NCBI RefSeq assembly: GCF_028290625.1
Contig: NZ_JAQGJM010000013.1
Coordinates: 29,735-93,734 of the forward strand
DNA from: Devosia sp.
Lineage (GTDB): Bacteria; Pseudomonadota; Alphaproteobacteria; Rhizobiales; Devosiaceae
Reading direction: 5' to 3'
Length of the DNA: 64,000 nucleotides
Under the pieces are notes generated by a model. That model searched no databases. It saw nothing but the letters and a program-made list of their open reading frames with translations, and was not told the origin of the DNA. The stretch's first letter is position 1; each line of letters starts with the position of its first letter. Both the position numbers and the translations under genes were made by a program. Of the stretch, positions 1 through 64,000 are shown piece by piece.

Positions 1-1037
1 TCGAACCACACCTTGGTGCCTTCGGCCGAAGTCGTCAGATAGCTGGCGAAATCGAAGGCTTCGGCCTGGTTGGCCGAGGCCGCATTGACGCCCACATACC
101 AGCTCCCGGTCGGCGTCAGCACCTTGCCACCCTCGAAATAGGGATAGGGTGCCACGCCAAAGTCGACGCCGCTGGCGGTCAGCCCCGGCAAGTTCCAGGT
201 GCCGCCTGCCAGCATGGCGAGTTTGCCATTGCCGAACAACTGCGCGGCCTCGCCATAACCTAGGCTCTTCGGGCTCACGCCCCATTCATTATAGAGATTG
301 GCCCAATAGGTCGCTGCCTTGGTCCAGGCCTCGCTGTCCAGATACCCCTTGGCCGTATAGCCGTCCGGCCCAATCACATCGGTGCCCAGCGACTCGCCGA
401 ATGGCTGGAGCTGATAAAGCTCGCCGAACTGCTCGACAGTGAAGCCATAAGTGGTGGTGCGCCCACCCTCCTTGACCGTCAGCTCCTGCGCTGCATCGGC
501 GACTTGTTCCCAGGTCCAGCGCTTGGCCGAGGCCAGCTCGTCCACCTGCGCCTGGCTGGCGGTGCTACCCGCGGTCAGGCCATCGGGCGGCGTAATGCCG
601 GCCGCCGCGAACAGCGCCTTGTTGTAGAACATCACCTGCGCCGAATTGTTGATCGGCAGGGCATATTGCGTGCCGTCATATTTGCCGGCATCCAGCGCAC
701 TGGTCACCAGGTCCGCCGTGCTGATGCCCGCATCCACCGGCGACAGGAACCCGCGCGAGGCGTAGCTCGCCACCAGCGGCGCATCGACATAGACCAGGTC
801 TATCCCCGCATCCTTGGAGCGCAAACGCAGTTCCGCCACCTGGAAGAACTGCGCGAAGGGATAGGGCTGCAGCTTGATCGCGACGCCCGGGTGGGCCGCC
901 GTATAGGCATCGGCGACCGCCTGCATGGCGGTGGTGTCGCCACCCTCGATCACGATCATATTGAGCGTCTTGTCCTGCGCCATTGCGGTGCCGGCAAGCA
1001 TGCTGGCAACCAGTCCGGCGACGATGGCAATCTTCAT
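1..1037 (-). CDS. Extracellular solute-binding protein of an ABC sugar-type importer (C-terminus beyond window)
   Basis: The minus-strand frame is open from the ATG at 1037 to the window edge, so the ORF track misses it. It starts MKIAIVAGLVASMLAGTAMAQDKT, a clear Sec signal peptide with cleavage after AMA. The mature part has features of family 1 solute-binding proteins: an early beta strand (LNMIVIEGGD), a segment like AGKYDGTQYALPINNSAQVMFYNKALF, and TPTGSWYVGVNA near the cut end. It should bind a ligand in the periplasm and deliver it to an ABC permease that must lie outside the window. The gene starts 41 bases after the nucleoside hydrolase stop on the same strand, which suggests an operon and possibly a nucleoside or pentose ligand; that ligand is inference. 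About 345 residues are visible. Confidence 0.85.
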   Translation of the reverse strand, partial: MKIAIVAGLVASMLAGTAMAQDKTLNMIVIEGGDTTAMQAVADAYTAAHPGVAIKLQPYPFAQFFQVAELRLRSKDAGIDLVYVDAPLVASYASRGFLSPVDAGISTADLVTSALDAGKYDGTQYALPINNSAQVMFYNKALFAAAGITPPDGLTAGSTASQAQVDELASAKRWTWEQVADAAQELTVKEGGRTTTYGFTVEQFGELYQLQPFGESLGTDVIGPDGYTAKGYLDSEAWTKAATYWANLYNEWGVSPKSLGYGEAAQLFGNGKLAMLAGGTWNLPGLTASGVDFGVAPYPYFEGGKVLTPTGSWYVGVNAASANQAEAFDFASYLTTSAEGTKVWF

Positions 1038-1078
1038 AGTCTTCACGGGGCACCTGTTGGGGCTGGAGAGATCGGAGG

Positions 1079-2083
1079 TTAGGCGGAAATCCTACCCGTG
1101 GCCCAGATCAGGGCCTCGGTCACGAGGGCGGCGAAACGGGGGGCATCGGCCTGCATGGCCACGCCGACATTCTTGACGCGCTGGTCATGCGCCGGATCCT
1201 GCGGGCGCAGGTCGATCAGCGTCTGCCCATAGGTCTCGGCATCGCCGACGATCACGTCGCCCGGCAATTGCGCCATGGCAAACAGGCTCGGATCGATCAG
1301 ATAAGCGATGGTGCAGGGATCGTGCAGCGGCGCGCCTGGCTTGTCGGCCCCGGCGAAGCGGTAATAGGTGCCGCAATAGAAATCCATGATATCGGCCACC
1401 ACGTTCGCGTCCGGACGGGCCGCGCGGACGGCGGCGACATCCTGCCGCCGCAGCAGCGTCTGGTGGGTAGCGTTGAGGCCGAACATCACGAGCTTGACGC
1501 CCGAGCGGAACACGATGCGCGCGGCCTCGGCGTCGGCCCAGATATTGAATTCGGCGGCCGGAGTGACATTGCCCTCGCCCGCCGAGCCGCCCATGAACAC
1601 GATCTGCTTGATCTTGGTTGCAAGGTCGGGCCGCAATGCCAGAACCAGAGCTAGGTTGGTCATCGGGCCGATGACCACCACGGTGATCTCCCCCGGATTT
1701 GCGTCGACGATGCGAATGATCGCGTCGACCGCATGCCCCTTCTCCGCCTGGCGATCGGTCTGCGGCAGGTCGACGCCGACGCTATCCAGCCCGCTCGGGC
1801 CGTGGAATGCCGCCGGGAATTCATAGCGATGCAGCAGCGGCTGCACGGCGCCGCGATAGACCGGGATGTCCAGGCCGAACGCTGCGACGATGCGCAGCGC
1901 ATTATTGGTGGTGTTGTCGAGCGAGGCATTGCCGCACACCGTGGTGATGGCTTCGACCTGGATACTGTCATGCCAGGCGGCCAGCAGGATGGCGGCCATA
2001 TCGTCATGGCCGGGATCGCAATCGATGATCACGCGATGGGAAGGATTGGACACGCCGCTGCACTCGCACTGATATTGTTTCAA
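1079..2083 (-). CDS. Nucleoside hydrolase (inosine-uridine preferring family)
   Basis: This is a nucleoside hydrolase, which splits the N-glycosidic bond of ribonucleosides into base and ribose. The N-terminal calcium-binding signature is visible as VIIDCDPGHDDMAAILLAA. VVIGPMTNLALVL and FMGGSAGEGNVTPAAEFNIWADAEAA match the conserved core, and the length (about 324-334 aa) is normal. The track start at 2083 is a TTG. The in-frame GTG at 2053 (VSNPSHRVIIDCD) would give a more typical N-terminus, and neither has a strong ribosome binding site, so the start is uncertain. The gene lies directly upstream of the solute-binding protein gene and is divergent from a LysR gene, which may regulate it. 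Confidence 0.9.
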   Translation of the reverse strand: MKQYQCECSGVSNPSHRVIIDCDPGHDDMAAILLAAWHDSIQVEAITTVCGNASLDNTTNNALRIVAAFGLDIPVYRGAVQPLLHRYEFPAAFHGPSGLDSVGVDLPQTDRQAEKGHAVDAIIRIVDANPGEITVVVIGPMTNLALVLALRPDLATKIKQIVFMGGSAGEGNVTPAAEFNIWADAEAARIVFRSGVKLVMFGLNATHQTLLRRQDVAAVRAARPDANVVADIMDFYCGTYYRFAGADKPGAPLHDPCTIAYLIDPSLFAMAQLPGDVIVGDAETYGQTLIDLRPQDPAHDQRVKNVGVAMQADAPRFAALVTEALIWATGRISA

Positions 2084-2225
2084 TAAGCTGCATCATGACA
2101 GCGATCACACGCGCCGAGAAAAACCCGGCCAACGCGCATCCAGTGCCCCGCAGACAAAGGAAATCCTAGGCTGGACCCGTTCCGGACAACAGCATACTAT
2201 TGCTCTGTTCAGTTGACTTTTCCTG

Positions 2226-3116
2226 ATGGATCGCCCGATGCTGCATCTGCTCAATGCCTTGCGGGCCTTCGAGGTCGCGGCCCGCCTTGGCAGCGTGCGC
2301 AAGGCCGCCGAGGAACTGCGCGTCTCCAATGGCGCCGTCAGCCGGCATATCAAGAATCTGGAACAGGAATTCGGCATCGCGCTGTTTGAGCGCGGCAACC
2401 GGTCGATGAAGCTGACGCCGGCGGCCGCCACTTTCGCCGCGACCGTCACCGAGGCCTTCGCGTCGATCACCCGCGGCACCGAGCACCTGCACACGACCCA
2501 CAGCCAGGCGACCATCATGCTGACCGCGCCCGACACTTTTCTGCTGCGCTGGCTGGTGCCCCGCTTGCAAAGTCTGGAAGCCGCTTTAGGCGGAATGTCG
2601 GTGCGCCTGACCACCTGGACGCGCGAGATCAATCCCGCCGACCGTTCCATCGATGTCTATGTCGGGGTGGGCCCGCTACTCAATATTCCGGGCATGACGG
2701 TCGCCGCCGTAGCGCCTGAAACCTTCGGCCCCGTGGTCAGCCCCATGCTGGTGCGCGACCGCGAGCCGACCCCCGAATTCCTCTGGAGCCTGCCCCGGCT
2801 CGACATTCGCTGGCCGCCCGATATGTGGACCAACTGGTCCCGCGAGGCCGGCGTCACCCTGCCACCGCGCGAAACCATCTGGTACGACGCGCTCTCCTTC
2901 AGCGTGCAGGCCGCCGAAGCCGGGCTTGGGGTCGCCATCGGCCCCGGCCCTGCCGTCTGGGATGCGCTCGAACAGGGCAGGCTGATTGCGCCGCTGGGCA
3001 TGACCACGCGGCAAGGTAGCTGGTTCCTCGCCTGGCGCGACGATCGCTCCAGCCGCACCATGCACATCATTCGCCGCTGGTTCGAACAGCAGATGACCGG
3101 CGAACTGCGGCCCTAA
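2226..3116 (+). CDS. LysR family transcriptional regulator (GcvA-like)
   Basis: A full-length LysR regulator of 296 aa. Residues about 5-65 form the winged helix-turn-helix (LLNALRAFEVAARLGSVRKAAEELRVSNGAVSRHIKNLEQEFGIALFER). The rest is the periplasmic-binding-protein-like effector domain, ending in a segment typical of GcvA-type members (AAEAGLGVAIGPGPAVWDALEQGRL). It is divergent from the nucleoside hydrolase gene with only about 140 bases between the two starts, the classic arrangement for a LysR gene controlling its neighbour. Nucleoside or purine-related control is therefore plausible but inferred from position only. Confidence 0.9.
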   Translation: MDRPMLHLLNALRAFEVAARLGSVRKAAEELRVSNGAVSRHIKNLEQEFGIALFERGNRSMKLTPAAATFAATVTEAFASITRGTEHLHTTHSQATIMLTAPDTFLLRWLVPRLQSLEAALGGMSVRLTTWTREINPADRSIDVYVGVGPLLNIPGMTVAAVAPETFGPVVSPMLVRDREPTPEFLWSLPRLDIRWPPDMWTNWSREAGVTLPPRETIWYDALSFSVQAAEAGLGVAIGPGPAVWDALEQGRLIAPLGMTTRQGSWFLAWRDDRSSRTMHIIRRWFEQQMTGELRP

Positions 3117-3140
3117 CGCCGCCCTCATAGCTCCTCCACG

Positions 3141-3230
3141 GAGTCATTTCCCGCGCAGGCGGGAACCTCCGTTTTCTTTGTCGGTCGCTCAACAGAGGTT
3201 CCCGCCTGCGCGGGAATGACCCGGTGGGGA
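3141..3230. repeat. Dispersed palindromic repeat, family A copy 1
   Basis: A long hairpin with arms reading CATTTCCCGCGCAGGCGGGAACCTC and its near-perfect complement GAGGTTCCCGCCTGCGCGGGAATG, separated by about 25 bases. The same element, with AAGG in place of CAGG, occurs again near 54.7 kb. It sits between the convergent ends of the LysR gene and a small unknown gene, so it could also end transcription from both sides. Confidence 0.85.
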
Positions 3231-3251
3231 GGATTTGATGGCAAATGTCGT

Positions 3252-3458
3252 CTAGCTCTCTGCCGCATAAGCCGACAGCAACCAGGCAACGAGGCCCGAT
3301 CGCACCAGCAGCTCGCTTGGCGGCGCTGCTGCCGATGGCGTAAACCCATGCCGCCGCAGCGCCGCGTCCATAGCCATCGCCCGGTTCTGGGGGTTGACCA
3401 CCGCCAGCGTGCGATCGGCAATTTCTGTGGCCAGGGTCTTGGACATGCGTTTTGCCAT
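3252..3458 (-). CDS. Small hypothetical protein (68 aa)
   Basis: The track lists a 150-aa ORF (3252..3704), but its first half overlaps the start region of the M3 peptidase gene and has no gene-like character. The inner ATG at 3458 follows GGAGATATTTC, a good ribosome binding site. It gives a 68-aa protein, MAKRMSKTLATEIADRTLAVV, continuing to VAWLLSAYAAES. There are no membrane segments or cysteines. I recognise no family and assign no function. It is divergent from the M3 peptidase gene. Confidence 0.6.
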   Translation of the reverse strand: MAKRMSKTLATEIADRTLAVVNPQNRAMAMDAALRRHGFTPSAAAPPSELLVRSGLVAWLLSAYAAES

Positions 3459-3553
3459 GAAATATCTCCGGACACCTTTTAGCCTAGGCTCCTGCGATTT
3501 CTGCGCTAATTTGATGCGCGCCGTCGTCGGAAATGCACTCAAGCAGGACGCCC

Positions 3554-5599
3554 ATGAATAACCCATTGCTGACCGCCTGGACCACACCCTTCGAGGCACC
3601 GCCCTTCGCCGAGATTGCGACGGAGCATTTCGAGCCCGCATATCTCGCGGCCCTCGGCGCGCACCGGCAAGAAATCGCCACCATCGCGGCTTACCCGGCG
3701 ACACCCGATTTCGACAATACGATCGCCGCGCTGGAGCGCAGCGGCGCCTTGCTCAAGCGCGTCGACATGGTGTTCTCCCAACTTGCTTCGGCCAATACCA
3801 ATGAGGCGCTGCAAGCCGTCGAGCGGCAAATTTCTCCGCTGCTGGCGCGCCATTGGAACGCGATCTATCTCGATGCGGCGCTGTTCGCGCGGGTGGACGC
3901 GCTCTACCAAACGCGCGCGGACCTCGGCCTTGCGCCGCCCGAGGCCCTCCGCGTCCTTGAGCGCTATCACCTCGATTTCGTCCGCGCCGGCGCCAACCTG
4001 ACTGAAGGCGACCGCGCCCGCTTTGGCGAGATCGTCGAACGCCTTGCAGTGCTCGGCACCCAGTTCGGCCAGAACGTGCTGGCCGACGAACAGGGCACAA
4101 TCTTCGCTCTGTCCGAGGCCGAAACGGACGGCCTGCCCGACTTTGCCCGCGTCGCCGCCGCCGGGACCGCCAAGGACCGCTCCGTCAACGCCCCCTATGC
4201 CGTCACCACCTCGCGTTCCAGCGTCGAGCCCGTGCTGCATTTCGCCCGCGACCGCAGCGTGCGCGAAAAAGTCTGGTGCGCCTTCGTCAAGCGCGGCGCC
4301 AATGGCAATGAGAACGACAACAGCGCCGTCCTCGCCGAAATCCTGCGCCTGCGCAGCGAACTGTCGCAATTGCTGGGCTATCCCAGCTATGCCCATTTCA
4401 AGCTGGCCGACAGCATGGCCAAGACCCCTGACACCGCCCGCGACCTGCTCGAACAGGTCTGGGAACCCGGCCGCCAGCGCGCCATGGAGGATCGCCAGGC
4501 GCTGCAGCAATTGATCACCGATGAGGGTGGCGATTTCGCGCTCGAGGCCTGGGACTGGCGCTATTACGCCGAACAGCTCCGCCTCGCCCGCTACGATTTC
4601 GACGAGACTGAAATCAAGCCTTATCTCGAACTCGACCGCGTCATCGAAGCCGCCATGTACACGGCCGGCCGCCTGTTTGGCCTGACCTTCGAGCCCCGCA
4701 CCGATATCCCGGTCTATCATGACGACGTGCGCACCTGGGTGGCGTTGCGCGACGGCCACCAGGTCGGCGTGTTCTACGGCGACTTCTTCGCCCGCCCCAG
4801 CAAGCGCAGCGGCGCCTGGATGACCTCGTTCCGCGACCAGGAAAAGCTGGACGGCGCGGTGCTGCCGCTCATCGTCAACACCTGCAATTTCCTCAAGCCG
4901 CCGGCCGGCGAGCCCGCCTTGCTATCGCTCGACGAGGCCCGCACCGTGTTCCACGAATTCGGCCACGGCCTGCATGGCCTCCTGTCGGATGTGACCTATC
5001 CGCGCATTTCCGGCACCAGCGTGGTGCGCGACTTCGTCGAGCTGCCCTCCCAGCTCTACGAGCACTGGCTGGAACAGAAGCCAGTGCTGGAACGGCTGGT
5101 GCATTACCGCACCGCCGAGCCCATTCCGCAGGACCTGATCGAGCGCATGAAACTGGCCCGCCAGGCCAATACCGGCTTCGAAACGGTGGAGTTCGTCTCC
5201 TCTGCCATCCTCGACATGGACTATCACTCGGACCCTGCTGCGGGCGAGATGAGCGTCAACGCCTTGGAACACCGCACGCTGGAGCGCATCGGCATGCCCC
5301 GCGAAATCGCGCTACGGCACGCCAGCACACATTTCCTGCACCTGTTCACCGGTGACGGCTATGCGGCCGGCTACTACAGCTACCTGTGGTCCGAAGTGCT
5401 CGACGCCGATGGCTTCGAAGCCTTCGCGGAAACCGGCGACCCCTTCGATCCAGCAACCGCCGAGCGGCTGTTCAAATACATCTACTCCGCCGGCGGCTCG
5501 CGCGAGTATGCCGAGGCCTACCGCCTGTTCCGCGGCCGCGATCCACAGATTGCAGCGCTGCTGGCCAAGCGTGGCTTTGCGGTTCCGGTCCCATCCTAA
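3554..5599 (+). CDS. M3 family zinc oligopeptidase (Dcp/OpdA-like)
   Basis: A thimet-type metallopeptidase of 681 aa that hydrolyses short peptides in the cytoplasm. The active-site motif HEFGHGLHGLL lies at about residue 467, with HExxH supplying two zinc ligands and the catalytic glutamate. The third ligand is expected in the following helical segment (FVELPSQLYEHWL). The N-terminal helical domain and length fit peptidyl-dipeptidase Dcp or oligopeptidase A; I cannot separate these by eye. I prefer the ATG at 3554, which follows CAGGACGCCC, over the track start at 3533. The gene is monocistronic. Confidence 0.93.
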   Translation: MNNPLLTAWTTPFEAPPFAEIATEHFEPAYLAALGAHRQEIATIAAYPATPDFDNTIAALERSGALLKRVDMVFSQLASANTNEALQAVERQISPLLARHWNAIYLDAALFARVDALYQTRADLGLAPPEALRVLERYHLDFVRAGANLTEGDRARFGEIVERLAVLGTQFGQNVLADEQGTIFALSEAETDGLPDFARVAAAGTAKDRSVNAPYAVTTSRSSVEPVLHFARDRSVREKVWCAFVKRGANGNENDNSAVLAEILRLRSELSQLLGYPSYAHFKLADSMAKTPDTARDLLEQVWEPGRQRAMEDRQALQQLITDEGGDFALEAWDWRYYAEQLRLARYDFDETEIKPYLELDRVIEAAMYTAGRLFGLTFEPRTDIPVYHDDVRTWVALRDGHQVGVFYGDFFARPSKRSGAWMTSFRDQEKLDGAVLPLIVNTCNFLKPPAGEPALLSLDEARTVFHEFGHGLHGLLSDVTYPRISGTSVVRDFVELPSQLYEHWLEQKPVLERLVHYRTAEPIPQDLIERMKLARQANTGFETVEFVSSAILDMDYHSDPAAGEMSVNALEHRTLERIGMPREIALRHASTHFLHLFTGDGYAAGYYSYLWSEVLDADGFEAFAETGDPFDPATAERLFKYIYSAGGSREYAEAYRLFRGRDPQIAALLAKRGFAVPVPS

Positions 5600-5818
5600 C
5601 GGCTCCCCGTCGTCTACATTCACTGCGCATTCATCATTGCGGCCATAAAACTTCGCGCAGGTCCCAAGTTGCAGCGCCGCCACAAAGATCGCTCACAACA
5701 TTGCGAGCGATTGCGCCCGTTAAGATTTGCGGAGTATTGATTTTTTCATGCGGAACGACTGGTCGGAGCCCCTGATTCTGGCCTGATCCGAGCCCGCGAC
5801 AGCGCCGCCGGAGTTCGC

Positions 5819-7513
5819 ATGAACAAGCTTATGGTCTGCCTTTTCGCCGCTCTCGTCGGTGCCGGCACCGCTCTGCCGGCAATGGCGCAGGACGCGGCGA
5901 CAGCGCTACCCACCCGAGTGGTGATCGCTCCGGCCCAGAGCGAGCTGGCCCGCATCATCAAGACCGGCCTGGCGGCCGCCTATTACGGCGCCCCCAAGGG
6001 CAGCACGGCCTATAACGAGGCCCAGAAACTCTACTTCTTTTACGGCGAACGCCATTTCGAGCCACTGTGGCTGGAACAGGCCGCCCACGGCGACGTGGCT
6101 TTTTCCGCCTCGGCCCAGAAAATTCTCAAACTGTTCCTGGCCGCCGGCAGCGAAGGCCTGCGCCCCGGCGATTATCTGACGCCCGATCTCGATGTCGCCG
6201 GCGCCAAGGGCGACCCGCTCAAGATGGCAGCGCTCGAAACCGCCTTCTCTGGCGCCACCATGCGCTATGCCAGCAATATCTATACCGGCCGCATCCGCCC
6301 GCTCTCGCTGTCGGAAAACCTGGATATCCAGCCCAAGCTGCTCGACCAGTCGGCATTGATGATGCAGCTCGCCTCGAGCGCCGATCCCGTCGCCGTGCTC
6401 AACGCGCTGGAGCCGACGCATCCCGAATTCCTCGCCCTCAAGGCGGCCCTGGCCAATTTCGACGATGGCAGCGTCGACCAACCCGTCCACATCGCCGATG
6501 GCAAGACGCTCAAGCCCGGCATGAGCGACGACCGCGTCCCGCTGCTGCGCGAGCGCCTCGAGCTGCCCGCTGTGGCCGACACGACCTATGACGACGCGCT
6601 GATCGAGGCCATCAAGACCTTCCAGGGCAGCCTGGGCCTGACCACCGATGGCATCATGGGCCCGGCTACCGTCGCTGCGCTCAATGGCGGCACGGCCATC
6701 ACCCGCAACGACATCCTGGCCAATATGGAACGCTGGCGCTGGATGCCGCGCGACCTCGGGGCCTTCAACGTCTTCGTCAACCTGCCCGAATATCGCCTCG
6801 CCATCTACCGCGACGGTGCCGAGGTCTACACGACGCGCGTCGTCATCGGCGCCACTGCGCACCAGACGCCGATTTTCTCCAATGCGATCCAGCACATCGT
6901 CGTCAATCCATACTGGAACGTCCCGGCCTCGATCGTGCGCAACGAAATCGCGCCCAAGACCCGCGCCAATCCGGGCTATATCGCCGGCCAGAACATGGAA
7001 CTGCTCTATGGCGGCAAGGTCGTCAGCGCGTCCTCAATCGACTGGTCGGCGGTGGGCGGCAGCTTCCCGTTCAGCGTGCGCCAGCGCCCCGGCGCCGGCA
7101 ATGCCTTGGGCCAGATCAAGTTCCTGTTCCCCAACAAGCACGACGTCTACCTGCACGACACGCCGTCCAAGTCGCTGTTCGCCCGTGACTACCGCGCCTA
7201 TAGCCATGGCTGCGTGCGCGTACAGAACCCGATGGAATTCGCCGACGCCCTGCTGGCCAACGAAACCACGATCAGCCGCGCCTCGCTCGAAGCCATGTTC
7301 GGCACCAGCGAGCGGTGGGTAAATCCCGAACACCAGATTCCGGTGCACCTGGCCTATTTCACCCTGCGCGTGCAGCCCGACGGCAGCATCCGCTCCTTCG
7401 GCGACGTCTATGGCCACAACGCCAGGCTGATCGAAGCGATGGGCCTGAACGCCCCTGACGTTGCCCCCGCCGCCGCTCCCGTATCGGTCGAAGACGGCGC
7501 GCTGTCTCCCTGA
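5819..7513 (+). CDS. Murein L,D-transpeptidase (YcbB/LdtD-like)
   Basis: A periplasmic L,D-transpeptidase of 564 aa that forms 3-3 cross-links in peptidoglycan or attaches proteins to it. The signal peptide is MNKLMVCLFAALVGAGTALPAMA. It is followed by an YcbB-type scaffold region (about 45-200), a peptidoglycan-binding repeat (about 225-285, with FQGSLGLTTDGIMGPATVAALN) and the YkuD catalytic domain (about 315-470). The catalytic cysteine is in YSHGCVRVQNP, near residue 465. A tail of about 90 residues follows, ending in an Ala/Pro-rich stretch. GGAG precedes the start. A 7-bp inverted repeat (ATCGCTC / GAGCGAT, 5688-5711) lies upstream. The next gene is also a cell-wall enzyme candidate. 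Confidence 0.93.
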   Translation: MNKLMVCLFAALVGAGTALPAMAQDAATALPTRVVIAPAQSELARIIKTGLAAAYYGAPKGSTAYNEAQKLYFFYGERHFEPLWLEQAAHGDVAFSASAQKILKLFLAAGSEGLRPGDYLTPDLDVAGAKGDPLKMAALETAFSGATMRYASNIYTGRIRPLSLSENLDIQPKLLDQSALMMQLASSADPVAVLNALEPTHPEFLALKAALANFDDGSVDQPVHIADGKTLKPGMSDDRVPLLRERLELPAVADTTYDDALIEAIKTFQGSLGLTTDGIMGPATVAALNGGTAITRNDILANMERWRWMPRDLGAFNVFVNLPEYRLAIYRDGAEVYTTRVVIGATAHQTPIFSNAIQHIVVNPYWNVPASIVRNEIAPKTRANPGYIAGQNMELLYGGKVVSASSIDWSAVGGSFPFSVRQRPGAGNALGQIKFLFPNKHDVYLHDTPSKSLFARDYRAYSHGCVRVQNPMEFADALLANETTISRASLEAMFGTSERWVNPEHQIPVHLAYFTLRVQPDGSIRSFGDVYGHNARLIEAMGLNAPDVAPAAAPVSVEDGALSP

Positions 7514-7910
7514 TCTGCTGGTTATCGCGGCAGCTGCGATCGATAGCCGCTGATTTGTTGACTGCTACCTCGCCACACCCACCGGCCTTCCCGCGGACTT
7601 GATCCGCGGGCCTTTCGCCGCTTGTGCTAGGTTGAGAGTGGCCCGCGGATCAAGTCCGCGGGAAGGCCGAGTTTGGGGCCAGTTTCATTGCCCACGCCAC
7701 AGCGTCCAGCGTCGCCCCACACCCCGTTAACCCCTGCTTCACACTTTCGCCTTGGTTCAGCCAGTTTTTGCCAGTAAAAATGCAACTGTGAGGGGTCCAG
7801 TTACACGCCCTTGCGGTCTCGTTAGCGTTAATAAGTTCTACGCGACTTTCCGCTAAAATCAGACCACAGTGCAGTGACCGGGCAGAGTACAGCGTGACGG
7901 GGACAGCTTC
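7514..7910. other. Gene-free spacer, about 400 bases
   Basis: No reading frame here looks real. The first part holds palindromic repeat family B (7583-7669). The remaining 240 bases are less GC-rich than the genes around them and should contain the promoter of the YcbK-like gene. I see no convincing -35/-10 pair or riboswitch. Confidence 0.5.
7583..7669. repeat. Dispersed palindromic repeat, family B copy 1
   Basis: The arms read CGGCCTTCCCGCGGACTTGATCCGCGGGCC and its complement GGCCCGCGGATCAAGTCCGCGGGAAGGCCG around a spacer of about 27 bases. Each arm is itself partly palindromic (CCGCGGACTTGATCCGCGG). Further copies occur near 11.7 and 47.2 kb. Confidence 0.88.
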
Positions 7911-9557
7911 TTGATACGCAACCATCTCCTGCGGCTCGTCTTGAGCGCGCTTATGAGCATTACTATGCTGCTGCCGTCCCTGACGGTTCCAGCCAGTGCA
8001 GCCAACGAGCGCAGCCTTTACCTCTATTATACCCACACCGGCGAAACCGCTCGCATCGTGTTCAAGCGCAATGGGCAATATGTCCAGGCGGGCCTGAACC
8101 AGCTCAATCAGATGCTGCGCGACTGGCGCCATAACGAACCTGCCAAGATGGACCCGGCTTTGTTCGACCTGGTCTGGGAAGTCTACCAGGAAGTGGGCGG
8201 CACCCAGCCCATCAACGTGGTCTCGGCCTATCGTAATCCCGCCACCAATGCGTCGCTGCGCGCTGTCGCCGGCTCTGGCGTCGCCGAAAATTCGCAGCAT
8301 ATGCGCGGCAAAGCGATGGATTTTTTCATTCCCGGCATTTCGCTGACCAAGCTGCGCGCCGCCGGCATGCGCCACCAGGTCGGCGGCGTCGGCTATTATC
8401 CGACCTCCGGCAGCCCCTTCGTGCATCTCGATACCGGCAATGTGCGTGCCTGGCCGCGCATGACCAAGGCGCAGCTGCAGCAGATCTTCCCGGACGGCAA
8501 GACGCTGCATGTGCCCACCGACGGCAAGCCGCTGTCGCAGGCCGGCCGCCAATATGCCCAGGCGCAATGGCAACAGTGCCATCGGGTGCCGTGCAACGGC
8601 AACACGCGCTATGATGAAACCCAGATCGCCAGCAATGATGGCGGCTCGGGCCGGTCGCTAGCCGATATGTTCTTCGGCAAGGGCGAGCAGGCCCCGGCCG
8701 GTGCCCCGGCGCCCGTGCAGATGGCGTCCGCGGCTTCCACCGATATCGCCCCACCCATTCCCATGATGCGCCCCGCTGCGCTTGGCGCGCCGACCCAGAT
8801 GGCCGCCGTCGATCAGCCGCCGCTACCATTCTCGACCACCGGCAGCGCGCCGCTGGACGATGCCGAACTGCTGACCGCCAGCGCCGCGCCGATTCCCGCG
8901 ACCAAGTCGCAGGCTTTGCTGATGGCCACATCGGCAGCCCTGCCTGAAGGCAATCCGGAAACTGCCGTGACCGCGCTTGCGGCGCTGACCGCCCCCGTGC
9001 CGCAGCCGCGCCTGCAGATGAGCAATCCGACCGATGCCATGCTCACCGCCTATGCGCCCGTGCTGACCCAGGACCCCGAGGCGCAGCGCGCCCTGCAGAT
9101 GATCATCGAGCGTAGCACCACCGCCAGCGCGCGACCCAAGGCGCCGATCGCTGTGCTGCCACCGCTACCGGGCACCGCCAATGGCCTGCATACCGCCTCG
9201 CTCGGCAGCCAGCCAGCCGTCAACGCGCTGATGGGCCTGTTCGGCAATGGCCGCGATACAACCAAGCAGCGACTTGCGCCCGCTGCAGCGGCCTTGAGCC
9301 CGCGTCCCGACGTCAATGCCATGCGCGACGTCGAGCTGATCGCCCCCGATCTTGAACATGTCGCCGAGGTATTCCTCACCCCGGTGGTCATGACCTCCGA
9401 TCATTTCGCGGTCATCTTCGACCATGACGAGGCCGATTTCGATCCCACCACCGAAATGGGTCGCTACGTCACCGTCATGGGCGCTGCCGGCGTTCCGGCG
9501 GAATTGAGCGCCACGCGCTTCCAGACCGGCCGCCCGCCGATCGTTGCGTTCAACTAG
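7911..9557 (+). CDS. Secreted M15-type murein peptidase-like protein (YcbK/DUF882) with long Ala/Pro-rich tail
   Basis: The N-terminus (MIRNHLLRLVLSALMSITMLLPSLTVPASAAN) is a signal peptide, from a TTG start. Residues about 35-190 form the DUF882/YcbK domain of peptidase family M15. Zinc-site segments are visible as VVSAYRNPATN, SQHMRGKAMDFFI and SPFVHLDTGNVRAWPRM. About 300 further residues are Ala/Pro/Thr-rich with low complexity, followed by a more ordered C-terminus (VAEVFLTPVVMTSDHFAVIFDHDEADFD). In E. coli ycbK lies beside the L,D-transpeptidase gene ycbB, and the same pairing here supports a peptidoglycan role. The exact substrate bond is unknown. Confidence 0.88.
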   Translation: MIRNHLLRLVLSALMSITMLLPSLTVPASAANERSLYLYYTHTGETARIVFKRNGQYVQAGLNQLNQMLRDWRHNEPAKMDPALFDLVWEVYQEVGGTQPINVVSAYRNPATNASLRAVAGSGVAENSQHMRGKAMDFFIPGISLTKLRAAGMRHQVGGVGYYPTSGSPFVHLDTGNVRAWPRMTKAQLQQIFPDGKTLHVPTDGKPLSQAGRQYAQAQWQQCHRVPCNGNTRYDETQIASNDGGSGRSLADMFFGKGEQAPAGAPAPVQMASAASTDIAPPIPMMRPAALGAPTQMAAVDQPPLPFSTTGSAPLDDAELLTASAAPIPATKSQALLMATSAALPEGNPETAVTALAALTAPVPQPRLQMSNPTDAMLTAYAPVLTQDPEAQRALQMIIERSTTASARPKAPIAVLPPLPGTANGLHTASLGSQPAVNALMGLFGNGRDTTKQRLAPAAAALSPRPDVNAMRDVELIAPDLEHVAEVFLTPVVMTSDHFAVIFDHDEADFDPTTEMGRYVTVMGAAGVPAELSATRFQTGRPPIVAFN

Positions 9558-9701
9558 ACGCGACGGCGCCGCCCCAATTCCAGCATGATCGCAACTTAGC
9601 GCTAGGCTGCGGCGTTTGGCGCATCAGGCTGTTACGGTTGCAAAGCCAAGGGCCTCGGCCTAAACCTCGCTTGTCACAATCCTTGGTAAAGGATCGCCCG
9701 C

Positions 9702-11633
9702 TTGCCCGACAAGCCGCTTACCCCTCTGCTCGACACCGTATCGACGCCCGCCGACTTGCGCGCCATGCCGCGCGAAAATCTGCGCGCCCTGGCCGATGAA
9801 CTGCGCGCCGAAGTGATTGACGCGGTCTCGGTCACTGGCGGCCATCTGGGCGCCGGGCTCGGGGTGATCGAATTGACCGTGGCGCTGCACGCGGTGTTCG
9901 ACACGCCGCATGACCGCATCATCTGGGATGTCGGGCACCAGGCCTATCCGCACAAGATTCTCACCGGCCGGCGCGACCGCATCCGCACGCTGCGGCAGAA
10001 GGACGGGCTATCCGGCTTCACCCGTCGCGCCGAAAGCGAATACGATCCGTTCGGCGCGGGGCATTCGTCGACCTCGATTTCGGCCGGCCTCGGCATGGCC
10101 GTTGCCAGCGACTTGCAGGGCAAGAAGCGCAATGTGGTAGCGGTCATCGGCGACGGCGCCATGTCGGCCGGCATGGCCTATGAGGCGATGAACAATGCCG
10201 GCGCCATGGATGCGCGGCTGATCGTCATTTTGAACGACAACGACATGTCGATCGCCCCGCCCACCGGCGCGCTCAGCGCTTATCTGGCGCGGCTGGTGTC
10301 GAGCCCCACCTATCGAGGCATGCGCGAAACGGCCAAGACCGTCACCAAGAAACTGCCGCAGTTCTTTCACGAGCCGGCCCGCCGCACCGAGGAATTTGCC
10401 CGCTCCTTCTTCACCGGCGGCACGCTGTTCGAGGAACTGGGCTTCTACTATGTCGGCCCCATCGACGGGCACAATCTCGACCACCTGCTACCGGTGCTCG
10501 ACAATGTGCGCGATGCCGGCGATGGCCCCATCCTGGTCCATGTGGTCACCAAGAAGGGCAAGGGCTACGGCCCGGCCGAGGATTCCGCCGACAAGTATCA
10601 CGGCGTGTCCAAGTTCAATGTCATCACCGGCGCGCAGGCCAAGGCGCCCTCGAATGCGCCGTCCTATACGTCCGTGTTTGCCGAAAGCCTGATCCAGGAA
10701 GCCACCGACGATCCGCGCATTGTCGCGGTTACCGCCGCCATGCCTTCGGGCACCGGGCTGGACAAATTCGCCGAAATCTTCCCGGACCGCATTTTCGATG
10801 TCGGCATTGCCGAACAGCATGCCGTGACCTTCGCGGCCGGCCTCGCCACCGAAGGCATGAAGCCGTTCGTTGCCATTTACTCCACCTTCCTGCAGCGCGC
10901 CTATGACCAGGTCGTGCATGACGTGGCGATCCAGCATCTTCCGGTGCGCTTTGCCATCGACCGGGCGGGCTATGTGGGCGCCGACGGCCCCACCCATGCG
11001 GGTAATTACGACGCTGCTTATCTCGGCGCCATTCCGGGCATCGTGCAGATGGCCGCGGCCGACGAGGCCGACCTCAAGCACATGGTCGCCACCGCCACCG
11101 CCTATGACAATGGCCCCATAGCCTTCCGCTATCCCCGCGGTGACGGCATGGGCGTCGACATGCCCGTGCGCGGCATTGCGCTGCCGATCGGCAAGGGCCG
11201 CATCATGCGCCAGGGCGGCACCATCGCCATCCTCAGCTATGGCACGCGGCTGGGCGAAGTGCTCGCCGCCGCCGACAAACTGGCCGCTTTGGGCCTCAAT
11301 CCCACCGTCGCCGATGCGCGCTTCATGAAGCCGCTCGACGAGGAATTGATCGCCCAACTGGCACAAAATCACGATGTGCTGCTGAGTGTCGAGGAAGGCT
11401 CCATCGGCGGCTTCGGCAGCCACGTGGCAACCTTCCTCGCCAGCAACGGAATGCTCGATGGCAAGCTGCGCTTCCGCCCGCTGATGATCCCCGATCATTT
11501 CGTCGAGCATTCCAGCCAGGCCGACATGTATGCCGCCGCCGGCCTCGACCGGGCCGGGATCGTGGCGACCGCGCTGACCACGCTCGGTTACGACAGCGCG
11601 GCGCTTGAGGCAGCACTTGGCAAGATCAGCTAG
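9702..11633 (+). CDS. dxs: 1-deoxy-D-xylulose-5-phosphate synthase
   Basis: Dxs condenses pyruvate and glyceraldehyde 3-phosphate with thiamine diphosphate, the first step of the MEP isoprenoid pathway, in the cytoplasm. The 643-aa length is normal. The ThDP/Mg motif is [18 protein letters not shown]. The catalytic glutamate lies in [18 protein letters not shown], and HHxxK-type family segments such as [16 protein letters not shown] are present. Translation starts at a TTG following AAAGGATCGCCCGC. The gene stands alone between two spacers and ends with TAG. Confidence 0.97.
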
Positions 11634-11663
11634 GGCCTTCAGCGTTTAATCCCACCCCCCTCT

Positions 11664-11742
11664 CTTCCCGTGGGCTTGACCCGCGGGCCTTCACCAGCAC
11701 GGCACAAGCGGCCAATGGCCCGCGGGTCAAGCCTGCGGGAAG
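11664..11742. repeat. Dispersed palindromic repeat, family B copy 2
   Basis: CTTCCCGTGGGCTTGACCCGCGGGCC and GGCCCGCGGGTCAAGCCTGCGGGAAG face each other about 27 bases apart, just downstream of dxs. Compared with copy 1, the changes in the two arms are largely compensatory (GATC to GACC), which suggests selection or a mechanism that preserves the pairing. Confidence 0.88.
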
Positions 11743-11853
11743 AAAGCGGTGTGAAAGGCCACGAACCGGAAAATCAGCTTGCTATAAGGTTTTAGCGAGA
11801 CAATTAACCCGATTGAGATGCCGGGCGGCTATCACCAGCTCAGAGGTGATGTC

Positions 11854-12075
11854 ATGACGACGATTTCTGCGATGTCCAGCGGCGTAGCCGGCCTTCAGCG
11901 CGCAACGCAGCGGCTTGAGAAGAGCGCGGCCAGCATTGCCAACCCGAATTCGGGTGGCGACATGGCGGAGGACCTGATCAACGCCCTCATCGCCAAGCTC
12001 GATTTCGAAGCCTCGACCAAGATCATCAAGGTCGCCAGCGACATGCAGAAGTCGGCGATCGATATCCTGGCCTGA
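11854..12075 (+). CDS. Miniature flagellar rod/hook-like protein (73 aa)
   Basis: The start ATG at 11854 follows AGAGGTGATGTC, which is better than the track start at 11818. The 73-aa product begins MTTISAMSSGVAGLQRATQRLEKSAASIAN, like the N-terminal helix of axial flagellar proteins (FlgB/C/F/G/E: 'sAL..s.sGL.a...rl...a.NiAN'). It ends with LINALIAKLDFEASTKIIKVASDMQKSAIDIL, like their C-terminal helix ('emv.mi.aqraYeAnakvi.t.demm...l.l'). The whole middle domain is missing. I infer a stand-alone coiled coil made of the two axial helices. No other flagellar gene is nearby. Confidence 0.7.
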   Translation: MTTISAMSSGVAGLQRATQRLEKSAASIANPNSGGDMAEDLINALIAKLDFEASTKIIKVASDMQKSAIDILA

Positions 12076-12098
12076 GCCTTGATCCGATCGCCTGTCGC

Positions 12099-13247
12099 CT
12101 ACTTCCAGGTGAAGGCCCGGGTCACCGCATAGTTGAACACCGAGCTCATCACCGCGCCCGCAAGACCCGCCGCAAAGGTCTGGTGATCGAGATTATAGAT
12201 GCCACTCGCCACCGAGATATTGGCGATCCCGCCCAGCGCGCAGATGGCGTAAAACCCGATCAGCCCGAACACCAGCTTGCGGCCATGCAGGCGGCGATCG
12301 GCATAGGTCAGATTGTTGTTGAGCCAGAAATTCCAGGTCATCGCCACCATGGTGGCGGCGATCTGCGAGATCACGAAATTGGCGCCCAGCGAATAGGTGA
12401 ACAAGCCCAGCGTCGCCATGTGTACGACCACGCCGGTCACGCCCACGAGGCCAAACAGCAAAAAGCTCGGGGGCAGGATGCCACCGCTGAGCTTGGACGC
12501 CCACAGGCCGAGATACTGGATCACGATCAGCGGGTTCATCTTGCTCTCGCCGGCATGGCGCGGGCGGAACGTATAGGGCACTTCGGCAATCTGCAGCGGC
12601 TTGCCGGAGCGCGCCGAGGTCACGATCAGGTCGATCAGGATCTTGAAGCCGTCATTGGCCAGCTTGGGCGCGACATTCTCGAAGATGTCGCGGCGCACCA
12701 GGAAAAATCCGCTCATCGGATCGCTGATTGGCTGTCCGGCGATCATCGCCGCCATCTTGGTGGCGAGCCGGCTGCCCGACAGGCGCGTGGCGCTCAATCC
12801 GGTTGCGGCCGAGCCTTCGCCGGCAAAGCGTGTACCCACAACGAGATCTGCCCCCGCCAATGCCTTTTCCAGCATCTGCGGCAGGATGGCTTCGTCATGC
12901 TGCAAATCGGCGTCGATCACTGCCACATAAGGCGCCGATGTCGCCGCCATGCCCTCGACGCAAGCCGAGGACAATCCGCGACGCCCAAAGCGGCGGATAC
13001 AGCGCACATTGGCGTAAACGCGGGACATTTCATTGACGACTGCGGCGGTGCCATCGGGACTGTTGTCGTCGACGACGATCATCTCCCAGGCCGTCGCGCC
13101 AAGCGCAATCGCCAGTTTCTCGTATAGAAGCTCGATATTGCCCCGCTCGTTGAAGCTGGGGACAATCACCGCCAGTTGCGGCGGATGGCCGGTGGCGACG
13201 GGGTGGCGGAGGCTGTCAACTTTGGCTTGGCTACCGATTTCCGTCAT
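12099..13247 (-). CDS. Polyprenyl-phosphate glycosyltransferase (GT2, DPM1-like) fused to a GtrA domain
   Basis: Residues about 20-240 form a family 2 glycosyltransferase of the dolichyl-phosphate mannose synthase type (AVIVPSFNERGNIELLYEKL, DDNSPDGTAAVV, VIDADLQHDE for the metal/nucleotide site, then DPMSGFFLVRRDIF). About 255-382 is a GtrA membrane domain with four hydrophobic segments (LFGLVGVTGVVVHMATLGLF to AVTRAFTWK). Such fusions make a polyprenyl-phosphate sugar and may move it across the inner membrane. The track ORF begins 52 codons earlier; I prefer the ATG at 13247 because the homology starts just after it. It is divergent from a PIG-V-like gene that would use its product. Confidence 0.9.
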   Translation of the reverse strand: MTEIGSQAKVDSLRHPVATGHPPQLAVIVPSFNERGNIELLYEKLAIALGATAWEMIVVDDNSPDGTAAVVNEMSRVYANVRCIRRFGRRGLSSACVEGMAATSAPYVAVIDADLQHDEAILPQMLEKALAGADLVVGTRFAGEGSAATGLSATRLSGSRLATKMAAMIAGQPISDPMSGFFLVRRDIFENVAPKLANDGFKILIDLIVTSARSGKPLQIAEVPYTFRPRHAGESKMNPLIVIQYLGLWASKLSGGILPPSFLLFGLVGVTGVVVHMATLGLFTYSLGANFVISQIAATMVAMTWNFWLNNNLTYADRRLHGRKLVFGLIGFYAICALGGIANISVASGIYNLDHQTFAAGLAGAVMSSVFNYAVTRAFTWK

Positions 13248-13470
13248 GCAATTTCCGATACAGGTCGCGTTGTTTTGATCTGGCTGGCACCTAGCTGGCA
13301 AAAAGCACAGAAATAAGGATCGGTTGCATGCAAGTCTGCAATGGCTGCCCTGCGCAGGACGCAGGCGTCTATTTGCAACCATCCCCGTTGCGTCGGTTGA
13401 CAAGTGCTGTCCGGCGCGGCCAGTTCATTTGCGCCCAGTTCGCGCGTATCGAGGACCACACGTGCAGCAC

Positions 13471-14625
13471 ATGCTCCAGCCGGCCATCGCGACCAGCCGT
13501 TCCCGCGCTGCACTCATCTTCATCCTGCCCCTGCTGTTCCTCGTGATCGGCCTGGCGCTGCGGTTCCTTGCCTTCCGCGTCGCCCAGCCTGAGGCCGACC
13601 CGTCAGCTTTCATCACCGCCATGTGTCGCTGGGATTGCAGCTGGTACATCAAGATGGCGCAGACCGGCTACGATCCGTTCCCCGTCCCCAGCCGCATCAA
13701 TTCGGGGAACTGGGCATTTTTCCCGTTCTACCCGCTGCTCGTCGGCGCGGTCCGCCTGCTGCTGCCCTTCGCCACGCTCGTCACCGCCACCGGCCTGTCG
13801 CTGCTCACCACCTATACGGCGGCGGTCGTCGCCTGGCCGCTGTTCGACAAGGATCTGCGCGCTTTCACGCTGTACGCCGCCTTTCTGCTCAGCGGGCCGT
13901 TCTCGTTTTACTTCACCAGCTTTTTCACGGAGCCGATGTTCGTGCTGATGACGACAGTGGTCTTCGTCATGCTGAAGCGCTCCAATTATCTGGGTGCCGG
14001 CCTCGCCACGATCCTGCTGTCAGCCACCCGCATCGTCGGCGTCTTCGCCACGCTATCCATCGTCGTGCAGGCGGCGCTCGATCACCGGGCCAGCACCGGC
14101 TCCTGGCGCGGCCTGGTCGGCGCCTTTCTCAAGCGGCCCAACCTGCTGCTCGCCATATTCATCGCGCCGCTCGGGCTGTTCGCCTATATGGCCTTCCTCA
14201 ATTTTTACATCGGCGATGGCCTGGCCTTTCAGCACGTGCAGCGCTCCTGGGGTCGGCCGTTCGGCAATCCGCTGTTTTTCGTCTGGCAAGGCCTGACGTC
14301 CTGGCCCGACATGGGATTTTGGCCGACCACCTCGCAATGGCTGGCCATGGCCGCGGTGCTCGGCATCGTGCTGACCGTCGTGCTCGCCTGGCGCCGCCAA
14401 TGGGCCCAGGCCCTGTTCGCCTTCATCTCGCTGACCCTGCCATTATTTGCCGGGCTGGCATCGGTCATCCGCTTCACTGCTGCCATGGTGCCGGTCACCG
14501 TACTGGCCATGCAATTGCTGGCGTCGCGGCGTTGGCTGTTCGCGCTCGGCCTGCTCGCGATCCTGGTGTTGGGCTATGTCATCCCTCTGGCCTGGTTGGG
14601 TAACAACAATGTCCCTCTTGCCTGA
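13471..14625 (+). CDS. PIG-V-like integral membrane glycosyltransferase (GT-C fold)
   Basis: A 384-aa membrane protein with about eight to ten hydrophobic segments. After the first segment it shows MCRWDCSWYIKMAQTGYD and NWAFFPFYPLLVGAV. This is the WD-x-x-x-[FY]-x-x-I-A-x-x-GY pattern and following loop of PIG-V-type mannosyltransferases, which take a sugar from a lipid phosphate donor and act outside the cytoplasm. I chose the ATG at 13471 (MLQPAIATSRS), not the track start, because the hydrophobic region follows directly. It overlaps the next gene by 17 bases and is divergent from the GT2-GtrA gene. The acceptor is unknown. Confidence 0.82.
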   Translation: MLQPAIATSRSRAALIFILPLLFLVIGLALRFLAFRVAQPEADPSAFITAMCRWDCSWYIKMAQTGYDPFPVPSRINSGNWAFFPFYPLLVGAVRLLLPFATLVTATGLSLLTTYTAAVVAWPLFDKDLRAFTLYAAFLLSGPFSFYFTSFFTEPMFVLMTTVVFVMLKRSNYLGAGLATILLSATRIVGVFATLSIVVQAALDHRASTGSWRGLVGAFLKRPNLLLAIFIAPLGLFAYMAFLNFYIGDGLAFQHVQRSWGRPFGNPLFFVWQGLTSWPDMGFWPTTSQWLAMAAVLGIVLTVVLAWRRQWAQALFAFISLTLPLFAGLASVIRFTAAMVPVTVLAMQLLASRRWLFALGLLAILVLGYVIPLAWLGNNNVPLA

Positions 14626-15226
14626 TCCCAAGCCGGGCTCGCCGCGCTTTATCGCCACCTATGCGCTGGTCGCCGTGCTGGCGCTGCTCGAACTGGTCAT
14701 CGCCTGGCAGGCGATCCACCCCAACGTACCCGAGGCCTACCGCGCCTATTACATCGACCACACCACGACCTGCATGCGCCAGCCGGTGACGGGCGCTTAT
14801 GCGATGGGCGCCACGATCGACTTCCGCTCCGGCGGCGACGACACCAGGGAATTGCGCCCCTGCGGCTGGGAAGGCCCCGTAGGTAATGGCATGCATGCCC
14901 TGGGCGAGACTGCCCGCCTGCGCTTTGCCACCGGCGCCATCACCGCACCCATGACCCTGACCCTTGAGATGACCGCGATCGATATGGATGGTATGGCCGA
15001 TCAGCGGGTTGTGGTATCCGCCAACGGCACGCCGGTGGGTACCACCACCATTGCGCGCGGCAAGACGGTCACCGTGCCATTCGCAATTCCGGCGGGCATT
15101 GCGGCCGAGACCGGTCTACTCGATATCGTGATGGATTTTCCCGATGCGGTGAACAGCCGCCCCGGCGATTCTAACACCCGCAAGCGCTCGATCAAGCTGA
15201 CCGAGGCGACGCTAAGCCCAACCTAG
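14609..15226 (+). CDS. Membrane-anchored protein of unknown function in the glycosyltransferase locus
   Basis: The ATG at 14609 lies inside the end of the PIG-V-like gene (17-base overlap), so the two are probably translated together. The 205-aa product has one N-terminal transmembrane segment (FIATYALVAVLALLELVIAWQAI) and an exported domain. That domain includes two cysteines (TTTCMRQ, LRPCGWEG) and a beta-rich region (MTLTLEMTAIDMDGMADQRVVVSANGTPVGTTTIARGKTVTVPFAIPAG) that looks like a jelly-roll or carbohydrate-binding fold. I recognise no named family. Coupling to a GT-C enzyme suggests an accessory or acceptor role. Its TAG stop overlaps the opposing gene's stop. Confidence 0.75.
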   Translation: MSLLPDPKPGSPRFIATYALVAVLALLELVIAWQAIHPNVPEAYRAYYIDHTTTCMRQPVTGAYAMGATIDFRSGGDDTRELRPCGWEGPVGNGMHALGETARLRFATGAITAPMTLTLEMTAIDMDGMADQRVVVSANGTPVGTTTIARGKTVTVPFAIPAGIAAETGLLDIVMDFPDAVNSRPGDSNTRKRSIKLTEATLSPT

Positions 15227-15777
15227 TCGGGCAAGCGGTACCGCGAGGCGTTGCACTTGTTTCGTGTCCAATAGTCGCTGACGGGCTGGAACGAGCCGGT
15301 CGCCAGCTTTTGAATGCGGGCGGTAAACGCCATCGCCTGGCACTCATTCGTCCCCGCAACCACATGCACCATTTCGTGCAGCATGGTGGTCTGGCGCAGT
15401 TCATCCGCCCCCGGCGAAAAGAAGCGCGGACAGATGACCAGCGATACTGCGCCCTGCTGGATCGCCGGGGTCACATAGGCGGCGAAGCCGGAGCACAGCC
15501 CCCGTTCGCTCTCGTTGGTGACCAATTGCACATCGAGCGGCGCGCCCCAGAGCGAGGAGGCAAACCGCCGCTGCACCAGCGCATCATGATATTCCTGGGT
15601 TGGCACACCCATGCTCACGGCATCCAGACCCGGCAGCGCGCGCTCGAAGGTCCGCGCCGCCGCCCGCAAGGCGTTCTCGATCATGTCGTCTTGCTGGGCC
15701 TGGGCCGGCGTCAGCCCGAGCAGCAGCGCGATTGCCGCCGCCGCAAAACCCCGCACCGCCGCAAGATAGCGGCTCAC
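15223..15777 (-). CDS. Secreted zincin-like protein with HExxH motif, unknown function
   Basis: Translation starts at a GTG after GGAGATAGCGGC. The 184-aa product has a signal peptide (MSRYLAAVRGFAAAAIALLLGLTPAQA). The mature part carries TTMLHEMVHVVAGTNECQAMAFTARIQ, in which HEMVH fits the HExxH zinc-binding and catalytic motif, with E/C/H-rich sequence downstream. Two further cysteines (GLCSGF, VICPRF) could form a disulfide in the periplasm. I do not recognise the family, so a metallopeptidase is only a hypothesis. It lies 33 bases downstream of gapR on the same strand and meets the glycosyltransferase-locus gene end to end. Confidence 0.75.
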   Translation of the reverse strand: MSRYLAAVRGFAAAAIALLLGLTPAQAQQDDMIENALRAAARTFERALPGLDAVSMGVPTQEYHDALVQRRFASSLWGAPLDVQLVTNESERGLCSGFAAYVTPAIQQGAVSLVICPRFFSPGADELRQTTMLHEMVHVVAGTNECQAMAFTARIQKLATGSFQPVSDYWTRNKCNASRYRLPD

Positions 15778-15810
15778 GCCGCTATCTCCAACCGATGCGG
15801 GATCATGGGA

Positions 15811-16071
15811 TCAGTCCTCGCTCGGCGCCGCCACCATGCCGAGGGCCGACATATAGAGCTCCAGGATCGCTTCATGCTCCTGGCGCTCGCTGGCATCCTG
15901 CTTGCGGATACGCACGATCTCGCGGATCACCTTGGTATCGAAGCCATTGCCCTTGGCCTCGGCATAGATTTCCTTGATGTCGGCGGCGATGGCGGCCTTT
16001 TCTTCTTCCATGCGCTCGATCCGTTCGATGAACGCACGCAACTGGTCCTGGGCAACACTCTCTTCAGCCAT
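15811..16071 (-). CDS. gapR: GapR, DUF2312 chromosome-structuring DNA-binding protein
   Basis: The 86-aa protein ([59 protein letters not shown]) matches the highly conserved DUF2312 family. The best-known member, Caulobacter GapR, binds overtwisted DNA ahead of replication and transcription machinery. The N-terminal half is a long coiled coil with basic residues for DNA contact. I use the ATG at 16071, preceded by AAAAGGAC; the track's TTG at 16077 is the alternative. The gene is divergent from the DUF1036-pyk pair, an arrangement I associate with Hyphomicrobiales. Confidence 0.93.
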
Positions 16072-16245
16072 CGACAAAGTCCTTTTCGGTTCAAGCCTGG
16101 GTTCAACCCTAGTGCGGGCTTCGGTTCAAGCGCTTTTGTGCCCAATCCACATGCCCGCTGCCACACCTGAACCCAATTCGGTCAAATCGAGCCGATAGCC
16201 ATTGACGCAACGCGCCCTTGCGCTCAAAAAGTGGCTTCGATCCCC

Positions 16246-16863
16246 ATGATTTCCGGCACGCTCTTGCACAAACTCCGTCTCGGCCTGACCCTTGTCGGCG
16301 CGCTGATTGCCAGCCTTGCGTTTTTTTCCCTGCCGGCCCGGGCTGATTTGCGCGTCTGCAACGAGACCGCCAATCCGCTGACCGTGGCGCTCGGCTACCG
16401 TGCCGAACGCGGCTGGATGAGCGAAGGCTGGTGGCAAACTCCGCCCGGCGATTGCCGGGTTTTGTATCAGGGCAATCTGGAGCGGCGTTTCTATTACGTC
16501 TTCGCGGCCGACGACATTGGCGGTGGCGCGTGGGACGGCTCGGTGTTCATGTGCACACGTGACGAAACCTTCACGATATTCGGGGTTGAGGATTGTCTCG
16601 CACGCGGTTATGAGCGCACCGGGTTCTTTGAAATCGATACACAAAACCGTAGTGACTGGACTCTACAACTAACCAACGATGGCGACGGCCCTGGCTCACA
16701 AGGGACTGACAGCCCGGAAGGCGACGATCCGACCTTCCTGGTCGATCCCGATGTTCCTGGCGCACCGCCGCTGCCGCCTGACGAAACGCCGATGGACGGC
16801 GTGCCCGACTTGCCACCCGATGACGCACCGATGGACGGTGGGCCACCACCGCCGAACAACTGA
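16246..16863 (+). CDS. Secreted DUF1036 protein with proline-rich tail
   Basis: The N-terminus (MISGTLLHKLRLGLTLVGALIASLAFFSLPARA) is a signal peptide. Residues about 35-150 form the DUF1036 domain (LRVCNETANPLTVALGYRAERGWMSEGWWQTPPGDCRVLYQG). The C-terminal 60 residues are acidic and proline-rich, with an internal duplication (LPPDETPMDG and LPPDDAPMDG). I use the first ATG rather than the GTG at 16231; neither has a clear ribosome binding site. The function of DUF1036 is not known to me. The gene ends 22 bases before pyk and is likely cotranscribed with it. Confidence 0.85.
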   Translation: MISGTLLHKLRLGLTLVGALIASLAFFSLPARADLRVCNETANPLTVALGYRAERGWMSEGWWQTPPGDCRVLYQGNLERRFYYVFAADDIGGGAWDGSVFMCTRDETFTIFGVEDCLARGYERTGFFEIDTQNRSDWTLQLTNDGDGPGSQGTDSPEGDDPTFLVDPDVPGAPPLPPDETPMDGVPDLPPDDAPMDGGPPPPNN

Positions 16864-16885
16864 CGACCAACCGGACGGAACCGCA

Positions 16886-18325
16886 ATGAGACGCATGAGA
16901 CGCGTAAAGATCGTCGCCACCCTCGGGCCCGCGAGCCACGACGAGCGGATGATCGAGGAGCTCGCCCGCGCCGGCGCCGACGTGTTCCGCATCAATATGA
17001 GCCACGCCAGCCACGAAGTGCTGCACCAGACCGTGGCGCGCATTCGCAATGTCGAAAAGACGCTGTCCCATCCGCTGGGCATCCTGGTCGATCTGCAGGG
17101 CCCCAAGCTGCGCGTGTGGAAATTTGTGGGCGGCTCCGTCCAGCTGGTTGCTGGCCAGAAATTCACCCTCGACAGTGACAACAACGACACCGGCAATACC
17201 GACCGCGTTTACCTGCCGCATCCCGAGATCATCGAGAGCGTTTCGGTGGGCGACCGCCTGCTGCTCGACGATGGCAAGCTGGCGCTCAAGGCCATCAAGG
17301 TGGGCAATGGCGCCATCGAGACCGAGGTCATCTATGGCGGCAAGCTGAGCGACAAGAAGGGCGTCTCCCTGCCCGATACGCTCCTGCCGACCGGCGCGCT
17401 GACCGAAAAGGACCATGCCGATCTGCTCGAAGGCCTCAAGGCCGAAGCCGATTGGATCGCCCTCTCCTTCGTGCAGCGTCCCGAAGACATCATCGATGTG
17501 CGCAAGATCGTCCAGGGTCGCGCCGGCGTCATGGCCAAGATCGAAAAGCCCCAGGCCATCGATCGCCTCGAGGAAATCATCAAGCTCAGCGACGCCATCA
17601 TGGTGGCCCGCGGCGACCTGGGTGTCGAGCTGCCGCTCGAAACCGTACCCGGCCTGCAAAAGCGCATGATCCGCATGGCGCGCCGGTATGGCAAGCCGGT
17701 GGTCGTCGCCACCCAGATGCTGGAATCCATGATCGTCTCGCCGGTGCCGACCCGCGCCGAAGTGTCGGACGTGTCGATCGCCGTGTTCGAAGGCGCCGAC
17801 GCCATCATGCTCTCGGCCGAATCCGCGTCGGGCGCCTATCCGGTCGAAGCCGTCTCGACCATGAACAAGGTTGCGGTGGCCGTCGAAGGCGACGCCAATT
17901 ATCGCGGCATCATTCGCGCTGCCCAGACCGAGCCTGAAGCCACCGCGGCCGACGCCATCTCGGCGGCGACCCGCCAGGTTGCCGAAACGCTCGACCTGGC
18001 CGCCATCGTCACCTACACCGCCTCTGGCTCCACCGGCATCCGCGCCGCCCGCGAGCGCCCGTCCAAGCCGATCATCGCGCTCTCGCCCAATCACCGCACC
18101 ATCCGCCGCCTGTCTGTGGTCTGGGGCATCCATTGCGTGCAGACCGAAGACGCCATCAGCCTCGAAGACATGGTCGACCGCGCCTGCGTCATCGCCTACC
18201 AGGAGGGCTTTGCCCGCCCCGGCGACCGCATCGCCATCACCGCCGGCGTTCCCCTGGGCACCCCCGGCGCCACCAACATGCTGCGCATCGCCTTCGTGCG
18301 CCAGGACGGCGCCGGCTCCAGTTGA
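16886..18325 (+). CDS. pyk: Pyruvate kinase
   Basis: Pyruvate kinase makes pyruvate and ATP from phosphoenolpyruvate and ADP. The 479-aa protein shows MRRVKIVATLGPAS, FRINMSHASHEVLHQ and the family signature GVMAKIEKPQAI, with K as the catalytic base region. It also shows ARGDLGVELPLE and ATQMLESMIVSPVPTRAEVSDV, with the C-terminal regulatory domain after about residue 350. The track ORF starts 69 codons early inside the DUF1036 gene. The ATG at 16886, after CGGACGGAACCGC, gives the normal N-terminus. A strong terminator follows. Confidence 0.96.
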   Translation: MRRMRRVKIVATLGPASHDERMIEELARAGADVFRINMSHASHEVLHQTVARIRNVEKTLSHPLGILVDLQGPKLRVWKFVGGSVQLVAGQKFTLDSDNNDTGNTDRVYLPHPEIIESVSVGDRLLLDDGKLALKAIKVGNGAIETEVIYGGKLSDKKGVSLPDTLLPTGALTEKDHADLLEGLKAEADWIALSFVQRPEDIIDVRKIVQGRAGVMAKIEKPQAIDRLEEIIKLSDAIMVARGDLGVELPLETVPGLQKRMIRMARRYGKPVVVATQMLESMIVSPVPTRAEVSDVSIAVFEGADAIMLSAESASGAYPVEAVSTMNKVAVAVEGDANYRGIIRAAQTEPEATAADAISAATRQVAETLDLAAIVTYTASGSTGIRAARERPSKPIIALSPNHRTIRRLSVVWGIHCVQTEDAISLEDMVDRACVIAYQEGFARPGDRIAITAGVPLGTPGATNMLRIAFVRQDGAGSS

Positions 18326-18350
18326 CAAGACTTTTCCATTAGACGGTCAA

Positions 18351-18376
18351 AGGCCCGCGCAAGCGGGCCTTTTTTT
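18351..18376 (+). terminator. Rho-independent terminator of pyk
   Basis: AGGCCCGC-GCAA-GCGGGCCT forms a perfect 8-bp stem with a 4-base loop, followed by a run of six T. It sits 25 bases after the pyk stop. Confidence 0.9.
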
Positions 18377-18385
18377 ACGCCTGCC

Positions 18386-18694
18386 TTAGCGCCGCGACGA
18401 GAACACGCGGTCGGCAATGCGTGTGTTGCGGCCCGCCACAATGCCGGGGATCAGCAGCGCATCGATCAGCCACCAAAGCCCGACGACGAACCACAGAAAG
18501 CCAAGAAATCCAAACGACACCAGCGTGAGCACCAGTGTCACCGCCGATAGCGCCAGCATCATAAAGCCGCTGATCGGTCGGCCAAGATAGAACCGGTGTG
18601 CGCCCACATAGCCGAGGAAAAACCACAGCAAATAGGCGACGAGCAGCGACTTCTTTTCGATATCGTATTGAGCCGAGGTCCGATCCATCGTCAT
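18386..18694 (-). CDS. TM2 domain protein
   Basis: A 102-aa protein with a short hydrophilic N-terminus and a TM2 domain. The first helix is KKSLLVAYLLWFFLGYVGAHRFYLGR (with the typical GxxGxHRFYLG ending). A second and third hydrophobic stretch end in GLWWLIDALLIPGIV, the WxxxDxxxI pattern of the family. It should sit in the inner membrane; its molecular role is unknown. The start follows GGAGAAGATGCA. It meets pyk tail to tail across the terminator. Confidence 0.9.
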   Translation of the reverse strand: MTMDRTSAQYDIEKKSLLVAYLLWFFLGYVGAHRFYLGRPISGFMMLALSAVTLVLTLVSFGFLGFLWFVVGLWWLIDALLIPGIVAGRNTRIADRVFSSRR

Positions 18695-18795
18695 TGCATC
18701 TTCTCCGTTTGCTCGAAGATGGCCCTAAACTCCCCAGGTTCAAGTCCTGCAGTTCAGACCGGACAGGCGTGCAGTGCGGCAGGGTTGGTTGCCGC

Positions 18796-19191
18796 CTAGG
18801 CTTCCAGCACGCTCTTGAGCGTCAGGAAATCGGTAGTGATCCACTCGATGGTTGAATCAAATTCCGCGTCACTCATGCCGGCGCGCCGGAAAAAGGTGAA
18901 CAGCAGTTCGCTGCCCTCTTCGTTGGCGACGACGCGCATTGGCGTGAACAGCGGCGTCTCACCCGGCACGAACTGCGCGTGGTCAAGCACGCCGAATTCA
19001 TTGGGCGGCGTGAACCGATAATGCCGCGGGCCGCCCGGCGTCATGGCAGACCAATCGCCGCCCTCGAGCGGCACGAATGTTGCCTCGTCCACCGCTGCCC
19101 ATTGCGAAAAATTGCGCGGATCGGCCAGGAATCTATACACCACGGCGTAGGGGCGTTCGATCTGCAGCGTGATGGTGTGGGATCGGCGCAT
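18796..19191 (-). CDS. SRPBCC (START-like) domain protein
   Basis: The 131-aa product (MRRSHTITLQIERPYAVVYRFLADPRNFSQWAAVD) has the beginning of an SRPBCC/polyketide cyclase-like fold: a first strand with charged residue, then an RPYAVVYRFLADPxNFxxW helix. It ends in the long C-terminal helix (DAEFDSTIEWITTDFLTLKSVLEA). These domains bind hydrophobic ligands; nothing shows which one. I use the ATG at 19191 (after GGAACCTAAAA) instead of the track start 16 codons upstream, which would run into the rpmJ terminator. Confidence 0.8.
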   Translation of the reverse strand: MRRSHTITLQIERPYAVVYRFLADPRNFSQWAAVDEATFVPLEGGDWSAMTPGGPRHYRFTPPNEFGVLDHAQFVPGETPLFTPMRVVANEEGSELLFTFFRRAGMSDAEFDSTIEWITTDFLTLKSVLEA

Positions 19192-19237
19192 TTTTAGGTT
19201 CCGCAACAGCGCGAGCATGGCACAGTTCGCGACAAAC

Positions 19238-19263
19238 AAAAGCCCGCTTGCGCGGGCTTTTTA
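19238..19263. terminator. Bidirectional terminator between rpmJ and the SRPBCC gene
   Basis: AGCCCGC-TTGC-GCGGGCT forms a perfect 7-bp stem flanked by A-rich and T-rich runs. It lies 24 bases after the rpmJ stop and upstream of the SRPBCC start, so it separates the two. Confidence 0.85.
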
Positions 19264-19286
19264 TTTCGTACGGTACGAAACCAAGC

Positions 19287-19412
19287 TTAGCCCTGGCGGG
19301 CCTTGTAGCGCTTGTCGACCTTGTTGATGATGTAAACGCGACCGCGACGGCGGACGAGCTTGTTCGCGCGGTGGCGAGTCATCAGCGCCTTCAGCGAGTT
19401 GCGGACTTTCAT
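19287..19412 (-). CDS. rpmJ: 50S ribosomal protein L36
   Basis: The 41-aa protein [41 protein letters not shown] is L36 of the large ribosomal subunit. It has no cysteine or the usual CxxC/CxH zinc ligands, so it is the zinc-independent (C-minus) form common in alphaproteobacteria. The ATG at 19412 follows GAGGATATACG. The 80-aa ORF in the track is only this gene with a read-through N-terminus. A terminator follows. Confidence 0.96.
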
Positions 19413-19630
19413 CGTATATCCTCGATTAAACAAAAGGGGCGCCTGAGCGCCCGAAGAATTGGCCGGAACATAGGGAAATCGCCAACGTCTGTCAACGCGC
19501 CCGCGCGGGTTTTCCGCCATGCTCGACAAGTAGGGGTTTGGGGCACCGCCAAGCTCGCCATTAACCCCATGGATAGAATGCTAAGCTATTGTCCTGGAAC
19601 CTAAATTAACCCAACGGTCGGCAACTCGTC

Positions 19631-20146
19631 ATGGCACAAGTGTCCATTCCCAAGCATGGCGTGCTGATCGCCGACCCCAGTGCGAACATGGTTTCCCTGA
19701 TCGGCGGCATGCTGCGCGGCATCGGCCGGCGTGATTACCGCGAAGCCAATGACGCCCAGACCGCCATGGACGAACTCACCAACCGGCAATTTGACGTTCT
19801 CGTCATCGATGACGGGTTGGATGGGCTCGACGGCGTCGAACTGGTCCGCCAGTTGCGCGCCTCTGTCGACAGCCCCAACCGCTACCTGCCCGTCGTCATG
19901 ATCTCCGCCGCGCCCGACGCCAGGCGCATTGCCAAAGCCCGCGACGCCGGCGTCACCGAATTCCTGCGCAAGCCCTTTGCCGCCGCCCACCTGCAGGCGC
20001 GACTAGTCTCGATCGAGGCCAATCCTCGCGGCTTTATCAAGGCCGAGGCCTATAAGGGCCCCGACCGGCGTCGCAAGACCATCGATATCGGCGATAGGGA
20101 TCGGCGCGACGAGGCCCCGCTGATCCTGACTCCCAAGGCGAGCTAG
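19631..20146 (+). CDS. CheY-like response regulator
   Basis: A 171-aa protein with one receiver domain (about 10-130). Acidic residues lie near the start (GVLIADPSANMV), the phosphoacceptor aspartate is in FDVLVIDDGLDG, and the conserved lysine is in FLRKPFAAAHL. No DNA-binding output domain follows. The tail contains YKGPDRRRK, a short basic motif often found after stand-alone receiver domains in alphaproteobacteria. No histidine kinase is nearby, so its partner is unknown. The TAG stop overlaps the stop of oppF on the other strand. Confidence 0.88.
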   Translation: MAQVSIPKHGVLIADPSANMVSLIGGMLRGIGRRDYREANDAQTAMDELTNRQFDVLVIDDGLDGLDGVELVRQLRASVDSPNRYLPVVMISAAPDARRIAKARDAGVTEFLRKPFAAAHLQARLVSIEANPRGFIKAEAYKGPDRRRKTIDIGDRDRRDEAPLILTPKAS

Positions 20147-21162
20147 ACGCCGAGCACGGCGTCTTCGGGCACCCCGATCTCGCGCCAGCGAATACACGCC
20201 ACCAGCCGGCCGTTCTCGATGGTTTCCAGCGGCGGCCGCACTTCGGCGCAGCGCGGTTTGGCGAAGCGGCAGCGCGTCCTGAACGTGCAGCCCGAGGGCG
20301 GATTAATGGGCGAGGGAATTTCGCCCTTCAGCCCGTCGATATTGCGTTGTCGCGCCAATTTCGGATCTGGGATGGGTACCGCCGTCAGCAGCGCCCGCGT
20401 ATAGGGGTGGCGCGGTTCTTCATAAATCTCGTCGCCCGTCGCCAGCTCGACAATGCGCCCCAGATACAGCACCAGAATGCGGTCCGACACATGCCGCACC
20501 ACGCTCAGATTGTGCGAGATGAAGATCAGCGTCAGCCCGAACTCGTCCTTGAGTTCGCTGAGCAGGTTGAGGATCTGCGCCTGGATCGATACGTCGAGCG
20601 CCGAGACCGGCTCGTCGCAGACGATCAGCTTGGGCTCCGTGATCAGTGCCCGCGCAATGCCGATGCGCTGCGCCTGCCCACCCGAGAACTCGTGCGGATA
20701 GCGGTTGATCATCTCGGGCAGGAGGCCGACGGCCTCCATGGTTTTGAGCACGCGCGCCCGCCGCTCGTCCTTGTTCAATTCCGGGCGCAAAGTACGCAGC
20801 GGATCGGCGATGATCTCGCCCACCGTCATGCGTGGATTGAGCGAGGCCAGCGGGTCCTGGAAGATGATCTGCAGGTCCGCTCGATGCTTGCGCATCTCCT
20901 CGGCCGGCAGCTTGGTCAGGTCCTGCCCCAGCCACAGCACCTGGCCTTCATCGGGCGCCAGCAATTGCAGGATGCAGCGGCCCAATGTGGACTTGCCGCA
21001 GCCGCTCTCGCCCACAATGCCCAGCGTCTCACCCTTGCGGATGGTGAAATTGATATCGGCCAGCGCGGTCAGCACCAGCGGCCGCGAAAGCAGCCCGCCC
21101 GAAATCGAGAACGTCTTCTTGAGATCGCGGATTTCCAGCAGGTTGATCGGAGTCTGGTCCAT
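20143..21162 (-). CDS. oppF: Oligopeptide/dipeptide ABC importer, ATP-binding protein F
   Basis: An ATPase of 339 aa that powers peptide uptake at the inner membrane. Walker A is GESGCGKST, the signature is FSGGQAQRIGIARAL, and Walker B is LIVCDEPVSALDVS. The C-terminal oligopeptide-transporter extension carries GCTFRTRCRFAKPRC. Start at 21162: the ATG shares one base with the oppD stop (TGATG), so translation is coupled; the track start 14 codons upstream is unnecessary. This is the last gene of the oppABCDF operon. Confidence 0.94.
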   Translation of the reverse strand: MDQTPINLLEIRDLKKTFSISGGLLSRPLVLTALADINFTIRKGETLGIVGESGCGKSTLGRCILQLLAPDEGQVLWLGQDLTKLPAEEMRKHRADLQIIFQDPLASLNPRMTVGEIIADPLRTLRPELNKDERRARVLKTMEAVGLLPEMINRYPHEFSGGQAQRIGIARALITEPKLIVCDEPVSALDVSIQAQILNLLSELKDEFGLTLIFISHNLSVVRHVSDRILVLYLGRIVELATGDEIYEEPRHPYTRALLTAVPIPDPKLARQRNIDGLKGEIPSPINPPSGCTFRTRCRFAKPRCAEVRPPLETIENGRLVACIRWREIGVPEDAVLGV

Positions 21163-22145
21163 CAGGCGACCTTTCCATAGGCCATCGGGCCTTCGTAGAA
21201 ACACGCCTTTTCACGGCCGCTACCCGCATCGGTCAGCGGCGGTCGCTCAATGAGGCACCGATCGAACGCGAAGGCGCAGCGCGGATTGAACGAGCAGCCC
21301 TTGGGCAGGTGTTCAAGGCTCGGTGGCAGGCCCTGGATCGGGTCGAGCCGCGCCGCCCGCTTGGCGATGTGCGGCGTCGAATGCAGCAGCCCCAGCGTAT
21401 AGGGATGGCGCGGATCGTAGAACAGATCATCCACGCCCCCCTTCTCCACGGCGCGCCCGCCATACATCACCATCATCCGGTCGGCGACGCCTGCGACGAC
21501 GCCCAGGTCATGGGTGATCAGCACCAGCGAGGTACCGAAATCGTCAGTCAGCGTTTTGAACAGGTCGAGCATCTGCGCCTGCACCGTCACGTCCAACGCC
21601 GTAGTCGGCTCGTCGGCGATCAGGATTTTGGGCTGGCACAGCAGCGCCATGGCGATCATCACGCGCTGACGCATGCCGCCCGAGAGCTGATGCGGATAGG
21701 CATTGGCGCGCTTGGCCGGCTCCGGGATACCGACCCGTTCCAGCATTTCGATTGCCGTGTTGGTGGCTTTGGCCTTGTCGAAGCCGCGATGCTTGACCAG
21801 CACTTCGCTGAGCTGGGTTTTGATCTTGAGGCTTGGATTGAGCGACGTCATTGGATCCTGGAAGATCATCGCGATGTCCTTGCCGCGATAGCGATCCAGC
21901 TGGTCCGTCGCCATCCCGATCAGGTTGACGTCTCCCATCATCGCACGGCCGCCGGTGCGCCCATTGCGCGCCAGCAAGCCCATGATGGCGAGGAAGGCCT
22001 GGCTTTTGCCCGAACCGCTTTCACCCACCACGGCAAGGGTTTCGCCCTCTGCCAGGTCGAAATTCATCTCGCGCACGGCGTGCACTTCGCTGTTGTGCAG
22101 CGCGAAGGTTACCGACATGTTTTGTACGGAAAGTACCTGTTTCAT
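21162..22145 (-). CDS. oppD: Oligopeptide/dipeptide ABC importer, ATP-binding protein D
   Basis: A 327-aa ATPase, partner of OppF. Walker A is GESGSGKS, the signature is [15 protein letters not shown], and Walker B is [14 protein letters not shown]. The D-loop follows, and the C-terminal extension carries [15 protein letters not shown], a cysteine motif of the oligo_HPY domain. It begins 3 bases after oppC and ends in the oppF start, so the operon is tightly coupled. Confidence 0.94.
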
Positions 22146-22148
22146 CGC

Positions 22149-23066
22149 TCAACGATCCTTTGGATCGAGGGCATCGCGCAGGCCGTCCCCGATATAGGAA
22201 AAACACACCAGCATCAGCACGAGAAACAGTGCCGGACCGAACAGCATCCAGGGCAGTGCCTCGGCCACCGGGGCGCCGAAGGAAATCAGCGTACCCAGCG
22301 ACGTCTGCGGCTCCTGCACACCCAGGCCGAGATAGCTGAGGAAGCTCTCGGTCAGGATGATCTCGGGCACCGTCAGGGTGGCGTAGATCACCACGGGGCC
22401 GGTCAGGTTCGGAACGATATGCCGGAAGATGATGGCGAACGGCTTGGCGCCGCCGGCCCGTGCCGCCTCGATGAACTCGCGTTCCTTGAGCGACAGCGTC
22501 TGCCCCCGCACGATGCGCGCCATGGTTAGCCATTCGAGGCACCCGATGCCCACGAAGAGCAGCACCGGCGAACGCCCGAAAATCACGACGAGGATGATGA
22601 CGAAGAGGATGTACGGGAGCGCGTACATGATATCGACGAAGCGCATCATGGCGGCATCGATGCGGCCACCGAAGTAACCCGCGATGGCCCCATAGGCGAT
22701 GCCGATGACCACCGACACCACCGTGGCGACGCCCGCCACCGTCAGCGACATTTGAGTGCCTTGCAGAATGCGCGCCGCCATGTCGCGGCCGTTCTGATCG
22801 GTGCCCAGGAAATGGCCCTTTGAAAAATCAGGCGGCTTGCGGATCGAGGTCCAGTCGATCTTGTCATAGGGCCAGGGCAGGAAATACGGCCCAAAGATCG
22901 CGATCAAGATCACCGCAGCCAAGAGGAAAATCGAGACCAATGCCGCCTTGTTGGCGAACAGCCGGCGCAACGCATCCTGGGTCAGCGAGCGCCCCTTGGG
23001 CGCTTCGCGTTCCAGCGCGTCGGCATAGGCCGTCAGGGTTGTGTCTTTGCCCGTAATCCCGGCCAT
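22149..23066 (-). CDS. oppC: Oligopeptide/dipeptide ABC importer, permease C
   Basis: A 305-aa inner-membrane permease. It has a cytoplasmic N-terminus (RSLTQDALRRLFANKAALVSIFLLAAVILIAIFGPYFLP) and the OppC-specific periplasmic segment (HFLGTDQNGRDMAARILQGTQMSL). The EAA loop is EFIEAARAGGAKPFAIIFRHIVPNL, which contacts OppD/F. About six membrane segments are visible. Its start overlaps the oppB stop by one base. Confidence 0.94.
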   Translation of the reverse strand: MAGITGKDTTLTAYADALEREAPKGRSLTQDALRRLFANKAALVSIFLLAAVILIAIFGPYFLPWPYDKIDWTSIRKPPDFSKGHFLGTDQNGRDMAARILQGTQMSLTVAGVATVVSVVIGIAYGAIAGYFGGRIDAAMMRFVDIMYALPYILFVIILVVIFGRSPVLLFVGIGCLEWLTMARIVRGQTLSLKEREFIEAARAGGAKPFAIIFRHIVPNLTGPVVIYATLTVPEIILTESFLSYLGLGVQEPQTSLGTLISFGAPVAEALPWMLFGPALFLVLMLVCFSYIGDGLRDALDPKDR

Positions 23067-23989
23067 CAGTTCAACCTCACTTTGGGATCAAGCCAGGCAT
23101 AGAGCACGTCCACGATGAGATTGAGCGCCAGGATGATGAAGACGTAGAGAATGGTCGTGCCCAGCACGAGGCCGTAGTCACGGTTGAGTGCGGCGGTGAT
23201 GAAATACTTCCCGATCCCCGGTAGCGCGAAAATCTGCTCCACCACCAGCGAGCCCGTGAGCAGATAGCTCAGCCCCGGCCCGAGATAGCTCACGACCGGC
23301 AGCAGCGCCGGCTTGATTGCGTGTCGGGTCAGGATCAGCGCCGCGCCCAACCCCTTGGAGCGAGCGGTGCGAATATAATTGGTACCCAGCACCTCGATCA
23401 TCGAGCCACGCACCAGCCGCGCTACGCGCGCACCATGCGGCATGGCCAGGATGAGGATGGGCATGACGAGATTGATATAGCTGCCCGCGCGATAGCCACC
23501 CACCGGCAGCCAGCCGAGATAGACCCCGAAAATCAGCTGCGCCAGGTTGGCCATCAGGAAATTGGGAATGATCAGCGGGATCAGCACCACAAAAACCAGC
23601 AGGTAGTCCGGCCACCTATTCTGGTTCACCGCCGCCAGCGCCCCGGCGACAAGGCCGGCGATCGTGCCGACGATGAATGCGGTAAATCCCAGCATCAAGG
23701 TGAATGGCAAGCCGATCGACAGCAGCCGCGACACGGTGAAATCTTCCATCACCATGGACGGCCCAAAGTCGCCACGCAGCACGCCGCCGACATAGAGGAA
23801 GAACTGCGTCAGGATCGGCTGATCCAGATTGTAATGCGCGCGCAGGTTCTTGAGCACATTGACCGGCAGCGCGCGCTCGCCGTCGAACGGGCCGCCCGGC
23901 GCCAGGCGCAGGATGAAGAAACACACCGTAATGGTGAGGAAAACTATCGGGATCGCCGACAGAACGCGACGAAACGCGTAGGAAATCAT
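23066..23989 (-). CDS. oppB: Oligopeptide/dipeptide ABC importer, permease B
   Basis: A 307-aa permease. The first segment (FRRVLSAIPIVFLTITVCFFILRLAPGGPF) is the hallmark OppB/DppB N-terminus. It ends in the EAA loop region (TNYIRTARSKGLGAALILTRHAIKPALLPVVSYLGP) and GSLVVEQIFALPGIGKYFITAALNRDYGLVLGTT. OppB and OppC form the membrane channel. It starts about 90 bases after the oppA stop. Confidence 0.94.
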   Translation of the reverse strand: MISYAFRRVLSAIPIVFLTITVCFFILRLAPGGPFDGERALPVNVLKNLRAHYNLDQPILTQFFLYVGGVLRGDFGPSMVMEDFTVSRLLSIGLPFTLMLGFTAFIVGTIAGLVAGALAAVNQNRWPDYLLVFVVLIPLIIPNFLMANLAQLIFGVYLGWLPVGGYRAGSYINLVMPILILAMPHGARVARLVRGSMIEVLGTNYIRTARSKGLGAALILTRHAIKPALLPVVSYLGPGLSYLLTGSLVVEQIFALPGIGKYFITAALNRDYGLVLGTTILYVFIILALNLIVDVLYAWLDPKVRLN

Positions 23990-24080
23990 GGGGTGACCTT
24001 TCCCGTCATACGGCCGCCAGCAGCCGGAGGGAACAAGGCTGGATCGCGTGCGTCCACACGCGATCCAGCGGTTTGCAGGA

Positions 24081-25697
24081 CTATTCCGACTTGGTCATCC
24101 AGCGGACGCGATTGATGTCCTTGGCGTTGGCCTCGAAGCCCGTGATCTTGGGCGAGACAACGTTCTTGGACACGTACCAATAGATCGGAATGGCGGCGAA
24201 ATCGTCCATCGCCAGCGCTTCGGCCTGGTGCATCAGGCCGGCGCGCTTGACCAGATCGAGTTCGCTCGACGCCTGGGTCATCAGCTCATCATACTTGGGG
24301 TTGGAATAACGGCCATAGTTATTGCCCCAATTGACGGTGCCATCGGTGCCGGTCACGCCGGTCTTGAGCAGGTCGAGCGTGTTGCTGGCGTCATTGTAGT
24401 CGAGCAGCCAGCCGGCACGGCCGATCTGGAAGTCGCCGGCATTGAGCGCGTCGTAGTGCACGGCGGTCTCGGCATTGAACAGTTCGACCTCGACGCCGAT
24501 CTGCTTCCACATATCGGAGATGGCGACGGCGATGCGCTGGTGGTTGTCATTGGTATTGTAGCGCAGCTGCAGCTTGAGCGGGTTTTCCGGAGTGTAGCCG
24601 GCTTCGGCCATCAGCGCCTTGGCTTCTTCTACGCGCTGCTCGTAGGGTTCGGTCGACCATGCTGGCGCGTAGGCGGCGCCATCGTAGTTGCCGGTGCCGG
24701 GCGGCACCCAGCCATAGGCCGGCAGTTCGCCGGTACCCAGAACGTCGGGCCCGATCACGTCACGCAGCACGGAGATCGACAGCGCCTTGCGGATGTTGAC
24801 GTTGTCCAGCGGCGGCTTGGACTGGTTCATCACGTAGTAGTAGACGCCCAGGAACGGCTCGACACGGGCCTGACCCGGATACTGGTCCTTGAGCAGCTGA
24901 TACTGGTCGGATGGGAAGTCGGTCAGGATATCGAGTTCGCCGGCGCGGTAACGGTTCAGCGCTGCGGTCAGATCCTGAGTGTTTTCGAACATGATCTCGT
25001 CGATCTTGAGATCAGCCGCACCGTAATAGGTGTCCGACTTGACGGCCTTGACGTAGGAGCCGGGGACCCATTCGGTGATGTTGTAGGGGCCGTTGCCGAC
25101 GATATTGCCGGGCTGCGTCCACTGGTCACCAAACTTCTCGATGATGTCCTTGCGGATCGGATAAGCGGTGTAATGGGTCAGGGCCTGGAGAAAATAGGGG
25201 GTCGAGGCTTCGAGCGTGATCTCGAGGGTCTTGTCGTCGATGGCCTTGACGCCGAGCTGGCTGAAATCGGTGATTTCGCCGGCCGCGATCTTGGTTGAAT
25301 TCTTGATCGGGAACTGCAGATAGGCGTATTCGGCAGCCGTTGCGGGATCGAACAGGCGCTGGAAGGCATCGACGAAATTCTGCGCCGTCACGTCCACGCC
25401 ATCGCTCCACTTGGCATCGGCGCGTAGCTTGAAGGTATAGACGGTGCCGTCATCCGAAATCGTCCAGGACTCGGCCTGGCCGGGGATCGGATCGGCATGA
25501 ATGTCTTCGGCAACGAGGCCTTCGAGATATTCACCAACGATGCGATTTTCCCAATCGCCGGAAACCTTATGCGGGTCCAGCGAGCCAGGCTCGCCACCAT
25601 TGCCTAGGTTGAGGGTAACGGCCGATGCCGCCCCAACCATCATCAGCGCCAAGGCGCCTGCGGTCGCGACCGCTTTGAAAACCTGGGTGAACTTCAT
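24081..25697 (-). CDS. oppA: Oligopeptide-binding periplasmic protein
   Basis: A 538-aa family 5 solute-binding protein. The signal peptide is MKFTQVFKAVATAGALALMMVGAASA. NGGEPGSLDPHKVSGDWENRIVGEYLEGLVAEDIHADPIPGQAESW is the standard N-terminal region. Later segments (NIVGNGPYNITEWVPGSYVKAVKSDTYYG, FQIGRAGWLLDYNDASNTLDLL) match OppA/MppA-type peptide binders better than nickel or sugar members. It is the first gene of oppABCDF. A near-palindrome at 25848-25863 that also occurs before fadE and fadD may regulate it. Confidence 0.93.
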   Translation of the reverse strand: MKFTQVFKAVATAGALALMMVGAASAVTLNLGNGGEPGSLDPHKVSGDWENRIVGEYLEGLVAEDIHADPIPGQAESWTISDDGTVYTFKLRADAKWSDGVDVTAQNFVDAFQRLFDPATAAEYAYLQFPIKNSTKIAAGEITDFSQLGVKAIDDKTLEITLEASTPYFLQALTHYTAYPIRKDIIEKFGDQWTQPGNIVGNGPYNITEWVPGSYVKAVKSDTYYGAADLKIDEIMFENTQDLTAALNRYRAGELDILTDFPSDQYQLLKDQYPGQARVEPFLGVYYYVMNQSKPPLDNVNIRKALSISVLRDVIGPDVLGTGELPAYGWVPPGTGNYDGAAYAPAWSTEPYEQRVEEAKALMAEAGYTPENPLKLQLRYNTNDNHQRIAVAISDMWKQIGVEVELFNAETAVHYDALNAGDFQIGRAGWLLDYNDASNTLDLLKTGVTGTDGTVNWGNNYGRYSNPKYDELMTQASSELDLVKRAGLMHQAEALAMDDFAAIPIYWYVSKNVVSPKITGFEANAKDINRVRWMTKSE

Positions 25698-25847
25698 GCT
25701 CGTGCCATCTCCTGTGGACTATTCCTGATGCTATTATGTGCTCCAGACTCTGCGGCCCGGATGCCCTCGTCTATGCCAGCGGATTTGACCCGCCGGTCAA
25801 GAAGATTGGACGGTATCCTGCCTTTTCGTCCACTGACAAGTAAAACC

Positions 25848-25863
25848 TTGACCTAAACGTCAA
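25848..25863. promoter_or_regulatory. Candidate operator upstream of oppA, like those of fadE and fadD
   Basis: TTGACCTAAACGTCAA is a near-perfect 16-base palindrome. On the minus strand it begins TTGACG, suitable as a -35 box for oppA, whose start is 150 bases further on. I see no strong -10. It matches the fadE site at 14 of 16 positions when read on the other strand (TTGACGTTTAGGTCAA against TTGACGTTTACGTCAA: one clear difference, plus none elsewhere; counted on the same strand there are more). A second palindrome of equal length (TTGACCCGCCGGTCAA, 25785-25800) lies closer to oppA. Confidence 0.5.
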
Positions 25864-25879
25864 CTGCTCAAGGATTTTT

Positions 25880-26155
25880 TCAGGGGTATTCCCGGCGGGC
25901 GTGCAGGACGGAGACGATCCGTACGTCAGCGGCTCGAACCTGATAAATGACGATATAGTTTGGGTGAGCGATAAGCTCTCGCATGCCGTCCTCACGGCCG
26001 GGGCGCCCGATGTAGGGGTGGCGCGATAGCGGCAATATGGCGTCTTCGATGCGATCATGGAGCTTAATGGATGCTCGCTTATCGAACTGCGCTATGTAGC
26101 CGATGATGTTGTCGAATTCATCCAGTGCCTGCGCACCCCAGACAATTGGGAGCAT
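25880..26155 (-). CDS. ParE/RelE-family toxin
   Basis: A 91-aa protein with the ParE/RelE fold. MLPIVWGAQALDEFDNIIGYIAQFDKRASIKLHDRIEDAILPLSRHPYIGRPGREDGMRELIAHPNYIVIYQVRAADVRIVSVLHARREYP contains the typical GRPGREDGMREL stretch, YIVIYQV strand and the HARREYP end (the common ParE ending is 'HgRRdyP'). ParE toxins poison DNA gyrase, while RelE toxins cleave mRNA; the sequence favours ParE. Its ATG shares one base with the antitoxin stop (TAATG), so it is translationally coupled. Confidence 0.9.
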   Translation of the reverse strand: MLPIVWGAQALDEFDNIIGYIAQFDKRASIKLHDRIEDAILPLSRHPYIGRPGREDGMRELIAHPNYIVIYQVRAADVRIVSVLHARREYP

Positions 26156-26340
26156 TAGGCTGACTTTTTCGCGCTATCCCGAATGGTCTTGCGAATACGC
26201 GCCATTGCCTCGTCATGTGGCACATCTGGGCGTTTGTCGGCTAGCGCCGCCTGCACCTTGGCCCGGAACCACTTGTCGTAGCTGTCGGCCTGTTCCTGGG
26301 TTTCAAACTCGGAAATGATCGGATCGAGCTTCTTGGTCAT
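26155..26340 (-). CDS. PaaA2/stability-determinant-type antitoxin
   Basis: A 61-aa protein, MTKKLDPIISEFETQEQADSYDKWFRAKVQAALADKRPDVPHDEAMARIRKTIRDSAKKSA. The segment EFETQEQADSYDKWFRAKV...ADxRPxxPHDEAM is the family pattern I know from PaaA2-type antitoxins ('stability determinant'). It pairs with the ParE-like toxin encoded just downstream, forming a type II module. The separate regulator PaaR2 found in the E. coli three-gene system is not present. The protein has no obvious DNA-binding domain of its own. Confidence 0.85.
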   Translation of the reverse strand: MTKKLDPIISEFETQEQADSYDKWFRAKVQAALADKRPDVPHDEAMARIRKTIRDSAKKSA

Positions 26341-26382
26341 TGCGGACCTCCTGCCTTTAGCTTGGCACGATGGGATGCGCTG

Positions 26383-26553
26383 TCAAGCGGGCGGGCCGCC
26401 ACCTATGCCCAATTGCTGCCAGGCCGTGATCGCGACCGCCGCCGCGATCAGCACAACCCAAGGCAGCCAGCCCGGCATTTTGGGCGGCACCTTGTTCGGC
26501 TGCTTTTCCGGCTTCTTCTCAATGCGCCGGAATTTGACGACGTTATCGTTCAT
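26383..26553 (-). CDS. Small membrane protein translationally coupled to fadI (56 aa)
   Basis: Hidden inside a 142-aa out-of-frame track ORF. The ATG at 26553 overlaps the fadI stop as ATGA. The product has a basic cytoplasmic N-terminus (MNDNVVKFRRIEKKPEKQPNKVPPKMPGW), one transmembrane helix (LPWVVLIAAAVAITAWQQLGI) and a short end (GGGPPA). No family is recognised. The tight coupling to fadI suggests that it is expressed with the beta-oxidation enzymes, and a membrane anchor or scaffold role would be speculation. Confidence 0.7.
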   Translation of the reverse strand: MNDNVVKFRRIEKKPEKQPNKVPPKMPGWLPWVVLIAAAVAITAWQQLGIGGGPPA

Positions 26554-27833
26554 GCAGCCTTCTCCACCAGCGCAGTCACACCTTGCCCGCCGGCGGTACA
26601 TACTGAAATCAAGGCGCGCTTGCCAGCACCCGTCGCCAGCAGCTTGGCCGTCAGCCCGAGAATACGCGCCCCGGTCGCGGCAAAAGGATGGCCATAGGCC
26701 AGGCTCGAGCCCTTCACGTTGATCTTGGTTGGATCGATGGTGCCCATAACCTGGTCGCGCCCGAGCACATCCTTGCAATATTGCGGATCGTTCCAGGCCG
26801 CCAGCGTGCAAAGCACTTGGGCGGCGAAGGCCTCGTGCAGTTCGAAATAGTCGATATCATCAAAGCTCAATTGCGCCCGCGCCAGTAATTCGGACACCGC
26901 GATAGTCGGCGCCATCAGCAGCCCTTCGCCATGAGCGAAGTCATTGCCGGCGACGCGGCCCATGGTGAGATAGGCCAGCACCGGCAGGCCGCGCGCCTTG
27001 GCCCAGTCTTCGCTGGCCAGCAGCACCGAGGAGGCTCCATCGGTCAGCGGCGTCGAGTTCGCGGCGGTCAGCGTGCCGCGGCCCGAGGTCTTGTCGAAGG
27101 CGGGCTTCATCGTCGCCATTTTGTCCAGCGTCGTGTCGGCCCGCACATTGTTGTCACGCACGAGGCCGGCGCATTGCACCAGCAGGTCGTCGTGGAAGCC
27201 CTCGTCATAGGCCTTGGCGGCGTTCTGGTGGCTGCGATAAGCCAACTCGTCCTGCGCCTGGCGGGTAATTCCCCATTGCCGCGCCATCAGCTCGCAGTGC
27301 TGGCCCATCGACATGCCAGTGCGCGGCTCGTTGACCGAGGGCGCCACCGGCGTCAGTTCGCCGAACGAAAAGCCCTTGAAGGTCTTGAACTTCTCGCCCG
27401 TACTGCGCGCACGCGACAGTTCGATCATCCGGTGCTGGAATTTCGTGCCGAACACGATCGGACTGTCGCTGACCGTATCGGAGCCGGCGGCGATGCCGCT
27501 GTCGATCTCACCCGAGGCAATCTTGGCGCCGAGCACCAATGCCGCTTGCAGGCTCGTGCCGCACGCGATCTGGATCGTCGTTCCCGGCGTGCGCGGCGAT
27601 AGCCCGGCGTCGAGGCTCGCCTCGCGCGCAATATTGAAATCGCGGCTATGGCCGATGACGGCGCCCGCCATCACCTCGTCGATTTTTTCACCCCTGAGAC
27701 CATATTTGTCCGCCAGCCCGCCCAGCACCGTGGATAGCATCGAGAGGTTGGTCTCATCTTGATAGGCGGTATGGCCGCGCGCAAAGGGAATGCGGGCCGA
27801 GCCGACAATGGCAACTCTGCGAAGTTCGGTCAT
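26550..27833 (-). CDS. fadI: Acetyl-CoA C-acyltransferase (3-ketoacyl-CoA thiolase, FadI type)
   Basis: The 427-aa thiolase releases acetyl-CoA in the last step of beta-oxidation. The N-terminus is MTELRRVAIVGSARIPFARG. The acyl-accepting cysteine lies in IQIACGTSLQAALVLGAK, the conserved ELHEAFAAQ is present, and the C-terminal CTAGGQGV carries the second cysteine. CTAGGQG resembles FadI (CAAGGLG) more than FadA (C[ILV]GGGQG). I use the ATG at 27833, one base after the fadJ stop, rather than the track start inside fadJ. It forms a trifunctional-type pair with FadJ. Confidence 0.93.
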   Translation of the reverse strand: MTELRRVAIVGSARIPFARGHTAYQDETNLSMLSTVLGGLADKYGLRGEKIDEVMAGAVIGHSRDFNIAREASLDAGLSPRTPGTTIQIACGTSLQAALVLGAKIASGEIDSGIAAGSDTVSDSPIVFGTKFQHRMIELSRARSTGEKFKTFKGFSFGELTPVAPSVNEPRTGMSMGQHCELMARQWGITRQAQDELAYRSHQNAAKAYDEGFHDDLLVQCAGLVRDNNVRADTTLDKMATMKPAFDKTSGRGTLTAANSTPLTDGASSVLLASEDWAKARGLPVLAYLTMGRVAGNDFAHGEGLLMAPTIAVSELLARAQLSFDDIDYFELHEAFAAQVLCTLAAWNDPQYCKDVLGRDQVMGTIDPTKINVKGSSLAYGHPFAATGARILGLTAKLLATGAGKRALISVCTAGGQGVTALVEKAA

Positions 27834-27834
27834 T

Positions 27835-29796
27835 TCAAGCTTTCCCCTCTTGGCGCGCGCGCATCGGCCCGCCGAGGAACGGCGCAAAGCCCGTCCCCAT
27901 GATCACCCCGATATCGGCGAGGTCGGCACTGGCGACGACGCCCTCGGACACAACCGTCTCGGTCATGTCGATCAGCGGCTTCACCAGTTCGCGCCCAAGC
28001 GCCGCCAGGTCACGCCCCTCCGGCACCGGTCCCTTGACCGCCTTGCCATCGACCCATTTGTAAAAGCCCTCTCCGCTCTTGCGGCCGAGCTTGCCGGCCG
28101 CCAGCAGATCGGCGAATTGCGTATTGTCGCCCACCGGATGGCCGAGTTCCTTGGCCACCGACTTGCCGACGTCGAGGCCAACTGTATCCATCAGCTCGAT
28201 CGGCCCCATCGGCATGCCGAAAGCGACCGCTGCCGCATCGAGCAATTCCTTGCTTTCGCCGCGCTCGACCCGCTCGACCGCAGCCAGCATATAGGGCATC
28301 AGCACACGGTTCACCAGGAACCCCGGCGCGGACTTCACCACGACTGGGCTCTTGCCGATGGCCAGCGCGAAGGCCGCGCCCTTGCCGATTTCTGCATCGG
28401 TGTTGAAGGCCGAGCGAATGACCTCGACCAGGGGCAATTGCGCCACCGGATTGAAGAAGTGCAGCCCGATCAGCCGCGCCGGATCTTTCAGCTTTTCAGC
28501 GATCCGCTCCAGTTCGATCGATGAGGTATTGGTGGCGAGGATCGCGCCCGGCTTGAGCTTGTCTTCCAGCCCGCCGAAGATGGCCTGCTTGACCTCGAGC
28601 TTTTCCACCACCGCCTCGATGATCACATCGGCCCGGCTGACGCCCTTGCCGGTGGGATCGGCTTCGAGCCGCATCACCGCCGCATCGATTTCGTATTTCT
28701 TGCGCAGCCGCTTCTTGAACAGCGCCTTGCCGCGATCCAGCGCCGGCTTGATGCGCTCCATGTCGAGGTCCTGCAGCGTCACGCTCATGCCGCGCAACGC
28801 GCACCAGGCCGCAATATCGCCGCCCATCACGCCCGCACCGATCACATGCACCCGCGCGAACTTGGCGCCCTTGAGGCCCTGCTTCTTGAGGCTTTCGGAC
28901 AGGAAGAACACCCGGCGCAGATTGGCTGCCGTATCGGTGCCCATCAGTGGCACGAAAGGCTCGATCTCGCCCCGGCTCATCGCCTGCCAGTCATTGCCGT
29001 GCTTTTCGAACAGGTCGATCAACGCGTAGGGCGCCGGATAATGTTCCTTGCGGGCCTTCTTGGCGACCTCGTCGCGCATCTTGCTGGCGGCATAGCCACG
29101 CAACGGCCCCATGCCCATGATGCGCTTGGTGAAGCCGGCAACACCCGACTTGCGCTTCTGCGCAACCGCCTTGCGGGCTTCCCAGCCCAGCATATCGCGA
29201 TGCCGCACCAGCTTGTCGACCAGCCCCATGCCGCGCGCCGCGCCGGCCTTGAGCATGCGCCCGGTCAGCATGATGCCCATGGCGTCGACCGGCCCGGCCT
29301 GACGGATCGAACGGCCGGTGCCGCCGAAACCCGGAAAAATGCCGAGGCCGACTTCGGGGAAGCCGATCCGTGTCTTGTCGTCATTGACGGCGATGCGATA
29401 GTGGCAGGCCAGCGCCAGTTCCAATCCGCCCCCGAGGCAGAAGCCGTGGATGCCGGCGATCATCGGAATTTTTAGGTTCTCGATCCGCTGGAACAGCGCA
29501 TGTGTGCGTTTCAGCGCCTCCGGCAGCACCGAAAAGTCGCTCATCGCATCGAACTCTGACACGTCCGCGCCGGCGATGAACCCACTGTCCTTGCCGGACA
29601 GCAGAATGACGCCGGTCAATTCCTTGGAGCTCGCCAGTTCCTCGAACTGCGCCACCAGGCCCTCAAGCTCGGTGATCGCCTCGCGGCTCAGCGTATTGAC
29701 CGGGGCGCCGGGCGTATTGATGGTCAGCCAGCCGAGCTGCTCCACATCGATTGCGAAGTGCCAGTGCTTGGTCTGCGTCACCTTAGGCTGAAACAT
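27835..29796 (-). CDS. fadJ: Enoyl-CoA hydratase / 3-hydroxyacyl-CoA dehydrogenase (FadJ type)
   Basis: A bifunctional beta-oxidation subunit of 653 aa. Residues about 15-200 are the crotonase domain (IHGFCLGGGLELALACHYRIA, IGFPEVGLGIFPGFGGTGR, with the catalytic glutamates). About 300 onwards is the NAD-binding dehydrogenase (VHVIGAGVMGGDIAAWCALRG). The helical C-terminal domains contain IGLHFFNPVAQLPLVEVI and GFLVNRVLMPYMLA. Start at 29796, after GAGGAGCAAAG; the track ORF extends into a palindromic repeat. It is followed directly by fadI. Confidence 0.95.
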   Translation of the reverse strand: MFQPKVTQTKHWHFAIDVEQLGWLTINTPGAPVNTLSREAITELEGLVAQFEELASSKELTGVILLSGKDSGFIAGADVSEFDAMSDFSVLPEALKRTHALFQRIENLKIPMIAGIHGFCLGGGLELALACHYRIAVNDDKTRIGFPEVGLGIFPGFGGTGRSIRQAGPVDAMGIMLTGRMLKAGAARGMGLVDKLVRHRDMLGWEARKAVAQKRKSGVAGFTKRIMGMGPLRGYAASKMRDEVAKKARKEHYPAPYALIDLFEKHGNDWQAMSRGEIEPFVPLMGTDTAANLRRVFFLSESLKKQGLKGAKFARVHVIGAGVMGGDIAAWCALRGMSVTLQDLDMERIKPALDRGKALFKKRLRKKYEIDAAVMRLEADPTGKGVSRADVIIEAVVEKLEVKQAIFGGLEDKLKPGAILATNTSSIELERIAEKLKDPARLIGLHFFNPVAQLPLVEVIRSAFNTDAEIGKGAAFALAIGKSPVVVKSAPGFLVNRVLMPYMLAAVERVERGESKELLDAAAVAFGMPMGPIELMDTVGLDVGKSVAKELGHPVGDNTQFADLLAAGKLGRKSGEGFYKWVDGKAVKGPVPEGRDLAALGRELVKPLIDMTETVVSEGVVASADLADIGVIMGTGFAPFLGGPMRARQEGKA

Positions 29797-29816
29797 CTTT
29801 GCTCCTCGGTCATCCC

Positions 29817-29915
29817 GCCACGCCCTCGTGGTTCGAGGGTCGCTTCGCTCCCGCCTCACCATGAGGACTACTGGAAGCGCGATCTCACGCGAGCCTCGAA
29901 CCACGAGGGCGTGAC
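29817..29915. repeat. Dispersed palindromic repeat, family C copy 1 (shortened)
   Basis: Outer arms GCCACGCCCTCGTGGTTCGAGG and CCTCGAACCACGAGGGCGTG. Only one of the two inner arms (CCTCACCATGAGG) is clear, so this copy is shorter than the two others of the family (near 32.7 and 35.0 kb). It lies between fadE and fadJ and overlaps neither corrected gene. Confidence 0.85.
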
Positions 29916-29919
29916 ACGC

Positions 29920-32391
29920 CTATTCCGCCGCTGCCTTGTGCCCGTGCTCGGCCGCCAACGCACCCGGATCGAAATCATCCACCTTCACCACCCGGTCGGT
30001 CGCTTCATCCGCCGCCCGCATGATGCCGGCTTCATTGTCGTTGAGCACGCCGGCCGCCACGGCGTCAGCGATGGCATCGCGATCCAGCCGCCGCTCGATC
30101 ACGCCCTTGCGGGCCGCCTTGGCGAACTTGGCTTCGATCTCCTCGGCCTCGGTGACCTTGATCAGCGCGTCTTCGAGCACGCCGGTCACGTCATTGGGGT
30201 CCATCGACACATAGGTGCCGGTGGTCAGGCGGTCGCGGAAAGCGCCGGGGCGCAGCACGGCGCGCACGAACCGATAATTGATGCGATCAGTCGCCGGCTT
30301 GGCATGGCGCCCGAGCGGGAAGCACAGGAACCGCATCATATTGGCCATCACGCCATTGGGGAAGTTGGCGAAAATCTCGCCAAAGCTCTTTTCCATCTTG
30401 GCGACGAGGTCGGCCATGATCGCATCGACGACGATCTTGTCCTCGGCGATGCGGCCTTCCTCGTCGTACCGCTTGAGAGTGGCCGACATCATGTAGAGAT
30501 CGCCCAGGATATCGGCCATGCGGCCCGAAATCATCTGCTTGCGCTTGAGCGCGCCGCCCAGGAACACGGTGGTCCAATCGGCCACCAGCGCGAAGGCCTG
30601 GCTGTAGCGGTGCAGTTGGCGATACCAATGCGCCATCTCGCCGTCGTTCGGCGTCGAAGCGAAGGCGCCGCCCGAAATACCGTGCAGGAAGCTGGCGGCG
30701 ATATTGCGCAGCATGAAGCTGGTATGGCCGCCAAACGCCTTGTCGAAATCGTCCAGCCCGGCCTTCTTGTCGGGGTTCTGTACCGACTCGATTTCCCGAT
30801 AGAGGAATGGATGCGCCCGAAGCACACCCTGCGCGAAGGTCATCAGCGTGCGCGTCAAAATATTGGCGCCCTCCACCGTGATCGCTACGGGCGTCGCCAT
30901 ATAGGCGCCGAACAGATAATTAGTCGGCCCATCCTGGATCGCCCGTCCACCGTGGATGTCGAAGGCGTCGTTGAGGCTTTCGCGCATGGCTTCGGTGGCG
31001 CGGTATTTCAGCAGCGCCGAAATCACCGCCGGGCGTTGGCCTTCGTCGACCATCGATGCCGTCAGCCGCCGCGCCGCTTCATAGGTGTAGGAGTTCTTGA
31101 CCATCCGAGCCATCGGCTCGGCGACGCCTTCCATGATGCCGACCGGAATGCCGAACTGGCGGCGCACCCGTGCATAGGCCGAGCTGACGCGCAGGCTCTG
31201 CTTGATCGAGATCGAGCCGATCGCCGGAAGCGAAATGGCGCGGCCGGTCGACAGGCACTCCATTAGCATGCGCCAGCCCTGCCCGGCATAGTCAGTGCCG
31301 CCGATCAGGAAATCCATCGGGATGAAGACGTCAGTGCCCTTGGTCGGCCCGTTCATGAAGGCCTGCCGCGCCGGATAATGCCGGCGGCCGATTTCCACGC
31401 CCGGATGGGTCGAGGGCACCAAGGCCAGCGTGATGCCGACCTTCTCGCCCTTGCCGAGCAGATTATCCGGATCGTGCATGATGAAGGCGAGGCCCACCAA
31501 AGTCGCCACCGGCGCCAATGTGATGTAGCGCTTGTCCCAGCTCAGCTTCACGCCGAGCACTTCCTTGCCCTCGTACATGCCCTTGGTGACAATGCCGATA
31601 TCGCGCATGCCGCCCGCATCCGAGCCCGAATGCACGCCGGTCAGCGCAAAACACGGTACTTCCAGGCCCTTGGCCAGCCGGTGCAGGTATTTGGCTTTCT
31701 GCTCTGCCGTGCCGTATTTTTCCAGCAATTCGCCGGGCCCGAGCGAGTTGGGCACCATCACGGTGATGCCGGCTGCGACCGAGCGGCTCGACACTTTCGA
31801 GACGATCATCGACTGCGCCTGGGCGGTGAAGCCCAGCCCGCCATGCTCCTTGCCGATCAGCATGCCGAGGAAGCCGTTTTCCTTGAGGAACTGCCACACT
31901 TCCGGCGACAGGTCGCTGCGGTTATGCCGCGTATCCCAGTCGTCGATCATCTTGCAGACGACATTGACCGGGCCATCAAGGAACGCCTGCTCCTCGGCGC
32001 TCAGCGTCAATGGACGGATCGAAGTTAGCTTGGTCCAGTCGGGACGGCCGGAAAACAGTTCGGCATCCCAGCCAACCGTGCCGGCATCCAGCGCTTCCTG
32101 TTCGGTCCGGCTGACACGTGGCAAGATGGACTTGACCATGCCGTAGACCGGCTTGGTGACCGCCACCTTGCGGATAGCTTCGACCGACAGCAGCAGCAGA
32201 ATAATGGCCGGCAGCAGCACCAGGATCAGCCCGCCAATATCGGTCGCGAAAATCGCGCCCGCGCCGGTAAAGTCCACCCGCGTCAGCAGCCCGATGACCA
32301 GCGCCGCCACGCCCCATTGCCACAGCGGCGATTGGCGCACTGCCAGAACTGCAGCCACGACCAGACTGATCACGATAAGCGCTAGTGTCAT
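29920..32391 (-). CDS. fadE: Acyl-CoA dehydrogenase, long FadE type with membrane N-terminus
   Basis: An 823-aa acyl-CoA dehydrogenase that makes the first double bond in beta-oxidation using FAD. The N-terminus has two or three hydrophobic segments (MTLALIVISLVVAAVLAV, WGVAALVIGLL, IGGLILVLLPAIILLLLSV) that should tie it to the membrane, as in E. coli FadE. The dehydrogenase core (about 150-520) shows GFTAQAQSMIVSKVSSRS, PCFALTGVHSGSDAGGM and IHGGRAIQDGPTNYL. The rest is the DUF1974 C-terminal region. A palindrome overlapping a plausible -35 box (32544-32559) lies 153 bases upstream. Confidence 0.95.
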   Translation of the reverse strand: MTLALIVISLVVAAVLAVRQSPLWQWGVAALVIGLLTRVDFTGAGAIFATDIGGLILVLLPAIILLLLSVEAIRKVAVTKPVYGMVKSILPRVSRTEQEALDAGTVGWDAELFSGRPDWTKLTSIRPLTLSAEEQAFLDGPVNVVCKMIDDWDTRHNRSDLSPEVWQFLKENGFLGMLIGKEHGGLGFTAQAQSMIVSKVSSRSVAAGITVMVPNSLGPGELLEKYGTAEQKAKYLHRLAKGLEVPCFALTGVHSGSDAGGMRDIGIVTKGMYEGKEVLGVKLSWDKRYITLAPVATLVGLAFIMHDPDNLLGKGEKVGITLALVPSTHPGVEIGRRHYPARQAFMNGPTKGTDVFIPMDFLIGGTDYAGQGWRMLMECLSTGRAISLPAIGSISIKQSLRVSSAYARVRRQFGIPVGIMEGVAEPMARMVKNSYTYEAARRLTASMVDEGQRPAVISALLKYRATEAMRESLNDAFDIHGGRAIQDGPTNYLFGAYMATPVAITVEGANILTRTLMTFAQGVLRAHPFLYREIESVQNPDKKAGLDDFDKAFGGHTSFMLRNIAASFLHGISGGAFASTPNDGEMAHWYRQLHRYSQAFALVADWTTVFLGGALKRKQMISGRMADILGDLYMMSATLKRYDEEGRIAEDKIVVDAIMADLVAKMEKSFGEIFANFPNGVMANMMRFLCFPLGRHAKPATDRINYRFVRAVLRPGAFRDRLTTGTYVSMDPNDVTGVLEDALIKVTEAEEIEAKFAKAARKGVIERRLDRDAIADAVAAGVLNDNEAGIMRAADEATDRVVKVDDFDPGALAAEHGHKAAAE

Positions 32392-32531
32392 GTCGTCCCC
32401 TCCTCAGCGCCGCATCCGTTGCCCCGGATGACGTCGCATTCCCCAAACCCAGGCGAAGAGCCGACTGTCGCCAGCATATTCACGCAAGGCCGCGCTCATC
32501 ATAGCGCGCCGTCTCTTAACGATTGACCGAC

Positions 32532-32559
32532 AGTTTAGTACAATTGACGTTTACGTCAA
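32532..32559 (-). promoter_or_regulatory. fadE promoter with perfect palindromic operator
   Basis: TTGACGTTTACGTCAA (32544-32559) is a palindrome with 7-bp perfect arms. Read towards fadE, its first half is a -35 box (TTGACG), followed after 16 bases by TAAACT as a -10 box. A protein bound to it would block the promoter. The pattern resembles operators described for MerR-family LiuR regulators of fatty-acid and branched-chain amino-acid breakdown, and a MerR gene lies 2 kb away, behind fadD. Confidence 0.65.
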
Positions 32560-32607
32560 CCATTTGCCGATTAGGTTAGGGTTTGCGGCGATTTTACTGG
32601 AACATAG

Positions 32608-32741
32608 TGCCACGCCCTCGTGGTTCGAGGCTCGCAAAGAGCTCGCACCTCACCATGAGGGCTGATGGGACTCTGTGCCGTTTCAGTAGTCCTCATGGTG
32701 AGGTGGGAGCGCAGCGACCCTCGAACCACGAGGCGTGGCAC
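32608..32741. repeat. Dispersed palindromic repeat, family C copy 2
   Basis: Outer arms GTGCCACGCCCTCGTGGTTCGAGG and CCTCGAACCACGAGGCGTGGCAC, inner arms CACCTCACCATGAGG and CCTCATGGTGAGGTG. The element is about 130 bases and could fold into a long cruciform with two pairing blocks. It separates the fadE and fadD operator sites. Confidence 0.88.
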
Positions 32742-32771
32742 AATCCCCCCGTCAAAAGCTCGGGCACCTGT

Positions 32772-32799
32772 TTGACGCTAACGTAAAGCCGTGGGATAC
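32772..32799 (+). promoter_or_regulatory. fadD promoter with palindromic operator-like site
   Basis: TTGACGCTAACGTAAA (32772-32787) shares TTGACG, the central CGT and the final AA with the fadE site. TTGACG can serve as the -35 box, and GGATAC at 32794, 16 bases later, is a weak -10. The site is 71 bases before the fadD ATG. Confidence 0.55.
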
Positions 32800-32857
32800 T
32801 TGACCCAACTCGATCCGCGCCAAAGCGGACGCCGGCAGCGCCCCTGGAGGATATCTG

Positions 32858-34579
32858 ATGGATACCGCACTCGACACGTCCGTGCCGACACCCCTGCGGC
32901 CCTGGATTGGGAGCTATCCCGACGGCATCCGTTGGGACGTGGCCATCGATACCCGCCCGGTGCACGAGCAGGTACTGGCCGCCTGTGCCAAGGACCCCTT
33001 CGCCCCCGCCATGGATTTCATGGGCGGCACCACCAGCTTCGGCGATCTGGCCCGCAAGATCATCGCCTTTGCGGGCGCCCTGCAGCACCAGTTCGGCATC
33101 ACCAAGGGCAGCCGCATCATGCTGATGCTGCCCAATACGCCGTTTTACCCGATCGCCTATTATGGCGTGCTGCGCGCCGGCGGAATCGTGGTCAATTGCA
33201 ATCCGCTCTACACCATCAAGGAACTCAGCCAGATCGCCGAAAACGCCGATGCGGAGGTGCTGATTACCCTCGATCTCAAGATGATCTTCGAAAAGGCCGA
33301 GGCGCTGGTCGAGCAGGGCCACATCAAGTCGGTCGTGGTCTGCCACTTCCCCGATGCCCTGCCGCTGGTCAAGAAGGTCCTCTACTCCGTCGCCAAGCGC
33401 AAGGACCTGTCCCGGCCCAGCAAGTCGCGCATTGCCCGCAGCATCACCTATTTCGACGAGATGATCTCGCGCCACGAGACCCCCGACGCCGTTGTCATCG
33501 ACGCCACCAAGGACATCGCCGTCCAGCAATATACCGGCGGCACCACCGGCATTCCGCGCGGCGCCCTGCTGACCCACGCCAATATCGCCGCCAATATGAG
33601 CCAGATCGACAAATGGGGCGGCGGCATCTTTTATCCGCCTTCGAAGGTCGTCGCGGTGCTTCCGTTCTTCCATATCTTCGCCATGACGGTCTGCATGAAC
33701 GTGCCCCTCTGCAACGGCACCCAGATTGTCATGCTGCCGCGCTTCGATCTCAAGGACTTGCTGGCGCTGCTGGTGCGCACCCGCGCCAATATCCTGCCTG
33801 CCGTGCCAACCCTGCTCACCGCCATCGCTCGCGCCGATAGCGCCACCGCCGATAGCCTCAAGAGCATCGAGGTCGCCATTTCGGGCGGCGCGGCTTTGTC
33901 CGACGAAATCCGCGCCGAATATGTCAAGAAATCAAGCGCCCTGCTGGCCGAAGGCTATGGGCTGACCGAGGCTTCCCCGGTGGTGTGCTGCGCCGCCCTG
34001 CGCGTCCCATCCAAGCCCATGTCCATCGGCATGCCGCTGCCCGGCACCGATATCCGCTTTGTCGATCCGGACACCGGCAAGGTCGTGGGCATCGGTGAAA
34101 ATGGCGAATTGCAGGTCAAGGGCCCGCAGGTCATGGCCGGCTATTACAAGGATGAGGAGGCCACGCGCGGCGCTTTCCAGGATGGCTGGCTGCGCACCGG
34201 CGATGTCGGCCACATGGACGACGAAGGCTATGTGTTCCTCGTTGACCGCATCAAGGACCTGATCATCTGTTCCGGCTTCAAGATCTATCCGCGCATCATC
34301 GAAGAAGCGCTGATGACCCATCCGGCGGTCGATGAAGCCAATGTCATCGGCGTCCCCGACAGCTATCGCGGCGAAGCCCCCGTCGCCTTCATCAAGCTCA
34401 AGCCCGGCCAGAGCGTCAGCGAGGCCGATCTCAAGGCGTTCCTCGCCAAGACCATCAGCAAGATCGAAATGCCACGCGAGTTCATCTTCAAGGACACGCT
34501 GCCCAAAACCCTGATCGGCAAGCTGTCCAAAAAGGAGCTGCGCACCGAATACCAGGCCATGAAGGCGGCCAAGCCATGA
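32858..34579 (+). CDS. fadD: Long-chain fatty acid-CoA ligase
   Basis: A 573-aa AMP-forming ligase that activates fatty acids to acyl-CoA for the neighbouring beta-oxidation enzymes. The ATP-binding loop is QYTGGTTGIPRGALLTH, in which the usual lysine of PKG/AKG is arginine. Other motifs are GYGLTEASPVV, GWLRTGDVGHMDDEGYVFLVDRIKDLIICSGFKIYPRIIEEAL and the C-terminal catalytic-lysine segment LPKTLIGKLSKKELR. The start follows CTGGAGGATATCTG. Its stop overlaps the MerR regulator start by four bases (ATGA). Confidence 0.93.
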   Translation: MDTALDTSVPTPLRPWIGSYPDGIRWDVAIDTRPVHEQVLAACAKDPFAPAMDFMGGTTSFGDLARKIIAFAGALQHQFGITKGSRIMLMLPNTPFYPIAYYGVLRAGGIVVNCNPLYTIKELSQIAENADAEVLITLDLKMIFEKAEALVEQGHIKSVVVCHFPDALPLVKKVLYSVAKRKDLSRPSKSRIARSITYFDEMISRHETPDAVVIDATKDIAVQQYTGGTTGIPRGALLTHANIAANMSQIDKWGGGIFYPPSKVVAVLPFFHIFAMTVCMNVPLCNGTQIVMLPRFDLKDLLALLVRTRANILPAVPTLLTAIARADSATADSLKSIEVAISGGAALSDEIRAEYVKKSSALLAEGYGLTEASPVVCCAALRVPSKPMSIGMPLPGTDIRFVDPDTGKVVGIGENGELQVKGPQVMAGYYKDEEATRGAFQDGWLRTGDVGHMDDEGYVFLVDRIKDLIICSGFKIYPRIIEEALMTHPAVDEANVIGVPDSYRGEAPVAFIKLKPGQSVSEADLKAFLAKTISKIEMPREFIFKDTLPKTLIGKLSKKELRTEYQAMKAAKP

Positions 34580-34968
34580 ACCGCCTGGAGCCCGAAAATC
34601 GCGATCTCTTCGCCATTGCCGACCTTGCGCGCGAATTCGGCATCTCGACCCGCGCGCTGCGCTTCTATGAAGCCAAAGGCCTGCTCGCTCCCGAACGCGT
34701 CGGCGCCACCCGCATCTTCCGCCGCCGCGACCGCGCCCGGCTGATCCTGATCCTGCGCGGCAAACGCCTCGGTTTCTCGCTGCGCGATATCTCCGACTAC
34801 CTCAGCCTCTACGACGCCGACCGCAACCAGCAGGTCCACCTCCTCGCCGGCATGGTCCAGGAGCGCCTGACCTCGCTCGAAGGCCAGTTGGAGGATTTGC
34901 AGACCACCATCGCCGAACTGCGCGAAATCAAGAAGCTGGCCGATGAGCGGATGGCCAAAGCGGGGTAA
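34576..34968 (+). CDS. MerR-family regulator, likely of fatty-acid degradation (LiuR-like)
   Basis: A 130-aa MerR protein. The N-terminal winged helix-turn-helix is FAIADLAREFGISTRALRFYEAKGLLAPERVGATRIFRRRDRARL, followed by RGKRLGFSLRDISDYLSLYD and a long coiled-coil dimer helix (MVQERLTSLEGQLEDLQTTIAELREIKKLADERM). It has no cysteines, so it is not a metal sensor of the MerR/CueR type. MerR proteins without a metal site next to acyl-CoA genes in alphaproteobacteria resemble LiuR. It is coupled to fadD by an ATGA overlap. The palindromes before fadE and fadD are its likely targets; this is inference. Confidence 0.88.
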   Translation: MNRLEPENRDLFAIADLAREFGISTRALRFYEAKGLLAPERVGATRIFRRRDRARLILILRGKRLGFSLRDISDYLSLYDADRNQQVHLLAGMVQERLTSLEGQLEDLQTTIAELREIKKLADERMAKAG

Positions 34969-34971
34969 ATG

Positions 34972-35105
34972 GTGCCACGCCCTCGTGGTTCGAGGCGCTG
35001 AAGAAGCGCACCTCACCATGAGGGCTACTGGAAAACTGCAGCAAGAGTAGTCCTCATGGTGAGGTGCGAACCCCTTCGCGAGCCTCGAACCACGAGGGCG
35101 TGGCA
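34972..35105. repeat. Dispersed palindromic repeat, family C copy 3
   Basis: Outer arms GTGCCACGCCCTCGTGGTTCGAGG and CCTCGAACCACGAGGGCGTGGCA, inner arms CACCTCACCATGAGG and CCTCATGGTGAGGTG. It fills the gap between the convergent ends of the MerR gene and the UVR-motif gene. Confidence 0.88.
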
Positions 35106-35109
35106 TGAG

Positions 35110-35409
35110 CTAGCGCCCCTTCGGCTTTCCCTTAGTCATAAAATCCGGCTTCTTCGGCTTGACCCAGCCCTTGGGCGGCTGCCGCACGGGCACATTGGTG
35201 CCCAGCCCCATTGCCCCCGGCGGGGGCTGGCTGACTGTGGTGGTGAACCCACCCTCGTCATCCACCTTCGGCACTTCGGGCATTTCGCCGCGCAGATGGG
35301 CGATCTCATCGCGCAACCGCGTCGCCGCTTCGAAGTCCATCGCCTCCGCCGCCTGCGCCATCTGCTTTTCCAGCGCGACGATCTTCACGTGATTCGATCG
35401 CGATGACAT
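35110..35409 (-). CDS. Small protein with a UVR (UvrB/UvrC interaction) motif
   Basis: A 99-aa protein. Residues about 10-40 (VALEKQMAQAAEAMDFEAATRLRDEIAHLRGEM) fit the UVR motif, the helical hairpin at the C-terminus of UvrB that binds UvrC. The rest is Pro/Gly/Lys-rich (WVKPKKPDFMTKGKPKGR) and probably disordered. It has no helicase or nuclease part. It starts 9 bases after the DNA ligase gene on the same strand and so may be part of a repair operon. A role in modulating nucleotide excision repair is a hypothesis. Confidence 0.82.
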   Translation of the reverse strand: MSSRSNHVKIVALEKQMAQAAEAMDFEAATRLRDEIAHLRGEMPEVPKVDDEGGFTTTVSQPPPGAMGLGTNVPVRQPPKGWVKPKKPDFMTKGKPKGR

Positions 35410-35418
35410 GAAATCCTC

Positions 35419-36996
35419 CTAACTGGCCGCCACGAACACGGCCATATCCTCCAGCGTGCCCGCCTCGCTTGCCGGCTTGTCCCAGCGGATCCGGTTGATG
35501 CGCGGAAACCGCAGCGCCACCCCCGACTTGTGCCGCGTGCTCTGCTGCGCCGAGTCGAACGCCACTTCGAACACCAACTTCTTCTTCACTTCCCGCACCG
35601 GCCCGAATGCCTGGATCGTATTGGCCCGCACCCACTTGTCCAAGAGCTTCAACTCCTCATCGGTGAATCCAAAATACGCTTTGCCGATCGGCACGATCTC
35701 GTTGCCCTTCCACACACCGAAAGTGTAGTCCGAATAGAACGAACTCCGCTTGCCATGCCCGCGCTGGGCATACATCAGGACGGCGTCCACCACGTTCGGA
35801 TCGCGCTTCCACTTGAACCAGAACCCCTTGGGCCGCCCCGGCACATAGGGCGAACTGCGAAGCTTGATCATCACCCCTTCATGGCCATGCTCATCCGCCC
35901 CCTGCCGCCGCAACTTCGCCAGATTATCCCAATCGCCGAACGGCAAGACTTCGGACAGGTCCAGCCGCGTCTGCGGATTGGCCACCATCCATGCCTCCAG
36001 CCGCGCCCGCCGCTGCGTCCACTCCAGCGGCCGCACGTCCTCGCGCCCATCGAACAGCATGTCATAAACCCGGATAAAGGCCGGGCTCTCCTTGAGATGC
36101 TTGGCCGAGGCGACCTTCTTGTTCAGCCGCTGCTGCAGATCATTGAAACTGCCCGGCTCAAAATTCTTGCCGACCAACAATTCCCCATCCAGCACCGCCA
36201 GCCCGCTGACATTGTCCACGATATCGGGAAACGCCGTCGCGATATCGTCCCCCGTCCGCGAAAACAGCGACACGGTCCCGCCGCCCAGCACCAGTTGCAC
36301 CCGAATGCCGTCCCACTTCCACTCCGCCGAAAAATCGGCGGGATCGAGCTTGGCGAGGTCCTTTTCCTCGTCGATCGGATTGGACAGCATCAGCGGATGA
36401 AACCGCGCCGACTGATCGATATCGGGCCGCTCGGCCTTGCCATCGAGCCAGGCGAACAGATCGAGATAGGGGAGCTTCAGCCCGTGCCACACCTCCTCGA
36501 TTTCCTGCAAATCCTTGCCGCTCATCTCAGCCAAAGCCGTCTTGGCCAGCCGTGCCGATAGCCCGATCCGCAGCGCCCCCGTCGCCAGCTTCACCAGCGC
36601 CCAGCGCTCGTTGATCCCCGCCCGCGTCAGCAGCGAGGCGATCAGCTTGGGCAATTCGCTTTTGCTGGTGGTGTTGAACAGCTCGATCAAATCGGTCAGC
36701 GACGGCAGATCGCTTTGCTCGCCGTGATGCGGCCAGATCAGCGCAATGGTCTCGCCGAGGTCCCCCACATAATCATAGCTCATCGCAAACAGCGTCGGAT
36801 CGACCTCGGCCAGCACGATGTCCTTGAGCAGCGCCGGCTTCACATTGCGAAACGTCAACGCCCCGGTCAGCACCGCCAGCGCAAAACCGCGATCGGGGTC
36901 CGGCACCTCGGCGAAATACTGCGTCAACGCCGTGATCTTGCGATTGCGCGACGGCGTCAGCGCCAAAAGTTCCAGCAGTTGGGCAAAGCGCTTCAC
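35419..36996 (-). CDS. ATP-dependent DNA ligase (cisplatin damage response type)
   Basis: A 525-aa ligase with an N-terminal helical domain (about 1-195), an adenylation domain and an OB-fold. The nucleotide-binding lysine lies in EWKWDGIRVQLV (KxDG). Other ligase motifs are SRTGDDIATAFPDI, LDGELLV, HEGVMIKLRSSPYVPGRPKGFWFKWKRDP. The start is a GTG that overlaps the exonuclease stop (GTGA). This family is usually encoded with a ligase-associated exonuclease, a DEXH helicase (Lhr-type) and the PdeM endonuclease; only the exonuclease is here. Confidence 0.93.
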   Translation of the reverse strand: MKRFAQLLELLALTPSRNRKITALTQYFAEVPDPDRGFALAVLTGALTFRNVKPALLKDIVLAEVDPTLFAMSYDYVGDLGETIALIWPHHGEQSDLPSLTDLIELFNTTSKSELPKLIASLLTRAGINERWALVKLATGALRIGLSARLAKTALAEMSGKDLQEIEEVWHGLKLPYLDLFAWLDGKAERPDIDQSARFHPLMLSNPIDEEKDLAKLDPADFSAEWKWDGIRVQLVLGGGTVSLFSRTGDDIATAFPDIVDNVSGLAVLDGELLVGKNFEPGSFNDLQQRLNKKVASAKHLKESPAFIRVYDMLFDGREDVRPLEWTQRRARLEAWMVANPQTRLDLSEVLPFGDWDNLAKLRRQGADEHGHEGVMIKLRSSPYVPGRPKGFWFKWKRDPNVVDAVLMYAQRGHGKRSSFYSDYTFGVWKGNEIVPIGKAYFGFTDEELKLLDKWVRANTIQAFGPVREVKKKLVFEVAFDSAQQSTRHKSGVALRFPRINRIRWDKPASEAGTLEDMAVFVAAS

Positions 36997-37988
36997 TCCT
37001 CGCCCTCCCCGCCATCGTCTTCAAAGCCCTGGATATTGAGCGGCTCGGCCGTCAGCCCCTGCTGTTGGCACCAGTAGACCAACGCATCCTCGCGCCCATG
37101 GGTCACCCACACCGTCTCGGCCTTGGTCTCGCGGATCGTCTGCCCCAGTTCGCCCCAATCGCAATGATCCGAAATCACCAGCGGCAATTCCACCAGCGCC
37201 TGCCTTGCTCGTTGTTTCACGCTCATCCAGCCGGATGCCTGACACGTAACCGGATCGGGAAACCGCCGGCTCCAGCGGTCGCGAATGGCGGAAGGCGGCG
37301 CGATCACGATCTGTCCCGCAAACGCCGCCTTGGGTACATCCAGCGCCGGCCGCAAATCGCCAAGCGGCACCCCCAGTTCTTCGTAGAGCGCACAGAGCCG
37401 CAGCATCGCGCCATGGAGATAAATCGGCGCGTCATACCCGGCGTCCCGCAACAGCGCGATCACCCGCTGCGCCTTGCCTAGTGCGTAACATCCCACCAGA
37501 TGCGCTCGCTCCGGATTGGCCCTGACCGAGGCCAGCAACCGCCCGATCTCCACTTTCGGATGCGGATGCTGGAACACCGGCAGCCCGAATGTCGCCTCGG
37601 TCACCAGCAGGTTGCATTCGACCAACTCGAACGTCTGCGCCGTCCGGTCCGGCAACCGTTTGTAGTCGCCGGTCACCACCACCCGCTGGCCCTTGTGCTC
37701 CACCAGCACCTGCGCCGATCCCAGAATGTGCCCGGCCGGATACAGCGTAATCGTCACATCGTCGATCAACAGCGGCACACCAAACTCCAGCGCCTCGAAC
37801 GTCCCGGCGCAATCCTCGCCATACCGCGTCTTCATAATGGCGATCGTGTCCGGCGTCGCCAGCACCGCACCATGCCCCGAGCGCGCATGATCAGCATGCC
37901 CATGCGTCACGATCGCCCGCGCCTTGGGGGTCGACGGATCGATGAACGCGTCGATGGCGCGGATGTGCAGATTTCGGTCCAGCAGCAT
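36993..37988 (-). CDS. Ligase-associated DNA exonuclease (metallo-beta-lactamase fold)
   Basis: A metallo-beta-lactamase/beta-CASP type nuclease of 331 aa. The metal site is ARAIVTHGHADHARSGHG (HxHxDH), followed by LYPAGHILGSAQVLVEHKGQRVVVTGDYK. It is related to the SNM1/Artemis group and is the standard partner of the downstream ligase. I prefer the ATG at 37988 (MLLDRNLHIRAIDAF) because the homology begins there; ATGs at 38027 and 38054 are alternatives. The stop overlaps the ligase start, so expression is coupled. Confidence 0.9.
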   Translation of the reverse strand: MLLDRNLHIRAIDAFIDPSTPKARAIVTHGHADHARSGHGAVLATPDTIAIMKTRYGEDCAGTFEALEFGVPLLIDDVTITLYPAGHILGSAQVLVEHKGQRVVVTGDYKRLPDRTAQTFELVECNLLVTEATFGLPVFQHPHPKVEIGRLLASVRANPERAHLVGCYALGKAQRVIALLRDAGYDAPIYLHGAMLRLCALYEELGVPLGDLRPALDVPKAAFAGQIVIAPPSAIRDRWSRRFPDPVTCQASGWMSVKQRARQALVELPLVISDHCDWGELGQTIRETKAETVWVTHGREDALVYWCQQQGLTAEPLNIQGFEDDGGEGEE

Positions 37989-38070
37989 AGCGATGTCTTT
38001 TCCCACTTGCGCAATGGAACGAGGCATAGTCGCATCAGGTTGCCCCCTCGACAATCAAGGTGAGCCGATC

Positions 38071-38907
38071 ATGCGCGAAATCCCCACCACGCCCCTGCCC
38101 GATGGCACCCCGATTCCCGTCTTCGGCCTCGGCACCTGGAAAATGGGCGACCGCAATTCCGACACCGCCGCCGAAATCGCCGCCCTGCGCGCGGGCCTCG
38201 ACGAGGGTGTGACCCTGTTCGATACCGCCGAAATGTACGGCTCCGGTGGCGCCGAACGGGTCCTGGGCGAAGCCATTGCGGGCCGCCGCGACGACACCTT
38301 CCTCGTCAGCAAGGTGCTGCCCTCCAATGCCGGGCGCGCCAAGGCCATCGCCGCCTGCGAGGCGAGCCTGCGCCGCCTCAACACCGATCGACTCGATCTG
38401 TACCTGCTGCATTGGCGCGGCTCGGTGCCGCTATCCGAAACCGTGCGCGCCTTTGAGGACCTCGTTGCCGCCGGCAAAATCCTGCGCTGGGGCGTCTCCA
38501 ATTTCGACCCCGCCGACATGGTCGAACTCGACGCCCTCTCCAAGCGCTGCGCTGCCAACCAGGTGCTCTACAATCTCACCCGCCGCGGCATCGAATTCGA
38601 CCTGCTGCCGCAAGCCCAGCGCCGCTCGCTGCCGATCATGGCCTATTCACCCATCGAGCAGGGCGCGCTGCTCGATCACCCCACGCTGGCCGAAATCGCC
38701 CGCAACCACGCCGCCACCCCAGCCCAGATCGCGCTGGCCTGGGTGCTGCGCCAACCCGGCGCCGTGGCTATCCCCAAAACCAGCAATGCCGATCGCGTGC
38801 CCGAAAACCTCGGCGCGCTCGATATCGAACTCACCGAAACCGACATCGCCAAACTCGACAAGGCCTTCCCGCCACCGCGCCGGAAGGCCTCGCTCGAGAT
38901 GATCTGA
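38071..38907 (+). CDS. Aldo/keto reductase
   Basis: A 278-aa NADPH-dependent oxidoreductase with the TIM-barrel fold. Catalytic tetrad: Asp and Tyr in LFDTAEMYGSGGAE, Lys in FLVSKVLPSNA, His in LYLLHWRG. IPKTSNADRVPENLGALDI near the end is the cofactor phosphate-binding region. The ATG at 38071 follows AAGGTGAGCCGATC; the track ORF is 49 codons too long and overlaps the exonuclease gene. The substrate cannot be told. It ends directly against the stop of the next, opposing gene. Confidence 0.92.
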   Translation: MREIPTTPLPDGTPIPVFGLGTWKMGDRNSDTAAEIAALRAGLDEGVTLFDTAEMYGSGGAERVLGEAIAGRRDDTFLVSKVLPSNAGRAKAIAACEASLRRLNTDRLDLYLLHWRGSVPLSETVRAFEDLVAAGKILRWGVSNFDPADMVELDALSKRCAANQVLYNLTRRGIEFDLLPQAQRRSLPIMAYSPIEQGALLDHPTLAEIARNHAATPAQIALAWVLRQPGAVAIPKTSNADRVPENLGALDIELTETDIAKLDKAFPPPRRKASLEMI

Positions 38908-39201
38908 CTATTTGTCGGCCAAGATATCGATCTTGTTGATGCTGGGTGGCTCGGCGAACAACTCGTCCGCCTTGGCCATCAGCGCCGCCGCCACCTTGCC
39001 GTTGAGATGGGCGTCCCGGCCGCCGTCATCCTCGAACGTATCGAAGATCGAATAGCGGCCGCCGCCTTCCTTGAGCGCGTACCAGGTGACCGTGCCGGGT
39101 TCGGCTTGCACCAGCGGCAGTGCCCCCTTCAGGAACGCCTCGACTTCGGCTTCCTTGCCCGGCTTGGCTTTCATGCTGGCGTAAATTGCCTTGGTGACCA
39201 T
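38908..39201 (-). CDS. ABM-domain protein, putative quinol monooxygenase
   Basis: A 97-aa protein with the dimeric alpha/beta-barrel (antibiotic biosynthesis monooxygenase) fold: KAIYASMKAKPGKEAEVEAFLKGALPLVQAEPGTVTWYALKEGGGRYSIFDTFEDDGGRDAHLNGKVAAALMAKADELF. The F-D-x-F-x-D...A-H-L-x-G-x-V-A pattern is typical. Such cofactor-free enzymes oxidise quinols or similar compounds, but the substrate is unknown. The start at 39201 follows GAGGAGAAACGATC. Confidence 0.87.
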   Translation of the reverse strand: MVTKAIYASMKAKPGKEAEVEAFLKGALPLVQAEPGTVTWYALKEGGGRYSIFDTFEDDGGRDAHLNGKVAAALMAKADELFAEPPSINKIDILADK

Positions 39202-39260
39202 GATCGTTTCTCCTCTGTGGGAGACACAACGCGGCCGGCCCCAGATCGGTTCGCGACCGC

Positions 39261-42170
39261 TCACATCACCTTGGTGACCTCAAGCAGCCCGGGCCGCTTC
39301 TCATTGGCGCCGGTGATCGCGGCTTCCCCGCCCAGCACGACGACATGACCCTTGTCCCTGACGGCATCCACCGCCTCGGCCAGCGCCTTGAAGTCGGCGA
39401 CCGAGGTGTTCAGCACCTCGTCGCGTCGCTGCTGCCGCAGGGCCTCGGTCGTGCCGGTCAATTGTCGCCACATCGACGAATAGCCCTTGGCATCGGGGAA
39501 TTCATAGCCATCCATGTCGCCGATCACGCCGATGATCGAGCGTGTCAGGTCATTGTCGCCGATGCCCGCATTCAGCGCCTTGGCCGCCCCGTCATAAGCG
39601 TCCAGCGTCTTGAGCAGGTTGGGGTCGCGATAGGAGAGGAACGAGAAATTGCCGCTGGTGAGGTCGAACCGGCTCGACCCGCCATAGGCCCCGCCCTGCA
39701 CGCGCACCTTATCCCACAGATAGGTGGTGTTGAGGAACTTGATCGCCACGCTCGACGCCGCCGTCAGGTCGAACCCGAGCGCCTTGAGGTTGGCGCCTTT
39801 GCCCACATAGTTGACCTGCGCCGGGATAATCAGCCCTTCCGAACGCGGCCTGAAGTCGACGCTCCAGTCGGCCAGGGCCAGATTGCCACTGGGCAGGCGC
39901 TCGAGGAACGCCGCCACTTCGCCCTGTGCCCGGCCCCAGATCGCCGCATCGGCGGTGGCATTGACCACCGCCCGCCCACGATTGAACAGCGTATCGCGAA
40001 TCCGCTCCAGCACCGCCTGCACGCTGTCCCAGTCGCTATCGATCCGCTTGACCAGATCGCGCACGAAATTGAGGTAGCTGACGCCCCCCATCTGCTCGGC
40101 AATCCAGCTCGCCTCGGTCAGGCCCGACTTCAGCCGCGTATCGACAATCGAATTGCCCGCCGGCACCAGCCGCGCTTCGAACCCGGCCTTTTCCTCCAGC
40201 GCCATCTGCTTGAAGCGCTCGCGATTATCCAACCGCGCATCGAGCAATACGTCGCCCATGATGGCGAGCATTTCCTCGACCTTGTCCGGCACCGCCTTGC
40301 CCGACAGGAAGAACCACGCAGCGCTGCCGCTATCGTTCTGCCGCGCCGACAGCCCGCGATGCTGGGAAATACCTCCGGTCGAGCGCCCGATGCGCTGCGT
40401 CAGCGATACGAAATCTTCCTTGCTGGTCCCGGTCTGCATCAGCGCCCGCCCGAACAGCGGCAGATAGGGCAAGAGGCCCTTGTCCAGCACATGCAGATCG
40501 AACCCCAGATCGAGGTACAAAATCCCCAGCGTCGGCAGGTCGTGATAAAAAAGCTTGGTGTTCGCCAGCGTTCCGATCTCGATCGGCACCGTGCGGATTG
40601 TCCGCTCCAGATCGGCCAGTCCCAACGTCGGAATCTTGGCCAACTGCGCCGGATCGTCGACCGCTTCCTGCAGCGCCTTGAGCTTGCCGGTATCGGCAAT
40701 CACCGCCTTGATCGCCTCGACATCGAGCTGCTCGCGCACCTTGGCCAGCCGCGCCTCTTCGGCCGCCACGTCGCGTGCGCCCTGCTTGTCGTCGGCGCTC
40801 AGCGTCACCGTGGTGCGGTGCATATTGTCGAGGAATAGCCGGCGGATTTCCCGTTCAAAATGGCCGCTCGCGGCCTTTTCCTTGAGCTCGGTCAGCGCCT
40901 CTTCGAAATGCAGTGGGGCCAGCGGATCGCCACCATGCAGCCAGGTGCCCAGCGCCGAAAACATCATCGACATACCGCGGGGGTAGGAGCCGGTATTGTT
41001 CTCGCGCAATGAAAATTCGAACGTATTGAGCGCCGCTTCCACGGTCTGCTTGTCGATGCCGTCCGTGGCGATCTGCTCTAGGCTCGACAGGATCAGCGCC
41101 CCAACCTTGCCGGCGTCGGCTGCGTCGATCCCCTTCATCCCAAAGCTCGCCATCGGCTGGCGCAGGCCCGAACCAATGCCGCCCCCGGTAATGCCCTCGC
41201 CCAGCCCCGAATCCGTCAGCGCCTTGCGCAACGGCGCCGCCGGATTGCCAGCCAGCATGTAGCTCAGCAGGCCATGCGACAATGACTCGGTCTTGTCAGC
41301 CGGCGGATCGATCATCCAGTTGACGCTGACCATGCCGTCGCGCGCCTTGCCATCTTCCTTGGTGCCCGCATAGGTGGCCACGATTTCGCGCGGCTCGTTG
41401 AAGCGCAGCTGCAACTGCACTTCGGCATCGACCGGCGCGCGGTCGAACTCCGAAAAATACGCGTCCAGAATGCTCAGCCGCTCCCCAGCGTCATCATCGC
41501 CCGAAAAGAACGCCCGCGCATTAGACGGGTGATAGAACTTCTCGTGGAAGCGCTTGAACTGCTGGTAGCTCAGGTCCGGGATTGCCTTGGGATCGCCGCC
41601 CGAGCTCTTGCCATAGGTGATATCGGGATAGAGCGAGCGCTGCGAAATATCGCGCATCACGCTATCGGGGGAGGAGAACACCCCCTTCATTTCGTTGAAC
41701 ACCACGCCCTTGTAGACCAGCGGCGCCGCCGTATCTTCCAGCTCGTAATGCCAGCCTTCCTGCCGGAACGTGTCCTCGCTGATCAGCGGGAAAAACACCG
41801 CGTCCAGATACACATCCACCAGGTTGTAGAAGTCCTGCAGGTTCTGGCTGGCGACCGGATAGGCGGTCTTGTCCGGAAACGTCATGGCGTTGAGGAAGGT
41901 GTTGAGGCTCCCCTTGATCAGTTCCACGAACGGCTTCTTGACCGGATATTTCCGGCTCCCGCACAGCACCGAATGCTCCAGGATATGCGCAATCCCCGTC
42001 GAGTCTTCAGGCGGCGTCTTGAAGGTGATGCCGAACACCTTGTTCTCGTCGTCATTGACGAGGCTGAGCACCTCCGCGCCGGTCTTCTTGTGGCGATAGA
42101 GTTTCGCCAGCGAATTGACCTCGGCAATATGCTCGTCACGAACGAGTTCGAAGGCATCATGAGTGGACAT
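39261..42170 (-). CDS. M16C family zinc protease (PreP/presequence protease-like)
   Basis: A 969-aa pitrilysin-type peptidase. The inverted zinc motif HILEHSVLCGS (HxxEH) sits near residue 63 and is followed by KYPVKKPFVELIKGSLNTFLNAMTFPDKTAYPVASQN, characteristic of the M16C presequence protease group. The glutamate zinc ligand is expected about 75 residues later (YKGVVFNEMKGVFSSPDSVM). Four homologous domains forming a closed chamber are expected, for degrading oligopeptides. There is no signal peptide, so it is probably cytoplasmic. Confidence 0.94.
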   Translation of the reverse strand: MSTHDAFELVRDEHIAEVNSLAKLYRHKKTGAEVLSLVNDDENKVFGITFKTPPEDSTGIAHILEHSVLCGSRKYPVKKPFVELIKGSLNTFLNAMTFPDKTAYPVASQNLQDFYNLVDVYLDAVFFPLISEDTFRQEGWHYELEDTAAPLVYKGVVFNEMKGVFSSPDSVMRDISQRSLYPDITYGKSSGGDPKAIPDLSYQQFKRFHEKFYHPSNARAFFSGDDDAGERLSILDAYFSEFDRAPVDAEVQLQLRFNEPREIVATYAGTKEDGKARDGMVSVNWMIDPPADKTESLSHGLLSYMLAGNPAAPLRKALTDSGLGEGITGGGIGSGLRQPMASFGMKGIDAADAGKVGALILSSLEQIATDGIDKQTVEAALNTFEFSLRENNTGSYPRGMSMMFSALGTWLHGGDPLAPLHFEEALTELKEKAASGHFEREIRRLFLDNMHRTTVTLSADDKQGARDVAAEEARLAKVREQLDVEAIKAVIADTGKLKALQEAVDDPAQLAKIPTLGLADLERTIRTVPIEIGTLANTKLFYHDLPTLGILYLDLGFDLHVLDKGLLPYLPLFGRALMQTGTSKEDFVSLTQRIGRSTGGISQHRGLSARQNDSGSAAWFFLSGKAVPDKVEEMLAIMGDVLLDARLDNRERFKQMALEEKAGFEARLVPAGNSIVDTRLKSGLTEASWIAEQMGGVSYLNFVRDLVKRIDSDWDSVQAVLERIRDTLFNRGRAVVNATADAAIWGRAQGEVAAFLERLPSGNLALADWSVDFRPRSEGLIIPAQVNYVGKGANLKALGFDLTAASSVAIKFLNTTYLWDKVRVQGGAYGGSSRFDLTSGNFSFLSYRDPNLLKTLDAYDGAAKALNAGIGDNDLTRSIIGVIGDMDGYEFPDAKGYSSMWRQLTGTTEALRQQRRDEVLNTSVADFKALAEAVDAVRDKGHVVVLGGEAAITGANEKRPGLLEVTKVM

Positions 42171-42288
42171 GGGGAGGTCTTTTCTTGGAATGCGTTGCGC
42201 ACAACGTAGGGAGGCGCAAGCGGATGCGCTAGGGGGTCAACGATGACGAAGACGTAAGGGTCGCGTCTTCCGCAAATCCCGCCGCGGC

Positions 42289-43263
42289 CTAAACTCCGCC
42301 GCGAATTTCCGGCTTCACTTCCCGCTCATACCACTCCGCCATCTGCCCCATCAGCGCTGGAAAGAGGCTTGCCCGCTCGCTGGCCGCGACATTATTCGCC
42401 AACTGTTCTGGCTTGCTAACGCCGGCAATCACCGTGCTCACCTGCGGATGATCCAGCACCCAGCGCAGCGCCACCTGCGCCAGCGGCACATTCTCGGGCG
42501 CCAGCCCTTTCAGCTCCTGCACCAGCTCCACGCCGCGCTCGAACGGAATGCCCGAAAAGGTCTCGCCCACCGAAAACGCCGCACCATCGGCATTGTAGTT
42601 GCGGTGATCGCTGGCGTCGAACCGCGTATCCTTGCCGTATTTGCCGGTCAGCAATCCACTCGCCAGCGGCAGCCGCACGATGATGCCGACATTCCGCGCC
42701 GCCGCCTGTGGCAACAGTTCCTTGGCTGCGTCCTGGCGCAGGATATTGAAGATGATCTGCAGCGTCGCGACGCCCTCATGCTGCAGGCAGATCAGCCCTT
42801 CCTCGACCGTCTCGACGCTGGCACCATAGTGGCGCATCAGCCCCTCGGCCTTGAGCTCGTCCATCCAGCCAAAAATCTGCCCATCGCGCATCACATCGGT
42901 CGGCACTGTATGCAATTGCACGAGGTCGAGCGTCTCCACGCCCAGCCGCTTGGCCGAGCCTAAAATGCTCTCGCGCAGGCCACCCTTGCTATACTGATCG
43001 GGAAACATCGTCCCCGCCCGCCCCACCTTGGTCGCCACATGCACGCCGGCCCGCTTGGCATGGGCGCCGATCCGGCTCTCGCTCAGCCCGCCGCCATAGA
43101 CGTCGGCAGTATCCCAGAAATTGACGCCCTGCGCATTGGCCGCATCGAGAATGGCGGTCGCCGCAGCGTCATCGATGGGACCGAAGTCCCCGCCGAGTTG
43201 CCAGGCGCCGAGCCCGATCTCCGAGACCGAATAGCCGGTTTTGCCAAGGATGCGTTGTTTCAT
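42289..43263 (-). CDS. Aldo/keto reductase (oxidoreductase of the YajO/Gcy type)
   Basis: A 324-aa TIM-barrel reductase. Visible catalytic residues: FWDTADVYGGGLSESRIG (Asp, Tyr), HVATKVGRAG (Lys), LVQLHTVP (His). STVIAGVSKPEQLANNVAA is the NADP-binding end. It is not close to the other reductase at 38 kb, which belongs to a different subgroup. It lies in its own transcription unit. The substrate is unknown. Confidence 0.91.
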   Translation of the reverse strand: MKQRILGKTGYSVSEIGLGAWQLGGDFGPIDDAAATAILDAANAQGVNFWDTADVYGGGLSESRIGAHAKRAGVHVATKVGRAGTMFPDQYSKGGLRESILGSAKRLGVETLDLVQLHTVPTDVMRDGQIFGWMDELKAEGLMRHYGASVETVEEGLICLQHEGVATLQIIFNILRQDAAKELLPQAAARNVGIIVRLPLASGLLTGKYGKDTRFDASDHRNYNADGAAFSVGETFSGIPFERGVELVQELKGLAPENVPLAQVALRWVLDHPQVSTVIAGVSKPEQLANNVAASERASLFPALMGQMAEWYEREVKPEIRGGV

Positions 43264-43389
43264 GGAACGGCCTCTGAATTGAAGTGTTGAGCGCAGTTAC
43301 CCCCACGCCGCCCCTCCCCTCAAGAGGGAGGAGGCAATTTAGCCGGAAACTGTGAGGCTAGCGGTGACGTCTCGGGCCCAAGCCGGCGA

Positions 43390-44073
43390 TCAAAGCACCG
43401 GTTCAAAATAGTCCGGATGATCGGCTATCGTTTGAGAGAGCAATACCTCGGCCCGCGCCAGATGCGCGCGCATGGCCGCCTCGGCGCCGGCCGAATCCCC
43501 CGCCACAACTGCCGCCGCGATATCCTTGTGCTCGGCGATCGCCCGCTGGCTCGATGACACGCCCAGCGTCAGAAACCGCACCCGGTCGAGCTGCATCTTA
43601 TGATCGTCGATCAGCTGCCAAGCATATTCGACACCTGCCAACCGCGCCAAAGTACGGTGGAACAGCTCGTCGAGATTGTGAAATCCCAGGTTGTCATCGG
43701 CCGTCGAGGCAGCCTCCTGCCCGGCGATCAGTTCCGCCAGCACGGCCTCCGCATCCCCCGGCCGCGCCGCCACCCGCCGGATAATCTCGACCTCGATCGA
43801 TTCGCGGATAAACCGGCTCTGCCGCACCCCATCAGGAGAAATCTTCTTGACGATCGTCGCCCGCTTCGGCCGGATCAGCAGCAAGCCTTGCTGCGCCAGC
43901 CGGATGAACGCCTCACGCACCGGTTGGCGCGAGACGCCATAGCGTCCGGCGATATCGCTTTCAGAAATGACATCGCCCGGCTTGAGCGCCATGGTCACGA
44001 TTTCGTCGCGCAAGGCCCCCACCACGCGCAAGGCCATGGTCTCTTCGCTCGCATCGTGCCCACCAGTAGTCAC
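43390..44073 (-). CDS. GntR-family regulator with FCD effector domain
   Basis: A 227-aa regulator. The winged helix-turn-helix (about 15-80) shows LRDEIVTMALKPGDVISESDIAGRYGVSRQPVREAFIRLAQQGLLLIRPKRATIV. The helical FCD domain has FIRESIEVEIIRRVA, FHNLDELFHRTLARLAG and AEHKDIAAAVVAGDSAGAEAAMRAHL, with metal-binding histidines likely. It starts 45 bases after the Gfo/Idh oxidoreductase on the same strand and probably controls it in response to a sugar-acid-type ligand. Confidence 0.92.
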   Translation of the reverse strand: MTTGGHDASEETMALRVVGALRDEIVTMALKPGDVISESDIAGRYGVSRQPVREAFIRLAQQGLLLIRPKRATIVKKISPDGVRQSRFIRESIEVEIIRRVAARPGDAEAVLAELIAGQEAASTADDNLGFHNLDELFHRTLARLAGVEYAWQLIDDHKMQLDRVRFLTLGVSSSQRAIAEHKDIAAAVVAGDSAGAEAAMRAHLARAEVLLSQTIADHPDYFEPVL

Positions 44074-44118
44074 TGTGTTCCCCTCGCCGGCGCCCCTCGC
44101 CGTTCCGTCACATCCTCG

Positions 44119-45429
44119 TTAGCGCGTATCGCCTCCAAGGTCGATTCCAGCTGCCGCCAGCATCTGGTCCACATAGATCCGCTTGCCGCCCTCGGCGATC
44201 GACTGGTTGGCCGCAATCCCGGTCAGGATCGACCAGGCGCCGGCGACATGATCGGACGCGCGGCCATATTTGTCCGCCTCCATATGCTCGGCATCGAACA
44301 GATAGCCCAGCATGATCGGGTCCGCCCCGCCATGGCTGCCGGTGCCTTCCCACACTTTGAGCTTTTCCGGCAGTCCGCCCGCCAGATGCAGCTCGGTGGT
44401 GAAATTCTCCTGTTCGGAACGCTCGCGATGCCCGCCGCCAAACACGCCATGCACTTCGATATGCTTGTGCGTCAGCTCGCCCTTGGTGCCGTGGAACTTC
44501 ACCTCCAGCCCCTCCCAGGGGCTATAGGCCACCAGCGTATAATTCAGCGACGTCCCCGACGCATATTGCGCCTGCACCTGCATTGTGTCCTCGATAGTGA
44601 TATCGTCAGCGAACACGCATTTGTCGCGCAGATAGCCGTCATCGCCCTCGGCATCGAGGTACAGCTCCTTAAGCGCCTCGTCCTTTTTCAGGTCCATACG
44701 GAAATCGCATTTGTCGGCCACAGGACAATCGTGGCAGCGCTCGCCATGCCCCTCAAGCCCCAGCTTGACCGCCATCTCGGGCGTATAGAAATCGCGCTTG
44801 CCCGTCGCCGAAACCGACTTCGGCGTCGAGCCGACCCACCAGTTCAACAGATCGAAATGGTGGGTCGATTTATGCACCAGCAGCCCACCCGAACGATCCT
44901 TGTAACGGTGCCAGCGGCGGAAATAATCGGCGCCATGCACCCGGTCCAGATACCAGCGGAAATCCACCGCCGTGATCTCCCCGATTGCCCCGCTCATCAG
45001 GATATCCTTGAGCTGCGTGCGGGCCGGCGAATAGCGGTAGTTGAACGTCACCGTCACCGATTTGCCGGTTTCGCGCTGCGCATCGAGAATGGCCTTCAGC
45101 CGGCCGATATCGATGGTCATCGGCTTTTCGGTCATCACATTGCGACCGGCGCGCAGGGCCTCGACGATATATTTGTCGTGCAGGTAATCCGGCGTCGTCA
45201 CGATGATGGTGTCCGGCTGCTGCTCGGCGATCATCTTCTCGAAATCGTCGGCCAGATATGTGGCGATGCCGTTGCCGCCCGGATCGGGCACCTTGCTGGC
45301 CGAAAGCGCCAGCCGGTGCTGGTTCACATCGCATAGGGCGACCAGTTCATTATTGGCCGCATGGGTTTCGGCAACCGCTTCGCGGTACATCTGATGACGG
45401 CCGCCAGTGCCGACGATAGCGTATTTCAT
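44119..45429 (-). CDS. Gfo/Idh/MocA-family oxidoreductase with cysteine cluster
   Basis: A 436-aa NAD(P)-dependent sugar or inositol dehydrogenase-type enzyme. The N-terminal Rossmann fold shows MKYAIVGTGGRHQMYREAV, ALCDVNQHR and TPDYLHDKYIVEALRAGRNVMTEKPMTIDI, where EKP is the family hallmark. The catalytic-domain part includes HKSTHHFDLLNWWVG. An insertion, HGERCHDCPVADKCDF, carries three closely spaced cysteines, which could bind a metal. The ATG at 45429 replaces the longer track start. The product was not identified; the downstream GntR gene suggests inducible carbohydrate catabolism. Confidence 0.88.
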   Translation of the reverse strand: MKYAIVGTGGRHQMYREAVAETHAANNELVALCDVNQHRLALSASKVPDPGGNGIATYLADDFEKMIAEQQPDTIIVTTPDYLHDKYIVEALRAGRNVMTEKPMTIDIGRLKAILDAQRETGKSVTVTFNYRYSPARTQLKDILMSGAIGEITAVDFRWYLDRVHGADYFRRWHRYKDRSGGLLVHKSTHHFDLLNWWVGSTPKSVSATGKRDFYTPEMAVKLGLEGHGERCHDCPVADKCDFRMDLKKDEALKELYLDAEGDDGYLRDKCVFADDITIEDTMQVQAQYASGTSLNYTLVAYSPWEGLEVKFHGTKGELTHKHIEVHGVFGGGHRERSEQENFTTELHLAGGLPEKLKVWEGTGSHGGADPIMLGYLFDAEHMEADKYGRASDHVAGAWSILTGIAANQSIAEGGKRIYVDQMLAAAGIDLGGDTR

Positions 45430-45640
45430 GGAAAAAAAAATCTTGTTTGCTGCTTGCGCCGAGTGTCGGCGGCATCTTCCATACAAGATCGACGATCCAT
45501 GCCGCGCTGTCAATCAACCTGACGCTCTTCTGTGAGTCTTGATCGGGAATTTTCCCGCAGCGACCGTCACGATGCTATGGATGGCGCTTGCATTGCAGTG
45601 CGTTGAGTCTCCCCTGCGAGACAATTGCCGCAGGAGAGTC

Positions 45641-47149
45641 ATGAACGTCGCCATCGACATGGGAGCAACGACCGGCAGCGCCCACGCCATGCTCGATCTC
45701 GAAGAGCTGCTGGCCACGCGCCTGCTGGTGCAGGGCAATTCCGGCTCGGGAAAATCCCATCTGTTGCGCCGCCTGCTCGAACAGAGCGCGCCCTGGGTGC
45801 AGCAATGCATCATCGATCCGGAAGGCGATTTCGTCACCCTGGCCGACAAGTTCGGCCACGTGGTGGTCGATGCAGCCCGCACCGAAAACGAGCTGACCCG
45901 CATTGCCGGCCGCATTCGCCAGCACCGCGTCTCCGTCGTGCTCAACCTCGAAGGCCTCGATGTCGAGCAGCAGATGCGCGCCGCTGCTGCCTTCTTGGGC
46001 GGCATGTTCGATGCCGACCGCGATTACTGGTATCCGGTCCTCGTCGTCGTCGACGAAGCCCAACTCTTCGCGCCCTCGGTGGCCGGCGAAGTCAGCGACG
46101 AAGCGCGAAAACTGTCGCTCGGCGCCATGACCAACCTGATGTGCCGTGGCCGTAAACGCGGTCTGGCCGGCGTCATCGCCACCCAGCGCCTCGCCAAGCT
46201 CGCGAAAAACGTCGCCGCCGAAGCCTCGAATTTTTTGATGGGCCGCACCTTCCTCGATATCGACATGGCCCGCGCCGCCGATCTTCTGGGCATGGAAAAG
46301 CGCCAGGCCGAACAGTTCCGCGACCTCGCGCGCGGCCATTTCATTGCGCTGGGCCCTGCCCTCAGCCGCCGCCCGCTGCCGGTCACCATTGGCGATGTGG
46401 AAACCTCGGCCCGCTCCACCAGCCCCAAGCTGACGCCCCTGCCGCAAGCCAGCGCCGACGCCCATGACCTGATCTTCACCGCCGCCCCCGAGGAGGCGCG
46501 GATGCCGATCCGCCGCCCGCCGCCACCCGCGCCAACCCCAACCGCCGATATCCTCGCCCAGCTCTCCCGTCCGCGCCCCGAGGCCGAGGCCGTGCCGCAG
46601 TCGTTGTTCCCCGAAATCGACGAAGCCGAGCGCGACGCCCAGATCGACGCCATCATGGTCGAACTTTTGGGCGATCCCGATGCCAGTTTCCGCAGCGTCG
46701 CCGTGCTCTACCAGGACTTTTTGGTCCGCTGCCGCATTCGCCGCGTGCCGGGCGAGGCGCCCGCTTTGCCCGCCTTCAAGCGCAAGCTCGCCGTCGCCCG
46801 GGTCGGCCTCGATCGCGAGACCGCCGCCAGTTCCGCCTGGCAACAGGCCCTCGCCCTTTCCGAATCCCTTGCCGATGACATCCAGGGCGTCTTCCTGGTG
46901 CTGGCTCAAGCCGCCGTCACCGCCGCCCCCTGCCCCTCCGACGCCACCCTAGCCCGGCTTTACGGCACCCATTCGGCCAGCCGCGCCCGGCGCCTGCTCA
47001 CCTATTTCGAAGAACGCGGACTGGTGGTGGTCCGCCTCGATTTCCGCAACAACCGCGTCGTGGCCTTCCCCGATCTCGGCTGCGAAACCAGCCCGGGCGA
47101 TCCCGCAGGGCCGGACGCAATGATCGAAGAGCGCCCGGCGGCTGAATAG
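45641..47149 (+). CDS. HerA-like ATP-binding protein (DUF87)
   Basis: A 502-aa ATPase of the HerA/FtsK-like superfamily. Walker A is LVQGNSGSGKSHLLRRL, Walker B is PVLVVVDEAQLFAP, and the arginine/sensor region is LMCRGRKRGLAGVIATQRLAKLAKNVAAEASNFLMGRTF. The first 260 residues are the ATPase domain; a Pro-rich linker (about 290-340) leads to an all-helical C-terminus (YGTHSASRARRLLTYFEERGLVVV) that resembles a winged helix. HerA proteins translocate DNA with NurA nuclease, but no NurA is present. The ATG at 45641 follows CAGGAGAGTC. Confidence 0.87.
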   Translation: MNVAIDMGATTGSAHAMLDLEELLATRLLVQGNSGSGKSHLLRRLLEQSAPWVQQCIIDPEGDFVTLADKFGHVVVDAARTENELTRIAGRIRQHRVSVVLNLEGLDVEQQMRAAAAFLGGMFDADRDYWYPVLVVVDEAQLFAPSVAGEVSDEARKLSLGAMTNLMCRGRKRGLAGVIATQRLAKLAKNVAAEASNFLMGRTFLDIDMARAADLLGMEKRQAEQFRDLARGHFIALGPALSRRPLPVTIGDVETSARSTSPKLTPLPQASADAHDLIFTAAPEEARMPIRRPPPPAPTPTADILAQLSRPRPEAEAVPQSLFPEIDEAERDAQIDAIMVELLGDPDASFRSVAVLYQDFLVRCRIRRVPGEAPALPAFKRKLAVARVGLDRETAASSAWQQALALSESLADDIQGVFLVLAQAAVTAAPCPSDATLARLYGTHSASRARRLLTYFEERGLVVVRLDFRNNRVVAFPDLGCETSPGDPAGPDAMIEERPAAE

Positions 47150-47190
47150 GCCAACTCCAGCCTGGGCACCATCTCGCCCCAACCACCGCC

Positions 47191-47270
47191 CCTTCCCGCG
47201 GACTTGATCCGCGGGCCACTCGCCGCGCAGCAGAATTGAGGGTGCCCCGCGGGTCAAGCCCGCGGGAAGG
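47191..47270. repeat. Dispersed palindromic repeat, family B copy 3
   Basis: CCTTCCCGCGGACTTGATCCGCGGGCC and GCCCCGCGGGTCAAGCCCGCGGGAAGG, about 25 bases apart. It lies between the convergent ends of the HerA-like gene and the epimerase gene. Confidence 0.85.
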
Positions 47271-47282
47271 CAAGATTGAGGA

Positions 47283-48152
47283 TTACTCCCTCACCTCCAC
47301 CCGCATCACGAACCGCGCCGTTGCGCCGGGGCCCAGCACTTCCGAATACGGCCGTTTCTCCAACTCATCGGACCCGCCCACTTCGGCCGCCGTGCCATGC
47401 CACGGCTCGATGCAGATGAACGGCGCGTCCGGCTTGCTCCACAGCGCCAGGTTCGGCAAATTCGTCCAATCGATCTTGATCGACGGCCCGCCCGGGCAGC
47501 CGTAGCTCAGCCCCACGCCCGCCCCCTCGGGGAACAGCATGGCATCCGCCTCGAACAGGTCATGCTCCAGCACCAGCATGCCCGCCTGGAACGGCGACGG
47601 CAGCTCCCTTGGCACCACCAAGCCATGATCGAGCCGGATCAGCGCCGGCTCCGCCCCGTTGTCCAGTGTCACCCCATGCGTATCGGCCGGCGATCCCGGC
47701 AGCGGCCACACGAAGGCCGGATGAAACCCGATCCCGAACGGCATCAGCTTGTGGTCGCGATTGCTCACCTCGGCCGTGATGCTGACCGCCCGTCCCTCGA
47801 TCTCGTAGGTCAATGCCAAGAGGAAATCGAACGGATAGACCTGCCAACTCGCCTCCGTCGCCATCAGCTCGAACCGGCATGATGTGGCGTTCGCCTCCAC
47901 CAGCTCGAATTCGCTGCGCCGCGCAAAACCATGCTGGCCCATGGCATAGCTCTTGCCGTCTACACTGATCGTATCGTTCGGCGCCTTCCCCACCATCGGA
48001 AACAGGATCGGCGACCGCCCACCCCAATATTTCGCGTCGCCATGCCACAGCCACTGCGCCCCATCCGCCGTGGTGATCGACTGCATCTCCGCACCAAGCG
48101 CCGCGATGTCGACTGTGATCTGGTCGTTCCCGATGCGGGTCGTTTCTGACAT
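47283..48152 (-). CDS. Aldose 1-epimerase family protein (LacX-like)
   Basis: A 289-aa galactose-mutarotase-like beta-sandwich protein. It starts ITVDIAALGAEMQSITTADGAQWLWHGDAKYWGGRSPILFPMVG. The likely catalytic histidines lie in YAMGQHGFARRSEFEL and GIGFHPAFVWPLPG. It interconverts sugar anomers, probably of a hexose or pentose; the substrate is not evident. The ATG at 48152 follows GAGGACCGTCAC, which is preferred to the longer track start. Confidence 0.9.
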   Translation of the reverse strand: MSETTRIGNDQITVDIAALGAEMQSITTADGAQWLWHGDAKYWGGRSPILFPMVGKAPNDTISVDGKSYAMGQHGFARRSEFELVEANATSCRFELMATEASWQVYPFDFLLALTYEIEGRAVSITAEVSNRDHKLMPFGIGFHPAFVWPLPGSPADTHGVTLDNGAEPALIRLDHGLVVPRELPSPFQAGMLVLEHDLFEADAMLFPEGAGVGLSYGCPGGPSIKIDWTNLPNLALWSKPDAPFICIEPWHGTAAEVGGSDELEKRPYSEVLGPGATARFVMRVEVRE

Positions 48153-48293
48153 GTGACGGTCCTCGTTTTGCATTGGTACAATAGCTGCCCTCAGCACCCA
48201 GTCCAGCAAGAACCCCGCCCTTGACCGGGAGGGTCAGCCCGATACGCAATCCCAAAGCTTGCCCCCTCTCCCCCAATCCGTCACAACCGCGCT

Positions 48294-50747
48294 ATGATGC
48301 CCCCGCAACCCCTCCCCATCGATGACGCTCTCCCCACGCTCCTCGCCGCGTTGGCACAGGGCCCCTACGCCGTACTCGTCGCCCCGCCCGGCGCCGGCAA
48401 GACCACCCGCGTCCCTCTCGCCCTCCTCGATGTCCCCTGGCGCGGCGACGCCCGCATCATCATGCTCGAACCGCGCCGCCTCGCCGCCCGCGCCGCCGCC
48501 CACCGCATGGCGCAGACCCTGGGCGAGGAGATCGGCCAGACCGTCGGCTACCGCGTCCGCATGGATGCCAAAATCTCCAGTAAAACCCGCATTGAAGTCG
48601 TCACCGAGGGCGTCTTCACCCGCATGCTGCTGGACGATCCCGAGCTGAGCGGCGTGGCTGCGGTGCTGTTTGACGAATTCCACGAACGTAGCCTCGATGG
48701 CGATCTCGGCCTCGCGCTCACCCTCGACGTGGCCGCGCTGCGCCCAGACCTGCGCGTCCTCGTTATGTCGGCGACCATCGATGGCGCCCGCGTGGCGAAA
48801 TTGCTGGCAGACGCGCCGGTTATCACCAGTGAGGGCCGGGCTTTTCCGGTGGCGACCATTTATGCCGAGCCCGATTCGTTGGCGCGGCTGGAGGATCAGG
48901 TCACCAGCGCGGTTATCGCCGCCTTGCGCGATCATGATGGTTCGGTGCTGGTCTTCCTGCCTGGCCAGGGCGAAATTGTTCGCGTGGCAGAGCGGCTCAG
49001 CTCCCGCGTACTGGCCAACACCGATATCGCGCCGCTCTATGGCCAGCTCACCAGTGCAGAGCAGGATCGCGCCATCCGCCCCGCCGAGCCAGGTCGCCGC
49101 AAGATTGTGCTGGCCACTTCGATCGCCGAGACTTCGTTGACCATCGATGGCATCCGCATCGTCATCGATGCCGGCTTCCGTCGCATTCCCGCCTATGAGC
49201 CGGCGACGGGGTTGAGCACCCTGGAAACACGGAAAGTCTCACGCGCCGCTGCCGATCAGCGCCGGGGGCGGGCTGGGCGGACGGCGCCCGGGGTCTGTAT
49301 TCGGCTGTGGAATGAGGGGCAGACGGCCGGGTTGGAGCCCTTCGATACACCCGAAATCCTCGCCGCGGACCTGGCCGGTTTTGCGCTCGATCTGGCCGCG
49401 TGGGGCGTCACCGATTCCAGCATGCTGGATTTCTTGGACCCGCCACCGCGTGCTGCCTGGAACGAGGCCGTTACGCTGCTGCAAAGTCTCGACGCACTCG
49501 ATGCTCAAGGCCGTCTCACGCCTGCCGGAAAGGCGCTGGCTCGCCTGCCGCTGCATCCGCGTCTCGCCCACATGATCGTCGCTGCTGCCGCCGAGGACGA
49601 TGCCCAGACCGCCGCAGACCTCGCCGTACTGATTGGCGAACGCGGTCTGGGCGGCGAGGGCACTGACCTCGCCCACCGCCTCGCCCGCTTCCGCACCGAT
49701 CGCAGTCCGCGCGCCAATGACGCGCGCGCACTCGCCCGACGCTGGACTAGTCTTGCCGGCGGCGGTCGTGGCGGCGATCTCGACGCCGGCCACCACCTCG
49801 CCCGCGCCTATCCCGACCGCGTTGCGCAAGCCGCCGGCGCGCGCGGCCGCTTCCGCCTCGCCAATGGACGGCAGGCCAGTCTTGATACGACTGACGCCCT
49901 CGCTGCTGCGCCGTTTCTCGTCGTCACCGACATCACTGGCGCCGCCGCCACCGGCAAGATCCGCGCTGCCGCCGCGATCGAGCGGGCCGATATCGAACTT
50001 ATCTTCGCCTCCCACATCATCGGCGAGACCGTGCTGGCCTTCGACGAGCCGTCCACCAGCGTCCGCGCCCGCCGTATCCGCCGCCTCGGCGCGCTGCGTC
50101 TGGCCGATGAACCGGTTGCCGTCGAAGATCCCGAGGCCGCGGCACGTCTCCTCGCCGAAGCCGCCGCCCGTCGCGGGCTCGATCTTCTGCCCTGGAGCCG
50201 CGACCAGAAGGCTTGGCGCGCGCGTGCCAACTTCCTGCGCGGCACGCTGGGCGATGACTGGCCCGATCTCAGCGCCGAGGTCCTCGCGCCCAGCGTCGCC
50301 GAATGGCTGGCGCCGGCCCTGTTCGGCCTGACCAAACTCAGCGAAATCACCGGTGAGCAATTGCGCACCGCGCTCGACCTGTTGCTCCCCTACCAGCGCC
50401 GCCAGGATATCGAGGCGCTGCTGCCCAGCCACTTCACCGCCCCCACCGGCAATGCCGTGCCCATCGACTATTCGGCCGAAGGTGGACCGGCGATCGAGAT
50501 CCGGGTGCAGGAGCTGTTCGGGCTGACGCGCCACCCCACGATCGCCAATGGCCGCATTCGCCTGCTGCTGGTGCTGCTCTCTCCCGCGCACCGCCCGATC
50601 CAGACCACCCGTGACCTGTCCGGCTTCTGGAGCGGCTCATGGGTGGACGTCGCCAAGGACCTGAAGGGCCGTTACCCGCGCCACCCCTGGCCCGACGATC
50701 CGGCCAGGGCCCACCCCACCGCCCGCGCCAAGCCGCGCGGGACGTGA
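48294..50747 (+). CDS. hrpB: ATP-dependent RNA helicase HrpB
   Basis: An 817-aa DExH-box helicase. Motif I is APPGAGKTTRVPLALLD, motif II DEFHERSLDGDL (DEFH), motif III SATIDG, and motif VI QRRGRAGRTAPG. After the helicase core come the helicase-associated (HA2) domain and the HrpB-specific C-terminal region (LPSHFTAPTGNAVPIDYSAEGGPAIEIRVQELFGLTRHPTIANGRIRLLLVLLSPAHRPIQTTRDLSGFWSGSW). Its cellular role is not well defined in general. There is no clear ribosome binding site before the ATG. Confidence 0.95.
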   Translation: MMPPQPLPIDDALPTLLAALAQGPYAVLVAPPGAGKTTRVPLALLDVPWRGDARIIMLEPRRLAARAAAHRMAQTLGEEIGQTVGYRVRMDAKISSKTRIEVVTEGVFTRMLLDDPELSGVAAVLFDEFHERSLDGDLGLALTLDVAALRPDLRVLVMSATIDGARVAKLLADAPVITSEGRAFPVATIYAEPDSLARLEDQVTSAVIAALRDHDGSVLVFLPGQGEIVRVAERLSSRVLANTDIAPLYGQLTSAEQDRAIRPAEPGRRKIVLATSIAETSLTIDGIRIVIDAGFRRIPAYEPATGLSTLETRKVSRAAADQRRGRAGRTAPGVCIRLWNEGQTAGLEPFDTPEILAADLAGFALDLAAWGVTDSSMLDFLDPPPRAAWNEAVTLLQSLDALDAQGRLTPAGKALARLPLHPRLAHMIVAAAAEDDAQTAADLAVLIGERGLGGEGTDLAHRLARFRTDRSPRANDARALARRWTSLAGGGRGGDLDAGHHLARAYPDRVAQAAGARGRFRLANGRQASLDTTDALAAAPFLVVTDITGAAATGKIRAAAAIERADIELIFASHIIGETVLAFDEPSTSVRARRIRRLGALRLADEPVAVEDPEAAARLLAEAAARRGLDLLPWSRDQKAWRARANFLRGTLGDDWPDLSAEVLAPSVAEWLAPALFGLTKLSEITGEQLRTALDLLLPYQRRQDIEALLPSHFTAPTGNAVPIDYSAEGGPAIEIRVQELFGLTRHPTIANGRIRLLLVLLSPAHRPIQTTRDLSGFWSGSWVDVAKDLKGRYPRHPWPDDPARAHPTARAKPRGT

Positions 50748-50784
50748 CCTGCGCCCAAGACCTCTGTGTCGGCGCCGCCTGCAG

Positions 50785-51159
50785 TCACGCCTTCATTTCG
50801 ATACGAATACCGTGAAGCTGCAGGTCGGATTCATTCAGCACCCGACCAGCAGGTTGCGGTTCCATGTGGACCACGAGGCAACCGCGACCATCCCAGGCTT
50901 TCAGCGCCACCATGACATCACGGTTTGGAGGCAGTTGGGTGCCGTCAGGCGCCATGTCGTGGATTGGCCCCTTGATCTGGTCGAAGACGAAGACCGAGGG
51001 CCATCTATGGTGATGAACGGGCTCTTCCTCGCCGGGCTCAAGGATCACCTCCAGAACTCGAAGTCGATTGTTTTCAAATAGAACGCGATGGTTGCCCGGT
51101 GCTGCAGTAACAGCGTCCAGGACGGGGTCCCAAGACAGTGGATCTATGGTCGAAGACAC
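50785..51159 (-). CDS. Small cupin-domain protein
   Basis: A 124-aa single-domain cupin. The metal site begins EVILEPGEEEPVHHHRWPSVFVFD (the GxxxxxHxH-type motif), with the second conserved stretch at GRGCLVVHMEPQ. I use the GTG at 51159, preceded by AGAGAGGTGTATT. The 160-aa track ORF has an upstream extension without a good ribosome binding site that does not look like cupin sequence. The ligand or reaction is unknown. It sits just downstream of msrB across a terminator. Confidence 0.8.
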   Translation of the reverse strand: MSSTIDPLSWDPVLDAVTAAPGNHRVLFENNRLRVLEVILEPGEEEPVHHHRWPSVFVFDQIKGPIHDMAPDGTQLPPNRDVMVALKAWDGRGCLVVHMEPQPAGRVLNESDLQLHGIRIEMKA

Positions 51160-51247
51160 AATACACCTCTCTTTTGGCTCCAGAAGCAGGCCACTGTACC
51201 ACAGAGCAGACAGACTCGAGGTGTCATTTACTTTCGCCACTCGACGC

Positions 51248-51279
51248 AAAAAAACACCCCGGGGCAAAGCCCCAGGGTG
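51248..51279 (-). terminator. Rho-independent terminator of msrB
   Basis: Read on the minus strand, CACCCTGGGGC-TTT-GCCCCGGGGTG forms an 11-bp stem with one mismatch, followed by a run of seven T. It lies about 28 bases beyond the msrB stop. Confidence 0.9.
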
Positions 51280-51306
51280 ATCGACTCTAACGAAATCTAA
51301 ATGCGC

Positions 51307-51708
51307 TTAGGCCGGGATAAAGTTCAGCGCCACGCCGTTGATGCAATAGCGCAGGCCGGTTGGAGGCGGGCCGTCGGGGAACACGTGCCCCAGGTGACTG
51401 CCACAGCGCGAGCAGTGGCACTCCGTCCGGGTCATGCCGTGGCTGCGGTCCACGGTATTCTCAACCGAGCCGGGCACAGGGTCGTTGAAGCTGGGCCAAC
51501 CGGTGCCGCTTTCGAATTTCAGGTCCGCCTTGAACAGCTCCTGATCGCAACCGGCGCAGGTGAAGGAGCCAGCGCGGTGCTCATGCAGCAATGCGCAGGA
51601 ACCCGGCCGCTCGGTGCCATGCTCGCGCATGACGGCATATTGCTCGGGCGTCAGCTTGGCCTTCCACTCGGCATCCGTGTGCGTCACCGGATAGGTATGG
51701 GCATCCAT
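51307..51708 (-). CDS. msrB: Peptide-methionine (R)-S-oxide reductase
   Basis: MsrB reduces oxidised methionine in proteins. The 133-aa product shows the two zinc CxxC pairs (FTCAGCDQELF, CHCSRCGSHLGHVF). The substrate site is GTGWPSFNDP, and the catalytic cysteine is in LRYCINGVALNF. The ATG at 51708 follows GGGAGACGCCC and gives the usual length; the track start 11 codons earlier (MFKFWKQRETP) lacks a good site but cannot be excluded. There is no signal peptide. Confidence 0.95.
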   Translation of the reverse strand: MDAHTYPVTHTDAEWKAKLTPEQYAVMREHGTERPGSCALLHEHRAGSFTCAGCDQELFKADLKFESGTGWPSFNDPVPGSVENTVDRSHGMTRTECHCSRCGSHLGHVFPDGPPPTGLRYCINGVALNFIPA

Positions 51709-51882
51709 GGGCGTCTCCCGCTGTTTCCAGAATTTGAACATGGGCCAGATATAGGCTTTCGCCGCCCCGATTTCGAGCCCCGCAATCGATCAAGCCGCAG
51801 TGAGCGCTGTGCTCTTTGGGCTTTTGTCACGGCCAAGTCATCTGCAGCCGCTAGGAGGCCGCGAGCAATCCAAGAGGCGAAC

Positions 51883-52710
51883 ATGACTTTGAAATTCGTG
51901 GTGATGAGTGACCTGCACCTGATGCCGCAGGGCGAGCTGTCGATGACGCTCGACACCGGCGAGCGGCTGGAACGGGCGGTCGATGCAGTGATCGAGCGCT
52001 ATGGCGACGCCGATTTCTGCATTCTGGCAGGCGACCTGGCCGACATGGGCCAGCCGGCCGCCTATGAATACCTCAAGACCATCATCGCGCGCATGCCGAT
52101 CCCGGTCCACATCACCCTGGGCAATCACGACCGCCGGCCGGCTTTCCTCGATGTTTTCGGCGCCGATTTCGCCGATGCCGAAACCGGCAAGATCGACAAG
52201 GTCATCGACGTCAAGGGCTACCGCATCATCATGCTTGATTCGTCCGAGCCGGGCCGCGTCGATGGCGTGCTCGAGGACGACCAGATCGACTGGCTGCACG
52301 CTTGCCTTGCCGAAGCGCTGGACCGTCCGGTCATCGTTGTACTGCACCACAATGCAAATGCGCTGCATATCCGCTCCGACGATATCCGCCTGCTCGAGCC
52401 CGACGCCTTCATCGGCGCGCTCAAAACCCATCCGGACATTCGCCAGGTGATCGCCGGCCACGTCCACATCACCTCGACGGCAAGCTGGCGCGGCCTGCCC
52501 TTCACCACCCTGGCGGGCGGGCATTATTCGGTCAGCTTCGTCGTCGACGAGCCCGAAGCCGCCATCCGCCGCATCGACGGACCCGGTCAGATGGCCGTGG
52601 TCATCGGCACCCCTGACCGCACCACCGTGCTGTTCGACGATTTCATCGACGGCAATGCCAGCTTCGGCGTGATCGAAGGCCCCCGCGTCCACAAAACCGC
52701 GGCGGCATAG
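51883..52710 (+). CDS. Metallophosphoesterase (CpdA-like phosphodiesterase)
   Basis: A 275-aa calcineurin-type phosphoesterase. Metal motifs: FVVMSDLHLM (DxH), ILAGDLADMG (GDxxD), ITLGNHDRR (GNHD), VLHHNA (H) and VIAGHVHIT (GHxH). This spacing is that of the class III cyclic nucleotide phosphodiesterases such as CpdA, although phosphodiesters of lipids are also possible. The ATG at 51883 follows AAGAGGCGAAC; the 469-aa track ORF wrongly extends through the msrB region. Confidence 0.92.
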   Translation: MTLKFVVMSDLHLMPQGELSMTLDTGERLERAVDAVIERYGDADFCILAGDLADMGQPAAYEYLKTIIARMPIPVHITLGNHDRRPAFLDVFGADFADAETGKIDKVIDVKGYRIIMLDSSEPGRVDGVLEDDQIDWLHACLAEALDRPVIVVLHHNANALHIRSDDIRLLEPDAFIGALKTHPDIRQVIAGHVHITSTASWRGLPFTTLAGGHYSVSFVVDEPEAAIRRIDGPGQMAVVIGTPDRTTVLFDDFIDGNASFGVIEGPRVHKTAAA

Positions 52711-52786
52711 CACTTCGCTGATAGCAAAGCCCTCGGGTCAATCCCGGGGGCGATTCTTGATCAGCGGATGTTCCAGTCAGCACCAT

Positions 52787-52919
52787 TTGCCTTCCAGCCG
52801 GTCAAGGCGAGGCGAAAATGCCGGATTGCGAGAACCGGAGCGCAGCGTGCATGAGCACGTGAGCACCGGAAGCGCAGCAATTTGGTATTTGCAGACCGCC
52901 TTCACCGGCTGGAAGGCGA
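52787..52919. repeat. Dispersed structured repeat, family D copy 1
   Basis: A 130-base element. Outer arms (GCCTTCCAGCCGGT and ACCGGCTGGAAGGC) enclose GCGAGAACCGGAGCGCAGCGTGCATGAGCACGTGAGCACCGGAAGCGCAG. The core is nearly the same as in copy 2 near 57.4 kb, while the outer arms differ in sequence but keep pairing. It ends one base from the 3' end of the tRNA-Val(CAC) gene. Confidence 0.82.
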
Positions 52920-52920
52920 A

Positions 52921-52995
52921 TGGTGGGAGTAACAAGGATTGAACTTGTGACCCTTCGCGTGTGAAGCGAATGCTCTCCCGCTGAGCTATACTCCC
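52921..52995 (-). tRNA. tRNA-Val (anticodon CAC)
   Basis: The minus-strand sequence GGGAGTATAGCTCAGCGGGAG... ends ...TACTCCCACCA, with a 7-bp acceptor stem (GGGAGTA/TACTCCC). The D arm has AGCTCAG and GGGAGAGC. The anticodon arm is TTCGC-TTCACAC-GCGAA (anticodon CAC), and the T arm has GTTCAATCC. CCA is encoded. Confidence 0.95.
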
Positions 52996-53023
52996 GTCGC
53001 CAGAGGCGAAAAGTCTAGAGAGA

Positions 53024-53098
53024 TGGTGGGCGTAACAAGGATCGAACTTGTGACCCCCTCGATGTCAACGAGGTGCTCTCCCGCTGAGCTATACGCCC
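53024..53098 (-). tRNA. tRNA-Val (anticodon GAC)
   Basis: The minus-strand sequence GGGCGTATAGCTCAGCGGGAG... ends ...TACGCCCACCA, with acceptor stem GGGCGTA/TACGCCC. The anticodon arm is CCTCG-TTGACAT-CGAGG (anticodon GAC), and the T arm has GTTCGATCC. CCA is encoded. It lies 28 bases upstream of tRNA-Val(CAC) in transcription order, so both probably come from one transcript. Confidence 0.96.
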
Positions 53099-53191
53099 AT
53101 CTCTCCGGGAAGGAATGGCATTGCCGTTCCAGTGGCGCGGATAGACCATAAAACCCCGGATGGGGTCAAGAGCCCAAACCGCGAAAACAGT

Positions 53192-53551
53192 TTAAGCCGC
53201 TAGAAGCCGCTCGACCTCGTTCACCAGGTCCTTCAGATGGAAGGGCTTGGACAGCACCGAGGCGTCCTTGGGGGCGTCGCTATCGGGGTTCAGCGCCACG
53301 GCCGCAAAGCCGGTGATGAACATGACCTTGAGGTCGGGATCGAGTTCGGTGGCGCGGCGCGCCAGTTCGATTCCGTCCATTTCGGGCATCACGATATCGC
53401 TGAGCAGCAGCGCGAATGGCTCTTCGCGCAGGCGTTCATAGGCACTGAGGCCGTTGTCGAACGAAACGACTTCATAGCCCGCGTTCTTGAGCGCACGCGT
53501 CAGAAACTGGCGCATGTCGTTATCGTCTTCGGCGAGCAAAATTCGCTTCAT
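53192..53551 (-). CDS. cpdR: Response regulator CpdR
   Basis: A 119-aa single receiver domain, MKRILLAEDDNDMRQFLTRALKNAGYEVVSFDNGLSAYERLREEPFALLLSDIVMPEMDGIELARRATELDPDLKVMFITGFAAVALNPDSDAPKDASVLSKPFHLKDLVNEVERLLAA. It is nearly identical to CpdR as I remember it. In Caulobacter, CpdR acts as the phosphorylation-controlled adaptor that delivers substrates to the ClpXP protease during the cell cycle. The phosphoacceptor Asp lies in LLSDIVMPEMDG and the Lys in LSKPFHL. The start at 53551 is preceded by GGAGACATG. Confidence 0.94.
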   Translation of the reverse strand: MKRILLAEDDNDMRQFLTRALKNAGYEVVSFDNGLSAYERLREEPFALLLSDIVMPEMDGIELARRATELDPDLKVMFITGFAAVALNPDSDAPKDASVLSKPFHLKDLVNEVERLLAA

Positions 53552-53776
53552 CATGTCTCCAGCCGTCGCGATCTGCGCGCAACACACCACGCTGTTATCC
53601 AGCGTCCTGAGTCGCACCATAAAGGTGGATGTTTAAGCCAGTTTTACGGAAGGGCAACCTCAAGACCATTTCATGACGATTTTTTGCGATAAACTGGACA
53701 ATGTCCGCGACGCACGCCATGCTGGTTTATCAATAATGCTTCGCCCTGACAGCAAAGCAAAAATCTGGGAGGCAGC

Positions 53777-54673
53777 GTGCGGTCCGACTATTGGGATCAG
53801 CCGGCATTCGAAACCATCCGGCCCCGCCGGCTCGTGGCGCCGGTCGTGTTCAATTCGGGCCATTCGGGCCGGGTCTATCCCGAACGCTTCCTTGCCATGA
53901 CGCGGCTCGACCACTTGTCGATCCGGCAGTCCGAAGATGCCTTCGTGGATGAGTTGTTCGGCCGTGCGCCCCATCTGGGCGCCCCCATGCTGCGCGCGCA
54001 TTTCCCCCGCGCCTATCTGGATGTGAACCGCGAGCCGTGGGAACTCGATCCCACCATGTTCGTGGAACCGCTGTCGGATCGCTTCAACACCACTTCGCCG
54101 CGGGTCGCCGCCGGGCTCGGCACGCTGGCGCGCATCGTTGCCGAGAACAAACCCATCTATCGCGACCGGCTGACGCTCGACGATGCCCGCACCCGCATCG
54201 AGGGCATTTACCACCCCTATCATGCCGCGCTCCAGGGCCTGCTGAGCGACGCCATTTCGGCGTTCGGCGTGGCGCTGCTGATCGATTGCCACTCCATGCC
54301 GCGCATTGCGCGCAGCGGCGACCGCGCCGCGCCCGACGTAGTGCTTGGCGACCGCTATGGCACCACCTGCGCGCCCGCTCTGGTCGACCTGGTGGAAACC
54401 ATGTTCGCCGGCGCCGGGCTCAAGGTGGCGCGCAACCGCCCCTATGCCGGGGGCTTCGCCACCCGCACCTATGGCCGCCCGCAGCATGGCGTGCACGCGT
54501 TGCAGATCGAAATCAGCCGCCATCTCTACATGAACGAGACGACGCTGACCAAGAATGACGGCTTCGACGCCACCCAGTCGATGATCGAGCGGCTGATCTT
54601 CGCGCTGATCGGGCTGGACCTGATGGCGCTGGCCAGCACCCCCGCCGCCGCCGAAAAAGCCGCAGCGGAGTAA
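53777..54673 (+). CDS. N-formylglutamate amidohydrolase family protein
   Basis: A 298-aa zinc-dependent hydrolase of the N-formylglutamate amidohydrolase family. Segments: APVVFNSGHSGRVYPERF (metal site region), RAYLDVNREPWELDP, YHPYHAALQGLL, LLIDCHSMPRIA, ARNRPYAGGFATRTYGRPQHGVHALQIEISRHLYMNE. In histidine breakdown such enzymes make glutamate and formate, but no hut genes are here. Its start is a GTG after GGGAGGCAGC. It is divergent from cpdR. Confidence 0.9.
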   Translation: MRSDYWDQPAFETIRPRRLVAPVVFNSGHSGRVYPERFLAMTRLDHLSIRQSEDAFVDELFGRAPHLGAPMLRAHFPRAYLDVNREPWELDPTMFVEPLSDRFNTTSPRVAAGLGTLARIVAENKPIYRDRLTLDDARTRIEGIYHPYHAALQGLLSDAISAFGVALLIDCHSMPRIARSGDRAAPDVVLGDRYGTTCAPALVDLVETMFAGAGLKVARNRPYAGGFATRTYGRPQHGVHALQIEISRHLYMNETTLTKNDGFDATQSMIERLIFALIGLDLMALASTPAAAEKAAAE

Positions 54674-54700
54674 GGCCCCGCCTGACCTTAACGCCCGGTC

Positions 54701-54792
54701 ACAGAGTCATTCCCGCGAAGGCGGGAACCTCTGTTTGCTGCTCGCACCCAAATAAACAGAGGTCCCCGCCTTCGCGGGAATGACCCGGTGGT
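54701..54792. repeat. Dispersed palindromic repeat, family A copy 2
   Basis: Arms CAGAGTCATTCCCGCGAAGGCGGGAACCTCTG and CAGAGGTCCCCGCCTTCGCGGGAATGAC, about 18 bases apart, with the same flanking CCGGTC/CCCGGTGG as copy 1. It lies between two genes in the same direction. Confidence 0.85.
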
Positions 54793-54843
54793 GTAACAAA
54801 ACTCCGCTAGGTCATCGGCACGCTTGAACTGACTGGATTTCCC

Positions 54844-55641
54844 ATGCCCTCCATTCCCATCGATCTCGACCTCGTCGCGCTGACCCTGCTCGATGCCGCT
54901 GAGGCGGCATCGGAAAAAACCCTGCCGCTGTTCCGCACCCACCTGGCGATCGACAACAAGCTGGCCGTGGGGTTCGACCCGGTGACGGAAGCCGACCGCG
55001 CCGCCGAAACCGCAATCCGCGCGGTGATTGCCGAGCGCTTTCCCGATCACGCCGTGATCGGCGAGGAATGGGGCAATAGCGGCGACAATGATTTCACCTG
55101 GATCATCGATCCGGTCGATGGCACCCGCTCCTTCATCAGCGGCGCGCCGGTCTGGGGCACGCTGATTGCGCTGGCCTATCAGGGCGTCGCCGTCGCCGGG
55201 CTGATGGCCCAACCCTTTATCGGCGAGATTTTTCTGGGGCTTCCCGGCCGCGCCAGCTATCGCCGTGGCGCCATCGACCAGACCATGCGCACCAGCGGCC
55301 AGACCGAACTCGGCGCCGCCCGCGTCTTCACCACCACGCCATCCCTGTTCCGCACGCCCGAACTCGCGGGCAAATGGCGCGCCATCGAAAGCGCCACCCG
55401 CCTGCAGCGCTACGGCATGGATTGCTACGGTTATGCGCTATTGGCGGCCGGCCACGCCGATCTGGTGATCGAGCCGTTCCTGCAAACCTACGACATCGCC
55501 GCCCTGGTGCCGATCATCCGCCAAGCCGGCGGCGCCATCGCCTGCTGGGACGGCAGCGAGCCTACCGGGGGTGGGAATGTGGTTGCGGCGGCAACGCCGG
55601 AACTGCTGGACAAGGCACTGGCGCTGGTCAACGCGTCGTAA
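54844..55641 (+). CDS. hisN: Inositol-monophosphatase-family phosphatase, likely histidinol-phosphatase
   Basis: A 265-aa magnesium-dependent phosphatase. Metal motifs: PVTEADRAAETAIR, VIGEEWGNS, WIIDPVDGTRSFISG and the C-terminal YDIAALVPIIRQAGG. RSFISGAPVWGTLIAL resembles the HisN-type histidinol-phosphatases of actinobacteria and alphaproteobacteria more than the suhB type. It would then perform the eighth step of histidine synthesis, but inositol phosphatase activity cannot be excluded by eye. Confidence 0.87.
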   Translation: MPSIPIDLDLVALTLLDAAEAASEKTLPLFRTHLAIDNKLAVGFDPVTEADRAAETAIRAVIAERFPDHAVIGEEWGNSGDNDFTWIIDPVDGTRSFISGAPVWGTLIALAYQGVAVAGLMAQPFIGEIFLGLPGRASYRRGAIDQTMRTSGQTELGAARVFTTTPSLFRTPELAGKWRAIESATRLQRYGMDCYGYALLAAGHADLVIEPFLQTYDIAALVPIIRQAGGAIACWDGSEPTGGGNVVAAATPELLDKALALVNAS

Positions 55642-55787
55642 CGAGACATTGCGCCGGTTAGTGGTAGCGGCGCTTGAACAATTCGCCCTGTCATGCCCCT
55701 TTCCTCCCGAGGCGATTTGCGCGAAGATTTCGGAATGCGCAGACTTCCAGTGCACCAGAAGTGGGTCTTGCACCGGGAAGGATGGGC

Positions 55788-56294
55788 ATGAGGCTGTTTC
55801 GCATCCTAATTCGGCTGTTTTTCGGAAGAGCTAGGCGGCCACCGGTTCAGATGCGCCGTGAGTCACGCATCACCTTGCCCCATCTTGGTCGACCGCCACA
55901 GGCGGGCACTGTGCTACGGGGCCGGTGCTGGGTCATCGATGGGGACACCATCGTGATCGACAACGTTCGAATTCGGCTTGCCGGCATTGATGCGCCCGAA
56001 CTGGATCACCCCTGGGGCCAGCAGTCGAAGTGGACCATGGTCAAATTGTGCAAGGGACAAATGGTGACGGCTCGGATCAAACCCGAACTGTCTTACGACC
56101 GTGTCGTGGCCGAATGCTTCCTGCCCGATGGGCGTGATCTGTCCGCCGAACTCGTCCGCTGCGGTCTGGCTTTGGACTGGCCAAAGTTTTCGGGCGGCAA
56201 ATATCGGCATCTCGAGCCCGCGGATGCACGGCGCAGACTCTGGCGCGCAGAGGCACGCCAGCGCGGCACCTTTCGCTCGCAGACCGACAGTTAG
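55788..56294 (+). CDS. Thermonuclease-family (SNase-like) protein
   Basis: A 168-aa protein with a short N-terminal hydrophobic or amphipathic stretch (MRLFRILIRLFFGRA) and an SNase OB-fold domain. The core motif GRCWVIDGDTIVIDNVRIRLAGIDAPELDHPWGQQSKW contains the Asp and Arg of the calcium/phosphate site. YDRVVAECFLPDGRDLSAELVRCGLAL is the second half. The start at 55788 follows GGAAGGATGGGC; the track ORF is 38 codons longer. Whether it is exported or held at the membrane is unclear. Confidence 0.85.
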   Translation: MRLFRILIRLFFGRARRPPVQMRRESRITLPHLGRPPQAGTVLRGRCWVIDGDTIVIDNVRIRLAGIDAPELDHPWGQQSKWTMVKLCKGQMVTARIKPELSYDRVVAECFLPDGRDLSAELVRCGLALDWPKFSGGKYRHLEPADARRRLWRAEARQRGTFRSQTDS

Positions 56295-56315
56295 CAATCG
56301 GCCGTTCGCGTCAGG

Positions 56316-57287
56316 CTAGCCCGTCTGCTCGGTGATGAACGCATCAAACGCGGCAAACACCTGGGCGCGAATGTCGTCCTTTTCCATGAACAGCTCGTGC
56401 CGCGCGCCGGCGATCACCATGTGGTGACCCGTGCGCATCCGCAATCCCAATTGCTCGATGGTGCTGGTTGAAACCACCTGGTCCAGAGCTGCCGCCAGCA
56501 TCAGCACCGGCACCCGAATCTTGCCCGGAAAACTGTCGCGGCCAACGTCGGCCATCGTGGTCATCGCCGCCGCCGCCCAACTGATGGTCGGCGCGCCGAC
56601 GCCGAGCGCGGGCCGGGCCTTGACCACGTCTACCATTCGCATATAGCGCGTGCGGTCCGAGGTCAGGGGATTGTCGGGGAAGCTCTGTTCGGAAGCGAGG
56701 CGGTCGCCCCGGCGCCCGATCGGCAACTTGCCCAGCCCGATGAAATTGAGCGCCCCCGCCACCTTGGCCATGCCGGCAAAGCTCAGCGGCTGGCGGTCCA
56801 GCCCCACCATCGGCGCCGACAGGAACACCCGGTCGAACATCAGCCGGTCGTTGATGCCGGCGAACAGACTCACCAGGCCGCCCATCGAATGACCCACCAG
56901 ATAAAACGGCGGCGGACAGTCCGGCAGCAGGATTTCGCTGTGAAAGCTCTGCAGGTCGCACCAATAATCGTCGAACGTATCGACATAACCCAGATCGCCA
57001 CCGATCAGGCGGTCCGAACCGCCCTGGCCGCGCCAGTCGAAGGTGGCGACGGCGAAACCACGCTTGCGGAAATCGGCGATGGTCTCGAAATATTTCTCGA
57101 TGAATTCCGTCCGCCCCTGCACCAGGCACACGGTTCCACGGTGCTTTTCCCCGGTCCGTGGCCAGATCGCATAGCGGATGCGCACCTTGTCGCTGGTCAG
57201 GAAATACCCCACCCGCGCCCCCTCGGGCACGGGATTGCTGGCGATATTGACGAGATCCGGTCCGGCAGCGGTGTCGGCAGCGATCAT
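56316..57287 (-). CDS. Alpha/beta hydrolase, lysophospholipase/monoacylglycerol lipase type
   Basis: A 323-aa hydrolase. Motifs are TVCLVQGRTEFIEKYFETIADFRKRGFAVATFDWRGQGGSDR and the nucleophile elbow FYLVGHSMGGLVSLFAG (GHSMG). The acid and base lie in the last third (VPVLMLAAALDQVV, GARHELFMEKDDI). This fits lysophospholipase L2/PldB and monoacylglycerol lipases. I use the ATG at 57287 rather than the TTG at 57296. No signal peptide is seen. Confidence 0.9.
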   Translation of the reverse strand: MIAADTAAGPDLVNIASNPVPEGARVGYFLTSDKVRIRYAIWPRTGEKHRGTVCLVQGRTEFIEKYFETIADFRKRGFAVATFDWRGQGGSDRLIGGDLGYVDTFDDYWCDLQSFHSEILLPDCPPPFYLVGHSMGGLVSLFAGINDRLMFDRVFLSAPMVGLDRQPLSFAGMAKVAGALNFIGLGKLPIGRRGDRLASEQSFPDNPLTSDRTRYMRMVDVVKARPALGVGAPTISWAAAAMTTMADVGRDSFPGKIRVPVLMLAAALDQVVSTSTIEQLGLRMRTGHHMVIAGARHELFMEKDDIRAQVFAAFDAFITEQTG

Positions 57288-57320
57288 GATGAGCAATCTT
57301 GGTGTTGCCGGCGATTGGTG

Positions 57321-57451
57321 TGCCGAGATTCGGGTCAGGCCGAGTCGAAAATGGTGGGGTTCGAGAACCGGAGCGGAGCGTACGACTGTACGTGAGCACC
57401 GGAAGCGCAGAACCCCGCCATTTGCAGGCCGGCCTCACCTGAATATCGGCG
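57321..57451. repeat. Dispersed structured repeat, family D copy 2
   Basis: The core TCGAGAACCGGAGCGGAGCGTACGACTGTACGTGAGCACCGGAAGCGCAGAA matches copy 1 at about 53 kb. The surrounding pairs (TGGTGGGGTTC/GAACCCCGCCA and an outer GCCGA-AT-CGGG type stem) keep the hairpin although their sequence differs. Confidence 0.82.
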
Positions 57452-57539
57452 TACCAAGAAGAAAACCAGCACCTCTTGCGAGATGCTGGCTTCCTTGCAT
57501 ACGGCCCGTGCGGGGGGCGGGTGACGGGACCGCATTTGG

Positions 57540-57880
57540 GTCGTGAATCAGAACGAATGCCCTCCGTTCTTCTCCACATGACCCCTTTTAGGCCGCACCG
57601 GCTGAATTGAACTGGACCAGGGCGTTCATCTTCGGTTCATGTTTCCAGCCACGTAGGCGGAGCCACCCCTCTCCCCTCGCGGGAGAGGGACCGATATTTC
57701 TGCGTTCAGCAGAAATATCAGAGTGAGGGTGCAGTGCTTGGATGAAGCACGGCAACAACGCCACCCCCCATCCGGCGCTGCGCGCCCCCTGCTCCCGCAA
57801 GGGGAGAAGGGGAGGCGGTCTATAGCTGCCTCTTGAACCCCCAAATAGGTCACCTACATCTGTCTCGTTCGCCGCTTATC
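57540..57880. other. Gene-free spacer with a further inverted-repeat element
   Basis: No credible gene. From 57661 to 57812 there is a repeat-like element rich in CCCCTCTCCCCTCGCGGGAGAGGG, with GATATTTCTGC-GTTCA-GCAGAAATATC as a perfect hairpin (57692-57718). CTCCCGCAAGGGGAG follows towards its end. It resembles common alphaproteobacterial intergenic elements; only this copy is in the window. Confidence 0.6.
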
Positions 57881-57894
57881 GCGGGAACCCCGAC

Positions 57895-57979
57895 CTCGCC
57901 GAACCGACGCTTGCCTATTGCAGGGAGCGCACTCTGAGGATCCGGGACGTCCACGTTGCTCAAGGAGAATGTGACTATG
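57895..57979 (+). promoter_or_regulatory. Candidate ROSE-type RNA thermometer of hsp20
   Basis: Just before the hsp20 start, CACGTTGCTC-AAG-GAGAATGTG folds so that UUGCUC pairs with the ribosome binding site GGAG. The stem is C52-G73, A53-U72, C54-G71, G55-U70, U56-A69, U57-A68, then a bulged G58, C59-G67, U60-A66, C61-G65 (last two digits). A UUGCU block pairing with the ribosome binding site around a bulged G is the hallmark of ROSE elements, which control small heat-shock genes in rhizobia. Only this last hairpin is clear; upstream hairpins are less certain. Confidence 0.65.
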
Positions 57980-58432
57980 CAGACCATCGATTTCACCCCG
58001 TTTTACCGCTCCACCGTCGGCTATGACCGGCTGTTCAATCGCCTCGATACCCTTGGCGGGCAGGAAGCCAAAACCTACCCTCCCTATAATATCGAGCGCA
58101 CCGGCGAAGATGCCTATCGTATCTCTATCGCCGTAGCCGGCTTCTCCAATGGCGATATCGCCATCGAGACCAAGGAGAACAGCCTGGTGGTCAAGGGCGC
58201 CAAGCCGGCAGAGACTGCCGACAAGACCCGTGAATTCCTGCATCGCGGCATTGCCGAACGCGCTTTCGAGCTGCGCTTCCAGCTTGCCGACTATGTAGAG
58301 GTCTCCGGCGCCACTCTCGAAAACGGCCTGCTCCATCTCGAACTGAAGCGCGAATTGCCCGAAAGCAAGAAGCCGCGCCAGATTGAGATCAAGGGCGGTA
58401 CCGCCGTCATCGAGGACAAGTCGGTCAACTAA
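57977..58432 (+). CDS. Small heat shock protein Hsp20 (IbpA-like)
   Basis: A 151-aa chaperone that holds unfolded proteins. The N-terminus MQTIDFTPFYRSTVGYDRLFNRLD is that of IbpA-like class A small Hsps. The alpha-crystallin domain is YPPYNIERTGEDAYRISIAVAGFSNGDIAIETKENSLVVKGAKP...FLHRGIAERAFELRFQLADYVEVSGATLENGLLHLELKRELPE, ending with an IEIKGG extension in place of I-x-I. The ATG at 57977 follows AAGGAGAATGTGACT; the TTG at 57956 in the track lies inside the thermometer. Confidence 0.95.
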   Translation: MQTIDFTPFYRSTVGYDRLFNRLDTLGGQEAKTYPPYNIERTGEDAYRISIAVAGFSNGDIAIETKENSLVVKGAKPAETADKTREFLHRGIAERAFELRFQLADYVEVSGATLENGLLHLELKRELPESKKPRQIEIKGGTAVIEDKSVN

Positions 58433-58596
58433 CCGAACACGAATCTCGGCCTCCCCTCCCGGCCGATGATCGCAGGGCGCAGCTGGCAACAGCTGCGCCT
58501 TTTTGCGCAGCGCCCCACTAAATGGAGCGTTCAGCCTAGCGACATGTCGTTGGCCGCATCCTGGTCCACGTATCCCTTTTGATCGAGAACTTTTTC

Positions 58597-59139
58597 ATGC
58601 CCCCATTGTCTCGTCCCATTCTGTTCGGCGCGCTGCTGTTGTCGGCTTTGTCCCACCCAGCTCTGGCGGCCGATTTGATCTCCAGCAACGATTGGCCGAT
58701 GGCGGATGCCCAAGCTCAGATTGTCGGGATGATCGGTACCGGCAGAGTTTATGATCTGACTATCGATCACGACAGCATCACTCTGTCGGTAGACCATGCC
58801 ATCGATCCCCGGCAGCTGAGCCAATATGTTTGGGATGCATCCGGGGTTCGACCGACCATGGACATACCGAACACCTTCAGATTGGGCGTGAGCGACACCG
58901 AACCGTTCGCGCTCAACGACCTGGATTTTGCCGCCGTGCCTGCGGTGAAGGCCGCAGCGCTCGCCGCGTTCAACGCCCAAGGTGCCGCCATTACCGAAAT
59001 CGAAGCCACCAGACCCACCGTCGGTGATAGCAAGGTCACCGTGGCGCTATGGACCGTCCATATCAACGATATCCAAGGCAATAGCGGCGAAGTACTGGTC
59101 ACCACGCAGGGCGATGTCCTCCATACGACTTTGCCATAG
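58597..59139 (+). CDS. Secreted protein of unknown function (180 aa)
   Basis: The start at 58597 gives MPPLSRPILFGALLLSALSHPALA as signal peptide; the track's TTG start six codons earlier is also possible. The mature domain, ADLISSNDWPMADAQAQIVGMIGTGRVYDLTIDHDSITLSVDHAIDPRQLSQYVWD..., alternates beta strands and helices like a periplasmic PepSY-like or lipoprotein-like fold. I recognise no family. It has no cysteines in the visible mature part. No operon partner is evident. Confidence 0.75.
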   Translation: MPPLSRPILFGALLLSALSHPALAADLISSNDWPMADAQAQIVGMIGTGRVYDLTIDHDSITLSVDHAIDPRQLSQYVWDASGVRPTMDIPNTFRLGVSDTEPFALNDLDFAAVPAVKAAALAAFNAQGAAITEIEATRPTVGDSKVTVALWTVHINDIQGNSGEVLVTTQGDVLHTTLP

Positions 59140-59222
59140 AGAAGCTGGCATATTCGTCCGCTATGGGAACCTCGATGGCTGCCGTCGGTTCTTCTGGCAC
59201 GCATAGCGTCAAAGGACTTTCC

Positions 59223-59696
59223 ATGAAAACCCCCTCCATCACCCTCAAATCCAATTCCAAATCCGCCGTCATCGACATTCTCAATGCCCGCCTGGCCGAT
59301 GCCATCGATCTGGCGCTGATCACCAAGCAGGCGCACTGGAATCTCAAAGGCCCCACGTTCATCGCCGTGCACGAAATGCTCGATCCGATGCGCGCCGCCA
59401 TCGATGAGCATTCCGATATCATCGCCGAGCGCGTCGCCCAGCTCGATGGCATCGCGCTGGGCACCAGCCAGATCGTCGCCAAATCGAGCAAGCTGGCCCC
59501 CTACCCCACCGATATCCGCAAGGTTTCCGACCATCTGGCGGCCCTTGCCGAGCGCTATGCCGCTTTGGCCAATCAGGTACGCGAGGATATCGACGCCACC
59601 GACGAGGCCGGCGATGCCGACGCCACCGATATTCTCACCGCGTTCTCGCGCGAGTTGGACAAGGACCTGTGGTTCATCAAGTCGCATTTGGAATAG
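59223..59696 (+). CDS. dps: DNA-protecting starvation protein (ferritin-like)
   Basis: A 157-aa Dps ferritin-like protein. The ferroxidase site segments at the subunit interface are ITKQAHWNLKGPTFIAVHEMLD and DEHSDIIAERVAQLDGIALGT. The long helix bundle ends in ELDKDLWFIKSHL. It oxidises and stores iron and covers DNA during starvation or oxidative stress. The ATG at 59223 follows AAAGGACTTTCC; the track start is 20 codons earlier and lacks a site. A terminator follows. Confidence 0.94.
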   Translation: MKTPSITLKSNSKSAVIDILNARLADAIDLALITKQAHWNLKGPTFIAVHEMLDPMRAAIDEHSDIIAERVAQLDGIALGTSQIVAKSSKLAPYPTDIRKVSDHLAALAERYAALANQVREDIDATDEAGDADATDILTAFSRELDKDLWFIKSHLE

Positions 59697-59720
59697 GCCG
59701 CGGCTTTCCCTAAGGTAACG

Positions 59721-59745
59721 GGCGCCGGAACAGCCGGCGCCTTTT
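59721..59745 (+). terminator. Rho-independent terminator of dps
   Basis: GGCGCCGG-AACAG-CCGGCGCC forms a perfect 8-bp stem followed by TTTT, 24 bases after the dps stop and just before the ribosome binding site of the next gene. Confidence 0.85.
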
Positions 59746-59758
59746 CCGGGAGGGCCAT

Positions 59759-60355
59759 ATGGCCAGTTTCAGCGAGAGCTTCCAGGGCTGGGATAAATAT
59801 GTCGAGAATTCCAAGGGCCAGCCGCCGCGCGATCTGCTGGGCCGGGCGTTGCAGTTCGTTCCAGGGCGAGGCGCCGCCATTGATGTGGGCGCCGGAGCGC
59901 TGAACGACACCCGCTTCCTGCTCGATGAGGGCTTCGCCTCAGTCACCGCGCTCGACTCGGCGCCGATCGCCCAGGACATTGCCGACACGTTGCCGGCAGA
60001 TCGCTTCCGCTATGTCATTTCGACCTTCGAGGCCTTCGATTTTCCTGTGGCGGCCTATGACCTCGTCAATGCCCAATACGCCCTGCCCTATATTCACCCC
60101 GACCATTTCGACACTGTCTTTGCCCGCATTTCCGCCTCGCTCAAGCCCGGCGGCATTCTGACCGGACAGCTTTTCGGCAATTTTGACGATTGGGCGGGAA
60201 CGCCCGGCATGAGCTTCCACACACTGGCCCAAGCCCGCGCCGTGCTGAGCGACCTGCGGCCGCTCGAATTTGAGGAGAACGACGAGCCCAATAGCCAGAC
60301 CCTGAGCGGCAAGGCCAAGCACTGGCACTATTACGACTTCATCGCCCGACGCTGA
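59759..60355 (+). CDS. Class I SAM-dependent methyltransferase
   Basis: A 198-aa methyltransferase with Rossmann-type motifs. Motif I is AAIDVGAGALNDTRFLLDEG, with a following acidic strand ALDSAP. Motif II/III region is FDFPVAAYDLVNAQYALPYIHPDHFDTVFARISASLKPGGILTGQLFG. It resembles small-molecule methyltransferases of the tellurite-resistance TehB or UbiE-like group. The substrate is unknown. It starts after GGGAGGGCCAT, behind the dps terminator. Confidence 0.87.
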   Translation: MASFSESFQGWDKYVENSKGQPPRDLLGRALQFVPGRGAAIDVGAGALNDTRFLLDEGFASVTALDSAPIAQDIADTLPADRFRYVISTFEAFDFPVAAYDLVNAQYALPYIHPDHFDTVFARISASLKPGGILTGQLFGNFDDWAGTPGMSFHTLAQARAVLSDLRPLEFEENDEPNSQTLSGKAKHWHYYDFIARR

Positions 60356-60807
60356 TGGGCGCGAAGGCGCATGTTTCCTACGCTTTCCTATAGGGAAGTT
60401 GGCAATCTCCTATTTTCCGTGTCCAAACCATGGCCAAACCACTTGCCCACAGTTTGGAATTGTGACAATGTGCACAGGTTAGGGCAGCACGACTGTCCTA
60501 TCTGAAGCGTTGCCCCGCTCTCCGCGGCCAGCACGCACGCTGGTCCGGCTGGCCCGCTCTTGATGAGCGGAAACGGATAGGCGGAGCTGACAAAGCTCGA
60601 ATTTGAGCGGCCATTTGGATGCAGAGCCGCTCCCCACGCATGGACGATTTGCGCTTACGAGACGTACTGGTGTACGACCCGCCTGAAGCAACGCGCCCAC
60701 CAGAGGACGAGACCGCATCCTGCCCCGCCGGCTTATCGGCAAACCCAGGATGCACACGACATAGCGACAGAGCCCGCAAGGGCGACCAACGAACGAGGAA
60801 CAGCGAT
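60356..60807 (+). promoter_or_regulatory. Long leader of gltB with at least six hairpins
   Basis: No real gene is seen; the track ORFs are spurious, and the forward one is only the upward extension of gltB. Six inverted repeats follow each other: GGCCAGC/GCTGGCC (60526-60554), CCGCTC/GAGCGG (60554-60570), GAGCT/AGCTC (60584-60598), GAGCGGC/GCCGCTC (60605-60632), CGTAC/GTACG (60663-60676) and GCATCCTG/CAGGATGC (60715-60753) with an inner GCCG/CGGC. The density suggests a structured 5' untranslated RNA that regulates gltB, or a separate small RNA. I cannot link it to a known riboswitch. Confidence 0.55.
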
Positions 60808-63800
60808 ATGGCACACGATCTGACCGGCTCTTCAGCACCCGTCACGACGAGCAAAGCCAATCGTAAAACCTTGATCGAGAACGGTCGCCGCGTCGTCCCC
60901 GTTTCCGGCCGTCCTGCCGCGCAGGGTCTCTATGACCCCGCCAACGAGCACGACGCCTGCGGCATCGGCATGATCGCCAACATCAAGAACCGCCCCAGCC
61001 ATGAAGTGGTCGAAAAGGGTCTCGAAATCCTCGAGAACCTCGAACACCGCGGCGCCGTAGGTGCCGATCCCCTGATGGGCGACGGCGCCGGCATCCTGGT
61101 GCAGACCCCGCACGCTTTCCTCGCCAAGTCGGTGGATTTTGCGCTGCCCGAAAAGCACGCCTATGCGGCCGTGATGATCTTTTATCCCAACGACATTGCC
61201 CTGCGCGACCGTTGCGCCGCGGCCATCCGTGAATGCCTACTGGCCGAACAACTGACGCTGTTGGGCGAGCGCATTGTCCCCACCGACAATTCCGCTCTCT
61301 CGGCCGGCGTCATTGCCACCCAGCCGATCATCGAGCAGATGTTCATCGCTCGCCCCGAGGGCCTGACGCTGGACGAGTTCGAGCGCAAGCTGCTGATCGT
61401 GCGCAAGGTGATCTCCAACACCGTCTATGCGCGCGTGCCGGAGTCCAACGGCGACAACGGCTTTTACGTCGTCTCCATGTCGGCCCGCACCGTCGTTTAT
61501 AAGGGCATGTTCCTCGCCTACCAGCTCAAGGCCTTCTATCCCGATCTCTCCGACGAGAGCTTCGAGAGCGCTATCGCCTTGGTGCATCAGCGCTTTTCCA
61601 CCAACACCTTCCCAAGCTGGAAGCTGGCACACCCCTATCGCATGACCACCCACAATGGTGAAATCAACACCATTCGCGGCAACGTCAACTGGATGGCCGC
61701 CCGCCAGGCGTCGGTGTCTTCGCCGCTGTTCGGCGATGACATCAACAAGATCTGGCCGATTTCCTACGAGGGCCAGTCCGATACCGCTTGCTTCGACAAC
61801 GCGCTCGAATTCCTCGTGCGCGGCGGCTATAGCCTGCCCCACGCCGCGATGATGCTGATCCCCGAAGCCTGGGCCGGCAATCCGCTGATGGATGAGACGC
61901 GCCGCGCGTTCTACGAATATCACGCGGCCCTGATGGAGCCGTGGGACGGCCCCGCGGCCATGTCGCTCAGCGACGGCCGCTATGTCGTCGCCACGCTCGA
62001 TCGCAATGGCCTGCGTCCGGCCCGCTATCTGGTGACCCGCGAGGGCCATGTGGTGCTGGCCTCCGAATCGGGCGTGCTCGACATTCCCGACGAGGACATA
62101 GTCGAGCGCTGGCGCCTGCAGCCGGGCCGCATGCTGCTGCTCGACCTGGAGGAAGGCCGCATCATCTCGGACGACGAGATCAAGCGCACGCTCGCCACCT
62201 CCAATCCCTATGCCGAATGGCTGGCACGCACGCAGATCGTGCTCGAAGACCTGCCCGAGACCGCGCCCCAGGCGCCGGTGACCTCGGAGTCGCTGCTCGA
62301 TCGCATGCAGGCCTTTGGCTATACCCAGGAAGACATCAAGCTGCTGATGGCCCCGATGGCCACCACCGGCCAGGAAGCCGTCGGCTCGATGGGCACCGAC
62401 ACGCCGATTTCCGCGCTCAGCGAGAAGTCGAAGCTCCTCTATACTTATTTCAAGCAGAACTTCGCCCAGGTCACCAACCCGCCGATCGACCCGATCCGCG
62501 AAGAATCGGTGATGAGCCTCGTCTCCTTCATCGGGCCGCGGCCGAACCTGTTCGACCTCGAAGGCGCCTCCAAGCACAAGCGGCTGGAAGTGCGTCAGCC
62601 AATCCTGACCAACGAGGATCTCGAGAAGATCCGCGCCATCGGCGACATGGCGGACAACGAGTTCCGCACCCAGACCATCGACATCACCTATCCGGCCGAT
62701 AGCGGCGCGGCAGGGATGGAAGTGGCCATCGAAGCCATCTGCGCCCAGGCCGAAATCGCCATCGCGGGCGAATACAACATCATCGTGCTCAGCGATCGCC
62801 TCGTCGCGTCGGACCGCATCGCCATCCCGGCGCTGCTGGCCACCGCGGCCGTGCATCATCACCTGATCCGCAAGGGCCTGCGGACCTCCTCGGGCCTCGT
62901 CGTCGAAACCGGCGAAGCCCGCGAAATGCACCACTTCGCCATGCTGGCCGGCTACGGCGCCGAAGCCATCAACCCCTACTTGGCGTTCGAGACGCTGGCG
63001 GCCCTCCATGCCGAGGGCGAATACCCCGCCGAAGTCGATGCCCACGAAGTGGTCTATCGCTACATCAAGAGCGTGGGTAAGGGCCTGCTCAAGGTCATGT
63101 CTAAGATGGGCATTTCCACCTACCAGTCCTATTGCGGCGCGCAGATCTTCGACGCCGTCGGCCTCAAGACCGAATTCGTGCAGCGCTTCTTCTTCGGCAC
63201 TGCGACCACGATCGAAGGCGTTGGCCTCGCCGATATCGCCGAGGAAACCGTCCGCCGTCATCGCGACGCCTTTGGCGACGACGTGGTGCTGCGCAAGTCG
63301 CTCGATGTGGGCGGCGAATATATGTACCGCATCCGCGGCGAAAAGCATGCCTGGAGCCCCGATGTGGTCTCCGACCTGCAGCACGCCGTGCGCACCCGCG
63401 ACGAAAGCCCCGAGAGTGCACAGGCACGCTATGACAGCTTTGCCGAGCGCGTGAACACGGGCGAAAACGGCTATCTGGCCATCCGTAACCTGTTCGAGGT
63501 CCGCCCCATCGGCGAGCCGATCGCGCTGGATGAGGTCGAGCCGGCGGTCGATATCGTCAAGCGTTTCGTCACCGGCGCGATGAGCTTCGGCTCGATCAGC
63601 CGCGAGGCGCATACGACGCTGGCCATCGCGATGAACCGCATTGGTGGCAAGTCCAACACCGGCGAGGGCGGCGAGGAAGTCGACCGCTACCAGCCGCTGC
63701 CCAATGGCGACCAGAACCCGCTCCGCTCCGCCATCAAGCAGATCGCCTCGGGCCGCTTTGGCGTGACCACCGACTACTTGGTCAATGCCGACATGCTGCA

Positions 63801-64000
63801 GATCAAGGTCGCGCAGGGCGCCAAGCCCGGCGAAGGCGGCCAATTGCCCGGCCACAAGGTCGACTGGATCGTCGCCAAGACGCGCCATTCGACCCCCGGC
63901 GTCGGGCTGATCTCGCCCCCGCCGCACCACGATATCTAGTCCATCGAAGATCTGGCGCAGCTGATCTACGACCTCAAGAACGTCAACGAGACCGCCGATA
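60808..64000 (+). pseudogene. gltB: Glutamate synthase large subunit, reading frame interrupted by TAG and cut by window end
   Basis: GltB transfers the amide of glutamine to 2-oxoglutarate. The ATG at 60808 follows GAGGAACAGCGAT. A short propeptide precedes the N-terminal nucleophile cysteine (EHDACGIGMIANIKN). Next come the glutaminase domain (FSTNTFPSWKLAHPYRMTTHNGEINTIRGN), the central domain, and the start of the FMN domain (TGAMSFGSISREAHTTLAIAMNRIGGKSNTGEGGE). At 63937-63939 an in-frame TAG breaks [25 protein letters not shown], where the family has [14 protein letters not shown]. The frame continues afterwards to the window edge. A product of 1043 aa would lack most of the FMN site and the C-terminal domain. 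Confidence 0.9.

Follow-up and report, generated by a model that had tools for sequence, protein, structure and literature searches.

Predicted operators of a LiuR-like MerR regulator at the divergent fadE and fadD promoters of Devosia sp.

Introduction

LiuR is a MerR-family regulator of leucine and isovalerate catabolism in gamma- and betaproteobacteria. In 2009, Kazakov et al. reportedly assigned the fatty-acid degradation genes of 22 alphaproteobacterial species to predicted LiuR orthologues. LiuR has been described across 103 genomes as a repressor of the MerR type that acts on the utilization of branched-chain amino acids (PMC5343134; PMC3223726), and LiuR and its ILV box were assigned in a study of Rhodospirillum rubrum (PMC7238569). 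Our literature search for fatty-acid regulons under LiuR among the Alphaproteobacteria yielded little beyond PMC5343134 and PMC7238569. Other named fatty-acid regulators are FadR (GntR) as well as PsrA and FadP (TetR) (PMC5343134), to which the protein described here would correspond as a regulator of beta-oxidation genes, but from which it differs in having MerR domains only. The metal-responsive activators CueR, ZntR, and MerR share with it the MerR winged helix and the dimer helix; in classical MerR activators, the operator is centred in a 19-20 bp spacer.

This study concerns the divergent fadE-fadD region of Devosia sp. and the merR gene that ends the fadD operon, located in the window (the whole 64,000-nucleotide stretch of DNA analyzed). 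We compared this locus with those of family relatives and with homologous merR loci from other Proteobacteria. The comparison shows the motif, its conservation, its overlap with the promoters, its link to one MerR lineage, and the independence of the sites. Our additions to the known LiuR picture are modest, comprising a putative tandem site, predicted opp and MaoC targets, and evidence for separately acting operators.

Results and discussion

Operators and promoters of the fadE-fadD region

The fadE, fadJ, and fadA genes are transcribed leftwards, and fadD and merR rightwards (Table 1), an order (fadA-fadJ-fadE / fadD-merR) shared by almost all 54 family loci; merR is present in 128 of 136 family genomes. 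The closest MerR homologues come from named Devosia species, and in many other Alphaproteobacteria merR lies within a fadL-fadD-merR-thiolase-fadB-acyl-CoA dehydrogenase cluster.

Table 1. Coordinates of genes, promoters, and predicted operators (window positions unless a contig is given)
Feature	Position	Strand	Remarks
oppABCDF-type peptide ABC importer operon	20143..25697	-	Predicted target of third operator
Third operator, TTGACCTAAACGTCAA	25848..25863	-	TTGACGTTTAGGTCAA on - strand; 25.3 bits; 150 bp upstream of oppA start
fadA/fadI-type thiolase	26550..27833	-	Start set here at MTELRR
fadJ/fadB-type 3-hydroxyacyl-CoA dehydrogenase/enoyl-CoA hydratase	27835..29796	-	Start set here at MFQPKV
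fadE, acyl-CoA dehydrogenase with ACDH_C domain	29920..32391	-	
fadE promoter, TTGACG-16-TAAACT	32532..32559	-	Promoter scan and family conservation
fadE operator, TTGACGTTTACGTCAA	32544..32559	-	TTGACGTAAACGTCAA on - strand, its first six bases being the fadE -35 box
Putative auxiliary degenerate tandem operator, CTAACCTAATCGGCAA (- strand)	32564..32579	-	Weaker than main site; 20 bp upstream of fadE operator
Palindromic repeat element between operators	32608..32742	.	Not a regulatory part
fadD-merR operator, TTGACGCTAACGTAAA	32772..32787	+	First six bases are the fadD -35 box
fadD promoter, TTGACG-17-GATACT, extended -10 (TG)	32772..32800	+	Promoter scan and family conservation
fadD, long-chain acyl-CoA ligase	32858..34579	+	
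merR, LiuR-type regulator, 130 aa	34576..34968	+	ATGA overlap with fadD stop codon
Fourth operator, TTGACGTATAGGTAAA	G000:C27:3088-3103		4 bp before MaoC-like dehydratase gene, followed by second MaoC-like gene (locus L004, G000:C27:2556-3103)

A sequence-only reading of this DNA had placed one palindrome over the -35 box of fadE and another over a -35 box before fadD, and both are found there. The fadE operator has 7-bp arms, TTGACGT and ACGTCAA, flanking a non-palindromic TT, and the fadD operator is an imperfect palindrome (TTGACGC/ACGTAAA). With up to two mismatches, the palindrome TTNACGTNNACGTNAA has six matches in the window, as compared with 0.64 expected, a number that none of 100 shuffled sequences reached. 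On the weight matrix, the fadE and fadD operators score 29.7 and 27.5 bits, followed by the third operator and then by a next-best window score of 9.2 bits. An independent promoter scan, which listed three promoter-like sites against 0.3 expected from shuffling, recovered both promoters, which are sigma-70-like, with 16- and 17-bp spacers, so that one half-site of each palindrome is a -35 box. The third operator (25848-25863) and the weak tandem site (32564-32579) are additions to the sequence-only reading.

Conservation in the family

Both operators are kept in approximately 50 relatives of the same family despite diverged flanks. Among 53 fadE-fadD intergenic regions, the window included, a fadE-type site occurs in 52 and a fadD-type site in 48, and the 16-bp fadE spacer and the 17-bp fadD spacer with TGnNATAnT are conserved across the family. 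The 54 family loci (0.94 Mb) contain 117 matches of at least 18 bits, against zero or one for each of 20 column-permuted palindromic matrices, these family counts coming from related genomes and thus not being independent observations. The enrichment before catabolic genes of relatives that the sequence-only reading had called for was looked for and found, with the motif preceding fadE and fadD family-wide, the MaoC-like pair, and the FadL-like genes of two relatives; beyond the family, it stands upstream of merR homologues across Proteobacteria.

Each site has a -35 box as one of its halves, and conservation of the TTGACG boxes alone, with no operator involved, might be thought to account for these counts. 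The sites were chosen by an intact TTGACG half, which biases the conservation of that half upward, and, since it belonged to the selection rule, its score is no evidence. However, the other half (ACGTMAA) is conserved at approximately 1.6 bits per column, compared with 0.1-0.2 in the flanks, and the opp and MaoC sites retain the motif where no obvious -35 box coincides with it. We therefore give the -35-box explanation almost no credence.

Proposed mode of regulation

The protein has the MerR fold, and CueR, MerR, and other activators are its closest relatives of known structure, which would suit a regulator that activates the fadE and fadD promoters by twisting an over-long spacer in the manner of CueR and ZntR. 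We consider such activation unlikely, as the spacers are of 16 and 17 bp both in the window and family-wide, and the palindrome lies over the -35 box rather than between the -35 and -10 elements. The Devosia MerR differs further from the metal-responsive activators in having no cysteine, a residue absent from 23 of 24 family members, and its structure model has a single C-terminal helix (residues 83-129); both features agree with the sequence-only reading, which had described a protein without metal-binding cysteines and with a long dimer helix. A covered -35 box combined with normal 16-17 bp spacers makes occlusion by a repressor the simplest interpretation, rather than classical MerR activation.

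We regard it as highly probable that the palindromes are operators of the LiuR-type MerR whose gene closes the fadD operon, a regulator that would repress fadE-fadJ-fadA and fadD-merR by occluding the -35 boxes. A MerR dimer bound to each site would cover the -35 box together with the half of the spacer next to it and would keep RNA polymerase from starting transcription of fadE-fadJ-fadA or fadD-merR. The site at fadD-merR would make the regulation self-limiting through negative autoregulation. At fadE, the weak tandem site, which lies upstream by two turns of the helix, may take up another dimer, possibly in a cooperative manner. On fatty-acid uptake, acyl-CoA or a related intermediate would probably free the repressor, an effector assumed by analogy. 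The Pfam domains of the 130-residue MerR are MerR_1 and MerR-DNA-bind, with no separate effector domain, which counts against acyl-CoA sensing within this explanation and raises the question of how so short a protein could sense acyl-CoA.

Independence of the two operators and the tandem site

The sequence-only reading had viewed the palindromes as paired operators, an idea that did not hold, since their spacing is not conserved: the distance from the fadE to the fadD operator ranges from 63 to 2084 bp among relatives, and a paired-operator or looping model was set aside on this ground. The spacing is 228 bp in the window, where the palindromic repeat element sits between the sites, and 90 bp in the nearest relative. 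In one locus (L074), fadE has been relocated beyond merR with TTGACGTATACGTCAA still in front of it, and fadD retains a weaker site; in another (L070), with an insertion of 2 kb, each gene retains a site. The variable spacing, together with a site at each gene in L074, argues that the fadE and fadD operators act as independent sites.

At an offset of -20 from the fadE operator, the mean matrix score across 51 regions is 5.5 sd above that of other offsets, and offsets -6 and +6 reflect the palindrome overlapping itself. For fadD, the signal at -20 is lower (3.4 sd) and consists mostly of a half-site. We infer that the tandem site at fadE is a low-affinity site for a second dimer.

The palindromic repeat (CCTCGTGGTTCGAGG ... 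CCTCGAACCACGAGG), of approximately 110-140 bp, has three copies in the window, lying between fadE and fadJ (29807-29917), between the two operators (32608-32742), and directly after merR (34964-35105). A few more copies are scattered elsewhere in this genome, and one of 12 relatives also has copies.

Link of the motif to a LiuR-like MerR lineage

A matrix built from Devosiaceae fad sites alone was run over 92 homologous merR loci of other Proteobacteria, none of which had entered the training. The best match of the locus fell upstream of merR or fadD, a zone making up 3.5% of the locus sequence, in 68 of the 92 loci (permuted matrices: mean 7.2, maximum 24), and strong matches in this zone numbered 72, compared with 0.02 for permuted matrices. 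The motif-bearing loci include those of MerRs encoded beside a liuA-type acyl-CoA dehydrogenase, a liuB-type carboxyltransferase, a liuC-like hydratase, and HMG-CoA lyase, and the motif also stands directly upstream of paralogous merR genes in other contexts. The position of the best matches in 68 of 92 loci indicates that the motif belongs to the LiuR-like MerR lineage. Binding of the palindromes by some other regulator, for instance a TetR-type fatty-acid repressor, with the merR gene as a passenger, has a precedent in the GntR- and TetR-type repressors FadR, PsrA, and FadP, which govern fatty-acid genes in other Proteobacteria (PMC5343134); but homologous merR genes have the motif in front of them in many unrelated neighbourhoods, including those of paralogues without fad genes, and we judge a passenger merR very improbable.

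The likeness of the window MerR to LiuR comprises 40-52% identity to 17 liu-linked MerRs, the same palindrome, an autoregulation site, and targets of the acyl-CoA dehydrogenase type; identity to fadD-linked alphaproteobacterial MerRs is 46-66%. The LiuR operator TTKACGTnnACGTMAA is matched, and the Devosiaceae matrix finds strong matches directly upstream of liu-linked merR genes. Autoregulation, as known for LiuR, is represented at the site level by the conserved operator at the fadD-merR promoter. In contrast to LiuR, whose targets are liuABCDE, the predicted targets of the Devosia regulator are fadE-fadJ-fadA, fadD, opp, and MaoC-like genes; a strict-site search of the genome returned four sites, none of them at liu genes. 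Furthermore, the liu-linked MerRs form one supported tree branch (97/96), apart from the Devosiaceae and the fadD-linked set. The LiuR-like character proposed in the sequence-only reading is thus upheld by sequence, motif, and a tree position near the liuABC-linked MerRs, but the protein lies on a sister branch and is not nested in the clade of liu-operon LiuRs. On account of this separate branch, we classify the window MerR as LiuR-like, short of asserting strict LiuR orthology. A single DNA motif would then be shared across a MerR lineage whose targets differ, lying in leucine catabolism in some members and in fatty-acid catabolism in others.

A second MerR, approximately 40% identical (groups g13 and g15; L084, L086, L088, L096, L098, L100), has no LiuR-type site nearby and was treated as a different regulator.

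Extent of the predicted regulon

The sequence-only reading had proposed a local regulon. Its core, with operators at fadE and fadD, stands as a concrete and testable fatty-acid regulon for Devosia, but it is not purely local, as sites at opp and at a MaoC-like gene pair were added. Conservation of the third operator before oppA extends to many Devosia as well as to groups g5 and g14, some family members being without it; as it overlaps no obvious -35 box, the mode of action at opp may differ. The MaoC site recurs in 25 of the 30 loci inspected, with further loci in groups g4, g5, and g16, and is likewise missing from some family members. Control by this regulator probably extends to the oppABCDF importer and the MaoC-like pair.

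Several other candidates were rejected. A perfect-looking match, TTGACGCAAACGTCAA, before a ferredoxin/flavodoxin-type reductase gene (L009) is absent at the same gene in 20 relatives and was therefore treated as chance or species-specific. One-mismatch matches at L002, L003, L005, and L006 lie inside coding sequence, and the loose pattern TTKACGNNNNCGTMAA with one mismatch gave nearly all noise (65 matches vs 51 in the reversed control).

The genome contains a full beta-oxidation set; a search for FadL (PF03349) found none in it, nor in 14 of a sample of 18 other Devosia. A FadL-like gene was examined in two relatives that possess one, and the motif precedes it in both. Like the MaoC-like pair, these genes are lipid-related, in line with the proposed regulator. 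As a tentative reading, to which we give rather less than even confidence, Devosia, mostly without FadL, may have placed beta-oxidation, an Opp-type importer, and the MaoC-like pair under a LiuR-type regulator, with tandem fadE operators spaced by 20 bp, in a rewired, lineage-specific regulon that would couple feeding on peptides with feeding on fatty acids.

Some further features of the window were observed. A second conserved dyad (GGACGG...CCGTCC) downstream of the third operator suggests that another regulator acts on the opp promoter. The interval separating fadA from the opp operator holds a ParE-type toxin gene with a PaaA2-like antitoxin gene (25880-26340, - strand). At 35419-38054 (- strand), a gene for an ATP-dependent DNA ligase adjoins one for a beta-lactamase-fold protein, resembling ligase/exonuclease repair pairs.
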